This document shows positions 1-64,000 of a stretch of 64,000 nt of DNA, piece by piece. Position 1 is the stretch's first letter; each line of letters begins with the position of its first letter. The notes under the pieces were generated by a model. That model ran no database searches and was not told the origin of the DNA. It saw nothing but the letters and a program-made list of their open reading frames with translations. Source of the DNA: Daucus carota subsp. sativus (Eukaryota > Streptophyta > Magnoliopsida > Apiales > Apiaceae); assembly GCF_001625215.2 (NCBI RefSeq), contig NC_030381.2, positions 56,132,714 through 56,196,713 of the forward strand, in the 5' to 3' direction. The position numbers and the translations under genes are program-made.

Positions 1-230
1 AAAAAAAATACTTAATTATCATAGTTCAGACAGGTTTATAATTTTTATTTTTTTTTAAAGATATCCGGTTGAAACCCGAATCCGATCCGAAACCCGAAAA
101 AACCCGACGGATTGGATTTGGATTTTACATTTTAATATCCAAACCCGAACCCGATCCGATCCGAAATATAACGGATTGGATATGGATTTCATGAAACCCG
201 ACCCGATCCGACCCGATTGCCATCCCTATT
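1..230. repeat. Degenerate CCGATCCGAA/AACCCGA low-complexity repeat
   Basis: The stretch from about 60 to 220 is built from short interleaved units such as AACCCGA, CCGATCCGA and GGATTTGGAT, reading like a quasi-palindromic low-complexity block. Similar blocks occur near 42.4 kb and 53.5 kb. Plants carry such sequence inside non-coding transposon relics. No coding potential is seen. Confidence 0.6.
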
Positions 231-1076
231 TGAACCAGATCTAGCATGTCAAGAAAGGATTTATCCACACAAATTTGATTTTTAAGGCTTAAAAACCTTA
301 TAACAGTACTCGACTACAAATTATTGAAATATAAAATTAATAAAAATAAAATAAGAAAGGTCGTGCCCACGGAAATATACCCTTCTTCTATAAAAACTAC
401 TGAAATATAAACTAATAAAAGGAAAATAAGAAAAATTGAAGGAACCCGGAAATGGACCCAAAACAGGGGCAAGACAATTAGACAAATCCGGAGACTTGAT
501 AAAATTTTATTGGATGCCGAATTGATTTAATGATAACCTGACAAGTGATGTCATATAGGAAGCAGTCGATGACATATAAGTGTGATTTGTCTTGCTTTGT
601 ATATTAATTTTAGTGATATAGACTCTGGAAAAAAAAACATAATATGTATATATAACAAGCTTAATGCAGTCATCTGTGTTCCAGAAACATGGAAAGATCA
701 AGTCTTGAATATACAAGCAATAACTACACTCAAGGGAAGGGTAGAACAAAGGCTTTTCCTGGTAATAGTCTGTGGAATCAGTATTTCCACATCGACAACA
801 ATCCCACTGGAACTGCGCAGACATACTTACAGTTCACTTCAGTTCCCTGCATGCTTTGTGACAACAAATTGCGCCCTGTTCAATAATTATCAGAAAGCTG
901 TCGCTTCACATACATCTACTATACGAAGAGAACTCAGCATTTCAAGAAGCTTTGCCAAAATTAATTAATTAGGAAGCAATCAAATTCAGCTTATACTGGT
1001 CAGTTGGGTCAGACGACATGATAAACCACATCATATATAAAACGCTGCCGTCCATATCAACGATATCAACTAGAAG
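231..1076. other. Intergenic region including probable 3'UTR of the RING gene
   Basis: No gene is supported here. Open frames exist on both strands (507-824 minus, 582-968 plus) but they overlap each other, resemble no family I know and lack convincing splice partners. The part next to 1077 should contain the 3'UTR of the minus-strand RING ligase gene. Confidence 0.4.
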
Positions 1077-4000
1077 CTAAAATAACTGGAAAAGAAGACT
1101 TGTAGATCCATCTCCATATGATTTTATATCAGCTGGTCTGACCAGAGCCCTGCATAAAGGGCATGTCCTTTCCCTCTCAAACCTGCAATTATACATAAAA
1201 ACAACCAATATGGTAGACATTAAATAAACGCAGTATCAAAATATATATGCCAAAATACAAAGTTAACAAGAGAACCAGGACACGACAAGGAGCGTTGAAA
1301 CATGAACTAAAAGGAGGGTACATAAGTTAAATACTTCATACTTCGAGAAGAAATTTGCAACCCAAGCAACAATGGCCTAATAAATGCCTAAAGAGTGATG
1401 CTTTCAAGACACAAAAAATTATATTCAAACAAGCGCGTTTTTAGTTCAGAAATACAGCTAGATGCCAAGATTCGAGCTTACCTAAACAAAAGAAACAATA
1501 TGTTAACCGGCAAAAAAATAAGTGTCCTAAAAGTTAGGGACAAGTCACTCGAAGAAAACAATCAATTCTAGGATCTAAAATTGGTGCATAAGGTTAACCA
1601 GTGGTCTACTTATTCTAGTGGCAGCTCTGATACAGTTGGTTTGCCAAGATAAAAATAAATCATCTTAAAGGCCATGTATGTAACTCTAACATCATGTCAA
1701 AAAACATTTATTTACCATAACCATATAGATGAATCATATAATGCTACCGAGTAGTTTAAATCTCTTACAAGTGTCTAGAAAATTTCAAAAAATTAAAAAA
1801 ATGGATATCCTCAAAAGTAACATTGTACTGTTGACTATTGCCGATTGTGCCATTGCATTTTGCTTTTAAGTTGTTTTATCTTGTACTTGTAGTTTCGCAT
1901 GTATATCTTATTGTACCCTTCCGATCTTCAAACATTAGGGTAATACTCCCTCCGTCCCTCTCATTTCTTTACAGTTACTATTTTGGGATGTCCCTCTCAT
2001 TTCCTTACGTTACCATAAATAGTAAGTTTTTTCATCATTACACCCACTATCTTCTCCCACTATCTCATATTTAACAATAAAAACTACTATTACACCCACT
2101 ACTTTCCTCCACTATCTCAAATCTATTATTAAATATTGATGGGTCCCACCATTTTACTCACTTTTCACCTAACTTTACTCATTTTTCATACATTGTCTTG
2201 GTCTCCGTGTCCCCCTCCAATGTAAACAATTGAGGGGGACGGAGGGAGTATTAAAGATTGCTTAAATGACTTCAATATCCCTATAATATTTGCAAAACTT
2301 TTTCTTTCTGAAAATGCATGTTTTCACATTAAGGTGTTCGGTACAAAAAATCATATGTAAAAGCATAAATCCCACCACTTAATTTTAATGCTATTCTCGA
2401 TAGTAACATCGTACTACTTTTGACATGGTACCATTGCATTTAGTAACATTTTAGAGTTTTGCTAATGTTTAAGACTTAAGTAAAGGAAGGGGTTTGCGAA
2501 TACAAAACCATGAGCAAAAGGGTACCACATGTAAGAGGGGAAAGGGCAGTCACGTCATAGCAAAAGTCAATAGGCCAACAGTACAATTCAGAATATCACT
2601 TAAAAAGACCAATCATATATGTAACTTAACAATCTGCTGAAGGTATCACTGTAATTTAAAAACCATTAAGGTTTAAGTAAGAAAAGAAAGATAAGCTAAC
2701 CATTCTGCTACACAGTCCTCGCAGAATATGTGTTTACAGCTAAGAAATATTGGAGCGTGCATTTTCTCCTGACAAATAGCACAGAGATCGCCAGCAGCAT
2801 TGACCTGCACAAAATAAGTCAGACAGGCACATGTACATATACAGGCAAGCAATCAACATTTCAAAGAGGATATAAGCTGCAGCACAAAAATTCAAATTAT
2901 TCACTGGTTTGTCGTTATAATAAAGACATGAGGGCAGGAAGATGCTAAAATCTTACGCCATCTTTTTGTACAGGTATGTATAGGGTCAGCTCATTTGAAC
3001 TTGGACAAAGTGTAGTGCATGTTGCATATTCCGTGCGTAGACATAAAGATAGTTATGTTTAATCGTCAAACCAAAAAGGTACTGTCTTCTTTATATTGAG
3101 ACGACCAATCTTGTTCATTTTTTCGTAGTATCATTCCAGACTACCAGAGTAACTGGTGTGAAGCCACCAAAAGACGTCAACAATGAAGACTTTAATTATG
3201 ACACACATATATATACATGAAGCATACTAATTCATTTACCCCCTTTAGTCACCACAACCTTTGTATCTCTTAAACAAGTCGAAAGACAGACAAGAAACAT
3301 TTTATCCAAAGCAATCTATCAGACTTTTCAGACCGCCAATCTATCAAATACCCACTCCTGAGATAGCCCTAATCAAACAATGAACTAAAGCAGTCATTCC
3401 TTAGGATCACGGTACATGCATATACAATGAAAGAATGATCCACTCAACACAACTAGAGACAGACTCCTCCCATCCCTTTGCCACCTTTGTTCCTCTTCTT
3501 GCATGGTGAGATACAAGGGGAATTCCATGATCAATAAAGTAAAGTGACAATAATACAAACATCGAAGCATCTCAACCTAAAATTTGACAAAGAAAGAAGA
3601 AGCAGACTTAACCTGCTCGGCAGTAGCATATGAACCATAATGGACCTCTTTTCGAGATAAGGCCCTAAGTGCAGCAAAGAATAATTGAACCTACACAAGG
3701 CAACAATGAAAACAATAACATCACGTTAATTGAAACTGACCCTATAAAGTTGTCAGTAAAAGTTACATACTCCAGAGTACAAAGCATATACTTCCAAGAG
3801 GAAAAAGCAAGCAACGGAACACCTTTTGTACAATTGATGTCAGCTTGAAGGTCAAGTACAATCCTGTGGTCAATGATGAAAACAGGCTTCCATATTCCTT
3901 GTTTAAGAAAAAACGGTACCAAACAGGGGTAGGCAGCAGTGCACGATACAGCAGAACCATGTACTCGACCAGTGTCAACATTTGACCCTGAAAGCCCAAT

Positions 4001-7000
4001 GTCACTTGCAACTGTCTGTGCTCATTAACATAAATATGCAGAACAAAAGCATCTAGATAACATCCGGTACAATAGTTACCTGCCTCCGGTAGTTATGGCC
4101 ACCACTGTTCTTGTAGTACATCAGAAGTATGCATTTGAACACCATTGCAGCCTGCCGCACCATTGTATCTGTAAGGAAACAATTGTGTAAAATAAGCAGT
4201 GGATATGACAAGGACCCATCAACAGATGGAACATCTCAAACACACTAAAAACAGAAAGAGAGATAACAAATGTGATATATATAGAAAGAGAGAACAAAGT
4301 TCTCTTGCGAAGAACAAATAACAGTGGTTCCTAAATCCATTCCTGAAGGACTTCAGCTTAAGATGTGGGAGCTTTATAAAATGTACTGTCAGAGAGTCAT
4401 TTCAGTATTATCATGGTGGAGGTTATATACAAAATTAGAGACAAAAATTAAAAAAGTTTCAGTTCTGCACTCTTATGTATAGTAGTAGCATATAATGTGT
4501 GTGTGTGTGTGTGTAATCTCTCTATTTGCTTTCATTACTACAAAGTATGAGCTTCTTCGTCACATCGTACATAAATGCAGAGAAACGAACAAGTTTTGTC
4601 TAACTCTAGTACTGAGAGAGAACCAGGCGCCCAAAACATTTTCAAATAACAAACACTCCTCTATACTACATGGAATGTTTACACATTATAAGTTAGAAAG
4701 TAGGCATATCTTGACAGGAGGAGGGGGGGAGGGGAGCTCATGGATTTGTAAGGAAAACATGGACATATCTTATAGTCTTATAGGTCGCTTCAACCTTTTT
4801 TCATTTGTTTACATTTTTCAGCAATGTATACCAAAAGAAATGTATGTATATATTTTTTTCGTCACAGATTTTATATTTACAAAATAGTTGCAACTCACAA
4901 GTACATAGAAGTGTAGGAATAGATTATCATCTAAAAAGATACAGTGATTAGTAGTACAGTCAATTCATATTATAAAATAGCATAATGGAAATGTAAAATC
5001 TTACCGTTGACCACTATGACAAAAATAGCATGCCAAAAGGGTGGGACTGCTTTTGGTGGAAGCAAGATCAATGGGTATACAAGGTCTGCACTTTGATACC
5101 ACCAATAGACCGAAATCAAATGTAGCATAAATAATAGAGTGATACAGACGAGAACAGAGATTTTCCTCTCTCCCTACAGAAATCAGATAGAATGCATTAA
5201 TGCAGGAAAAGAAGTTAAGTAAAGATGATATATAATTGACTGTGTGTATTATCCATAGCCGTGAAATTAACAGTTAGGACTTCGGAAGAAACCTTCAGTG
5301 CTGTTTGCTTTCTCAAAATATCATTTGACTTGAAGAGGACTGCAGAAACCCAAATTGTACCAAAAAACCCTGAAGGACATTATTTAAAATGTCTCAGAAA
5401 TTTCAAAGCCATAACCTATGATTGTTAGTTATGCATAGCAGTTATTGTAGCCCTGAGAATACAATGATATTAAATCAAAGTTTAATATGTCACTAGGAAG
5501 ACAGTTCTTCACTCAATGCAGCCTTATATTTCAAAAAACTCACAATACCAAAGTAGGAACAATAAAAATCAAACATATAAAATGAGGAGTAATATTTAAA
5601 AAAACACTTATCGCCTATATGTGCCAACCAGGTCTATAGGACAGATGTAATAAAAAATTGTGTTCCACAAGGGACTTGATCAAGAGTATAAATGAAGCTT
5701 CATAAAAAAATTGTCACCATTAAAAGTTGTGGACCCAAGATCCACACAGGTCACACAATAATCTCCATCTATTTACATTGTGGCATATAGCAACAAACAA
5801 GTCGAGCAATGGCTTAGGCAGTTGGGCGATAACATGAATTTATCTGTATTATTAAGCTGAGAAGAGTTTAATCAAGGTAGGGCTACTTCCCAGAAGCTCA
5901 TAAAAGTCATACCCAATCATCTGAGTTTACCAACATTGCAAAAAATTGGATTTTAATACATAAACATTCTCAAGTGGCTAATGATGAGTCATTTTTTATC
6001 ATTCACTGAGAAGTGGCTCGTGGCTCAAAATATGTAAATATTGCTGATTCATACGATATTAAACACATGGCAAGACTTTTTTTTATTGAGAGAACTGTAG
6101 TCAGAAAATACTGTAATATGTAACAACGTTCTTGTGAATGTCTAAGCATACACTAACATATGTTTGTAATTGTTGTAGTAGGACATAATTCAAATGATGG
6201 ATTTCGTTCAAATAACATGTCTGGATTTTTTAAAGAATAAATGTACTTGGATTTATTTTTGATTCCACGTCCTTGGAATATAAGCTAGAATTCGAGAACT
6301 TGAAATGATCAAACATAATTTAATTTTATCATATCATTAATAAAACATACTTTCATGTTTCAAAACGCAATTTGAAAGATTCTACGATAACAATGCCATA
6401 TACCAAACATTAGGTGCTTGCATCTTTCAAACTTATACTGGCATTAACTTTTCATAAATTAAAAAGTGTTAACTGATGTAAATTGTGCACTTCAATGCCA
6501 ATAAAGGACATGGTTCAATCATCAACGAGTATGTTGTACAGATGCATAGTGATCTGGTCTCGGAATTCTATCAAAGGTACTACATTTTAAGAAAGTGCTT
6601 GTACCTTGTAAATGTTGGCGAATAAAGACAACCAAAAGAAGCAGAGAGAAAGGAAGAATCTGCTCGAACCACCTAGCAATTTGTTGGATACCATATCTTT
6701 GATTAGTCGAGTCACCATTGGCATTATTATTAGCATCGCCCCCGGCAGCAGCAGCTGAGCCAGCTCCCTCTTCTCCTCGTGGAGGTGCATTAGGTGAAGT
6801 AAAAAGCGGTGTGGATGGTGAAGAGTGGTTTTCAACATCCTCGTGATCCCCAGTGTCGGCAACCACAGCAGACGAAGGTTCTTCTTCTTCATCATCTTCT
6901 TCGGAAGAAGCAATGATCCTAATAGAAACCTCCTCGGAACTAGTAGCGGCAGAAGGGGAAGCATCGAGATGATGAAAATGAGGTGGTGGGTTACGGAGAA

Positions 7001-7199
7001 GAGCTTGCATATCTTGATTGGAATCACGAGGAGAAATAGGGGGGTTGTGAAGGAGGCCAAAGTAGTCTAATAGGGTTAATAAGGGAGTGTGTATCAAATT
7101 AGAAGCTGATAAATTGTATCTCAATCGCACGGGATTACTACTAGTATTAATGTTGGTGAGCGAAGAAGGATTACTAGTGGGCGACGAAGATGTTTCCAT
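1077..7199 (-). CDS. RING-finger transmembrane E3 ubiquitin ligase, RNFT1/RNFT2-like
   Basis: Coding exons on the minus strand are 7199-6605, 5369-5293, 5173-5005, 4168-4080, 3987-3823, 3690-3613, 2804-2701 and 1182-1077. All junctions are GT/AG and the joined frame is open for 460 codons. The N-terminus is long, Ser/Asn-rich and acidic, probably cytosolic. Hydrophobic segments follow from about residue 185 ([11 protein letters not shown], then stretches around 226-240 and 250-285), as expected of a multipass membrane protein. The C-terminal RING is C3HC4: Cys399, Cys402, Cys414, His416, Cys419, Cys422, Cys433 and Cys436, the last pair in the motif TCPLC. Members of this family are thought to be ER or Golgi E3 ligases. 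The start at 7199 is chosen because a 5'UTR intron acceptor (TTGTTTCAG) lies at 7216-7224, so the more upstream in-frame Met falls in the intron. One Stowaway MITE sits in the last intron. Confidence 0.92.
1946..2248. mobile_element. Stowaway-like MITE (Tc1/mariner), 303 bp
   Basis: Terminal inverted repeats begin CTCCCTCCGTCCC and end GGGACGGAGGGAG, flanked by TA on both sides. This is the Stowaway signature. It lies in the last intron of the RING ligase gene and has no coding capacity. Confidence 0.9.
4495..4514. repeat. (TG)n microsatellite
   Basis: An uninterrupted run of about nine to ten TG dinucleotides in an intron of the RING ligase gene. The open frame that begins in it is a by-product of the repeat. 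Confidence 0.9.
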
Positions 7200-7215
7200 C
7201 GTATTCAGTCTGTGT

Positions 7216-7389
7216 CTGAAACAAACACCACACAAACCCTAAACCTTAACAAAGTAGAAAGTCGATACCAAGTCAGAGGTCAAAATGAAACAGCCTGTCA
7301 TAAACAATTAGGCAGAGCAAGCAGGAAGAGTAATGATAATATTATTATATGAGGATTGAATAGTAAAGGAAGAGGAGTTTGAAACTTAC
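7216..7389 (-). other. 5'UTR intron of the RING ligase gene
   Basis: On the minus strand a donor (TTTTTGTAAGT, GT at 7389-7388) and a strong acceptor (TTTGTTTCAG, AG at 7217-7216) bound a 174-bp intron just upstream of the start codon. The 5'UTR exon would lie at about 7390-7560. The intron holds AAACCCTAAACC, a telo-box-like element. Confidence 0.6.
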
Positions 7390-7766
7390 AAAAATCAATC
7401 GGAAAGGGGGTTTGACTTTAAAATCAACAATCGCACAGCATAGAAATAAATGGAAGCTGGAGATGATATTGATAGATGAGAATGGAATGGATGATCCAAA
7501 TACAACTTCTTCGTTACTGCATCTCCTGCCTGCGCCCTTTGATTGAATTGTTTTTTGGGAGTATATACTGTACTGTGCATACCCTATTTTCTACTTATCT
7601 TTTCTTATTTTTGTTTCCTTCCTAGTTCCTACACCGTGGTGTATATATTTTCTAATCCAACTTCACCGCGCTTCGCTTCATTTCATCAACCATCTGGAAA
7701 TTATTATATTTTATTATCAACTTCATATCGCTTCGTTTTTTATTTTCAATTCTTATTTGTTATTAG

Positions 7767-7963
7767 CTTTGTTCTAAAAGTCGGTGATTAATTACGATTA
7801 TTAATCATCGATTAATCCATGTTCTGTAGCTCGCCGAACTGATTATATCTCCGATTAACCACCGATCAATACGATTAATCCCCGATCAATTCAATTAATT
7901 CCCGATTAATCATTGTTCCGTAACTTCACCGATTAAGTCCGATTCCCGCTTTTTACAACACTG
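7767..7963. mobile_element. Short hAT-like MITE, related to the element at 15479-15850
   Basis: The right end reads CCCGCTTTTTACAACACTG and the left end TTGTTCTAAAAGTC, imperfect inverted repeats matching those of the MITE at 15.5 kb. The interior is rich in CCGATTAATC-type units, as in that element. Flanking 8-mers GTTATTAG and GTTATTAC agree at 7 of 8 positions, consistent with a hAT 8-bp target duplication. It lies just upstream of the RING ligase gene. Confidence 0.7.
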
Positions 7964-7971
7964 GTTATTAC

Positions 7972-10325
7972 AGTTATCAATTATCAATTTTTAATCCGGT
8001 ACAAATCATGGATTATAAATTTTAATTATTAATTATTAAATAGTATTAACAAGTTAATATATTAAATATCGTGACTAACTCCATTTTTTATATTTTATAC
8101 CTGCACACTATGTATATAATTATAAAATTATCTAAAAGAAAGGTCAGAAAGAAAAATGAATACAAGTAGAGAAAAATAAATATTATATTGAATAACGATT
8201 GTGATGAGCAAGGACCAACTTCGGTTCTTACTCTTGCTCAACTATTAATGCAACTCTAGTAATGCATACTCATTTTCTATAAACATAATCAATCTGGTAT
8301 TATTAATAATATTTGTCGAATCTCTACAAACATGTATAAATAATGTGGAGAAAAAACCACAATATTTATCATTATAATAATATATTTGTACTATACTATT
8401 AAAGCCGAAACATTAAAATTTGGCCGGTCGGTACTTGGGCCAAAGTACGGGCCTATCTAAATAACCAATCATTGTTTTTATTTAAGTACTTGGCCAAAGC
8501 ACGGCCTATTTATATACCCAATTATTCTTTTTAATTAAAATATATTACTTTTTTATAATCTTAACCTAAAAAACTCAATCTTCAAAAATAACATTGAGAA
8601 ACATGATAATTACTTTTTTAACTAAAATATATAATATTTTTATAAATTTTCTAACTAAAAAATCGATCTTTTACAATTGATATGGACACAGACGACATAT
8701 CTATAAAAATATAATATTATTATATTGGTCGGGCGATCGATACTTGGGTCTAAGTACGGGCCTATCTACATAGGCAATTATTCTTTTTAACGAAAATATA
8801 TTATCTTTTATATATTTTTAGCTAAAAAAAATCAGTCTTATTAAAATTTTGGTCGGTCTGTACTTGGGCCAAAGCACGGGCCTATCTATATAACCAATTA
8901 TTATTTTTAATTAAAATATATTACTTTTTTTATATTCCCGACTAAAAAAACTCAATCTTCCAAAATAACATTGAGAAACATGGCAATTATCGTTTTAACT
9001 AAAATATATTATCTTTTTATAAATTTTTTAACTAAAAAATCGATCTTTTACAATCAATACGGATGAGCGACATATCTATAAAAATATAATATTTTTATAT
9101 TGGTCGGGCGGTCGGTACTTGGGCCTACGTACGGGCCTATCTATATAGCCAATTATTTCTTTTTAACTAAAAAATATTATCTTTTATATATTTTTTAGCT
9201 AAAAAAAACTCAATATTCTAAAATAACATCGAGCAACATAGTAATTTAAACAAAACGCATTATCTTTTTTAAATTTTCTAACTAAAAAACCGAGTTTTTA
9301 CAATTAACACGGGAATAACATCGAGCAGCATGGCAATTTTAAACAAAACGCATTATCTTTTTTAGATTTTCTAACTAAAAAACCAAGTTTTTACAATTAA
9401 TACGGGCGACATATATATAAAAATATAATATCATTATATATAATTATTAATAAATAACATGTGATATTATTCAACCAAAATACATTAATAATATTATTTT
9501 TAAATACTCTAATGGTCTCACATTAAAATTAAAAGAAATACTACAAATCTATAATATACTACCCCCTCTATCCCATTTAATTTTATACGTTTTTTTTTCA
9601 ACTGCTCGACGCGCATTTTAATGCTCCTATAAATTATAGTTCTTGAACTTATTTTTGAGATTTTTTTTCTGGATAAAAGTTTAACATCCATACTTTAATT
9701 CAAAAAATGTAAAAATAAATTACACAACTACACTTTACCGGAGCATTAAAGTCCGGGTCACGTCCTGTCCCCCAATATATACTATCTAGGGGGACGGAGG
9801 GAGTATATACTACTGAGCATTAAAGTTCAGTTGTTTGGTGAGTTAGTTGAGTTTGGTGAACCGGTTGATATTCGACCCACGGAACTCTTAAATTTATAAC
9901 ATGTTATATTTTTTTTTATTATCTATTTAACCAAAATATTAAATTTAGGTTAGTATGACGTGTCAGTATTTGGTTTCATGTGCCTTTTTAACTTATAATA
10001 TATGTTTTATATCATATTATTAATTATTAATAACGAAATATTAAAAAGTTAGATTGGTTAGTTTATATCTGAGTTTATAGGTCTTCTTAAATTATAACAT
10101 GTAAAAAAATATATTTTAACATTTTCATTAAAGTATATATGTTCAACCTCATTTTCAAGTAGCCATTTGACGGACTAAACTATGAAGAATTTATCCAATT
10201 GTTAAATAAAACATTTATTTAATCATGTTATTCTATTATAATTTTATTTTTACAATAAAATTAATTAAATTAAAATATTTACGATAAAATAACAAATATG
10301 TTAACCGCCACGGATTATAAGCTAG
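7972..10325. repeat. AT-rich repeat region, possibly a degraded Helitron ending in CTAG
   Basis: A motif around GGTCGGTACTTGGGCC followed by TACGGGCCTATCT recurs near 8420, 8485, 8730, 8850 and 9100 with AT-rich spacers (ATTATTCTTTTTAA and AAAATATATTA). The region ends GATTATAAGCTAG directly before the TC of the next Helitron, so it may itself be an old Helitron, but I could not place a 5' end. No protein-coding gene is visible. Confidence 0.45.
9559..9803. mobile_element. Stowaway-like MITE, diverged, about 245 bp
   Basis: The left end reads CTACCCCCTCTATCCC and the right end GGGGGACGGAGGGAG, with TA flanks. The left terminus has drifted more than that of the copy at 1946, so this looks older. 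Confidence 0.75.
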
Positions 10326-10617
10326 TCAATATACTTATATAAAGGAGAAGCGAGGGGCGTGTAGGTGGCGCCTCTCACATCGCTCCGTTCTATTTTTCTA
10401 ATTTTTTGCAATTTTTGGATGAAAAATACCAAAAATTAGAACTACCTTTTTTAGTTTCGGATATATTAGAAGCAAGTTTCAGAATTTGATTTTGTTTCAA
10501 ATTATTTATGGAATATAGTAGCTTGAAAGTTTTAATTTGATTTTGTTTTTATATAATCTGATTTTGTTTCAGATTATTTATGGAATATAGTAGCTTGAAA
10601 GTTTTAATTTGATTTTG
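10326..10617 (+). mobile_element. Non-autonomous Helitron family H1, 5' fragment (copy a)
   Basis: It starts TCAATATACTTATATAAAGG immediately after a CTAG, and the next 290 bp match the 5' portions of the H1 copies at 13136, 15222, 16740 and 43785 (shared GAGGGGCGTGTAGGTGGCGC block). The match stops at 10617, where a second Helitron-like 5' end begins. Confidence 0.75.
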
Positions 10618-11973
10618 TCAATATATATATATAAAGGAGGATGCGGGCGTCTCTAGAATTGCTCGATTGAGTCTTCTGATTTTTCTTAAATTTCGGATAG
10701 AAAATATATAGTTATAATTCAAAAATCACGTTCAAGAATTCTAAAATTACTACACTTCTTTTCCTATTGAATAATAAAGATAATACAATTCTTTTTCTTT
10801 TTATTTAGTATTTCTTATTGAATTCTAATGGTGACACAAGCGTCTTTAGAATTGCTTGATTGAGTCTTCTGATTTTTCTTAAATTTCGGATAGAAAATAT
10901 AGTTATAATTCAAAAATCAAGTTCAAGAACTCTAAAAGTACTACACTTCTTTTCCTATTGAATAATAAAGATAATACAATTCATTTTCTTTTTATTTAGT
11001 ATTTCTTATTGAATTCTAATGGTGACACAATTTTTTTCTTATTTAGTACTCCTAAAAGAAATAAGATTATATTTAAAAAGTCAGTTAAAGTATTCCAAAA
11101 GTTAATACAATTCTTTTCTTTTTGGATTCTAAAGGCAGTACAATTTTTTTCTTATTTAAGAATCCTAAAAAGAGTAGGATTATATTTATTTAAACTAACA
11201 ATCATTGATAAAATACAATTTATATTTAAGATTTGTAAGGTAATACGTACAATTTTTATTTTCAATTTAGTCTTATAATTTTTTCAAATTTTGTAAATAT
11301 ATATATATATATAAAGGAGGATGCGGGCGTCTCTAGAATTGCTCGATTGAGTCTTCTGATTTTTCTTAAATTTCGGATAGAAAATATATAGTTATAATTC
11401 AAAAATCAGGTTCAAGAATTCTAAAATTACTACACTTCTTTTCCTATTGAATAATAAAGATAATACAATTCTTTTTCTTTTTATTTAGTATTTCTTATTG
11501 AATTCTAATGGTGACACAAGCGTCTTTAGAATTGCTTGATTGAGTCTTCTGATTTTTCTTAAATTTCGGATAGAAAATATAGTTATAATTCAAAAATCAA
11601 GTTCAAGAATTCTAAAAGTACTACACTTCTTTTCCTATTGAATAATAAAGATAATACAATTCTTTTTCTTTTTATTTAGTATTTCTTATTGAATTCTAAT
11701 GGTGACACAATTTTTTTCTTATTTAGTACTCCTAAAAGAAATAAGATTATATTTAAAAAGTCAGTTAAAGTATTCCAAAAGTTAATACAATTCTTTTCTT
11801 TTTGGATTCTAAAGGCAGTACAATTTTTTTCTTATTTAAGAATCCTAAAAAGAGTAGGATTATATTTATTTAAACTAACAATCATAGATAAAATACAATT
11901 TATATTTAAGATTTGTAAGGTAATACGTACAATTTTTATTTTCAATTTAGTCTTATAATTTTTTCAAATTTTG
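10618..11973 (+). repeat. Near-identical 680-bp tandem duplication inside H2
   Basis: Unit 1 (10618-11297) and unit 2 (11298-11973) align at a constant offset of 680 bp with only a handful of differences seen by eye. Each unit contains a roughly 190-bp sub-repeat (starting near 10651 and 10841), so there are two levels of duplication. The high identity suggests a recent event. Confidence 0.9.
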
Positions 11974-12149
11974 TATAGAAAATAAAGGATTGTAAAGATA
12001 ATAATCATTAAAAAATTAATAGCAAAAAATTAGAACCATAAAAGAATAATAATTTTTAACTAATAAATAGGAATCATAAAATAAAAATAATTAACAAAAA
12101 AAATAGGATATATAAAATAGGAATCATATATTGATTTTATAATAATGTA

Positions 12150-12990
12150 AATGATTCTTGATTAGTATTGTGTTTGACGGGCACGGGAGGCGGCCCAAAC
12201 TAATTTTTATTTAAATAATAATAAATATTTTATTAGTATTATATTTGACGGGAAAGTGGCTAATATAACTTTTTATCTATGTTATAATATTTTTTTGTTA
12301 AAAAGGTATCACAGTTCAAAATAAATTTTTATCCAATTATAATCTTTAATTTTAATCATAATTAGAATTATAATAATGTAAATGATTCTTGATTATTATT
12401 GTGTTTGACGGGCACGGGCGACGGCCCAAACTAATTTTTATCTAAATAATAATAAATATTTTATTAGTATTATGTTTGACGGGAAAGTGGCTAATATAAC
12501 TTTTTATCTATGTTATAATATTTTTTTTGTTAAAACGGTACCACAATTCAAAATATTTTTTATCCAATTATAATCATTAATTTTATCATAATTAGAATTA
12601 TATTTATTAGTATTGTGTTTGACGGGCACGGGAGGCGGCCCAAACTAATTCTTATCTAAATAATAATAAATTTTCTATTAGTGTTATGTTTGAGGGAAAA
12701 GTGGCTAAAATAATTTTTTTATCTATATTATAATATATTTTTTTGTTAAAACGGGGCTACAGTTCAAAATACTTTTTATCCAATTATAATCTTCAATTTT
12801 ATCATGATTAGAATAATTTTTATTAGTACTGTGTTTGACAAGAGAGCGGCTCAAACTAATTTTGATCTAAATTATAATATTTAATTTTATCATAAAAATA
12901 ATAATTATGGATTAATATTGTCTTTGATTTGATTGGAAGGCGGTTTGAACTAATTTTATTATTAGTATTGTGTTTGAAAGGATGTCCACT
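12150..12990 (+). repeat. Degenerate tandem array, about 230-bp period
   Basis: The motif GTGTTTGACGGGCACGGG, followed by CGGCCCAAACTAATTTTTAT, recurs near 12171, 12401 and 12615, with decayed copies near 12830 and 12970. A half-period motif GTTTGACGGGAAAGTGGC is interspersed. No open frame is conserved across the units. Confidence 0.75.
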
Positions 12991-13449
12991 TAAACAAATT
13001 TTTATACCAATTATAATATTTTTTATTTGAGATATGTTTAACGGCAAGATGACTCAAAATAATTTTTATGCTATTAAAATACTAATTCATATCAAAATTT
13101 AGCACGCCGCCGCGAAGCGCGGCTTTTTTCACTAGTCAATATACTTATATAAAGGAGAAGCGGGGGGCGTGTAGGTGGCGCCTCTCACATCGCTCCGTTC
13201 TATTTTTCTAATTTTCTGGAATTTTTGGATGAAAAATATCAAAAATTAGAACTACCTTTTTTAGTTTCGGATATATTAGAAGCAAGTTTCAGAATCTGAT
13301 TTTATTTCAGATTATTTATGGAATTTAGTAGTTTGAAAGTTTTAATCTGGTTTTGTTTCAGATTATTTAATTATGGGAAAAACAAATTATTTATAGAATA
13401 TAGAAGTTTTAAAGTTTTAATCTAATTTTGTTTTTGATTATTTAATTAT

Positions 13450-15072
13450 GAGTTTATTGCAAAACGCACCCTTTTGGATTTCCGAAAAAGCATTTACGGC
13501 CTATACTTTACATAATTGCAAGTTGCAACCCGCTGGTTCGTTAGACGCGTCACTTTGCACCCCTTCCGTTAATTTTGACTATTAACGTTAAAAGTCTCAG
13601 GGGTAATTTGGGATTTTTTAAAAAATTAATTTTAACCAGATTTTATTTAATTTTTTCAACCCTCTAAATGATATTTTTTGAAAAATCTTAAAAAACGAAA
13701 GTTCTAGATAATGAAAAGATCTTTTTAAAACAATAAAATTCAAAAATATTGAAATTTTTTTTGTAATTATTTAATACATTATTTTTTTTGCGTTGGACCT
13801 GTGGTAACACCATGACAGATCATATACCGAATGATACTTTTCGACGGCTTTTAGGTGTTGAGTCTATCTCTAAGAAGATAAGGGAGGGACGTTTACGTTG
13901 GTATGGACATGTTCGGCGTAAATGTAACTCAGCACCGGTTAGGAGAGTAGAGCACATATCAGTTCGGGGTAAGAGAAAGAGGGGTCGGCCTCGTCGGACA
14001 TGGGCTGATCAATTAAGTTTGGACATGGGAGCCTTAAATCTCACAGGTGATATGACATTAGATAAGAATGATTGGAGACGGCGTATTAGAGTAGTTGAGA
14101 CTAGGTCTCGTGTCTCACAGAGATTATGATGGTTATGGTGTATGTTTTAAGGGAGGGTTCAGCTCGGTCATTACCAGATGCATTAGCGCCAATAAAAAAT
14201 GTTTGGGTAAGTCCCATGTGAAGAAGGCCATGGGCTAAGGTATTATATTCTTCTTATAGCACACACTATTTTATTTGTTGTGCACTAAGCCGGGGGTCTT
14301 CACGGAAACAGCCTCTCTACTTTAAGGGTAGGGGCAAGACTGCGTACATCTTACCCTCCTCAGACCCTGCTCTAAGCGGGATATACTGAGTATGTTTGGT
14401 TTGGTTTGGTTTACAAAAAATGGAGATCTTGTAAAAAATCGTAATAAATTCAATTAATTTCGGATTTCGATGATTTTTTATGATTCGGAAAACTCTTTCA
14501 ATTGCCTATAACTTTCGTTCATGTTGTTTCCTCATATTATGTTTCGAAATATTTTTGAAATAATGTTTACAACTCATTTTATATTTTAAAATTCAATTAA
14601 AGTAGGTTTTATTTAATTCCAAGTTCAAAATAAAATTCGAAAGTTATGGACAATTTAAAGTGTTTTCCGAGTCATCAAAAATCATCGAAATCCGAAATTA
14701 ATTGAATTTATTACGAATTTTTACAAGATCTTCATTTTTTGTAATGTATTAAACAATTACAAAAAAGATTTCAATAATTTTGAATTTTATTGTTTTAAAA
14801 GGATCTTTTCATTATCTACAACTTTCGTTTTTTAAGATTTTTCAAAAAATATCATTTAGAAGGTTAAAAAAATTAAATAAAATCCGGTTAAAATTAATTT
14901 TTTTAAAATCCCAAACTACCCCCGAGACTTTTAATATTAATGGTCAAAATTAACGGAAGGGGTGCAAAGTGACGCGCCTAACGAACCAGTGGGTTGCAAA
15001 GTGCAATTATGTAAAGTATAGGCCGTAAATGCTTTTTCAGAAATCCAAAGAGGTGCGTTTTGCAATAAACTC
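13450..15072. mobile_element. Foldback/Mutator-like element, 1.6 kb, with 9-bp target duplication
   Basis: The ends are exact mirror images: GAGTTTATTGCAAAACGC at the left and its complement at the right. Long inverted arms of several hundred bases continue inward; for example GGCCTATACTTTACATAATT on the left reappears inverted near 15005-15030. The 9-mer TTTAATTAT flanks both sides (13441-13449, 15073-15081), and removing the element restores H1 sequence as seen in its sister copies. A 9-bp duplication points to a Mutator-like mechanism. No transposase is present. An RTE LINE tail sits near the loop. Confidence 0.85.
13780..14412 (+). mobile_element. RTE-type LINE, 5'-truncated 3' end
   Basis: A frame at 13788-14129 encodes the conserved C-terminal tail of plant RTE reverse transcriptases: LRWYGHVRRK, APVRRVEHI, KRGRPRRTWADQL and WRRRIRVVETR. 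After it comes the family 3'UTR (GGGGGTCTTCACGG, AGGGTAGGGGCAAGACTGCG), ending in TTTGGTTTGG repeats. The same tail is shared with Au-type SINEs. The endonuclease and polymerase domains are absent, as expected from target-primed truncation. It is nested in the foldback element, which is nested in Helitron H1b. Confidence 0.85.
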
Positions 15073-15221
15073 TTTAATTATGGGAAAGAGTAGCACACAA
15101 GTCTCTCTGCACCTATAAATACCCCAATAGATTGTAAGATTTTGTATCATCTAAACACAATCTCCTCTCTCTCAATACCACAAACCTACCTCTCTCTGCT
15201 TATAGTTCTCTTGCTCGATTT

Positions 15222-16739
15222 TTAAAGGAGAAGCTAGGGGCGTGTAGGTGGCGTCTCTCACATCGCTCCGTTCTATTTTTCCAATTTTTTGGAATTCTTG
15301 GATGAAAAATATCAAAAATTAGAACCACCTTTTTTAGTTTCGGGTATATTAGAAGCAAGTTTCAGAATCTGATTTTGTTTCAAATTATTTATGGGATATA
15401 GTAGCTTGAAAGTTTTAATCTGATTTTGTTTCAGATTATTTAATTATGGGAAAAAGTAGCATACAAGTCTCTCTGCACCAGTGTTCCAAAAATCCCCGAT
15501 TTAACCGATTAATCCCCGATTAATTCTCTGCAAAGTCGGCCACCGATCCGATTTTTGAAATCCGATTAATCCTTATATATATTTCTTAATCGAAGTATAT
15601 GTGATAAATTATTAAAATTAAAATACTATATTACTTTAAATGTGAATAATTATAAAGTTTATGAATATAGTAAATATATTAGTTACTAAATAGATAATAT
15701 AATAATAACTAAATATTAAATAATATTTTAATATTAAAATAAAACCGATTTTAACTCCAATTAATCTTTCCGATTAATCTCCGATTTCCGATTAATCCTT
15801 GAATCGGTAGCTCAACCGATTAGGTCCGATTCCCGATTTCTGTAACACTGCTCTGCACCTATAAATACCCCTATAGATTGTAGGGTTTTGGATCATCTAA
15901 ACACAATCTCCTCTCTCTTAGTACCACAACCCTACCTCTCTCCGGTGATAGTTCTCTTGCTCGATTTCTAACTCGGAGGTGCCGTTGTTATGCAAAGATA
16001 AGTGAAGGTTGTTTATACAGTATTAAAAAAATAAAGATTATTGCAAGCAAAGGTAGTTATAGACCACTATATTGGGGTCGACAAATCCAAACGCGGGGAA
16101 AGAATATAGTCGTGACATGAGATTGATGGTTAATATCAATAAATTAACTATTAGTGATGTATGTTTGTTGATTATTTTTTTATAATATTTATTTTGTTCA
16201 TCGGACATGTTTGTTGTTAATTTTTATATGATTTATTTTGTATACACGAAAAAATTATTCATGCATTAACTGTTTGCTCCGTTCAAGCAACTTATAAGTA
16301 AAAGTTGTTTATACAGTATTAAAAAATAAAGGTTGTTACAAACAATGGTAGTTATAGACCGCTATCTCACACATTTAAGTTAGATGTTTTTGTGCACAAT
16401 CAATCCAAAAAAATTGGAGGAAAGTGACAATGTAAGAACATGATTACTTTTCAAAAAAATAATAATAAATAAAATTAAGATTAAATTGTTAATTACATGT
16501 ATAAATTTATTTTCATTTTTCACCATGAATTATAATCTAATTTTGCAATTTTATATATTAGTATTGCTATTACCTCAAGATTTTTATAATATAAATTTAT
16601 TTTATCCTACAAATATTAATTTTGAAACATTAATATACTTTTTATAGACAACCACAAAATTATTTTATTCTAAAAATATTAATATTGAATCATTAATATA
16701 ATTTTTATAGGCCGCCGCAACGCGCGATTTCTCAACTAG
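15222..16739 (+). mobile_element. Non-autonomous Helitron H1 copy c, with nested MITE
   Basis: It begins in the TAAAGGAGAAGC motif, so about 15 bases of the 5' end are lost. It runs through the H1 body to a hairpin (GCCGCCGCAACGCGCG) and CTCAACTAG followed by T. Without the nested MITE and its target duplication it is about 1.14 kb, matching the lengths of copies d and e. It carries the family's TATAAATACCCC segment and leader-like sequence. Confidence 0.85.
15479..15850. mobile_element. hAT-like MITE, 372 bp, exact 8-bp target duplication
   Basis: The ends are CAGTGTTCCAAAAATC and GATTTCTGTAACACTG, imperfect inverted repeats. CTCTGCAC flanks both sides exactly (15471-15478 and 15851-15858), and that 8-mer occurs once in the uninterrupted H1 copies near 15105 and 17003. 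The interior is rich in CCGATTAATC repeats. No transposase is encoded. Confidence 0.93.
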
Positions 16740-17896
16740 TTACTATATAAAGGAGGAGCGAGGGGCGTGTAGGTGGCGCCTCTCACTTCGCTCCGTTTTA
16801 TTTTTTTAATTTTCTAATTTTCTGAAATTTTTAGATGAAAAATATCAATAATTAGAACTGCCTTTTTTAGTTTCGGATATATTAGAAGCAAGTTTCAGAA
16901 TCTGATTTTGTTTCAGATTATTTATGGAATATAGCAGCTTGAAAGTTTTAATCTGATTTTGTTTCAGATTATTTAATTATGGGAAAGAGTAGTACACAAG
17001 TCTCTCTGCACTTATAAATACCCCTATAGGTTGTAGGGCTTTGGATCATCTTAACACAACCTTCTTTTTCAGTATCACAACCCTAGCTCTCTATGGTGAT
17101 AGTTCTATTGCTCGATTTTTAACTCGGTGTTGTCGTTCTTCTGGTGAAGGCTGTTTATACAGTATTAAAAAAAATAAAGGTTGTTGTAAGTAAAGGTAGT
17201 TATAGACCGCTACGTGGGAGTCGACAAATCCAAATACGGGAGAAGAATATAGTCTTGACATGATATTAATGGATGATATCAATAAATTAACTATTAGTGA
17301 TGTATGTTTGTTGGTTATTCTTTAATAAAATTTGTTTTGTTCATCGGACATGTTTGTTGTTGTTAATTTTTATATGATTTACTTTGCACACAAGAAAATA
17401 TTATTCATGCATTATCTGTTTGCTCCGTTCAAACAACTTTTAAGTGAAGACTGTTCATACAGTATTAAAAAATAAAAGTTGTTGCTAGTAAGGGTAGTTA
17501 TAGACCGCTATCGCATGAATTTAAGTTAGATGTTTTTGTGCACAATCAATCCAAAAAAATTGGAGGAAGGTGACAATGTAAGAACATGATTACTTTTCAG
17601 AAAAAAACACAAATAAAATTAAGATTTGTCGTGCTTTAAATTGTTAATTACGTGTAGAAATTTATTTTCATATTTTCAACATGAATTATAGTCTAATTTT
17701 GCAATTTTATATATTAGTATTGGCATTACATCAAGATTTTTATAATATAAAATTTAATTTATCCTACAAATATTAATTTTTAATCATTAATATATTTTTT
17801 ATATAAAGCCACAAAATTATTGCATTCTACAAATATTAATATTAGATCATTAATATAATTTTTATAGGCCGCCGCAACGCGCGGCTTCTCAACTAG
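16740..17896 (+). mobile_element. Non-autonomous Helitron H1 copy d, 1.16 kb
   Basis: It starts directly after the CTAG of copy c (TTACTATATAAAGGAGGAGC) and ends with the stem GCCGC ... GCGGC and TTCTCAACTAG, followed by T. It contains the shared TATAAATACCCC segment and two internal copies of a GTGAAGGCTGTTTATACAG block about 298 bp apart. The leading TC is changed to TT. No complete gene is seen. Confidence 0.85.
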
Positions 17897-18374
17897 TATC
17901 TATAATAACCTAAAATCTAAAATCTATCTATATAATAAATCCTGAATCCTATTACCAACATATTTACACCCCCTACCCTAAAACTTCATGCAAAATTACA
18001 AGTTTTGCCATTCGTTTTCAAAGCATGTATTACAAACAGTCAAGCTTCATTAAAGTTCCGACAGTACACGATTTGTCATATTGCGGCGTCCTTACCAACA
18101 CATGTGCTGCCTGTCTGTGAATTTCTGTATTAATTATATTAATTTTATGTAATCTTCCTCAATTGGAAGGACATTCAGCTGCTGGAGTTTCAAGTCCATT
18201 TTGTTTCTTTCTCAACTTCGTGGCTCTGCTGGCCACTACTCCTGAATCAAGCGATGGATTCAAATTTAGATCTCAATTCACTCTTCAGCAGCTGCAACAT
18301 ACGAACCCTAACCCTCCAAATTCAAATTCTCATCTCTCAAACTCTTTCTTATCTCTTGATTTTGCCGCGAATTT

Positions 18375-21300
18375 ATGAGAGAGGTATGTATTTTCCTGCA
18401 ATTTTTTCATGTATCTTCCCACTATTCAGGATAACAGATGCCTTCTCCGCTCTTGCAGGCTAATTGGGATCATCTGAAGCTTGATAATTTTACCTCCTTG
18501 CAAGGTGATTGATACTTTTTTGTGTTCATATATTCTCCTGTGTTTATGGTTGTTACATTCATTTGTATTTATGTCGGGTTTTTTTTCATTTATTACAACT
18601 GAGATGTAGACAGCCCAGTTCGAAGGAGAAGAAAGATTGATGGGTCGAACAGAACACATCAGGAGTCTTCAAATACACAGAGTAAGTTGTAACCCACACT
18701 GCTCCCATTTATTTGTTGATACATTGAGGAACTGTTGGAGATTTCATTGTTGCATTTTCTACCTTATTTTTAGGTGTATTTAATGGCAGTGCCACCCCCC
18801 CTCAACCCACATTGAACTCTAGACAAAAACTCTCTAACATAACAAATTTAGGCGGTACGCGCATTGTCATTTGAATTCATTTGTTGGTTGTAAAGATTGT
18901 AAAAGAGAAACAGAGTGAGTAAAGCAATTGTTGCATTTTGTACCTATTTTTGTAGGTGTGTTGAATGGCAGTCCCACTTCTGTTGTTGGTAATTCAGTTG
19001 GATTCCATACTCCCCCTCTGTCCACATTCAACTTTAGACAACCGCTCTCGAACATAACAAATTTAGGCGGTATGTGCATTGTGTTTTAATTTTATGATTT
19101 TTAAGTTGGTCCGTAAATGAAATGGTGTGAGTAATGCAATTGTCAATTTTTCTACCTATTTTTCTAGGTGTATTCAATGGCAGTCCCACACATGGATTTT
19201 GTACTCCCCCGCTGCCCACTTTGAATTCTAGACAACCACTCTGCAATATAACAAATTTAGGAGGTATGCGCATTGTCTTTACCTATATTGCATGTCAAAT
19301 GTATGTTTTAATTCTCTATTCTTTATGATAATAATGTAGTTCAAGCAACAACCCGTAGTACTACCAAATCCAGCAATACTCCCCAAGCTACACCCAACGA
19401 TTCAACAGGTTCCAATGTTATAATCCTTTAATTTCATATAAGGAAATTCCATGTTTTACATCACCCTTTCTTCTTATGATAATGAAGACAACCGTAAAGG
19501 AAAACGTGTGAGCAAAGCAACAACCCGCAGTACATCCGCATCCACCAATACTCACCAAGCTACACCCAACGATTCAACAGGTTCGAATGTTATAATCCTT
19601 TTAATTAATTTATGTTAATTTCATGTTTAAATCACCTTCTCTTCTTATTTTAATGAAGACAACCGTAAAGGAAAACGTGTGAGCAAAGCAACAACCCACA
19701 GTACTACCGCATCCACCAATACTCCCCAAGCTACACCCAACGTTTCAACAGGTTCCGATATTACAATCCTTTAATTTCATTTATGATGCAGTTTTAATAT
19801 CCAAAAATATATATGCTACTATGTTCTGCTATATTCAAGATTTTCACAAAGCTTTGATGATTTTTTTGAAACTGCACAGTCCCATGTTCTGCTATATTCA
19901 AGAATTTGTTTGCTGCAACAAATAGTCCCCGTACCAGTGGCAGTGGTCGTTGTCCAGCCCCCCCTTCTGCAGCAAATAAGTCGGCAGGTATATTGTTTAC
20001 CACATATTGTTGAGTACATGGATTATACTTTAGTGCTTTAATTACATATATCTAAAATGGTGGTGTATTGTGGTAAATTAGGTGGGTTAAATGTTACTCC
20101 CGGTTCTTTTGCTGCTGATACTGATGGATTTGATACCCCCCCGCTGCCTATGTACAATTCTAGACAACCACTATCTAATATAACAAATTTATCTGGTAGG
20201 TTTTTGTATTAAATACTTTTTGTGGACCTTTTATTTTGATAATAAATAAGATATTACATGCTTATTGTATTCTGATGGTTATAATTTAGCCAACCGTACC
20301 AGACACAATGTGCGTAAAGCAGCAACAAGCAGCACAACAACATCCACCAGTACTCAAGGATCAAAAAAAAAAAAGACAACAGGTTGCAATTTTTTCGTTT
20401 AAACTTAATATATTCTACCAGAAATCTAGCATATTTTACATAATTGATGAGCTTATCTATTTCCACAGTCCCGTGTTCTGATATATTCAAGAATCTATTT
20501 GCTCAAACAAATAGTCCCCACTCATGTACAACGCAGAATGAAAAAAACCGTTCTCTTGACACTACACAAGTACCCTGTTCACGGTTGTTTCACCCAACAG
20601 TTGACGACACCAATTATGAAGACATTGGTACTAACTCATATCCTTAAAAATCTGGTTATATCCTGGACATTTTCATTTAATCCAACATTAATGACTCTAA
20701 TGTTTTAATTTATTTTAGAGAATTCCCATCCTACTGATATACCTTCTGAAGACGAAGAACCGCTGCCTGATGATTGTAAAACTTTTCCCCAATTTTTTTC
20801 TCTTCTGTTCTGATTATGCCTACCTAATGCTATCATCTTTTCCTCAACTGTTTTCAAATATATTCTTATGTTTTTTAGATGGCAGTGATGTAACTGAAGA
20901 TTCATCAGAACCGGATCAGAATGAAGATGCTCATATTAGGCATCAAGGTAATTTATTCTTTTCCACTCTGCAATGATTCCTCTACAACATTTAGGAATTG
21001 AGGCTTCAAATTTTTGCAGTGCCCACCGGCTATGCGTCTTTGGGACCTCCTACCGAGTGCTGTAACAAATGTCATGCTATTATGTGGAAAGAGGAGAGGG
21101 TGAATAAAAATGTTACAAAGGGTATTCCTAAGTTTAGCACATGTTGTGGACAAGGTACCATTAAACTTCCACCGACTCCACCTACTCCTGATTACCTCAT
21201 GCATTTGTACACCGATAAAAACAAGTCAAAGCATTTTAAGCAGAATATCCGTCTATACAATGCAATGTTTTCGTTTACTTCTACTGGTGGAAAGGTTGAC

Positions 21301-24300
21301 TACTCTATTAATCGTGGAAGAGCTCCTTATGTATATCGTCTCAATGGTCAAAATCACCATGTCTTTGGTACACTCATCCCTGATGATGGAAAAGATCCAA
21401 AGTTTTGCCAGCTTTATATATACGACACTGAACATGAGGTGCAGAATAGGATGAAATGGGTAAGGGTTGATGATGGTGAGCCTGTCAATTCTGAGATTGT
21501 TGAAGGCTTGATAAGGATGCTAGATGAAACTAATCAGCTGGTTAGGAAGTTTAGACAAGCCAGGGATCGCTTCAAAGAGCAGCCAATAAGGAATCTTAGA
21601 ATAAAAATGAAAGTCTGTCGTTCGGAGAGTGGCCGTGAAAATAATATCGGCCCATCAGATGAGGTAGCTGCTGTTTTGGTTGGAGACATAAACACTACAG
21701 TTGGTGAAAGGGATATTATTATTGAGAAGACTCATATTGATCCTAATGTAAAAGTTTATGAACGTATCTGCTCTGTACACCCCTCACTTATGGCTCTTCA
21801 ATACCCACTACTGTTTCCCATGGGTGAAGATGGTTACCATGATGAGATTCCATATGTTGATCCTGACAACCAGAACAAGAAGAAGAGGAAACGCATTACC
21901 ATGAAAGAGTACTACTCTTACAAACTACAAGTTCGAAAAAATGAAGGTATTGCTGCTTATTTGGTTCTGCTTATGTTTTTTGTTCCTTTTTCTATCGTTT
22001 GAGAACATAATGAAATAATTTTCTGCTCAACAGGTCTTACAGTTCGTTTGGGTGGGCGTTTGTTCCAACAATATGTTGTAGATGCTTTCTCTACTGTAGA
22101 GCAGGCGCGTTTGTGGTGGCTACGTACTCATCAAAAGATTTTGCGCAGTGATTTGTATACGAATATTTCCAAGAAACTTCAAAAGGGAAATACTGACACT
22201 GCTAATGTTGGTAAAGGCTTCATTTTACCAGCTAATTTTTTGGGATCCAGGCGATATATGCAGCAGAATTTTCAAGACGCACTAGCTGTCTGCCGCGTCA
22301 TAGGTCATCCGGATATTTTCCTCACAATGACTTGCAATGCTTTATGGGATGAAATTTTAGAAATGATGAAGCATCTACCCGGCTGCTCACCACAAAACTC
22401 TCCAGACATAATAGCAAGAGTATTTCACCAGAAGCTACAACAAATTGTAGATGACATTAAGAAGAAGAATTATTTTGGTACCTGCCTAGGAGGTACTATT
22501 TAATTTCGATTATGTTTTTTTTAAATCTTCTATTTCCGTTCTCCAATTACTGACATTTATTTAATTTGTTAGTTATGTATGTAGTGGAGTTCCAAAAACG
22601 TGGTCTACCACATGTACATATGCTAATCTGGCTAAATTCAGACTCGAAGAAGAACTTGAGTACCAATGTCGACAATTATGTATCTGCCGAGATTCCAGAT
22701 CCATTGAAAGATCCTGAAGGTTTCAATGCTGTCAGCAAATTCATGATCCATGGACCATGTGGTTTGCAGAACCCGAAATGTGCTTGCATGAAAAATTTTA
22801 AATGTACAAAGCATTTTCCGAAGAAGTAAGAGACTAACTTATATATACTTGCCATTATCTATCTATAAATCATCAATTGTGGAACCTAATATCCTATACT
22901 GTAATGCAGGTATAATGCCAGCACCATCTTTGATCAATCTGGTTTTCCCATTTACAAACGTAGGAACACTGGAATAAATGTCAAGAAGGGCCAGTTTTAT
23001 CTTGACAACAGATGGGTTGTTCCATACAACCGAGATCTGTTAGTCAAGTATCAGTGCCACATGAATGTAGAAATCTGTTGTCATGCTAGGAGCTTAAAAT
23101 ATTTATTCAAATATTGCTTAAAAGGACATGATCGTGCCACGGTTGAAATTTCTTCTGAGAATGGTAATGCAACAGTTGGAGCTGATCAACCAGTTGATGA
23201 AATAAATGCATATTTTGATGGTCGGTATATTTGTGCGTGCGAGGCAGCTTACCGCATTTTTGGATATCCAATACACTACCGGTCCATATCTGTGCATCGT
23301 CTTTCATTCCACCTGCCTGGGGAACGTACGTGCACATTTACAGAAAATGATACTTTAGAGAAAGTTGCACGGAGGAATAGGCACAAGCGTTCACAGCTGG
23401 AAGCTTTCTTTCTACTTAACCAAACAGATCCATCTGCAAGAAAGTATACATATGATCAAATCCCAGAGCATTACGTATGGAATGAAGTAGATATGATATG
23501 GACAATGAGGAAGAAAGGAAGTCAAATTGGGAGATTGCTATATACACATCATAGTGCTGGTGAGATTTGGTACCTTCGTCTTTTGCTAACAAAGGTGTGC
23601 GGCCCAACCTCTTACAATCATTTGAAGACTGTCAATGGTAGATGCTACAATTCCTTCAAAGAAGCATGTTTAAATCTTGGTTTATTGGACGATGACAAAG
23701 AGTGGCATGAGGTAATAGAAGAGTGTGCTAAATCTGGGCTGCCTCCTCAAATCAGACAGCTCTTTGTCCATATTATTGTTAACTGTCAAGTTACTGACCT
23801 GCTAAATCTATGGCAACGACAATGGAAGTCCATGGCTGATGACATCTTGCTCCAACGTAGGAATTTATATGGCGAAGAACCTACAACCATTTCAGAGAAG
23901 CAACTACAATTCTATGTTCTTGCAGGTATTGTACATTCCTTCTTCTCACTATGAACCATTCACTGTTTGCAGGCCACTTCTTGATTATACAATAATTGCA
24001 ACTACTTTCACATGGTTACTACATATTGTATAGTATTTCCATTAGATTGATGCTAAATATATATTTATTTTTTTGCAGAAATTGATAAGTTGCTCAAATC
24101 CATTGGTAAATCTATCAAACATTTTAGTCAATTGCCACAGCCTCCTTCATCCTACCTGCAAACTGGTCAGAATAATTTGGTACTAGAGGAAACAAGTTAC
24201 AATCTTGAAAATATGGCAACTGAATTTGAAAGCCTATATCACAACTGTAATCCTGAACAAAAAGAGGTTTATAATGCTGTTCTCAGCTCAGTGGAGAAGA

Positions 24301-25718
24301 ATGAAGGAGGTCTGTTTTTTGTATATGGTAGCGGAGGATGTGGTAAAACTTACGTTTGGAAAACATTGATTTACAAGCTGCGCTCACTTGGCAAAATTGT
24401 TTTACCGGTGGCTTCATCTGGAATTGCTGCCACCCTAATGCCAGGCGGACGCACTGCTCACTCCCGATTCAAAATTCCTATAATGCTTGATGAGTACTCC
24501 TCTTGTGCGATAGCTCATGATTCTGATATAGCTGAGCTAATTAGAAATACAAGTCTAATCATATGGGATGAAGCACCTATGCAACATAGGTACGCATTTG
24601 AATGCCTCGACCGTTCTTTACGAGATATAATGAAATCTGTTGATCCAAACAGATATCAAATGCCATTCGGAGGGATTACAGTTCTCTTAGGCGGAGATTT
24701 TCGTCAGATCCTCCCAGTTATAAATTATGCCTCTCGTGGTGACATTGTTTCGGCGTGCATCACAAATTCATTGTTGTGGTATAATGCCAAAATTTATATT
24801 CTTCATCGTAATATGAGGCTCAATCAAGGCAACACTGCAGAGGAGGTTGAAGAATTGCGGACTTTTGCTGAATGGGTGTTGAAAATAGGTAATGGTACTC
24901 TGAAACCTCCTCAACAATCTCACATAACCTATGAAGAAGATGACATTCTTCTGCCTATCAATTTCTGTGATCCTGATGTACAGAATTCTGTTGAGAACAT
25001 GATACAGTGGACTTATCCAGAATTGCTGTCAAATTACATGTCAGCTAGCTATATAAGTGAAAGAGCTATACTCACTCCTACAAACCAGGTAGTTGGTCAT
25101 TTGAATTCTCAAATTGTTGAAAACCTGCCTGGTGAACAAAATACCTATTTTAGTGTAGATCGAGCTGAAGATTTCGGTGGCACTGCATCTGATTTGGGGT
25201 TTGCTTTTCCACCTGAGTACTTGAACGCTTTCAACATCTCTGGACTTCCTGCTCACGATTTGAAACTCAAAGTTGGTGCTGCTGTCATGCTAATGCGCAA
25301 TCTCAATCAAACTCTTGGCCTGTGTAATGGTACCAGAATGATAGTGACAAAGTGTTTAAGAAATTGTGTTGAATGCGAGGTCATTTGTGGAGCTTTCGTT
25401 GGTTCAAGACATTTCATTCCTAGAATGGAGTTATGCCCGACTGATACCAAACTGCCTTTCAAGCTCATCAGGAAACAAATGCCACTTCAGATATGCTATT
25501 CCATGACCATCAACAAGTCACAAGGCCAGTCGCTTGCTAAAGTCGGATTATATTTGCCAAACCCTGTATTTACTCATGGCCAATACTATGTTGCTGTCAG
25601 TAGAGTTACTTCTCCTGGTGGACTTAAAGTCTTCATAAACTCTAGCAATGGCTCACCAACAAATGTAACTAAAAATGTTGTCTACAAGGAGATTTTTTAT
25701 AATTTGCCATCTGCATAA
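18375..25718 (+). CDS. Helitron RepHel: HUH replication initiator fused to PIF1-family helicase
   Basis: My model has 20 exons and 1855 codons: 18375-18383, 18459-18504, 18610-18681, 18774-18854, 18956-19069, 19168-19263, 19340-19408, 19488-19580, 19659-19751, 19880-19987, 20082-20195, 20290-20382, 20469-20627, 20719-20775, 20879-20947, 21020-21946, 22034-22492, 22573-22825, 22910-23925 and 24079-25718. Every intron is GT/AG and the frame stays open. Residues about 43-382 are Ser/Thr/Asn-rich exon repeats. From 425 comes the Helitron-like N domain ([15 protein letters not shown]). The Rep part has [11 protein letters not shown] (about 825), the metal-binding HVH at 900-902, and the two catalytic Tyr, 1035 and 1039, in [10 protein letters not shown]. 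The helicase has Walker A GSGGCGKT (1393-1400), Walker B IIWDEAP (about 1471-1477), [10 protein letters not shown], and a motif V/VI region with NKSQGQSL and YVAVSRV. All key residues are present, so it could be active. The start is the only in-frame Met, with a stop just upstream. Confidence 0.93.
18774..20627 (+). repeat. Array of duplicated phase-1 exons in the RepHel N-terminal region
   Basis: Ten successive exons fall into three classes. Class A (exons 4, 5, 6, 11) encodes VFNGS ... [18 protein letters not shown]. Class B (exons 7, 8, 9, 12) encodes [14 protein letters not shown] ... [11 protein letters not shown]. Class C (exons 10, 13) encodes [17 protein letters not shown]. The order is A A A B B B C A B C. 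All flanking introns are phase 1, so each exon can be duplicated without frame damage. Intron sequence is also similar between neighbours (for example after exons 7 and 8), so whole genomic segments were duplicated. Confidence 0.9.
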
Positions 25719-26270
25719 TTTTTTAGAGTATAAAATATTGGCCAGTAATGGCAAGCTTGGTTTTTTGTATCAACCTGAATATTGTTTGCTGATGTTTGAG
25801 ATTGCTTTAATCAAATATATATGTTCTCTTTTGCATAAGGCAGTGCTCCTATTATTTGCAAGATATCATTGTTCTGTTATGGTGCATCGGTTCATTCAAC
25901 TGATTATTGCGAAATCGATTCTTAATTTTACTTCCTATGTCTGCTTAATATTTTTTTTAATGACAACTTAGATTTTGCAATTATATGATATATTGGAGAT
26001 GCAGTTTAAGCAAGATCCAATGATATATTGGAACTGAAGTTTAAGCTTCGAATGAAAACAAAAAACATATCACATTGTACAGATGATAAAAGGACAATGA
26101 ATTTTTTATAGTACTCATATTGGCCCACTTATCCTCAGCATGTACCCTATTTTTTTGCTTTTGTTTTCATCCACACATTCAGATCTACACATAATATCTT
26201 CTCCATCAGTTTCCAGAAGTACCAAACCAAATCTCAGCACTACCAAGCCATTCTTTTCCAGCTGCAAGAG

Positions 26271-28479
26271 ATGTTTAACCAATTTCATAGCTTGCTTGAG
26301 ATTGGAACTGAGCGTAGCGAGTGGTCGATTTCTGTTAGAGTTCAAGCACTATGGAAAAGTATCAACCGTACCACCAACGAATTCAGAGGATACAATATGG
26401 TCTTGACAGATGTCCAGGTATTAATACTTCTTTCTATATAGGCTACCTGCTAACAATTAATGAGTTTTACCTACATTCATGAGTACTCATTTGATGTTTC
26501 CTTGGTCAGGGTTGTCGAATTCATGCTTTTATTATGGACAAAGTAAGTGACAAGTTTGAAAGTTTAATAGAGGAAGGTGATGTCTACCATATCTCCAATT
26601 TTAAAGTCAAAAAATATGAAGGCAAGGAACAGAACAGAGTTGTTAGGAATGAGAAACACATATTCTTTGACTACCAAACTAAACTTAAGAAGATGACTGA
26701 GGAGCTGTTTACAATTCCACCTTATGCATTTGATTTTTTTCCTTTGCAAGAAATGGAGAAGATTTTCAATGACAACTATTTCTTAGTTGGTAATACCGAT
26801 ATCTTTTTAATATATGAGCTACTTTTTTTGTTAGTTTGTAAATATATTGTTTCTTTACTGTAGATGTCATTGGGAAATTAGAGCAATCTGCTCTCTCAAC
26901 TTATGTTTCAAAGGAGGACAGCAAAAAAACCAATGTCAAATTTAAAATCTTTGATGGCAGGTATTATATTAAACCCACTTTAAGTGCCGAGTAGAGTATT
27001 TATTTTAAAACTCTCTTCATATATATACTGATGTATCGCATGAATTAATTAGTGCTCAGATGAATGTGACATTCTTCAATCTATTTGGTGAAAGTTTTGA
27101 GAAAGCTTTGAAAGCAATGGCAGAAGCAGAGGTTGTTATTGTTATAGCCTGTGCTAAAGTTAATAAATATGAAGGTGAGTTTGCATAGGGCATTGTCTAC
27201 AACTACCCTACATTAATTTAGCAGAACTCTAATTTTGTGTAGTCTATTGGAAATAGGTGAACTCTACTTGACCAACTACCCTGCAACAAGGTTCTATCTT
27301 AATCCTAAACATTACAGCCTCATAGAATTTGAGAACAGGTAGAAAGAATTGTTGTGTTCTTCAAATAATAAACAATAGGGTAAACATTCAATAACAGTTG
27401 TAACTAATGTAAATAATACATTTGTAGTATTACAAGGAAGAAGGCTGAAGAACAGTTGCTATCTAAGATGTTTACTATTGCTGAGATTAAAAACTTAACT
27501 GATACCCACATTCAGGTATGTAGTCAGATCTTTATATGTGGAATTACAGAATAATTTGCAAATATTAACAAATTTTTTCTAATGTTAAACAGAAGGATGT
27601 TCGTTGTTCTGTTAAAGTGAAAAAGGTTGAGGAACAATATAATTGGTATGAAAATTGTTGCCCTGGTTGTGGTGAAGAGGTTAATAAGGTGGAGGGTAGG
27701 TTTAGATGCACAACTGAATGTAAGAGGAATATACCGTGGCCAGACAAGAGGTGATTATGCTGAAATTAGCGTAATATAAAAAGACAATTAATTTGTTAGC
27801 GCTGATTTATATTTTGTTTCCTTCAACTAGGTTTCGTTTGACGACGGTTTGTTCTGATGCTTCTGGGATTCTAGCTATTATTTTCCCAGACGACGAAATC
27901 CAACGTATCATTGGCAAAGAAGTATTTGATATTGAGAATGATGAATCACAGGTTCTAATTAGAGAATATATTTGCTTTAAAGAATAAACTTGAAATATCA
28001 AAGATGATTTGTTGTTTTCATTGCTTAGGTTGGTGCTGACGGTTCTACTTTCCCTCCTTTGCTAAAACAATTTGAGAAGAGAGATTATATTGTCACAATT
28101 ACCATTTCTGCTTTGAATATCAACAAAACGTGCAAGGTTTACAAAGCAAAGAAGCTTGATAATCCTGAAGAGAACTTGGGTGAAAATGAACCTGCAGAGT
28201 TAAAATCTGCGGAAACAGTTGACCATACTATGGAAACGGTAGGTTATGAATTTAGCCCAATTCATAACCATCAAAACAATTGCTTTCAAATTGACTTTTA
28301 TTAACTTCATCTGGTTTAATATATGGTCAAATCAGGTATCCGAAACTGTTGCTGAACCCAGAACATCCTCTCCACCAACTGAGAAGTCCTCCAACAGGCC
28401 CAGAGGCATCAAGAACAAAATTCCTGTTAAATGTGGGATCTTGGCTGAAACACCTAACACTAAGATGAAGAAATCCTAA
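26271..28479 (+). CDS. Helitron-borne RPA70-like single-strand DNA-binding protein A
   Basis: Ten exons give 482 codons plus stop: 26271-26417, 26510-26789, 26864-26960, 27053-27174, 27257-27338, 27428-27515, 27593-27750, 27831-27951, 28029-28238 and 28336-28479. The product resembles the OB-fold chain of replication protein A large subunit. An N-terminal DUF223-like OB domain (exons 1-2, with GCRIHAFI and YHISNFKV) is followed by a second OB domain (exons 3-5). A C-terminal OB domain carries a zinc-finger-like cluster CCPGC ... RCTTEC. The tail (PRGIKNKIPVKCG) is basic. Such genes accompany many plant Helitrons and probably coat single-stranded DNA during transfer. It lies 552 bp downstream of RepHel on the same strand. 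Exon 4 needs the acceptor at AATTAG, because the later CTCAG would give an early stop. The start is the first Met in a long open frame. Confidence 0.85.
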
Positions 28480-28887
28480 TATTGCAAGTAGGAAAACGTT
28501 TTTTGTTGTTGTTAAGTTGAATTTTCAAATTCATTTACTTATCATATCAGAACAAAATCTCCTTGCAGGATTGGCAGGATAGCTACCTCTTTTGTTGTCT
28601 ACTCCAGAATGCTTAGAATAGGAACTGCAAACATTTAATCTTTTGTGCTCAGTTGATATAAGTATCTAAATATCAGTAATAGCTGTACCTCTTGAAACAG
28701 CTGTACTATTTCTTATGTTCAGAACATTTGCTGCACTATTTGAACAGCTACAACATTTATTTATGAAGCATCTACCAAAGCAATTAAGCAATCAGCTTTT
28801 CTGAGCATATACTCTTATTCAGTCTATAAAAACAACCCGTTGTAAAACCTTAGCAACATAGCTCAGCTAAAACATAAAAACAATAAC

Positions 28888-30852
28888 ATGTCTTCCAAAA
28901 AATGCGATTCTTTCAAAGATGTAAACAAAGTGCGCTATGATTGGAAAGTCACAGCTAGGGTCATGAATTTATGGAGAGGAGTGTCTACGAAAGGAGAACC
29001 GTTTACTAGCTTCAATCTATTACTTCTTGATAATAAGGTAACATGTGTAACATTTTGATGTGTTTAATGTTTGTGAATTATTCTAAATATGCTCATGTTT
29101 TTCGAAATCAGCGTTGTCGTGTTCATGCCTTTGTTCCTGGGAGCGTGGCTGCTAGCTTAGAGCCAATATTAGAAATAGGAAAAATATACCTCTTCAACAA
29201 CTTCACCGCCAAGGATTACAAGGCAGATGAAAAGTTCAGGCCAGTACACAAAACTTGGCAAATTGTTCTAGGACAGGAGACAAAAATCACCAGTTTAGAT
29301 GAGAACGAGGTAGCCATTGACAAAGCTGCATTTGATTTTTACGATCTGGCTGATCTTAAAGACTTGGCAAATCAATCAACCTATTTAACTGGTACTTACA
29401 ACTCCTCATAACATGGACCTATACACCATTGCCGAATAAATTCAATGATTTTTGCTTTCATATTGTCTAATCCATTCTTCAGATGTCATTGGAGTTGTGC
29501 ATGAACGTGAAATACAACTAGGAGACATTAAAAATCGATTTGGTGTCCAGCAACGCCAAATAAAAATAACTATCACAGATGGAAGGTATTTTAATTATAT
29601 GTCTAGCACTTTGTTTACATAATTGTTTCTGATATTCTTTCTTGCATTTTACAAGGAGAATGGTGAAGGTCACTTTCTGGGACGATTTTGCTCAATTATT
29701 TGCTGATGCAGTGAAGAAGAATACTTTTGAGTACCCTCTAATTCTCATTGTGTGTTGTGGCAGAGCACAAGAGTGGCAGAGTATGCATTGTTCCATGTTC
29801 TAATTTCATTTTTAGACTCATTTCATATGGTAATATAACATTGATTCAATTTGAAATTTTGTAGAACAAATAAACATCACAAATGTAACTGCAACTACCT
29901 TCTACATAAACTGCAATCACAGCAGTGTCGCACACATGAGGAAAATGTATGAAACCTATCTTACATCTAAGTACTATATTTACTTCGCATGATTTGGTTC
30001 TGCTAACATACTGTATTTAACCAATGTCGCAAGGCTAAGCCAACCTGAGTTCGAGGAATACAACAAATCAGTTCCAAAATGGAAACCCATCCAGATGCTA
30101 AGCATAAACCAAATCAAAAATGTCAAAGCGGATGACTCTGAGGTGAAAAATATGTTTATGTAGTTTGTTCTGTCTTAAATATGTCAATTACCATCATGTA
30201 AATGACTAACAATAAAAAACTACAGACTGAAGTTCTATGCAAGGTGATTATTGACAAAGTCATGCAGGATACATGGTACAAAGATATATGTACATCATGT
30301 TATAGCAAACTTCAGGTTGTAGGCTATGAAATGAACTGTCTGACCTGTCCTAGAACTGTTCCTTATGCAGACAAGTGGTACTATACTCTCTATTGCATGT
30401 TGTCATCTATATAGATTTAGTTTATTTTAGACATTTAGTTTATTTGGTTATTTTTTCACATAGGTTTGAGATTTACTGCATAGCTTCTGATGCAACTGGT
30501 AGCATACCAATTATGTTGGACAACTTCTCAGCTATGAAATGTTTTGGAAAAAGAGCTTACGATGTCTACAATAAGGTATGGACTGAACTAATGTACATAC
30601 GAAATGTTTACATTTTGACTGCCTCATGCATGATTGCAGGGAAATGAAGTCTTTCCAGATATAATTAAATCACTTGAGAAAAAACTTTACACTGTGAAGA
30701 TCATGATTACCATCCACAATATTACTGGTAGGAACAAGGTTTACACTGTTAAGGATATGGTTCCTGGACACATCCTAAAAACGGAAGCATCAGAGAGTGA
30801 AGACACTACACCTAAACCAGTACAAGAATCTTTTGCTGAGGTGAAAATCTAA
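28888..30852 (+). CDS. Helitron-borne RPA70-like single-strand DNA-binding protein B
   Basis: Nine exons give 441 codons plus stop: 28888-29037, 29112-29391, 29483-29585, 29656-29780, 29865-29946, 30034-30142, 30226-30377, 30464-30575 and 30640-30852. The order of domains and several exon lengths match copy A (exon 2 is 280 nt and exon 5 is 82 nt in both), so the two are tandem duplicates, but the proteins differ widely. Visible features are RCRVHAFVPG and IGKIYLFNNF in the first OB domain, KVTFWDDFAQLF in the second, and a zinc-finger-like CTSC ... CLTC before the last OB strand (FEIYCIASDATG). An alternative last intron (donor after 30840, acceptor before 30928) would replace the last three residues with a short Ser-rich tail ending at 30975. 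Confidence 0.83.
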
Positions 30853-30975
30853 AACCAATTGAATGAACATAGATTTTTCATTGTAACTCTATATATTGAT
30901 GCTAACAATATCCTATTTGGCAAACAGCCTTCCAGTTCAAGCTATCACCTGGACTCTGTTTCAGAAAACATCTGA

Positions 30976-31426
30976 GTGCTATCTACTTCCAATCTATCAA
31001 ATTGGTACACCTACTTTGTCTAATTATTTAGTGATCCGTCTACCTAAATTTGTAGTTCTTTTTATTACCTAAATTTGTAGTGCTTATTATTACCTAAATT
31101 GGTGCCCTACCTAAACTGTATGTCTAATTGTTATGACAAATATTAACTAATTTACATGCATTTTGTCCAACATCATGATCAAGTGTGAGCATGATATAAG
31201 TATAAGCTAATATAAATTACAGTACTTCATCAGATTATAGAAATTACCAGAAAAACATATAAATATAAAAGTTGAAGCATCATCAAAGGTCAAAAGCCTA
31301 AGAGAACAGATATTACAGTACTTCATCATGAAGTATTTTACGGATAAAAATACATAGAGTTATTTAATAGTTAAGCCTTACGTGACAGTGGACAAGAAGT
31401 CTTCAAGGCTTCCACAAGAGATCATT
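30976..31426. other. AT-rich spacer between convergent RPA-B and B3-2 genes
   Basis: No gene is seen. A short motif TTACCTAAATTTGTAG recurs two to three times at about 31039-31105. The spacer should hold both 3'UTRs, since the genes converge here. Confidence 0.6.
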
Positions 31427-32911
31427 TCAGCCATCAAACTTTAAAACTTGAATACTAAATTGATCATAACATTGCATTGGGCATTGAAAAAGACAAATAT
31501 CTCCAATTTCCAACCCCAAATCATCACGCAGTCTTTGCCATCCGTCTACAATAGCACAATAGTTGTGGCCGTCCCTGTTACGTGTTACAAGCCTCCAACG
31601 ACAGCTTCCTGAATAGATGTTAATGCATTGGAAATTCTGCCACACTTCAGACAAACCCGTAAAATCATCCAAAATCTCCTGTACATAATATATTAAAAGA
31701 AGTTTATAATATGTCCACTTGCTTTAAAAATTAAAATCACATTTAACTAAAAGCTGTTAAAATACTCACAACAACATAGCAGTCATCAAACATATGTTTA
31801 GATTCAAGCTTGACATGAAAACATTTGCCAACAAAAGGACCACAACCATTTGCATCTGCACAGAATAACCATTACAGAACTTCTATAAACCAGTTGAATT
31901 CTGCTATTGACTAAATGTAATAAATTAAAGAAAAAGGCCAAGAGTGTCTTACCCTCTGAAAGTGGTGTTCCCGGAAAAACCAATTCATTCAGTTCTGAGT
32001 CAAATGAAGAAATAAATATTCTTGACGTCCCATCATAGGTAAAAAGAAAAGAATGTACCCCATTCATAAAGGCTAATCCTAACATCTCAAACATATAACT
32101 CAGACCAGTAAACCTTGAGTTGGTTGAATCATATGATCCAACAAAATTCTTCCCGTTACTAAGAACATATTGAATTTGCATAGGCAAAGCAAATCCACAC
32201 CTCTCAACAAAGGCAACAGGAGGATGCTGCATGGTAAATACAATCCAGTTTAAATATAACTATGTCCTTACATTGTAAGGTACTTTCACTATAAGTTAAC
32301 GTGACAAAAAACTTACAATTTCATCAAAAACAGCATCACCATTCGGACAAGCAATAACAAACCGCCATCCCGCATCACCAATGGTAACTAAAATCGAAAT
32401 ATATATATATTAACTATTCAGATTCTTCAAAACAGAGTAGCAAACCAAAAAAAACAAGACAGTTTGGTCACCTATTCCAGGTAAAGTAGCCTCAACTGGA
32501 TAGCGGATTTCAGAACCATTACTACCAATTATATAAATGTGAAAGTTATAGCGTCCGAAGTACTCAAACAAAAGCAACTCCCCCCCATTAAGCTCCATAT
32601 TTTTGAAAAAAGGAAAAACACCTTTAATTAGGCATTTTTCCATATCAATCTGGATTGGTTGTACATATCCGTTACGCACTTTAAGCTCCATAGAATCAGT
32701 CAAGAAACTACTGTATTTAGAACAGAAACTACTGGGAATGGTCTGAAAACAATAAATTTCGATTGTTCAGAAATACAAATAAGATAACTACAAACAAAAA
32801 CATAAATTAGGCAATGTAGTTTTCAAAACAGATAACCAGTTCATTTGACAATGTGTCGTTGTAGTCTAGCCGGATGCAAAACTTATCAGCTACAATCCCA
32901 GAACATTCCAT
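31427..32911 (-). CDS. REM-like protein with about three B3 domains (B3-2), probable Helitron cargo
   Basis: Minus-strand exons 32911-32837, 32742-32472, 32387-32317, 32226-31953, 31855-31770 and 31678-31427 join into 342 codons plus stop with GT/AG introns. A short first exon is followed by B3-like units: IPSSFCSKYS ... LLLFEYFGRYNFHIYI (about 26-110), HPPVAFVERCG ... FLFTYDGTSRIFISSF (about 140-215) and a C-terminal unit ending in GDICLFQCPM and FSIQVLKF (about 255-342). B3 domains bind DNA; the REM subfamily is highly divergent and often has several domains. The exon plan matches the neighbour at 33809-35969, so the two are paralogues. An open frame continues upstream to 33235, but it shows no B3 pattern and the short first exon parallels that of the neighbour, so the start at 32911 is preferred. 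I am less sure of that start. Confidence 0.75.
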
Positions 32912-33808
32912 AGATCTGAAACAATAACAGTTGTAGTCAAAAAATTGCAGATGAAAGGTAGATATATAGATGTAGAACTCTGACCTCATTGCTCTATACA
33001 AGAACCTTGCACAGCAGATGCCTTCTTTTAGATAACTGGAAATCAACGGCAACTGTGCTACTCCACTGCCTTTTTTCTTTACAAATATGCTCCACAGCAC
33101 ATCAGGAGTAGCAATAATTGCTCCACTACCTCTGTCCAAGGTTCTATATCCACTGTAATAATAGGAGTACCAAGGAAAGAATAAGAGTCCATAAGTTTGG
33201 GCCAAGCCTCTCAAATTTTGGTTTTTAAAGCCCATTTACAATTTAAAAATGGTTCCTTCATTTTAAGTTCGGCTTAAAACAGTGAGAAACAAATCCAAAA
33301 CATTCTTTTTCTATTGAAAAATTATTTACAATTTTTTAAATAATTTTGAAAATATAAAAGAATTTTTTTCCTTTGACTTAAACAATTATGTGCAACAGGA
33401 GAGGAAAAAAAATTAAATTCAGTTAGGCTTAAAACTTTGGAAAAAAAAAAAGTTTGATAGACAATATTTCAGTTGTGTACTCCATTGCAATGTTAGCATA
33501 ATAAAATTGCAGAACTCAAATTGCAAAATATATCAACAATAATTTAGTCAATTCAAATTGCAGAGCTCAAAAGTATAAGAAATAATATCAACAATAATCA
33601 GAAGCAAAATATATATTAGCCTAATAAAAGTCATCAGCATACAAGTTAAAATTCAGTCAGGCTCTAGCCAGTACAACCAAAAGATCAAAAGCAATACCAT
33701 AAGTGCATTTTCTCACATTTCCAGAATAACTACTTCAAATACACCAAAAGCAAGTTTAACGAAGCAACCAAATTTATATAGCAAAGTACAAATCTTTCAT
33801 AGAAAACT
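32912..33808. other. Spacer between the two B3 genes
   Basis: It should hold the promoter of B3-2 and the 3'UTR of B3-1. A minus-strand frame to 33235 encodes a stretch (DVLWSIFVKKKG) that I do not recognise; it may be 5' leader. An approximate duplication of TCAAATTGCAGA-containing sequence lies at about 33510-33610. Nothing else is supported. Confidence 0.5.
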
Positions 33809-35969
33809 TTAATTTGTAACCAAGACTTCAAACCGGAGCTCTCCAACATAGGTGAACTCCAGTATGCTTCCAACTGACAAGTGATTCCCAGAAACAAAAG
33901 CATTCCAACCTCCTGAAAATCTAGCCTGGTTACCAAACCTCAGAATTTCCACTTCCCAAGCAACAGTTCCGACTACCAAGGCCACATTTGTTCTGTTCTG
34001 CCATTGTCGTGTTTCAGTCCAAAAAGGAGGTGGAATATACTGCATTGTAAAAGTTAAAATTACAATTAAGAAAATGACATGAATACTTAAAGGACATGTA
34101 CAATTAAAAAAAGTTATGTTACCACTCCATGCCCACGCTGATCTACATGAGATCGTTTTAGAACCACATTGAAAGCAAAAATGGCTTCAACATCATAATC
34201 ATGAACATCGGAAACAGAGCTATCATCCGAATCAGAGCTATCATCCGAATCAGAGCTATCAGTGCTTGAATCAGAGATTACAATGATTTCATTGCAAGGT
34301 GAATCTGTGAAGATAGATAGAAAATAGTCAATTAAAATTCAGAATCATTACAACTATACTAAATGAACTTAGATTGGTGTACCTTCATCCATTCCATCAT
34401 CCAGACCAGATTCAACCTCAGTAGATTCAAAATCAGCAATTGAACAATAACCATCTACATCACGCAAGTGATTCATACACTGGGAATCGTACACCATGAC
34501 GGAGAACGCAGAATTGCCATTATAGGTAAACAGTAAAATATAGTTCTCCATGAGGTGGAAATACTTAATTATCTGGAGCAAACCGTTAACACAACCAGTG
34601 GATGAAGAATAACCAACTTCAACCGTATGTTTCCCACCAAAATAAAGTTTCACAACATTACCAAGAGTTTCACCAAATTTCCTTCTAAACACATAGGGAA
34701 TTTCCTGGTATTTTACAACTGAAATTAGAATATATATAACAGCATAACAGTGGAATTATTTAACAACTAAAATTAGAATATATATCCCACCCAAAAATAT
34801 TAGCTTATAACATGACAGCATAACAGTTGCATTTGTCAAACTAATTGCGTTAACAAACGGAATCATACCAATTCTCCAGATTTCAAAGAAGCCTTAGTAA
34901 ATCCTTTATAAAATCTTGGTGACGGATTAGTACCAGTGACCACTGTAATTAAGAATGAACAATTTATTACTAATACAATATTAAAGACATCAAACACAAT
35001 ATAGTTCTCTCTTCAAACACAGGATTTCAAAAAGATATCATACGCATCAAACAAAATAGACTGACCAGCTGATTGTTCAAGTTCTGAAACAATAGAGGCA
35101 TCAAAAATAGCAACTTTGAAAAACCCTTTGTACTTGGTCTCCTGCAGAACAAGTACATCACCAACCAAAACCGCAGCATCCTTAATAAAGTTAACCCATT
35201 CACTACCAAATTGGACAAAGTTATTAGCCCATTTCAAAGAAATAGTCCACTCATAATCTTCAAAACCCAGTATGATGGAAGGTACAAACTTTGCCATCCC
35301 CAACTTCTCAGATGCGTCATTCGCCAAAATCTACATGCAGTATTGAATGGGGTTGTACAAAATTAATGCGGTGCTAAAAACACAATAAAATGGATTAAAA
35401 TACCAAAATACTGGAATGTTACCTTAGGGTAAGATTCCTCAACAAAGTGACTGTGGTCAATCGAAAGACTGTACTTGCCAACACAGTTACGAAATCCATT
35501 GAAAAGGTATTTAGAGAAAAGTTTGTCTACCTCATACACAGATCTTTTACTGGCAGGGACTGAAGTTACAGCAGGATAGTTCATTTCAACAGCAAACTGA
35601 GTATAAATCTCAAATCCAAAATCAGGGCCATCCAAATAGTGGAGACGAACTACATTATAAGGATTCACTTTATAATGGTCCATCCACTCTTCCAGACCAT
35701 GAAGACGATGATCACCTTTGTCAAATGTACAAGGCCAGAGGTCATTAGATGGACCATGCAAGACGAGTTTACTGGGTAAAGAGTTCATGAATGTCACATA
35801 AAATGGTAGAGGCAGCTTCTGCATGAAAAGAAAACAAATAATCAGCTGTAAAAAAAAATTGAAGTTTTGGAAACAATGAAGAGTTAGCAGCCATTACCAA
35901 TTTCCCTTTCTCAAACCCTCCACCATTGTTCAAACACAGGAAATCTAATGATTTCTCAACAGTACTCAT
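33809..35969 (-). CDS. REM-like protein with about four B3 domains (B3-1), probable Helitron cargo
   Basis: Minus-strand exons 35969-35898, 35818-35423, 35330-35066, 34942-34869, 34704-34383, 34304-34123 and 34039-33809 join into 513 codons plus stop. B3-like units lie at about 25-110 (LPLPFYVTFMNSLPSKLVL), 165-235 (WANNFVQFGSEWVNFIKD, then GDVLVLQE), 270-350 (IPYVFRRKFGETLGNVV, then YILLFTYNGNSAFSV) and 438-513 (GGWNAFVSGNHLSVGSIL). An acidic Ser/Asp linker with SSDSDDSSDSDD separates the third and fourth. The architecture is that of plant REM proteins, presumed nuclear DNA binders. Exon 5 requires the acceptor ATACCAG; the earlier TTTCAG would run into a stop. The frame is uninterrupted. 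It ends about 430 bp inside the proposed Helitron 3' terminus and reads against RepHel. Confidence 0.8.
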
Positions 35970-36365
35970 TGTAACAAACCCTAAAATGAAAAAAATAATA
36001 GAGTTTAATAACATTGGATGGATCATAAAGTACAAATCATAAACAACAAAACATAGGGAATATTACTTACCAATTGCAGTAGCAGAGGGAATTAGCAGAA
36101 GTGGAAGATGAAGTGAACTCCTCTGATTTGCTCTGCTTTATGAAACGCCGAGCTAATACAAATGTTGTGTAACCCCCAACTACCCATTAATAGTGTAATA
36201 GGCCCATTACTTTAATAGCCCTGTAATAACAAAACTGAGTTATATTTTTACTTCTTCATTAAATAATTAACACAAACGGACAAATTGATTTATAAGCAAC
36301 TAAAAAAAAATAAAATAAATATCTTCATGAAAATTAATTTATATAAATCAATTAATCTTAATTTA

Positions 36366-36398
36366 TAAAAGCCTTAGCGGAGCGGGCAAAAATACTAG
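36366..36398 (+). other. Proposed 3' terminus of the large Helitron
   Basis: A GC-rich, imperfect stem-like stretch (GCCTTAGCGGAGCGGGC) stands out from AT-rich flanks, followed by AAAAATACTAG and then T. This matches the Helitron layout of a hairpin 10-12 bases before CTRR and insertion before T. The stem is weaker than in H1 or H2, so confidence is moderate. Confidence 0.5.
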
Positions 36399-37101
36399 TA
36401 TTAATAGATGTAAACACCGAACAACATCCAAATCCAAATACAGGGTTGAGAGTTTTGAGACCCAATATCCTGTGGAACCGATTCATTTGATATTTAGAAA
36501 TACGGGTCTCGTCATTATATGCTTACGCTGACGCTGTAATTTATGATTCAAAGGCCAGGGTGGGCAAGCGAGGCGGGCTGCCGTACAAATTTCAAATTCA
36601 AAGGGAACACGAACCCTCTTCCTCGGTCTTGGCGTGAGCATCTTCATATACCACTACCTCCTATTCGTCTTCTCCATTCATTGCTTCCATTTTCTTTAAG
36701 GGTTTGATCTATCTACCTTTATCAATTATATTCGTTTTTTCCCCGCTGCAAGTAATTCTTTTCTCATTATTGATTTATTAAACAATATTCCTGCATATAA
36801 CACCTTACTTTCGTTAATTAATTTGCCGGCTATTCGTATTACTAACACCAGCTCCATGAATTTTAATTGGATCCAGTATCCACCATAGATATTGTCATTT
36901 TAGCCCCCATCCTACTTTTACACCATCTCTCTCTATCACACACACACCAACAGATGTCTACAAATATCATTGTATATTTTTCTCTTCCTCTTGTTGTTGT
37001 CTCACAGTTTGATCCTAACACCGTAATTTTAACCCTGTCTATTTTCAGTTGGAGGGGGACTTGAACTCAGTCTTTTACTTTTTAATTGAATCTGCCTCTC
37101 A
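36399..37101 (+). promoter_or_regulatory. Upstream region and 5'UTR of the host B3 gene
   Basis: About 700 bp between the Helitron end and the start codon at 37102. The part from about 36590 onward looks like a transcribed leader (CT-rich, CCTCTTCCTCGG, TCTTCTCCATTC) and may contain a 5'UTR intron. No second gene is seen. Confidence 0.45.
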
Positions 37102-39840
37102 ATGACTAGTAACAACTCCAACACCAACACCTACGAAGAGGCTCGGAAGCAACGCCTCCTTGAAAATAAAAAACGAATTGAGGTATGCGTCGACCACCTA
37201 GTGGAAAGGATATTTTCTCATCATCACTTGTTTTACAAATTATAGTTTCCAACAATGTATATTACATGCCAGTGTCAATTACAAAAACTTTTGTATCTCT
37301 CCAAATAATACCCCACAACAGATCAATGCAGATAATAGGTCTCTCTTAAATCCTTACGTTTTAACCTTTTACTGAAAAATATGAGAGCCACAGACTACTT
37401 ACATGATTTTTTGTAATGTAAAATATAACTACATATAAACAGCCACATTACATGATTACTTGTATTGTTTCTGTAATATTTGTATTTTATTCTACAGGAA
37501 TTGGGGATTTTGAAGATATCTAAAAGTTTGTCAGATATCACAAAATCTGGGAAGCCCCAGGTTATGCACCTAAATACGACGACTTCTTGATTTGATATGG
37601 TTATTAATATACGTAATGATCCAACCAATATTTTATTCTGAGTTTCATATCTAGAACCTCTATTGTATATGTAGAGACGTCAACCAAAACCTAGAGCAAC
37701 TAGCATCAGCATTTTGGAGCCAAGACGTTCCTCACGTGCACGTAACATCGTTTCTTCTTACCGCGATGATGTAAGTGACTGCCATTTATATGGTTTTTGG
37801 TTCAGTAACCAAAAAATGGTAATAGGAGAAGTGTTTAATAATGCCCTGTCTGTATTACAAAACTTTTTAAGTACCTACTGCAGTACTATCTTGTTTTTTT
37901 TATCATTATGCCCCTGTCTAAGTCCTAGAGGTCCTTTTTAGATTTCTTTTTGTGATTTTTTCTTCCTTTTACACACATCTATAAAATCAATATGTTCAGA
38001 ATATTCTCTCTCTCTTTTTTTTAATGACATTTTGTTTTGAATATACTTAACTGCATTTTATGCACAGATTGGTGTAGAGCTCCCTCTCATGCGTAAGAGA
38101 TCAAAATTCAATTCCTCATGGACAAGGTTAGAATTATACAATTGTGATAAATATTGTTTCCCCCTTCCTTTCTATATGTCTGCAAGCCTCTTTTGCAAAC
38201 TAACAGATTGGGAAATGTAGAATAATGACAAAAATTAGTGACAAAATTAAAATTTAAAGCTTAAAAATAAGCCAATGGACTATCTTGTACTGCCCAAAAT
38301 GTAAATGAGGTGAGAATATATAAGTTGGGAAATTAATTTTTTTTAATTTATTGACAGTAGTGTTGCAACAGAGTCATATGCCTTGAAAATAATAACATTG
38401 GTCCTATAAAAAATCGCATATGAAAAAGAACACACAAATAAAAAAAGGGACATGTACGAAAGGGAACTAAGAGGGAAGTACATACTATATTCTTCTTAAT
38501 GCTAGCTAAACTGCTTGTGTTCAGTTATCTTGCAAGGCCGGTTGATGAGGTCAAAAGTTCTACGCTTGAAGAAAGGAACGCTGCTATGAAATCTGCAGAG
38601 AAGATCCAATGCAGCCAGCAGTCTAAATTTCCATCTTTCATCAAGTCAATGGTCCGGTCTCATGTTTATAGCTGCTTTTGGTTGGTAAGTAGAATAGCTT
38701 TTGTTTTCATATCAAGGTCAAAAAAAAAAACGAACCTAGACAACTACTTAAATGCTGCCGAAGATATCTATCTCATTGTTCTTACAAGCTAAACAAATTA
38801 TTTGTTATCAACTTAGGGACTACCTACTTGGTTTTGTGAAGACCATCTCCCGAAGTCCGATGGAAATACCGAAATTGTATTGGAGGATGAGAGTGGCGCT
38901 GAATATGAAGCTGTATATATCAGCAAGAGAACTGGGCTCAGTGGTGGATGGAGAGCATTTGCTCTGGATCACAAGTTAGACGATGGAGATGCATTGGTAT
39001 TTGAATTGACTGAGCCAACAAGATTTAAGGTGTGTCTATGTTAGTATATATAAAGCATCTGTATGTAGTATCTTTTCCTTAGGTTGAATAACTTAGATCC
39101 TCAACTTCTGCATTGTTCATTTTGTTAAATTTGTAATCTGGATATTGCATAAGTTATGAAACTTATAGCACATACTAGTCAGTTTGTTGATTTGCTAATG
39201 TTGTGTTTGGTTGGGGTGAATGAATATTGAAGGAATGGAATAAAATTTGCATTATGTTATGGGCAAATGTTTAAAAATTTCATTCCTTGCACCCTATGCT
39301 AGAGAATAGAGATCACACCCCCAATTTGAGAAGGAATGCTCCATTCCTTCCTATACTCATTTTCTTCTCAAATCTCATCATAACTATTTTGCACTCAATT
39401 TATTTTCAGAACTTTCCTCCTACCTCTACTATTTTCATTAATTTTTTGTCATTCCATTCCATTCTCCCCAATTAAACACAACATAAGTGTTTCTTTAATT
39501 GATGCACCACAGTTTTTCTTAACTTGCACTACAGGTATACATAGTTAGAGCTTGTGATGATCCAGGCAAAGAAGAAATGTTAGAAGTTACTGAAGAAGAA
39601 AAAATTTCCAAGGAGGTACCAAAAGAGATCATGGCCAAGACAAATAGGAAAACTGAATCAAAGAAAGGAAGCAATTCTGTGCTTGTGTCAGGCAGAAAAT
39701 GGAAATGTGATGAGTCAAGCCTAGAAAATGATAATACCCTTGAAATCAGAGAAGAACTCAAAAGTTTGAAAGAGATTAAAGCAGAAGACAAGAAGAAGCC
39801 AATACGGGTATCATCCAGGAAACGAAGTAGTCGGCAGTGA
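37102..39840 (+). CDS. Single-B3-domain nuclear protein, At5g42700/At3g19184-like
   Basis: Seven exons give 325 codons plus stop: 37102-37182, 37498-37560, 37675-37770, 38068-38126, 38525-38684, 38817-39029 and 39535-39840. The N-terminus (YEEARKQRLLENKKRIEELG) is typical of this plant B3 group. It is followed by a basic region with ARNIVSSYRDD. The B3 domain spans about residues 135-236: FPSFIKSMVRSHVYSCFWLG, then GGWRAFALDHKLDDGDALVF, then FKVYIVRA. The C-terminal tail is Lys/Glu-rich and ends in the basic SSRKRSSRQ. The protein is presumed to be a DNA-binding transcriptional regulator. It belongs to a different B3 group from the two REM-like genes inside the neighbouring Helitron. Its sixth intron contains a Tourist-like MITE. 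Confidence 0.9.
39199..39483. mobile_element. Tourist-like MITE (PIF/Harbinger), 285 bp
   Basis: The ends TGTTGTGTTTGGTTGGGG and CCCCAATTAAACACAACA form inverted repeats, and TAA flanks both sides (39196-39198, 39484-39486). That three-base duplication is the PIF/Harbinger signature. It lies in an intron of the host B3 gene. A related sequence (GGAATGGAATGAAATTTG) appears near 45920 in the first intron of the eIF2-beta gene. Confidence 0.85.
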
Positions 39841-40882
39841 GAGCCTATAGGGTGTATATTAACTAATTAAAGTGTTAATGCCATACCAGTTAGAGCTTAA
39901 ACTTAAAAAATCTGGAGATTTGTCTTGTCTATGATTTTATTTAACTTATGCCAGAGGGACAGAATAGCATATGTCTGACTGCAACATATGTTTTACTAGT
40001 CGATATGGTACTGTGGCGGGGGACATAATATCTTTGTGTCAGGATTTTGGGGTGGTAGATTGATTACAATGACATTGTAATGCAAATATTTATCCACCAT
40101 CAAATGTCAGAGTTGCTACTAGTTTCTTTAGGAAATGCGTGTATGAGTAATAGATACTTATTGTTTTGATAGTGCTTAGACTATAGCATGTTTATTGCAT
40201 CGTCTGTTTTTATAGCATTAGAGTAGCATGCATGAGAAGGTTGCAACTGAGGAAAATGTCATGACTCACGATGCATAAAGACGAGGCAGAGGATTCCACC
40301 AGAATTCGTCAAAAATTTTACAAGGTACTTATCAGGCCATTTAGAGCATACGTGTTGTGAATTATGAAGGCGCGTGACTGGAATCTACATGTAGTTGTTT
40401 CAAGTCAAACATAAATACCATAGCGTATTAGTGAAGAGCTAGAAGGAGAGACGGGGCCGAGTGTCATAATATGAGCAACTAAAACCAAATTTCAAAGACT
40501 TTAAAACTCTTTGAGAGAACTTAATTTGTTGTTAGAGTTATGGGGATGTCAAACTAGGGTGCATAAACAAACCACTATAATGCGGAGACGCTCTTAGGTT
40601 GCAGCGTAGATTGATGGTTTGGGAGGACTTATATACTGCTAAGTTTGATATAGGGAAAAGGGTTAATTGACCAGAGAGTTTGATATAAGGAGAAATTTTA
40701 TTTGACCAGAGAAAAGTAGATGTGCATTTCAATTAAAAATAATAAAATTATTATTTTAAAATAAAAATACTTTACATATCAACAAGCTTCTATTATCATC
40801 TACAAAAAAGTTCAAGATACTACTGTAGAACTATTGATCTCTTGTAATGCCAGAAGGTTTACCTACTATACTACAAGGAAAA
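39841..40882. other. Intergenic DNA, no feature seen
   Basis: It includes the 3'UTR of the B3 gene. The remainder has only short chance frames and no repeat or RNA gene that I can identify. Confidence 0.5.
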
Positions 40883-41050
40883 TGCTTGGTGCACATAATT
40901 GTGTACAAAAACATGTACATAATGACATGTGGCAGATTTTAATTGGATGGCCCCCATGCATTTACACCAACCACTCCAATTAAAACCCACCACATCACTT
41001 GCCACATCATTATGTACAAATTTTCTGTACACAATTATGTGCACCTAGCA
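40883..41050. mobile_element. Small foldback MITE, 168 bp
   Basis: The left end TGCTTGGTGCACATAATTG pairs with the right end CAATTATGTGCACCTAGCA. The inner arms also pair (CAGATTTTAATTGG with CCAATTAAAACC), so almost the whole element can fold into one hairpin. No target duplication is clear, so the superfamily is not assigned. Confidence 0.75.
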
Positions 41051-41138
41051 CTACTCATACTACAATGCTATAGATCACTGCACATAATTAGTGAACCAAA
41101 GTTTGATCCAAGGGAGGAGGAAGAAGAAAGCAGCAATA

Positions 41139-42243
41139 TCATCTAGGTGTAATTGTGGGAATCACACCACTAACAAGTTCACTCCCAGAGACTTCTTCGG
41201 TTTGACAGGATGAAGATTGTGCAAGTATAGTATTCCGAGGATCAGAGTTTGTCAAATCTGTTGTTCTGGTATCTGACGCAGGGATCATGAACCATATTTT
41301 TTCAAGTTCCCGAACCACTTCTGCCATCGAAGGCCGGGCATAGGTATCTTCTTGGCAGCAACTGAGGGCTAAAGAAACAAATTTTTCCACACATTCAGAA
41401 GAATATGACCCCATTTGTTTATCAATGACCGAAAATATCATCCCAGATTGATATGCATTGTTGAGCTGGTAGAAGATAAACTCACAAGAGTACAATAATC
41501 AAAATTAAATAAAATCATATGAACGGAAGATGTAAATACAACCATGTGTGTTTGCATATGTTTCTACACATATGACTGGTAAACCTCATACACAATTAAT
41601 TGCCAGACTGTACCTCACGGACAATGTTTTTGCCATTTGAGATAGGTTGCGTCCCTGTCAAGAGCTCCAAATTTACAACACCAAGGCTATAAACATCACT
41701 TTTGTCAGTCAGCTTATCACTTAACATATACTCTGGATCAAGATACCCCTGCAAATGAAGTGCCACTGAGTTTAATGTTTACTATATGCAACTCACACTT
41801 CGCATGTAAAGGGACAAAGAGGTTTTTACCGGAGTACCCTTAACAACTGTAGATACATATTCAGGCAGAAGTCCTTCCTTATCAGGGACCGGAGCAAGTC
41901 GTGATAGTCCAAAGTCAGCAACCTTGGCAGTCAGTTTCTGGTCCAATAAAATGTTACTGGTCTTGATATCTCGATGAAATATAGTAGGATCAGCTTCTGT
42001 ATGCCCTTGGCTGAGCCCAACAAAATACTTGTTCTCATAACAAAATTTAAATACTCTGAAGACATCCCTGTTACAACCCCCACCGAAAAACAAAATATAC
42101 AGCTAGTTAAATTAATACGATATCCAGATCGACTAGCACAAGAACATATGTGCTAGGGAATCATAGGAAACGTATAGACAAACAATTGTACCAGATAGGT
42201 GATCCCTCAGGGTGCCATTAGGCATTAACTCATAAACTAACAT
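41139..42243 (-). pseudogene. LRR receptor-like kinase fragment (At1g06840 type), 3' kinase lobe only
   Basis: Minus-strand exon-like blocks 42243-42192 (MLVYELMPNGTLRDHLSG), 42067-41830, 41748-41614 and 41465-41139 match the C-terminal part of this receptor-kinase group. Visible kinase motifs are [11 protein letters not shown] (catalytic loop), DFGLSRL (activation segment start), [20 protein letters not shown] and RPSMAEVVREL. The Leu-rich repeats, membrane segment and the ATP-binding lobe are missing. In the second block the expected helix before the catalytic loop (GSAKGILYLHTEADP) is broken: the residues between KGI and HTEADP are lost and the frame shifts. The remaining exon joins are good, so decay is fairly recent. 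It cannot make a working kinase. Confidence 0.8.
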
Positions 42244-42919
42244 CTGCATGCAACGAGCAGAAGAAAGTAATTCAATTTCCAGTGTTCATACTTGGTGAAA
42301 AATGGGGATGCCAAAATAATCTATCTCAAATGTGAAATTTTGGATTTACCTAACTCAATTTTTTGGATTTTATTTTTAAACCTGATTTTTTGGGATATTA
42401 GGTATTAACGGATCCGTGAACCGAATCCAAAATCCGAAAAAACACGAATTTATACACACACATAAAATACATGTATCAATCGTATTATTCATTAAATATT
42501 TAATTAATAAATATAGAAAAAAAATTCCATCATTTCTCCAAAAAATCATTGAAAATTAATTATAATATTTCAACTGGTTCCACTGTAGAACTATAGTTGT
42601 CTAGAGTGGTTCTGCAGTAGAACCAAATAATTTTAATAACTCATAATAAAATAATAATTAGAACGTAAATTAACTGTCGTTAATATTTTAAGTTTCATAT
42701 TTGGGTTTTAGAATGATAGATTTATACTTGAAATTAAATTGCCTGGCGGCTAGAGTTTATGGTCTTTAGTCCCTAAACCCTCGAGCCTAAACCCTAATAA
42801 AGTGATTTAACGGTTTTTAATATTTTAGGAATGATTGATTTATAATTAAAAAACATTTTAGGGTTAAATTGAAAACGCTACATGATATCGCGTTTGGGTG
42901 TTAAACGCTACACAAAGTA
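42244..42919. other. AT-rich intergenic DNA
   Basis: It contains a short block of CGGATCCGTGAACCG-type low-complexity sequence near 42410-42450 and telomere-like AAACCCTAA pieces near 42777-42800. No gene is seen. Confidence 0.5.
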
Positions 42920-43445
42920 TAGGGTTAAAAATGGGGTGGTGAAAATGGAAAACCCGCCCCGAATGGGGCAGATCTGCTCCGCTAATATGGGGAATGGGGT
43001 AGTGACGTGGAATAATTTTCTGCCCGGCCAAAATATGGGGCAAGAATGGTATTTGTTGAATCACCGCCCCACATATATTTAATATAAAAAAATAATTATA
43101 TTTAATATAATATATTTATTATATTTAATATTATTATTTTATAATACACAAAACTATAATTTTACATGTATAACATGCCTCTTTGATTTCTATTATATTA
43201 TTTTTTTTTGCTTTTAATATACATGTCTCGTATATTTTTATTAAATTCTGAAGAAAAAATTAATAAATTTTAAAATAATTATTTAAAGGCAACAGGACGG
43301 GCAGGATGAAATTATATTAAATTCTTGGTGGGACGGGGATGAGGATTAAAAATAAATCCCCGCGGGGAATGGGGCGGGGACGGGACAAAAAAAAAAATAT
43401 GGGGCGGGGCTGGGAAATGAAGTCCCCGCCCCATTTTTAACCCTA
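42920..43445. mobile_element. hAT-like MITE with GC-rich ends, 526 bp
   Basis: The ends TAGGGTTAAAAATGGGG and CCCCATTTTTAACCCTA are mirror images. Flanking 8-mers ACAAAGTA and ACAGAGTA agree at 7 of 8 positions. The sub-terminal sequence is a run of GGGGCGGGGA-type units. The interior is AT-rich and encodes nothing. Confidence 0.8.
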
Positions 43446-43784
43446 ACAGAGTAACGTGTTAATTTGATAATTGGCTTGAACGTTACCTTGAGTTCGGTTT
43501 TGGAGGGTTTTGACCTCCAACGGCACATGAAGTCACATCTTGTATCTGGCAAATAAAAACTTAAACACCTCACACGCTACATGATATAACGTTTTGATCT
43601 ACATGATGAGGCGTCGCTAAATGGTAATGAGGGCCATATATTCGGTAAGTTGATATTTGGGGTATTAATCTATCAAATTTGGATATTCAGGGACAACACC
43701 CTACAATAATTAGGTCCTAAATTTATTGTATTTTAACGCAAATTGTTTGCTATACTTTTTATTATATATAGCACAATCAATATA
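43446..43784. other. Intergenic DNA flanking two transposons
   Basis: It has an ACGCTACATGATAT motif at about 43573 that also occurs near 42877 on the other side of the hAT-like MITE. This suggests an older repeat that the MITE interrupted. No gene is seen. Confidence 0.4.
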
Positions 43785-44936
43785 TCAATATATTTATATA
43801 AAGGAGAAGCGAGGGGCGTGTAGGTGACACCTCCGTTTTATTTTTCTAATTTTCTGAAATTTTCGGATGAAAAATATCAAAAATTAGAACTACCTTTTTT
43901 AGTTTCGGATATATTAGAAGCAAGTTTCAGAATCCGATTTTGTTTTAGATTATTTATGGAATATAGCGGCTTGAAAGTTTTAATCTGATTTTGTTTCAGA
44001 TTATTTAATTATGGGAAAGAGTAGCACACAAGTCTTTTTGCACCTATAAATACCCCTATAGGTTGTAGGATTTTGGATCATCGAAACACAACCTACTCTC
44101 TCAATACTACAACCCTACCTCTCTCTGGTGATAGTTCTCTCGCTCGATTTCTAATTCGGTGGTGTCGTTCTTCTGCTGCAACGATGAGTGAAGGCTGTTT
44201 ATACGGTATTAAAAAAAATGTTGTTGCAAGCAAAGGTAGTTATAGACCACTATGTGGGAGTCGACAAATCCAAACACGGGAAAAGAATATAGTCTTGACA
44301 TAATTTTGATGAATGATATTAATAAATTAACTATCAGTGATGTATGTTTGTTGGTTATTCTTTTATAATATTTGTTTTGTTAATCGGACATGTTTGTGGT
44401 TGTTAATTTTTATATGATTTACTTTGGACACAGAAAAATATTATTCATGCATTATCAGCTTGCTCCGTTCAAGCAACTTTTAAGCGAAGGCTGTTTATAC
44501 AGTATTAAATAATAAAGGTTGTTACAAGAAAGGGTATATAGACCGCTATCTCACATATTTAAGTTAGATATTTTCGTGCACAATCAATCCAAAAAATTTG
44601 AAGGAAAGTGACAATGTAAGAACATGATTATTTTTCAAAAAACAAAACATAAATAAAATTAAGATTCATCGTGCTTTAAATTGTTAATTACGTGTAGAAA
44701 TTTATTTTCATTTTTTCACCATGAATTATAGTCCAATTTTGCAATTTTATATATTAGTATTGGTATTACATCAAAATTTTTATAATATAAAATTTATTTT
44801 ATCCTACAAATATTAATTTTTAATCATTAATATATTTTTTATAGACATCCACAAAATTATTTCATTCTATAAATATTAATATTGAATCATTAATATAATT
44901 TTTATAGGCTGCCGCAACGCGCGGTTTCTCAACTAG
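43785..44936 (+). mobile_element. Non-autonomous Helitron H1 copy e, full length, 1152 bp
   Basis: It begins TCAATATATTTATATAAAGG preceded by A and ends with a stem (GCTGCCGCAACGCGCGG) and TTTCTCAACTAG followed by T. These are exact Helitron rules with no target duplication. It shares its whole length with copies c and d. Inside are TATAAATACCCC (about 44046), a CT-rich leader and ATGAGTGAAGGC with a short frame (MSEGCLYGIKK, then SKGSYRPLCGSRQ) ending near 44303. It needs a helicase in trans; that at 18.4-25.7 kb has different termini. Confidence 0.92.
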
Positions 44937-44993
44937 TATAATATATGTGTGAATATGATACGCACCAAATTATTATATAACACTTACATATAT

Positions 44994-45425
44994 AGGGATA
45001 GGATCAAATAAAAACTTTTTTAAGTTACAAACTTACAAACTTTTTTTATTCTCCCATCGTGTTAATCTTTAGTTATATAAAGTATCCATATTGAAAATTT
45101 TTCAAAAAACATCACAATTTTTAAAAATAACGCATAAATAAATCGCGTTTTCAACACATTTATAACTGGGGTTCAACATCGGGTGTTGAACACTAATTAT
45201 CATTGTGTTGAATATATCTAAAAAGATGTTTAAACTATACCTATGGAGTTTGGGTAGGGTCTAGAAACATGAATATTTGTTATATAACATGTTTACCTTG
45301 GTTTATGTACTTCTCCACCACTATTTTGATCGATGTTCAACAAAATATGTTAAAAAAATGTTGAACTCAAGTTATATATGTGTTGAACAAAAAAAGTTTG
45401 TAAGTTTGTACCAGAACCCTCCCCT
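44994..45425. mobile_element. MITE with 8-bp target duplication, 432 bp
   Basis: It starts AGGGATAGGATC and ends ACCCTCCCCT, with ACATATAT on both sides (44986-44993 and 45426-45433). Sub-terminal TTACAAACTTACAAACTTT on the left pairs with AGTTTGTAAGTTTGTA on the right. An 8-bp duplication fits a hAT-type element. The short frames inside are not genes. Confidence 0.75.
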
Positions 45426-45593
45426 ACATATATATATATATATGAAAAATATTAAGTATGACAGTTTTGATGGGCACTTCCGAACCCATTTTAGTCAATT
45501 GCTCTTGTTGAAATAGTATTTACTCTTAAAAAAAATAAAAACAGTAAGGGAGTATTTTACCAGTCTGGTTGTCTGCGTTTTTATCGAAAGGCA

Positions 45594-45602
45594 AAACCCT
45601 AA
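45594..45602 (+). promoter_or_regulatory. Telo-box AAACCCTAA upstream of the eIF2-beta gene
   Basis: The motif lies about 140 bp upstream of the start codon, in the 5' leader or promoter. Telo-boxes are common in plant genes of the translation apparatus. A 5'UTR intron follows at 45631-45729 (donor GAGGTAAGT, acceptor GATTTCAG). Confidence 0.55.
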
Positions 45603-45738
45603 GCCAAAAGTCAAAAGATTGAGTTCTGAGGTAAGTCCGGCTCTGTTTATGTTTTTAAGATTTCCGTTGTTAATCGGTTGATTAACAGACAGACACATGC
45701 GTTAATATATTACTCGTATTTGATTTCAGACATCAATC

Positions 45739-48700
45739 ATGGCTGACCAAGAACAAATTCTTGATTCTGCTGCTGCTGATGTAATTCTTCTTACCTCTTC
45801 CATTAAATACGCTGTGCTACATCTCCGTTTCCTGTTTACTTGCTTGTCTATACCCCTTATCTCGTAATTGCAATTAATTTTTTAGGCTCAGTTCACTTGT
45901 GGAATTGAAATAGTGGGAATGGAATGAAATTTGTACTCTAAATTGAGGTTGATTGAAGAAAATATATATAATTTTCATTCCTTCAATCATTCCATTCCAA
46001 ACTATTTGAAATATAAATCTAACCCACATATTTTGGAATGAATGCTCATTCCACTTCTTAATGTTTTCTTGCAATCTCCGTCACAAAAATTTTAGACTCA
46101 TTCATGTTTAGTCACTGTTTGACTTTTTCCCCAAATATTTTGTCTTGTTTTGTCTTTTTTGTGGGCAAATTGACTGAACTTTGACTACAATTTACTTGTT
46201 ATCCTTTTATGATTACAAGATTTGAAAGATACATGTTAAAGTAGATAAATGTACTTTCTAGTGGTGCAAATTTTATTACATCTCTATTTATATTTTATGT
46301 GCAATTTTGTCAAAATTTGGTCAATTTGACCACAAAAAAGTCAAATAAGACAAAAGATTTGGGACAGAAGGAGTATATTTTTTAACTTCTAAAATCACAA
46401 TATTGAAACTTATCTTGCTTATTTCAGTCATTTCAATCTAATATTTTGGACGTATATACTGTATTAATTTAAACAACTAGGAGAATTTATGCTGTTATAT
46501 AGAGTAATGCTAGAGATACCAAATTAGGTACAAAATTTGTTACAAAATGACGTGGCATCGATGATGTGGCGGTTTGGAATGATTTAATTGGAGAGATTAA
46601 TGTAAATGCAGGGGGATCTATTGTTGTTGTTGTTGTAGTTGTTGTTGGTATTGTTATTGCTAGTGTGACCAATAAAAATATGACACGTGTCATTTTATAC
46701 CCATTTTTGTATCAATTTGGCACATTTAGCATTTTCTTGTTTGATTTAAACTAATAAAATAAAATAAATAGCTTCTATTAATTAGTTCAACCCTATTTAC
46801 TCCTTTCTTCCACAATCCAAGCCTTAGAGGTCATTTGTCTGACACTAAATTACTCGGGTTTTACATGGGTACATGGGAAGTGATAACCCATCTAGTTGTC
46901 TGGTTTACCAAAAACATGGGAAGTGTAAGTTACTCGGCAGTTATAATACCTAAGTCATATAGGAAGTCACGTATCCATAATCCACCCCCCCTTGAATTAC
47001 TCACACTTCTTCTTCTTGCATTAAGTAGCTCCTGCTTTAAGTTTAATTTTTATGTAATGTACTATTGAAAATACCTGAGCTAATTTGAAATAATATATTG
47101 ATACATATAATAGTAGTAGTAGTACTCGTAATAATAATAATACTTATTATTATAATTAGTTGAATTAAAAATAAAAATTAAAGATTATTATTATTATCAT
47201 GTGAATTATATTTCTTCATTAAAAATCTAGAATTCGTACTCTTAATTTAACAAAAAGATAACATGAAAAGAAGAATGCATTAATAATAATATTTTTTCAA
47301 AACTTTATAAATATAATCAAATCTAAAATCAGGAATAAGTTTGAATTATTAATTTGCTTGATAATTTAATATAAAAGATATCTTAGACCACTGTTATAAC
47401 AAGGGAGAGGAATATAGAGAATATATTGATCAAATTATTTTGCAATAGATAAAAGGACACAATAATTATTCAAAATCTATGATATAATAAATTTATAATT
47501 TAGTTAAACAAAGTGATGGATATAAGAAAGTACAAAATTCTTTTTGTAAAACAAAAAGTTTATTGGACTTCCCATGTCGTTTTTATAGAAGAGAAGTATA
47601 ACTTCCTTGGGTAAATTACTTCCTACGTTCAACCAGACATGAGACAACCACTTAAAGAGTATTAAAAAGATCAAGGCCTAGCCAGATTTAATCACAATCA
47701 GGTGACACTCGAAGTTTTGAACAAATCATCTAGTCAGGCTTCATATGATTACACTCAGTGAACTTGTTGTCATAATGTTACATTCTACTGTATAACATTG
47801 CATTCCATTATGCTTTCGTATGTCATGTCCTATTAACTGAGCAATCATTCATTTTTACCTTGATTTTAGATTGCCCCATTTGATCCCACAAAAAAGAAGA
47901 AAAAGAAGAAGGTTGTTATTCAAGATCCCACTGATGAGCCTGTGGACCAAATAGTAGAAAGTACTGAAAATCTAACTGGTATACTAGCTAAACTGTGCGG
48001 TATCACAAGTAAACATTTTTTGAATTTATATAGTATGGCTGTAGTGATGATTCCCTTCAGAACTCTGAGAGTTGGTATAGTGTAATAATTTTCTCCATAA
48101 ACTTGCAGCAACTGATGGCACTGACACTGCGTTTGCTGGCTTGAAAAAGAAGAAGAAGAAGCAGGTTAATAATCTCACTATCTTTCAGGAGAATGTTATG
48201 CATGTATTTTTCTAAATCTCCTGACCTAAGCCAATCTGAATTGCAGGTGCAAACTGATCTGTTGGATGATGAGAAAGAAAACATGGCAGATGATTTGGAT
48301 GGTACTGTTGTTAATGTTTACTGTATATAGGAACTGCAGTCAACAGATCTTCCAATATTACTTATCATAACCTCTGAGATTCAAATTGTACTCATTTCTG
48401 CAGATATCATTGGGGAAGATGAAGATGGAGAAGGCATCATATTGCAACAGCAGTTACCCTGGGAAGGAACTGAGCGAGATTATGAATATGAAGAGGTCTG
48501 TATTCTATTTCAGAATTGGAGAATTGCATTGCATATTATTATAATTCTGTTTCGGTTATAACATTGCTGAGCCCTTTTAGGCTTATGAATTGTATTGACT
48601 AGTTTTGTTCTCAAGTTCACTAGTTTGAAATTTGATTTTCTTTGTATTATAAATTTATTGATTTTTTTAATGATCTATAAGGTTATTAGGCCTATAAATG

Positions 48701-50450
48701 AGGTCGTTTATTGGGCTTGTATGTTTGAAATATTTGAAAGATACCAACTTAGATGAGAACATTAGTATTGGGCCTGCACATTTAGGGGCACAGAGGTATG
48801 GTTAGGTAACCCTGCTTTATTGGACCTTTTACACATAGATACATAACACATAACATATATACAATCGCTGTTCTTCTTTGCTTTTCATCATTCTGCAAAC
48901 ATCACCCACGAAACTACAACTGAACAAAGATCTATTTTCTATCACACAATGTATTTTTATTTGTAATAATCGACATTGATATGTTCATTCTGAACCAGAA
49001 CCATATGTATTCTCATAGGTCATCACTTCCTGCACTTTGGGTTTGACCACTGGCGGAGGCACATTGGGGCAGGTGGGGTCACAGGACTCCTCTAGCTTTT
49101 CCCATTTTTATAGCTTAGATATAGTGCTGTAATACTATGATACCTTTACATAGTTGTGGACTTGTGGTTTGTAAAAAGTTAGGGGCCATCATCCTGTGCT
49201 CGCGTGACACATATTGCATACACCCAGGGATGAATGAGGCAAGTGGAAATATTGTACAAGTAAATTTATGCTTAACAAATGAAGGAATTTCACAAAATTT
49301 TAAACCAAAAAAATTCTCTGTTTTTTAATATTTCATAAAACATTACAATGGTTAAAATTGTCCGACAGTACATTGATCCTTTATAAATTATAATTATAAA
49401 TATGTGACTCGGTATTCCAAACGTTTCGGGTCGCATTTGTTCCTGGACACATGGTTGTGTCCCACGCTCCTTGTTTCTGTGTTGCAGAATGTAAAGTTCA
49501 TTAGCTATGTCATTAGTGACGTCTTTACATCCATTGCTCCACAGAAGAAAATTGTCAATTAAGATATCATTTGGTTTCATATAAACCCAACAAAGTTACT
49601 CTAACTTCCTTGAAACATAGATGAGTTATATTGTTTGGTTATGCAAATTTTCAAGTGGATAAGGTAACTTATACTTCCAAGGTATTATGAATTCCATCAA
49701 AACAAGGGAACTCCGTTACATTGTCTACTCGTGGTCGCCTGAACAAATTGACCAGTAGTACATTGATTCTTTATAATTATAATTATGTGACTTGCTATCC
49801 CAAACGTTTCCGGTCGTATTTGTTCTGGTACACGTGGCTGTGTCACACGTTCCTTGTTTCCGTATTTGTTCTGGTACACGTGGCTGTGTCACACGTTCCT
49901 TGTTTCCGTATTTGTTCTGGTACACGTGGCTGTGTCACACGTTCCTTGTTTCCATGGTGTAGAATGTAAAGCTCACTAGTTATGTCATTCGTGATGTCTT
50001 TACTTCCCTTGCTCGATAGAAGAAAATTGTCAATTAAGATATGGTTTGGTTGCCTATAACTATAAACCTAACGAAGTTACTCTAACTTCCTTGAAACATA
50101 GATGAGTTTAATTTGTCTGAGAATGCAATTTTTCAAGTGGATAAGGTAACTTATACTTCCAAGGTATCATGAATTACATCAAAACAAGGGAACTCCGTGA
50201 CATAGTCTTCTCATGGTCACTAGAAGTCACATAGTTGTTAAATGTTTTAGTTTATCTTATAATGTATTTATTTTTATTTTGTTTTCATAGGTTAACTAAG
50301 AAATTTTTTAGTTTCATTTTGTAAATTTTTATATCTCTAAAATATGTAAATATTTCATAAACAACATTTTTAAATATTTATGTTATAAATGCTTTATGCC
50401 ATGTTAATATAATTTTCATATTGTCACTAACATATATATAATTAATACAT

Positions 50451-50487
<37 letters not shown>

Positions 50488-53400
50488 ATATGATTATTTG
50501 TTGTCACTAACATATAGAACCACTTCGTAATAGTTTATAATAAAACTTTAGTTTTATTTATAATTGTTTACATCTAATTTTTTTTATTTTTTTTCTAATT
50601 CTTTATAGAGAAATAACAAAAAAATACTAATTTTTAGAGTTTTTTTTTTGTGATTTTACTATATTTTGAAAATATTTGAGAAAATGCTGTTTGCAACTAA
50701 AAGGCGACTAGATGCAACTTTTTTTATACGATTTGCAATCTGATGCAATTTTTCGTTGGAAAAAAGTGAAGTTGCTTTTGATTGCATTTGGTTGATTTAG
50801 GTTGCATTGAGTTGCGAAGTTATATTCTTGTAAAAAAATTCAGAAAAGCATATGTTTGCATTAAAAAAAATGTAATTTATGGTAAAAAAATATTAGAAAG
50901 CGGCTGTATATTTTTTTAAAAAACCTTGTTTATAATAGATATAATTTTTTATTTATATAGCAACTAGTTTAAGTTTTCTATTTAGCATCTTTATAGTGAT
51001 AATAATTAAATTTTTTACATATCTTTGTATCAAATTATCAATATGATTAATATTATCATTAGTGAAATTTCTTGGTAGATGATTTACACTATGTTTGTGA
51101 TATATTTTTTGAGGTTTTTTTTTGAAAGAAAAGAGAAGGAAGAGGGATATTTATTTTCTTTAACTTGGTCCATAGTGATATCTTAAAAGGAAGGGAATTG
51201 AAATCTAAAGATTTGGGAAGAAATTCCTTATATATTTTGCACAAAATTATTTTCCCACTTCTGGGAAGATTACGAGAAGAAAGGAACAAATTTTCTATTC
51301 TTTTCTTTCATTACGGGAACACAATGTCAAACAAAAACAACCATGTAACTTGAAGGTTCACAATAATTTACCAAATACATGCTTTAACAAGTCCGTAGGA
51401 ATTTAATTGTAACCTACTTCCAAGGTGTTTTTAGTTAACATAACCACAAAACCTGATAAACAAACGAGGCCTGGGTACCCAATGACTCTGACAAGTCCAT
51501 TAATGCCAAGTTGGTGTTTCCGTCTTCATTAGATTTATCAAATTAGCATTTACACTCATTGTATTGATCTAGTTAAGGGCTTTTTTCTGTTAAATGATGA
51601 GTTTAACAAGTTGTTCGTGAATCGTGATAGAACAGGGAAAGTTCAGCAACTGTAAATCATCACAGTTGCATTTTTATATTGAACTCTGTTTGAAATCAAT
51701 TTTTATGAGTGTAATGGTTGCTGGAGGATACATTTTTGTTTACAATTTTTATATTGAACTATTCATTGTTTTTTATGTCCCGGCTCCATATTGTTTTCTC
51801 TCCCCTGTTTAACTTGTTTGGGTATTTATCGAATTTTGGAATTTCTGGTTTAGTGGCTTATACTTTATCTTTTTCAGCTTTTAGGTCGAGTGTTTAATAT
51901 TCTTCGCGAGCATAATCCTGAACTTGCTGGAGATAGACGGAGAACAGTTATGAGGCCTCCACAAGTTCTTCGTGAAGGGACCAAGAAAACTGTTTTTGTG
52001 AACTTCATGGATCTGTGCAGAACGTATAGTCATATACTTTACTTCCCTTGAATATAAAAATCCATCCCGTTCCATATTTTGATTCTAGCTATATCTGTTG
52101 CATCAAATATCCTTATTTGCTCTGTACTTCTTTGCCATCTCTGGCTTCTTTGTGCGCTCTGTACATCTACCGCCTGCCCGGCAAAGTCAGTGTAGTTGCA
52201 CTGCATCTGTCATGTTATTCGTCTCCTGCAATTGCAGGGAAGATCTTTTCCCTTTTTTTACTGGTACAGGTTTTTAGGCCCCAAGTTTTGATGTAATTTG
52301 ACTTTTCGTGTATGAGATATTGAGATCACTTTTTTCGAGATGGTTCTGATTATTTGTGCTGACCGCATGGTGTGGTGTATAATCTGATTATAAATCTGTA
52401 TTATGCCCTTGCCAGGATGCATAGGCAACCGGAACATGTAATGACTTTCTTGCTGGCTGAATTGGGTACGAGTGGGTCCCTTGATGGACAACAAAGATTG
52501 GTTGTTAAAGGGAGATTTGCTCCAAAAAATTTTGAAGGGATTCTGCGTCGATACATTAGTAAGTACTTTTATGGTACCTGTCCATATTTGTCAGGTTGTT
52601 CCCAGCTACTGTCGTGGAGGCTGGAACTCTAAGTTGTCCCCTTAATTCTTTGATATACTATTGGTTCCGGGTGTTAGAGCACATGTCCTAGCATAAATAA
52701 TAATATGAGAGTCCAAAGAGGACTATATATTGGTGATAAAGTGTGCTGCCAAGAATCATGTTAAATAAACAATTCATATAATATGAAAAGAATATTTTAT
52801 GGAGTTTAGTGGTTGACATTCAAAAGGTGTTTAGTGGTTTGTTGATTTTAATGGTTTCTTTTAATATCAGATGAATATGTCATTTGCAATGGCTGCAAAA
52901 GTCCAGACACAATTTTGTCAAAGGAGAATCGTCTTTTCTTTCTTCGATGTGAAAAGGTACTCATTCTCTCATTTTACCCAACTCCTTTTATCTCCAAATA
53001 ATGTTAGTAAGGCTTCTTTAGTGCATTAGTAGCATTTTCTCGCGTAAGTAGTAGCAGCAGCTTAAAAGGGTAAACTGGTCAATATAGACTAGTTGTAACT
53101 GGCAGTATAAAAATGTAATTTTTTTTTTAAACTTTTCAACACTTGGCTCTCGCTCTAAATTCTCTGCTTTCTCTCTCTATAACCACTCTCTCTTTAATGT
53201 TAATCTCACTTGCTTGTTTAACTCTGATATCTCTTCTTTCTTTTCGGTCATTAGCTTGTATCTGGCTGTAATTCTCTATTTCCCACCTTAATCTGCTTGT
53301 GTTCTTAGCTTAAACATATACAAAAATACAAAGCTTCATAAATCAGAAAATTTGAAGTCCAATGTTCACTTCACTCCCCTCATGTCAGAGTAGCAGGAAT

Positions 53401-56400
53401 TACTTGATTCTTGAACTGACAACTGGTGAACTAAAATGACTACTGTACCCTTACTCACACCACTACTATAATACCGGGGGTGGCAATTTCGGGTAATGGG
53501 TCGGGTTGTCTTACCTGATCCCATTTTTGGGTCAACCCGAACCCGACCTGTTCAGTACCCCACCCAGAAATGATCCAAAATTTAATTAAAATTAATTATT
53601 TTTATTATTTAAAATTACATTTTCTTAATATATATCAAAATATATATAAATAATAATTCAATAAAATAATAATTGGATAATTTTGTTTAAAATAATATAT
53701 ATATATGACAATTATATAATTTGTAATATAAATTTATATATTATATATAAAAAAAATTTGGGTCGGGTTCGGGAATATATTATATATAAAGATATTTTGG
53801 GTCGGGTTCGGGTATACAGGGTCAATCCGAACCTGACCCGCAATATAAAAATCCCAACCCTGATTCGTACTTTTTCGAGCCGGGTTTCGGGTCCTGATGG
53901 ATTTTTCCACCCGTGTAATATTGCTATTTACTTAATAGTGTTTATATAATGGTTGTATTCTCCTGACACGAAGGATTTTATACTTAACATCTAATTGGTA
54001 TCAAGTGAACTAGATAAAAAAGAAAAACTGTTTAGTAATGCTTTTAAGAAAACTTTGATACTTCTCGGGCCAATGTATATATAGTTTCATCCTACATGGT
54101 CTTTGTTTTGACCGCCAGGGGTTTGTGATTTCAAAGGCCTTATTATTGAATCCTCGCATGTCTTCCTAAAGTTAATGATAAAAAATCAATCAATTATTAT
54201 TGCAAAAGGCTTATCAATTATTATTGCAAAAGGCTTATTATTTGCATTACTGCTTCTTTCAGTTTTTTAGTGTTTCCCAATGCTTTCTTGTAATTATATT
54301 AAATGTCTTTTGGCTTATAAGTTTACTAATTGTGTTATGGTAACATTGAGAGCTTGTGATGCATATAGCTTTTGCCTACTTTGTCTGATTTTCTCATTCT
54401 GATAGAAAAGAGAACTTTTCTACTGGCTAGCATATTGGCGTACATAATTTAATCACTAGCAGTATTAGCATCCTAAAAATTAAGGTGCATGTGTTTGCCA
54501 TGGTACATAAACTTTGTAATCTCCAGCATATATATCTTGAGATATATAGAATGCCGCTCACATAAATGCAGACCTTTATTGGTCTGGAAAGTATTTGGGT
54601 TCAGTGTTTGTGGTCAACTGGAAGAAATTAATTAAGGTTAATTGCCCATAGTACTCTACAATTTTTAACTAAAGTTATGGAATAATCTTTCTGTAAATAC
54701 CTTAATTGTATTTTATTATGAAGTAAATCATTGCTTTGTAATATCTAGTTGGTCCTTCCTATTGTGAGAATATGTGACCGCTGTTCAATACTTGTACCGT
54801 TGATCTGTTTTTTGTTCAAGTTTGAAGATTTGAAGATGATATCTTCTGTTGTTCAATAAAGTTAAATATGAATATTTGAACTTCTTCAGTATGTAATTTT
54901 TTTTAATTTCCTTCAATGGCGTTGTCTTTTTAATTGCTGTCAGTAGGATGCTCTTTGGTCTGGGTGCATGTAATATCCCGTAATTTTTAGAATAGTATTA
55001 ATTGATTAGTAATAATAATAAAGGATTAAAATTGAATTAGGATTTAAAATTGAATTAGGATATTGGGCTTAAAATATGGATCGGACTTGTATTCGGATAA
55101 CTGGTACGGTTAGAATTAGGGTTTTGACCCTCTCTATATATTGATTTGTTTCCTCATTCTTTTATTATCTTGTGCGAGCCGCCCGACCTTTTCTTCGTTT
55201 TTATTACGTAAAATTCGTAGGGTTTTTATTCACGCAAATAAGCTGTCTTGTAAAATTCGTAGTAAATTCAATTCTTATCGGATTTCGATGATTCTTGATG
55301 TTTCGGAAAGCTCTTTCAATTTTCTACAACTTTCGTTCATAATGTTTTCTCAGATTCTTTTTCGAACTGTTCTCAAAATCCCAAAACATATTCAGACCCT
55401 GTTTTTCGTTTTGAATCTGAGTCAGCAGACGTTTTATTTGATTCCCGATTCGTTACCTGTCCGTTTTTGATGAACCATACCTTTTCGGAAAGATCTTTTC
55501 GTCCTCTACAACTTTTGTGTTTTGAGTTTTCCCAAAAAAATGTTGTTTAGGGGGTCAAAACAGTATATTAGTGATCTGGGCAGATTGGATTCGCGGAGGA
55601 TTTTGGAGTCTAAGATGAGATGATTTTGGTTGGTTGCCAAGGATTGATTATATGATCTTGGATGGTGTTGATTACTTGATTTCGGTGTTGTGGTAAGTTT
55701 CTGATTGGTCTTTCTAGTGTTTTAAAAAAATTATGTGTTATATGTTTATATTTGATTGTATAAATTTGGGCTAAGTGATTATATTTTGAATTGATTTTCG
55801 TTTTCGTATATGTGTGGTGTTGACGATGATTTCGGAACTCTTATTTATGCCATGGTTTGTGAAAATAAGAATAAGAAAAAGGACTGAGTCACCGGGTTAT
55901 AGTGACAGTTTTCAGAAAATTCAGGACCGTTATCACCGGGTTGTAGTGGTCGTGGTATAAACTATGAGTTCTGAGTTATTGTTCACCATGTGATTGTGGC
56001 ATCGAATAAGAATATGAAACTGTTTTGAAAGTGTTTGTTGCGTATATTGTTATCGTATACAAAAAAGTATATTTATCTTATGTGTATACATGTTACTTGG
56101 CCCGACTAGTTGGATCGATTAGTTGCTTGCTGGGCTGTATAGCTCATTACTTACAATTTTCAGGTTTGATTTAAGAGCGAGTTGATGTGCATTGGATTTG
56201 GAGTTCGATGGTGTTAGATTTGGATTGATGTTTGAACTTCGTTAGCTGCGCCTTTGTAATAGTTACCTTTGTAATAGAATTTTAGATTAATAAATTGTGT
56301 TGTATTTTAGTTTTGAATTTAGCATTAATATTCCGAAAATTCGGGATGTCATCACCCATCTAGGGCCCACCCTCACCCCTACTCAATCCACCTGGGGCCT

Positions 56401-56754
56401 CGTCAAGGCTCCTCACAGGCCCTGGACAGGCTACAGACAGTCTTAAGAGCCAAAACTTGGCCCCACCATGGTCCCACTAGGCCTCGACCCGGCCCTGCCC
56501 TGCCCTACTAGCCCCACTTAGACCCCGTCTAGGCCCATCTCGGGGTCCATCCCCGGTCCCAAAACCCGCATCATTTTACTTAATCGCATTGGTTTCTGTT
56601 TAGTTTCTATTTTAGTATTTTGTATTGGAGTAGGACCCTATATATATATATATGATATTGTGTTTTGCTTGCACAGTGTGGTTCCGGCAGGTCTGTTGCT
56701 CAAATCAAGGCAGGTTTTCAGGCTCGTGTTGGTCGTCGGAAGGCTGGAACCTAA
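45739..56754 (+). CDS. Translation initiation factor eIF2 subunit beta
   Basis: Nine coding exons give 268 codons plus stop: 45739-45780, 47870-47978, 48109-48164, 48247-48301, 48404-48495, 51878-52023, 52416-52558, 52871-52956 and 56677-56754. eIF2 beta is part of the eIF2 heterotrimer that brings initiator Met-tRNA to the small ribosomal subunit. The N-terminal half has Lys blocks (about 22-28 and 62-67) that in the family bind eIF2B and eIF5. The conserved core follows ([37 protein letters not shown]). The C-terminal zinc ribbon has Cys220, Cys223, Cys241 and Cys244. The length equals that usual in plants. Large introns (2.1, 3.4 and 3.7 kb) hold MITEs, a tandem duplication and an LTR relic. 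The start lies just after the 5'UTR intron. Confidence 0.95.
46506..46733. mobile_element. MITE in first coding intron of the eIF2-beta gene, about 228 bp
   Basis: Imperfect inverted ends AATGCTAGAGATACCAAATT and AATTTGGCACATTTAGCATT. The inside includes a TTG/TTGTTG run. No target duplication is clear, so the superfamily stays open. Confidence 0.6.
48496..51877 (+). other. Intron 5 of the eIF2-beta gene, with a tandem duplication
   Basis: At 3.4 kb this is one of the two largest introns. Its middle is a two-copy duplication (49345-50230); the rest is AT-rich, with an (AT)n run near 50455-50482. Several short frames are seen, none resembling a gene. Confidence 0.7.
49345..50230 (+). repeat. 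Two diverged tandem copies of a roughly 400-bp unit, with 46-bp minisatellite
   Basis: Copy 1 (about 49345-49735) and copy 2 (about 49740-50230) share AGTACATTGAT, CCAAACGTTTC, AGAAGAAAATTGTCAATTAA and AACTTATACTTCCAAGGTAT in the same order. In copy 2 a 46-bp unit containing GTATTTGTTCTGGTACACGT is present three times in a row (about 49815-49952). Copy 1 has only one diverged version. Confidence 0.85.
53477..53916. repeat. GGGTCGGGTTCGGG low-complexity element, probable MITE relic
   Basis: The ends GGGGGTGGCAATTTCGGGT and GATTTTTCCACCCGTG look like degraded inverted repeats. The interior alternates GGGTCGGGTTCGGG with AT-rich sequence. It lies in the last intron of the eIF2-beta gene. Target duplication is unclear. 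Confidence 0.5.
54969..56351 (+). mobile_element. Probable solo LTR, Ty3/Gypsy type (fossil)
   Basis: A block of about 1.4 kb starts TGTAATATCCCG and ends TTCGGGATGTCA, the TG ... CA form with short inverted ends common in plant Gypsy LTRs. A TATA-like CTCTATATATTG near 55132 could be an old promoter. No internal coding region or second LTR is present, so it appears to be a solo LTR and old. I could not confirm a target duplication. It sits in the last intron of the eIF2-beta gene. Confidence 0.5.
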
Positions 56755-58645
56755 TCTGTTGGTTTTTGTCCCATCTCTCAGAAGTGCTTCAGCTTTATGT
56801 TCCATAAATTTAACAGTTAGTTTCTTTAATGTTCGATGACATCATATGTTTGTGCTTTGTTGACAATTGAATGTGGAGATTTATCAGCAATAAGGAGTTT
56901 GTTCGAATGTGATTGTTTGTTCACCTTGATTGTTTTGATTTTTTTATTTCAGTTTGTAGTTTTTAGTTTAAGAAGAGATTGTAGTAAAGTAGGACCCTAT
57001 ATATATATGGGGTCATGCTGTGAGAACAATACAAAACACTAAACATGTGAATAGGTCTCAGTGTCGGTGGATTATATACATAAGCAGCGGTCCAGATTAG
57101 AAGTTAATATTATAAATAAATTAATAAAACTTATTATATACAGTAACTACCAGATAATCATGTTTTCAAATTTCAATCAAATTGCAATTCAAATAGTTAT
57201 CAAATAACACAAAACTACATAATATAAAAAAAATCTGAAAGAGTACTGTGTATTGTGGATATGTGATTGCATGTGTTTTAAGGAAGATCAGAGCCTCAAG
57301 ACTCAAGAGTGAATTGTAGATTGCTAGTGACCATAAATTTGTATTGTTCTGCATATGTATAATTAGTTATTCTATTGATATGCAGATGTACAACTAAAAT
57401 TCTATATTATTCTCTAATTGTAGATTGCCGATTAACATGAAATCAAGTAGGTTGTTTGTTTATATTTAAACATTTATTTTTATGAAAGTTAGGCAGTTAT
57501 GTTGCTAGCGAATGATATGGAATCTGTAGAATAATATAATTTCTATTGTTGATATATCAATATAAGCATTCTAAAATTTGGTGATGTAAAGGACATGCAG
57601 TAAAATATGTTTAAATTTATCTGTAATAATATAATTTGATTGAAAAATATTGTGCCACAAGGAAACTAAGTGGCCGGTCATCAAAAAGTGTACACTGTAC
57701 AGTATGAAGCCGATCAACACACAGACATCGATAAAAATTGATGACTGAAATAGAAATTCAAACCGCCGCTCGAACAGCTTGTAACTGCCTACGTGCCATC
57801 TTGTTTCAAACTAACATATTAATAATATTTTAAATACAAAGTATATATGCACATGAAACAATCGTGTGTTCACCGGATTAAATCTGCTCGCACAGGTATC
57901 ATACCCTATATATATGTATAGGCAAATTCACAAATCTCTCAAATTTATATTATTTGACACATTAAATTTTTGAATTAATTTAACTTGAATATAATACGAC
58001 ATACAAGTTTCTCTTCATAATTTCGACAGTAAAGATTAATATTAATTTTAACAATGAAGACCATTAAAAGGATGCACAAAATCCAAGTCGGCGGTTTTTC
58101 CCCAAACAATTGTACAGTGGTTTTCTAAGAAAATTATTTTTACCAAATGCAATTATCTCATCAAAAAAACAGTAAGAAAATGCGTATTAAGCAAACATAC
58201 TCCTTCAGACTTAGAATAAGGTCACCACCTTTTAACTACAATGGACATGACTATTCCTGTATCAAGTGTCTAGTACAGTAACGGTGTAGATAAACACCAA
58301 TACTGAAATCGAACGTACAAAGTTATGCTACAAAGATCTTGCAATTCAAGCTCCCAAGTCCAGCAGAAACACCTGAAAGTTAAGTGCCGTCATTAATCAA
58401 CAACCCCCATGAATGAGTTATAAAGTTACCTTGTTTTGTTTACTTTTCTTGATTAATATTGGATAGAAAGGTGAAGTTGGATCTTTCTCAGATCTAAGAC
58501 TTTTTAATGTCCACAATTTGTTATAGATCTGTAGGGGAAAAAAAGCCTTGATACACAACTTACCATTTTCAACCATGCTCAAGTGTAGGGGATTTTTTTA
58601 GTGGAACCATAACTGTAAAATTATATCATAGGAAGTCACAGTTTT
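56755..58645. other. Intergenic region between the eIF2-beta and helicase genes
   Basis: It contains the 3' ends of both converging genes. A MITE-like start (GGGGTCATGCTGTGAGAAC) near 57009 resembles the sequence at 62922, but no partner end was found. The rest is AT-rich with no supported gene. Confidence 0.5.
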
Positions 58646-61600
58646 TTAATCATCCCAAGCATCATCAGCTGAACCTTCTTTTCTAACAATTGCTGGGGCA
58701 ATCATGTACTTATATCTGTCCTCTACGTTTACAGACATTGAACCTATTGATGGTTGCTTGGAGAGTGCAGTCCTTGCTTCTTTCTGGGCAGCTACTGCTT
58801 CCCTTTCTTTCCTTCTGGCAACCTAAAAGTCAATGGCATTATAACCTCCAAGGCTCTTAAAAATCCATGAAACAAGAGGTAATGAGATAAACAACTTCCT
58901 CAGATCATTGCCAAAGGCCAGGAAGATTTAGAGACACATACACAACTACATAGGCAGATGTATCAAATGACGTCAAACAGACAAATACCTTCCCGGTAGC
59001 AAAAGCCACAGTATTGCCAGACTGAACATCAGATATTGCTTTTCTAATTTGGGCAACAAGGAACTGCAGCAATCAAGCAAAACAGGAAAAAAACCCAAAA
59101 GCTTTCAGTAAAAGTTTATGGCGCAACAAGACAATAAAAAAAGTACCCGAGGCAAGCACCATATCACGATCAGTGTAAAATGACGAAGCTCGGCCAGTTG
59201 ATCCTGCACGACCGGTCCTCCCAATCCGATGTATATAGTCCTCCATGGTCTGAGAGTCAGACACCAGTCAGAACTAAATATATTTAGTCTGTAATCTCAA
59301 AGTAGATGTATGAAATAAAAAACTAGCAGAGTAAAAGTTTATTCCTCAGCAATTTAACCTAACATGAATATAAAGGACCTAGAACTTTGAGTGGCCTGTA
59401 ATTGTAGATACCACCCCTGAAGCGTCATCGAGAACTGTTACTGCTCTAATCATATTAGGTCACCAAAAAGTCTGTAGCAAAATACCTTTGGAAGATCTAA
59501 ATTAACCACATGGGCAACCCCTGTGACATCCAAACCACGAGATGCAACATCGGTCGCAACCTGCAAAAGAAAGGCAACAAACATCAACCACACAGCTAGT
59601 ATATTACTTAATTATATTCCCTGATTTATCATATTAACAAGGTTCATTTAGGGGCGAGGCAATATCAGGCAACCTACAGATCAATCTATTAAGATTGCAT
59701 TTACATTTATTTTGGGGGTAAAGCAACACCAGACAACCTAGAGATAATTCTGCTTAGATTGCGTATAAGCAATTTCAATGAACATGGGCCATGACCATAG
59801 AACTTGGATAATTGATGTAGAAGAAAGAAGCAACAGATGAAGAAATGCATGTGATGAATAAAATTTTGTGCTGTTATACCTTAATGAACAAAACAAAACT
59901 AAAAAAAAAACCTAAACTCCTGTAATAGTACCATAGTGGAAACAGCAGTTCCTTTCTGTGGCGCCCAGCAGTTTTAAACTAAATTACAATTGTTTACAAG
60001 AAAGACAGATTTGCAAAATACATAAGCAGCTTTACTTTCTAGCCTGTAGGTCTATTTGACTTGTAAGTGGAATCAATATCAGATTATAATGTCACTCAAC
60101 AGAAATTCACAATTCATACAAATTGAAAATTACATATCCAAAATATAATAGAGTCCATACCAAGATTCTTGTTGGACCATGCCTAAAATCACGAAGAGCT
60201 GCCTCTCTTTCACTTTGAGTACGGCCACCATGAAGTGCAACTGCATGCAATCCCTGTGCTACCAAAGCTTCAGCAACTTCATCACACCTAGTCTGCAATC
60301 AATTCCAGTTTCATGTTCCAGAATGTTAGAAATACAACTCTCAAGTAAAATACCATCCAGAAGCAACTAGTTCTTTGAACAATAGATTTCCAAGAAAATA
60401 ATAAATGGCCAGATGTTGTGACCAACTTCAACTGCAATTATAAGAGCCAAATGATGATCCAAACATTAAGGTTAGCAACTTAGCATCCGGGTTGAGAGTT
60501 TCACAGCTTATAACGTTCAAAACAAATAATTGTACGAATGATAAGAAGTAGCATTTATCAGAAATACCTTTCTTTCTACAAACACAATGGTCAAAGGAAG
60601 GGAATGACCAGATCTTTCGACCTGAGTTGCCTCTTCAACAAGCAAAGATAGAAGTCGATCAATCTGCAAGAAGTTAAAACTGCCACATCATTATTTAACT
60701 TGCATGGCAATGGACCAAAACCTGGAACAATGAGAACTATTTGTAAGAGTCAATAGTAATGATTGTCGATATGTATGTTTCATGTGTCCTTGATGGGTGT
60801 CAAAATATACTGCAACTCTTGGAGCTCAGAACCAAAATTATATGTTAGAATTATTTGCAAGGCGGAAAAGCTAATACCAGCAACCCTGTAAAATATGCAA
60901 GTTTGGGGAAGGCCCCAACTCTATCGTCTATCAGAATTTCTTTGTTCATAAATACTGAATAGCAATGGTGTTAACTTTTAAGACTTCAACTCCCAATTTT
61001 CTCCCAGAGGAAGTCTGATCCTGAGAAGTATTCATATTTATTTATTTTTTCTTCATTTGCAGGCACTATCCATATGTTACAACAATAGTATAGCAATCCT
61101 TACCCTAGTCATCAATTACTAGTGATGCACTAATTTCATTATTTTTGACATATAATTCCTTTTTCTTGCACATTTCAGCATATATTATGTATTACACTGG
61201 TTTTATTTTCCTAGAGTATAGCATCAGAAACATTACAACATAATGTGAAATTCATTAGTGCTGTCTGGTACTGGTTTTACTTTTACGAACCGTAATAAGG
61301 GTTTTTCCTAGATTCCCTTGGAAACTTGCACACCTCATAGGAAAGCAAAGGTTCCCGTGGGGGCAGAAGCTGGAGAAACCAGAGTCCAAGGTAATCTTTT
61401 TATCAAGGTAGAGACTACAGTTAATTGTTTGGCCCATTTTACAGTCCAACCTCTTGCCAAGGTGAATTATCCAGCCCCCATTTGGTGCTTCCAAGTTAAA
61501 TCTAGGTGTTTTCTAATTGCGCATAACTGAAGAAATATGGACACGTGCATAATGTTCGAGAGCAATGATCTCCTCAGCCAAGCAAGCATGCCATTCCAGG

Positions 61601-62189
61601 GGACCTTCAACCCCAACTTAATCCAACCCTTAAACACCAAACTCAGCCTGATTCTGTTAGCAACGGTTTTGAAGGCAGATTAATGGGTTAAGAAGAAAGC
61701 TAGGGCTTGGACTAATTAGAGTGGTTACAGATAACATATGTAACATATGTTATTGATGATAAAACATATAAAACACTACGACTTTGAGTGATGATAACTA
61801 TTATATATATGTTGTTTATAATTATAAATAATCATACCTTCTCATTTTCAAGAACCTTCTCTAAAATTTGAGATACATTTGCTGTAGGGCTACTCACTTT
61901 TCCAACCTTTACTTGTACCGGATCTGTTAAGTATTCCTACATATATTAACCCAACATAATTAGTACTTTGTCAAATCAAAAGTATATTAAGAGATCATAA
62001 TTCAGTAATACAGATTTAGTATCATAAAAGTAGAGCTCAATAAAAAATGTATCAGGTGCATAATACAGATATAGAAATAATCAGCTTCGTTCACAGTTGG
62101 GATATGACCTGTGCAAGAGCTTCAATCTCCAATGGCATAGTTGCACTAAAAAGCAAAGTTTGATGTTTGTTTGGAAGATTCCGCATCAC
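58646..62189 (-). CDS. DEAD-box ATP-dependent RNA helicase, 3' part
   Basis: Eight minus-strand exons are visible: 62189-62109, 61936-61838, 60663-60568, 60292-60161, 59560-59486, 59249-59160, 59063-58989 and 58822-58646. They give 274 codons and a stop. All introns are phase 0. The part seen starts at motif III (FSATMP) and covers helicase domain 2: [18 protein letters not shown], the [11 protein letters not shown] motif and [10 protein letters not shown] (motif VI). The tail [15 protein letters not shown] ... GSADDAWDD is charged. The Q motif, Walker A and DEAD box must lie upstream, and I find no exon for them between 62190 and 64000, so the gene runs past the right edge or has a very large intron. 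The conserved core makes the DEAD-box assignment firm; the subfamily is not assigned. Confidence 0.88.
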
Positions 62190-62642
62190 CTAATAAAGGA
62201 TGTCCTTATGTTAATATTAAGAGTTTCCATATTCCAGTAAGCTTCATGTGCAATACATAGACATATGAGAATGGGGTACACGTGGAGATTCATGTGCAAT
62301 GTACAGGCATATGAGAAAGGGTAAATGTAGAGCTTCATGTGCCATTAGTTGACTAACCAGACGAGAGCATACATATAGTAAAAGTAAACAATGGTATACT
62401 GTTCTCTTTTATAGTCACAGCCACTATTCTTAATCATTGTTTTAAATTTTTAGTATTATCTTTATTTGGTGCTAGTCATACCTTCCTGCGTGATATATTA
62501 GCTTACCACCTGCATGATTCACGGATCTCTTTAATATTATATAATTTTTCTATATACATTCTGAGTTAATATCTTATAATTTTTATATATATCAAGAATT
62601 ATATATAATTTTAGAAAACTTCTAATATATATATATATATAT

Positions 62643-62912
62643 AGGGTTGCGCTCAAGAGAGAACCAGTCCTTAAAATAGAACCATGGAACCACTAAGGTT
62701 CTGCCGCAGAATCCTAAATTTTAAATAAAATTTTAGGATCTAAATCTAAATACATGTTTTTTTCATGTTTTTTCATCGTTGTGTGTGTTCAAAAATAATT
62801 TTAGTAACAATTTTTGCATGTGAAGTTTTGCTGCTAAACACTAACTAATACTACAAATAAGGTAAGGGTTTCATGAGTTCTCTCTCTAATGGTTCTCTCT
62901 TGAACATGACCT
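62643..62912. mobile_element. MITE, 270 bp, in AT-rich 8-bp flanks
   Basis: The ends AGGGTTGCGCTCAAGAGAGA and TCTCTCTTGAACATGACCT are imperfect inverted repeats. ATATATAT flanks both sides, but because that sequence is simple the duplication is weak evidence. A second sequence of similar type starts directly after it (AGAGTCATGCTCTAGTGAGA at about 62922) with no partner end seen. Confidence 0.65.
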
Positions 62913-63059
62913 ATATATATAGAGTCATGCTCTAGTGAGAACCAATCTTATGGTGAGATATGAGATCCAATCTCATCCACTCATTTAAATACATTATATT
63001 CATCTCTCACCATTCATTTAATATTTTAATATTTTATCATTTTCTAATTCAACTACGTA

Positions 63060-64000
63060 TCACCATCAACCACCGTTGACCACCACCACCAGCTCTGGCG
63101 ACCACCACCAGCTCCGGCGACCACCAGAAAATCACCGCCGACAAACATAAAATCACCACCGGAAAACATAAAATCACCACTGGAAAACTAAAAATCACCG
63201 TCAGAAAACCAAAAATCAACGCCAGAAAATGAAAATCACCACACTTCCACCATCTACAAACCCCCCCCCCCCCCCCAATCCGAAAAATCAAATCCAGAAA
63301 ATAAAAATCACCACACTTCCACCATCTACAAACCACCACCACCACCCCCAAATCCGAAAAACCACCAACTATAAAATAAAATCACCACCGGAAAACTTAA
63401 AATCACCACCAGAAAACCAAAAATCAACGTCAGAAAATTAAAATTACCACACCACCACCATCTACAAACCACCGCCACCACCCCTCAAATTCGAAAAATC
63501 ACCAACTACAAAACAAAATCACCGTCGGAAAATCAAAAACACCACCAAAAACCCCCAACTAATCTCAGCCATACATACATCCTCCATACAAAATATCTCA
63601 GATTTGCTACATACATGTCGGAGGGAATGGAGGATGGATATTGAAGGTCGGAGTGGAGAATGGAAAGCATATGAGGCTGGAGTCGGGGGATAAGCGAGAA
63701 CTGCCGCGGTGCATGTACCAATCCGAAAAATCAAATCCAGAAAATAAAAATCACCACACTTCCACCATCTACAAACCACCACCACCACCCCCAAATCCGA
63801 AAAACCACCAACTATAAAATAAAATCACCACCGGAAAACTTAAAATCACCACCAGAAAACCAAAAATCAACGTCAGAAAATTAAAATTACCACACCACCA
63901 CCATCTACAAACCACCGCCACCACCCCTCAAATTCGAAAAATCACCAACTACAAAACAAAATCACCGTCGGAAAATCAAAAACACCACCAAAAACCCCCA
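63060..64000. repeat. C/A-rich strand-biased tandem repeat at the window edge
   Basis: The plus strand is almost free of G and is built from AAATCACCACC, CCACCACCACC and CCGGAAAAC units. A block of at least 280 bp at about 63279-63558 recurs at 63719-63998, an offset of 440 bp, with few or no differences seen by eye. A run of about 16-17 C lies at 63259-63275. The open frames on both strands come from the repeat composition. Confidence 0.85.

Follow-up and report, generated by a model that had tools for sequence, protein, structure and literature searches.

Multi-domain B3 genes lie inside a carrot Helitron and accompany RepHel genes across the same genome

Introduction

In the standard model of Helitron transposition, RepHel copies the element by rolling circle with RPA on the single strand. 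REM-type B3 proteins are plant transcription factors, many of which are expressed in reproductive tissue. The Arabidopsis REM proteins VDD, VAL, REM12 and REM13 act with GDE1 to recruit Pol IV complexes through CLSY3/4, their N-terminal B3 domains being predicted to dimerise and their C-terminal B3 domains to read DNA (PMC12270911). Transposon-encoded anti-silencing proteins are also known, the VANC proteins of VANDAL elements (PMC10398659; PMC5735166). The targets of VANC form tandem repeats.

Here we analyse a stretch of 64,000 nucleotides from Daucus carota subsp. sativus (NC_030381.2, positions 56,132,714 to 56,196,713; hereafter the window, to which all positions given without a contig refer). 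A sequence-only reading of the window had proposed a Helitron with a RepHel gene, two RPA genes, two multi-B3 genes and a CTAG end, and the element ends, the Pfam matches and an alignment to the Helraiser structure 7lcc agree with it. Beyond the single element first noticed, many other Helitrons of this genome also prove to have B3 genes beside RepHel. That reading also knew of no described Helitron lineage with REM-like B3 genes, and among the open PMC papers covered by our full-text searches none was found to describe such genes in Helitrons. Within the available portions of three related papers, 'B3 domain' is absent from a 2026 review of how plant transposons capture genes (PMC13317346), 'B3 domain' and 'transcription factor' do not occur in the 2015 paper on the rice Mothra relatives (PMC4683698), and the word 'helitron' is absent from the REM/GDE1 paper (PMC12270911).

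Results

Element boundaries and copies

The window contains one Helitron of 18,476 bp, placed between an A and a T with no duplication of the target, that starts with TC at 17923 and finishes with CTAG at 36395-36398 (Table 1). The genome searched for related ends comprised 441,086,747 bases in 11 contigs. Copies of the family begin with TCTATCTATATAATAAATCC or a near variant and end with GCCTTAGCG[G/A]AGCGGGCAAAAATACTAG, followed by T. Alignments of the copies start at 17922/17923, and those that extend to the 3' end finish at 36399-36414, just after CTAG. Across the family, the 5' end is TC in 9 of 12 places and TA in the other three, which include the copies named C4a and C6 below, and the 3' end is CTAG in 20 of 20. 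The base before the 5' end is A at 11 of the 12 places and the base after the 3' end is T at all 20, the search patterns themselves having included the flanking A or T and allowed two mismatches at the 5' end and one at the 3' end. The ends are common to the copies, and the flanks differ from copy to copy. The imperfect palindrome at 36371-36387 is conserved; its predicted folding (-1.8 kcal/mol, z 0.70; variant z 0.53) is no better than that of shuffled sequences.

Table 1. Features of the carrot Helitron, in window positions
Feature	Position	Strand	Basis or description
Whole Helitron	17923..36398	+	copy boundaries
5' terminal sequence TCTATCTATATAATAAATCCTGAATCCT	17923..17950	+	12 genome places with at most 2 mismatches; control 0
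Large exons of RepHel (Rep domain of HUH/Y2 type; Pif1-type helicase)	20995..25718	+	open frames, Pfam, 7lcc alignment
RPA-like gene 1	26271..28304 (start by eye, end approximate)	+	DUF223/REPA_OB_2 matches
RPA-like gene 2	28888..30850 (start by eye, end approximate)	+	DUF223/REPA_OB_2 matches
B3-II	31427..32911	-	342 aa in 6 exons; roughly three B3-like domains
B3-I	33809..35969	-	528 aa in 7 exons; roughly four B3-like domains, two of them found by Pfam and the others by eye
3' terminus: GC-rich imperfect palindrome, then CTAG	36371..36398	+	20 genome copies, 16 of them exact and 4 one mismatch away; none in the reversed control

Pairing the twelve 5' ends with the twenty 3' ends by position (same strand, at most 30 kb apart) gives eleven elements: three of 18.3-18.5 kb, including that of the window, one of 27 kb, one deletion copy of 2.6 kb (C3:34895625-34898214) and six of about 6-7 kb. 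The two other long copies, C4:1717246-1735545 (C4a) and C4:46084671-46103126 (C4b), contain all tested exons of all five genes. Copies alike in ends and gene set were what the sequence-only reading had named as support for its proposal. C4a shows 99.2% identity along 16.9 kb and 98.5% in its first 1.7 kb, and carries two stop codons in the helicase exon. From 20113 onward C4b is 93.2% identical, against 69% in the first 1.5 kb. The sequence-only reading had suggested a young element that is or was recently able to move, and the presence of a 99% identical copy on a different chromosome is consistent with recent movement; a search of the same genome with the joined flanks of C4b found no empty site. 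The older 27-kb copy C6:9842336-9869701 (C6) combines RepHel at 85%, RPA at 84% and 75% and B3-I at 70-74% with an insertion of about 12 kb, and lacks B3-II. A copy on C2 ending at 3012011 has RPA, B3-II and B3-I at 74-84%, with no RepHel in the 26 kb fetched, and the fragment C5:510438-514019 has B3-I and the family 3' end, with no RepHel in the 20 kb fetched.

Copies of the RepHel/RPA block that end before 31.4 kb, which would have spoken against a five-gene unit, were not seen. Among the matches listed, B3-I is present at four of the five places where RepHel reaches at least 89% identity, and the fifth (C5:543290-544708) has neither an RPA nor a B3 match within 25 kb. This place may be a broken element, since the C5:510438-514019 fragment described above lies about 30 kb from it on the opposite strand.

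RepHel and RPA-like genes

All gene models in the element were read by eye from the sequence. The five large exons of RepHel are open, and Pfam finds PIF1 (2.6e-86) and Helitron_like_N (7.4e-52) in them; two other exon pieces have no match in Pfam. The joined exons align to residues 6-1113 of 1120 of Helraiser 7lcc (E 7.3e-233), with HVH opposite the HAH of Helraiser and both tyrosines of YLFKY identical to residues 727 and 731, which we take to be the catalytic pair. The HVH motif and the two tyrosines of the sequence-only reading are in register with 7lcc, and the gene product is predicted to combine the HUH motif, tyrosine pair and SF1 helicase of Helitrons. Both RPA-like genes lie downstream of RepHel and are related to RPA exons adjoining many RepHel genes, as in RPA-bearing Helitrons; their DUF223 and REPA_OB_2 matches fall just under the Pfam cut-offs. 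The tandem repeats found in the element are a 171-bp array (19343-19785), which lies in the 5' part of RepHel, and a number of short repeats. The repeats near the 5' end were considered as binding sites and rejected: they hold splice-acceptor-like and coding-like stretches and, by eye, resemble duplicated RepHel exons.

Two multi-domain B3 genes

B3-I has GT-AG exon borders, and 429 bp separate its start codon from the 3' end of the element. Its Pfam B3 match (4.9e-17, 62.1 bits) lies well above the gathering cut-off of 30.1, and that of B3-II (1.6e-8, 34.8 bits, with 317 of 342 residues scored) exceeds it as well; one relative of B3-II (L077) reaches 18.8 bits only, below the cut-off. By eye, the C-terminal domains retain the GW...G[S/D] pattern of host B3 domains and the first domains mostly do not. 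In a PDB profile search, the nearest solved structures to the C-terminal domain are VRN1 and At1g16640, at E 0.04 and 0.08; on this weak similarity 'REM-like', the term used in the earlier reading, is a tentative label. A profile search with the alignment of the N-terminal B3-like domain gave no PDB relative, and exon 2 of B3-I had no match in a plasmid collection. AlphaFold predictions of two B3-I exons made without an alignment were too poor (mean pLDDT 44.0 and 50.8) and were discarded. Among the matches listed, those to B3-I above 40% identity are the family copies plus C8:24359607-24361459 and C4:13044163-13045791, and these two loci also hold B3-II relatives.

B3 genes beside RepHel across the genome

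Genome searches were scored for 82 of 355 candidates with B3-I, 78 of 346 with the helicase exon, 150 of 566 with RPA and 125 of 452 with B3-II; because part of the first-look candidates was scored, all locus counts are lower bounds. B3-I gave at least 101 matches, grouped into 47 loci, and the helicase exon at least 78 places. A B3-I relative lies within 15 kb of 26 of the 78 scored helicase places, downstream and antisense in every case, where random placing gives a mean of 0.235 and a maximum of 3 in 2000 trials. With B3-II included, at least 45 of the 78 places have a B3 relative within 15 kb (23 with B3-I only, 19 with B3-II only and 3 with both), against less than one place by chance, and among the matches listed all 114 within this distance are downstream and antisense. 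Extending the distance to 25 kb gives at least 53 of 78 places, three of which have upstream matches only; of the matches listed, downstream ones are antisense in 135 cases and sense in 3, and a further 3 are upstream and antisense, and random placing yields a mean of 0.8 and a maximum of 4 in 1000 trials. Lengths of contig C7 (and of C8 in the B3-I trial) were assumed in these trials, which placed loci independently, whereas the real helicase loci are related to each other and hence are not independent events.

Among the matches listed, 33 of the 78 helicase places lack a B3 relative over the 15-kb distance, so some Helitrons of this genome may do without B3. About a dozen of them have an RPA match about 1 kb after RepHel, which leaves no room for a B3 gene between the two. 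The seven most distant of the 33 (54-58% identity) have neither an RPA nor a downstream B3 match among those listed.

Gene order was compared after thinning repeated matches per locus by hand and adding a few Pfam matches. In elements outside the family that have a B3-I relative, RPA lies beyond B3 in 22 of 23 and before the first B3 in none, and the remaining element has no RPA match within 25 kb, all among the matches listed. The B3 genes of these elements are therefore bracketed by two Helitron genes; one of the 22, at C3:13564405, has two B3-RPA sets in succession. The family of the window differs in order, its B3 genes following both RPA genes. Relatives of B3-II lie between RepHel and RPA in some elements and beyond RPA in others, and two RepHel-RPA gaps of 4-5 kb without a B3-I match, when fetched, both contained antisense B3-II relatives. 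The one distant element whose middle was read has RepHel (+), a four-domain B3 gene (-) and RPA (+); this B3 gene matches Pfam B3 at 2e-20 in three stretches, and its domains lie in separate exons in an order that, by eye, is that of B3-I. B3 and RPA are divergently oriented in this element and have a common intergenic stretch.

Joint divergence and selection

Protein distances of the RepHel helicase and of B3 domain 1 are strongly correlated over 17 loci (r = 0.914, 0 of 20,000 permutations; 0.927 without the window), a value raised by three near-identical pairs. These are 17 of the 26 loci, with two family copies, five loci without a domain-1 match and two with a partial one excluded; six of the 17 cover domain 1 partly, and the helicase exon of one, C8:9855686, is interrupted by four stops. 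All seven of the closest pairs recur in both the RepHel and the B3 tree, and the placement of the window and of C8:9855686 differs between the trees or has poor support. Identities among the pairs listed are 65-99% for RepHel and 23-93% for B3, so B3 evolves faster but in step.

B3-I is clearly under purifying selection, weaker than that on RepHel. Its dN/dS is 0.43 against C4b (Fisher p 0.0014), 0.31 against the C2 copy (p 1.5e-16), 0.35 against C6 (p 7.7e-16) and 0.29 against the C5 fragment (p 6.6e-20); the 0.35 obtained against C4a is based on 16 changes, too few to judge. For B3-II, purifying selection is found in one of two tests (0.39 against C2, p 1.4e-5; 0.54 against C4b, p 0.12, not significantly different from neutral). 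RepHel pieces give 0.04-0.20 (against C4b and C6) and RPA exons 0.08-0.41 on small numbers. B3-I lacks one exon match each in C6 and C5, with four and two frame-shifting gaps respectively, and B3-II in C2 has one such gap; this decay raises the dN/dS values of these copies.

Discussion

The mobile unit includes the B3 genes, which were copied along with the Helitron, and in many divergent Helitrons of this genome they keep the same side and orientation and diverge in step with RepHel. We favour, with a probability of roughly 60%, an autonomous-type plant Helitron whose multi-domain B3 proteins are, like its RPA, encoded by long-standing genes of its own and act as a self-encoded regulator. The long joint divergence of B3 and RepHel suggests that the element uses B3 for self-control or host evasion. 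The B3 proteins are probably a self-encoded DNA-binding regulator, and perhaps one that counters host RNA-directed DNA methylation, to whose targeting host REM-type B3 proteins contribute. Under such a scheme RepHel would copy the element by rolling circle and RPA would protect the single strand, while the B3 proteins would bind DNA mainly via the more canonical C-terminal domain, pair via the degenerate B3-like domains at the N terminus, both as has been suggested for host REM proteins, and act on the promoters of the element or on its ends, helping it to escape or divert RNA-directed DNA methylation. A REM-type protein of its own could activate or shield Helitron copies, as VANC does for VANDAL. 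A k-mer scan of the element for a clustered binding motif gave no clear array, and with no tandem motif array found the VANC analogy goes without one defining feature.

Other roles for genes so closely tied to RepHel are conceivable. REM-type B3 proteins being transcription factors, many of them of reproductive tissue, the element's proteins may have no link to silencing and either repress the copying of the element or activate RepHel and RPA in such tissue, for which the divergent B3 and RPA genes of the one Rep-B3-RPA element read would offer a common intergenic stretch; we consider this unlikely, on sequence features that do not separate it from an anti-silencing role. Similarly improbable in our view is that the B3 proteins are transposition accessories that aid RepHel in finding or choosing sites by binding the ends of the Helitron or the target DNA, with no part in silencing. 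Linkage and co-divergence with RepHel suit such a partner equally well as a regulator, and the start of B3-I so near the 3' end fits it, but the helicase places without a B3 relative (33 of 78 within 15 kb, among the matches listed) weigh against it. So do the six copies of about 6-7 kb, which have the family ends and no B3-I match among those listed, although help in trans is possible. We also know of no need for a B3 protein in Helraiser, a Helitron active in cells.

That the genes are captured host B3 genes, hitch-hiking and useless to the element, is very improbable and largely contradicted by the data. Helitrons often acquire gene pieces, as in the maize cases described in PMC13317346, and Pfam scores a host-like B3 domain at 38778-39041, 2.4 kb past the 3' end. 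However, the association is old and spans lineages with the orientation fixed, B3 distances match those of RepHel, and purifying selection is seen; a recent capture is rejected on these matching distances and on the many RepHel loci that have B3 genes beside them. In addition, a weakly resolved domain tree does not group the other host B3 domains with most element domains, one element domain falling among host ones. Clusters of host B3 domains do occur in this genome, so separate neighbouring host genes, or an accident of assembly or annotation, might be invoked, but the identical boundaries at unrelated loci and the uniform downstream antisense placement (114 of 114 among the matches listed) contradict this, and we give it practically no credence.

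A further proposal is that the REM-type B3 proteins of plant Helitrons are a counter-defence that competes with or diverts host REM-GDE1-CLSY3/4-Pol IV targeting, the two sets of B3 proteins evolving against each other, and that part of the plant REM family, which evolves fast, may even be transposon-derived. We hold this tentatively, as a possibility on which we would not rely. Should the B3 proteins act on silencing, they would be another plant transposon-encoded regulator system beside VANC, in direct confrontation with the recently described REM-guided DNA methylation. Plant Helitrons described so far carry RepHel and often RPA, and the carrot elements add putative B3 regulator genes within 15 kb at no fewer than 45 of 78 RepHel places; in automatic annotation such genes may be counted into the plant B3/REM family although they belong to Helitrons.

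To our knowledge Helraiser, unlike the carrot element, has neither an RPA nor a B3 gene. The two are alike in RepHel, alignable over nearly the full length of 7lcc. Plant Helitrons with RepHel and RPA, such as the rice Mothra relatives (PMC4683698), resemble it in the CTAG-type ends, the insertion between A and T, the HUH/two-Tyr/Pif1-type RepHel, the RPA companion genes and the shorter copies with common ends; the two antisense multi-B3 genes set the carrot element apart from Mothra-type Helitrons. With the REM and VRN1-like proteins (VDD, VAL, REM12, REM13, VRN1, At1g16640) the element's B3 proteins have in common several B3 domains per protein, but they have degenerate N-terminal domains and sit inside Helitrons. 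Like VANC of VANDAL (PMC10398659; PMC5735166), they are transposon-encoded proteins other than the transposase, and by analogy they may act sequence-specifically on their own family; they differ from VANC in transposon class, in their B3 domains and in that no tandem-repeat target array was found in the carrot element. Finally, the TET/JBP genes of fungal Helitrons and other DNA transposons (PMC12730594) offer a parallel of a Helitron gene thought to counter DNA methylation, by means of an enzyme and in fungi, where the carrot element would, by analogy, use a DNA-binding regulator.

Probable copies and relatives of the element in the carrot genome

Six copies of about 6-7 kb carry both ends of the Helitron family, and neither a B3-I nor a helicase match falls within them among the candidates scored (82 of 355 for B3-I, 78 of 346 for the helicase). 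As judged from these matches, they are putative non-autonomous derivatives. A candidate locus on C4, defined by search matches, has no helicase match among the 78 helicase places scored, and is possibly a RepHel-less copy that has retained the B3 genes.

None of five loci that combine B3-I relatives with RPA exons has a match among the 78 helicase places scored. These loci are probably additional Helitrons in which RepHel has decayed or was unscored. On C5, one fragment contains B3-I together with the 3' end of the family, and a RepHel fragment lies on the opposite strand about 30 kb away; the two are perhaps a single element split by inversion.

Locations of the features described (C1 to C9, contigs of the same genome; number after the colon, position)
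Feature	Location	Strand	Detail
Short copies	C2:19342620, C3:1947032, C3:12602460, C6:21057642, C9:21443179, C9:21540938		both family ends
Possible RepHel-less copy	C4:13044163-13053909		family 5' end; B3-II and B3-I relatives ~6-10 kb inside
B3-I/RPA loci	C5:20771627, C4:24101175, C4:20360464, C4:26183480, C1:8366119		RPA exons within ~6 kb
3' fragment	C5:510438-514019	+	B3-I, family 3' end
RepHel fragment	C5:543290-544708	-	90%
Host-like B3 domain	window 38778-39041	+	Pfam 1.1e-14

Sequences within and around the element

The host-like B3 domain lies 2.4 kb past the Helitron 3' end, on the strand opposite to the element's B3 genes, and the longer genome match at this site contains two stop codons. 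Within the 5' part of RepHel, exon-like units of 123 bp and about 171 bp are repeated (window 18738-20201), with 60-89% likeness to their respective reference copies. About 26 bp upstream of the element's 5' end is a second Helitron-like 3' end (window 17861-17896; a GC-rich palindrome, CTAG, then T), as if the element had inserted beside an older Helitron.
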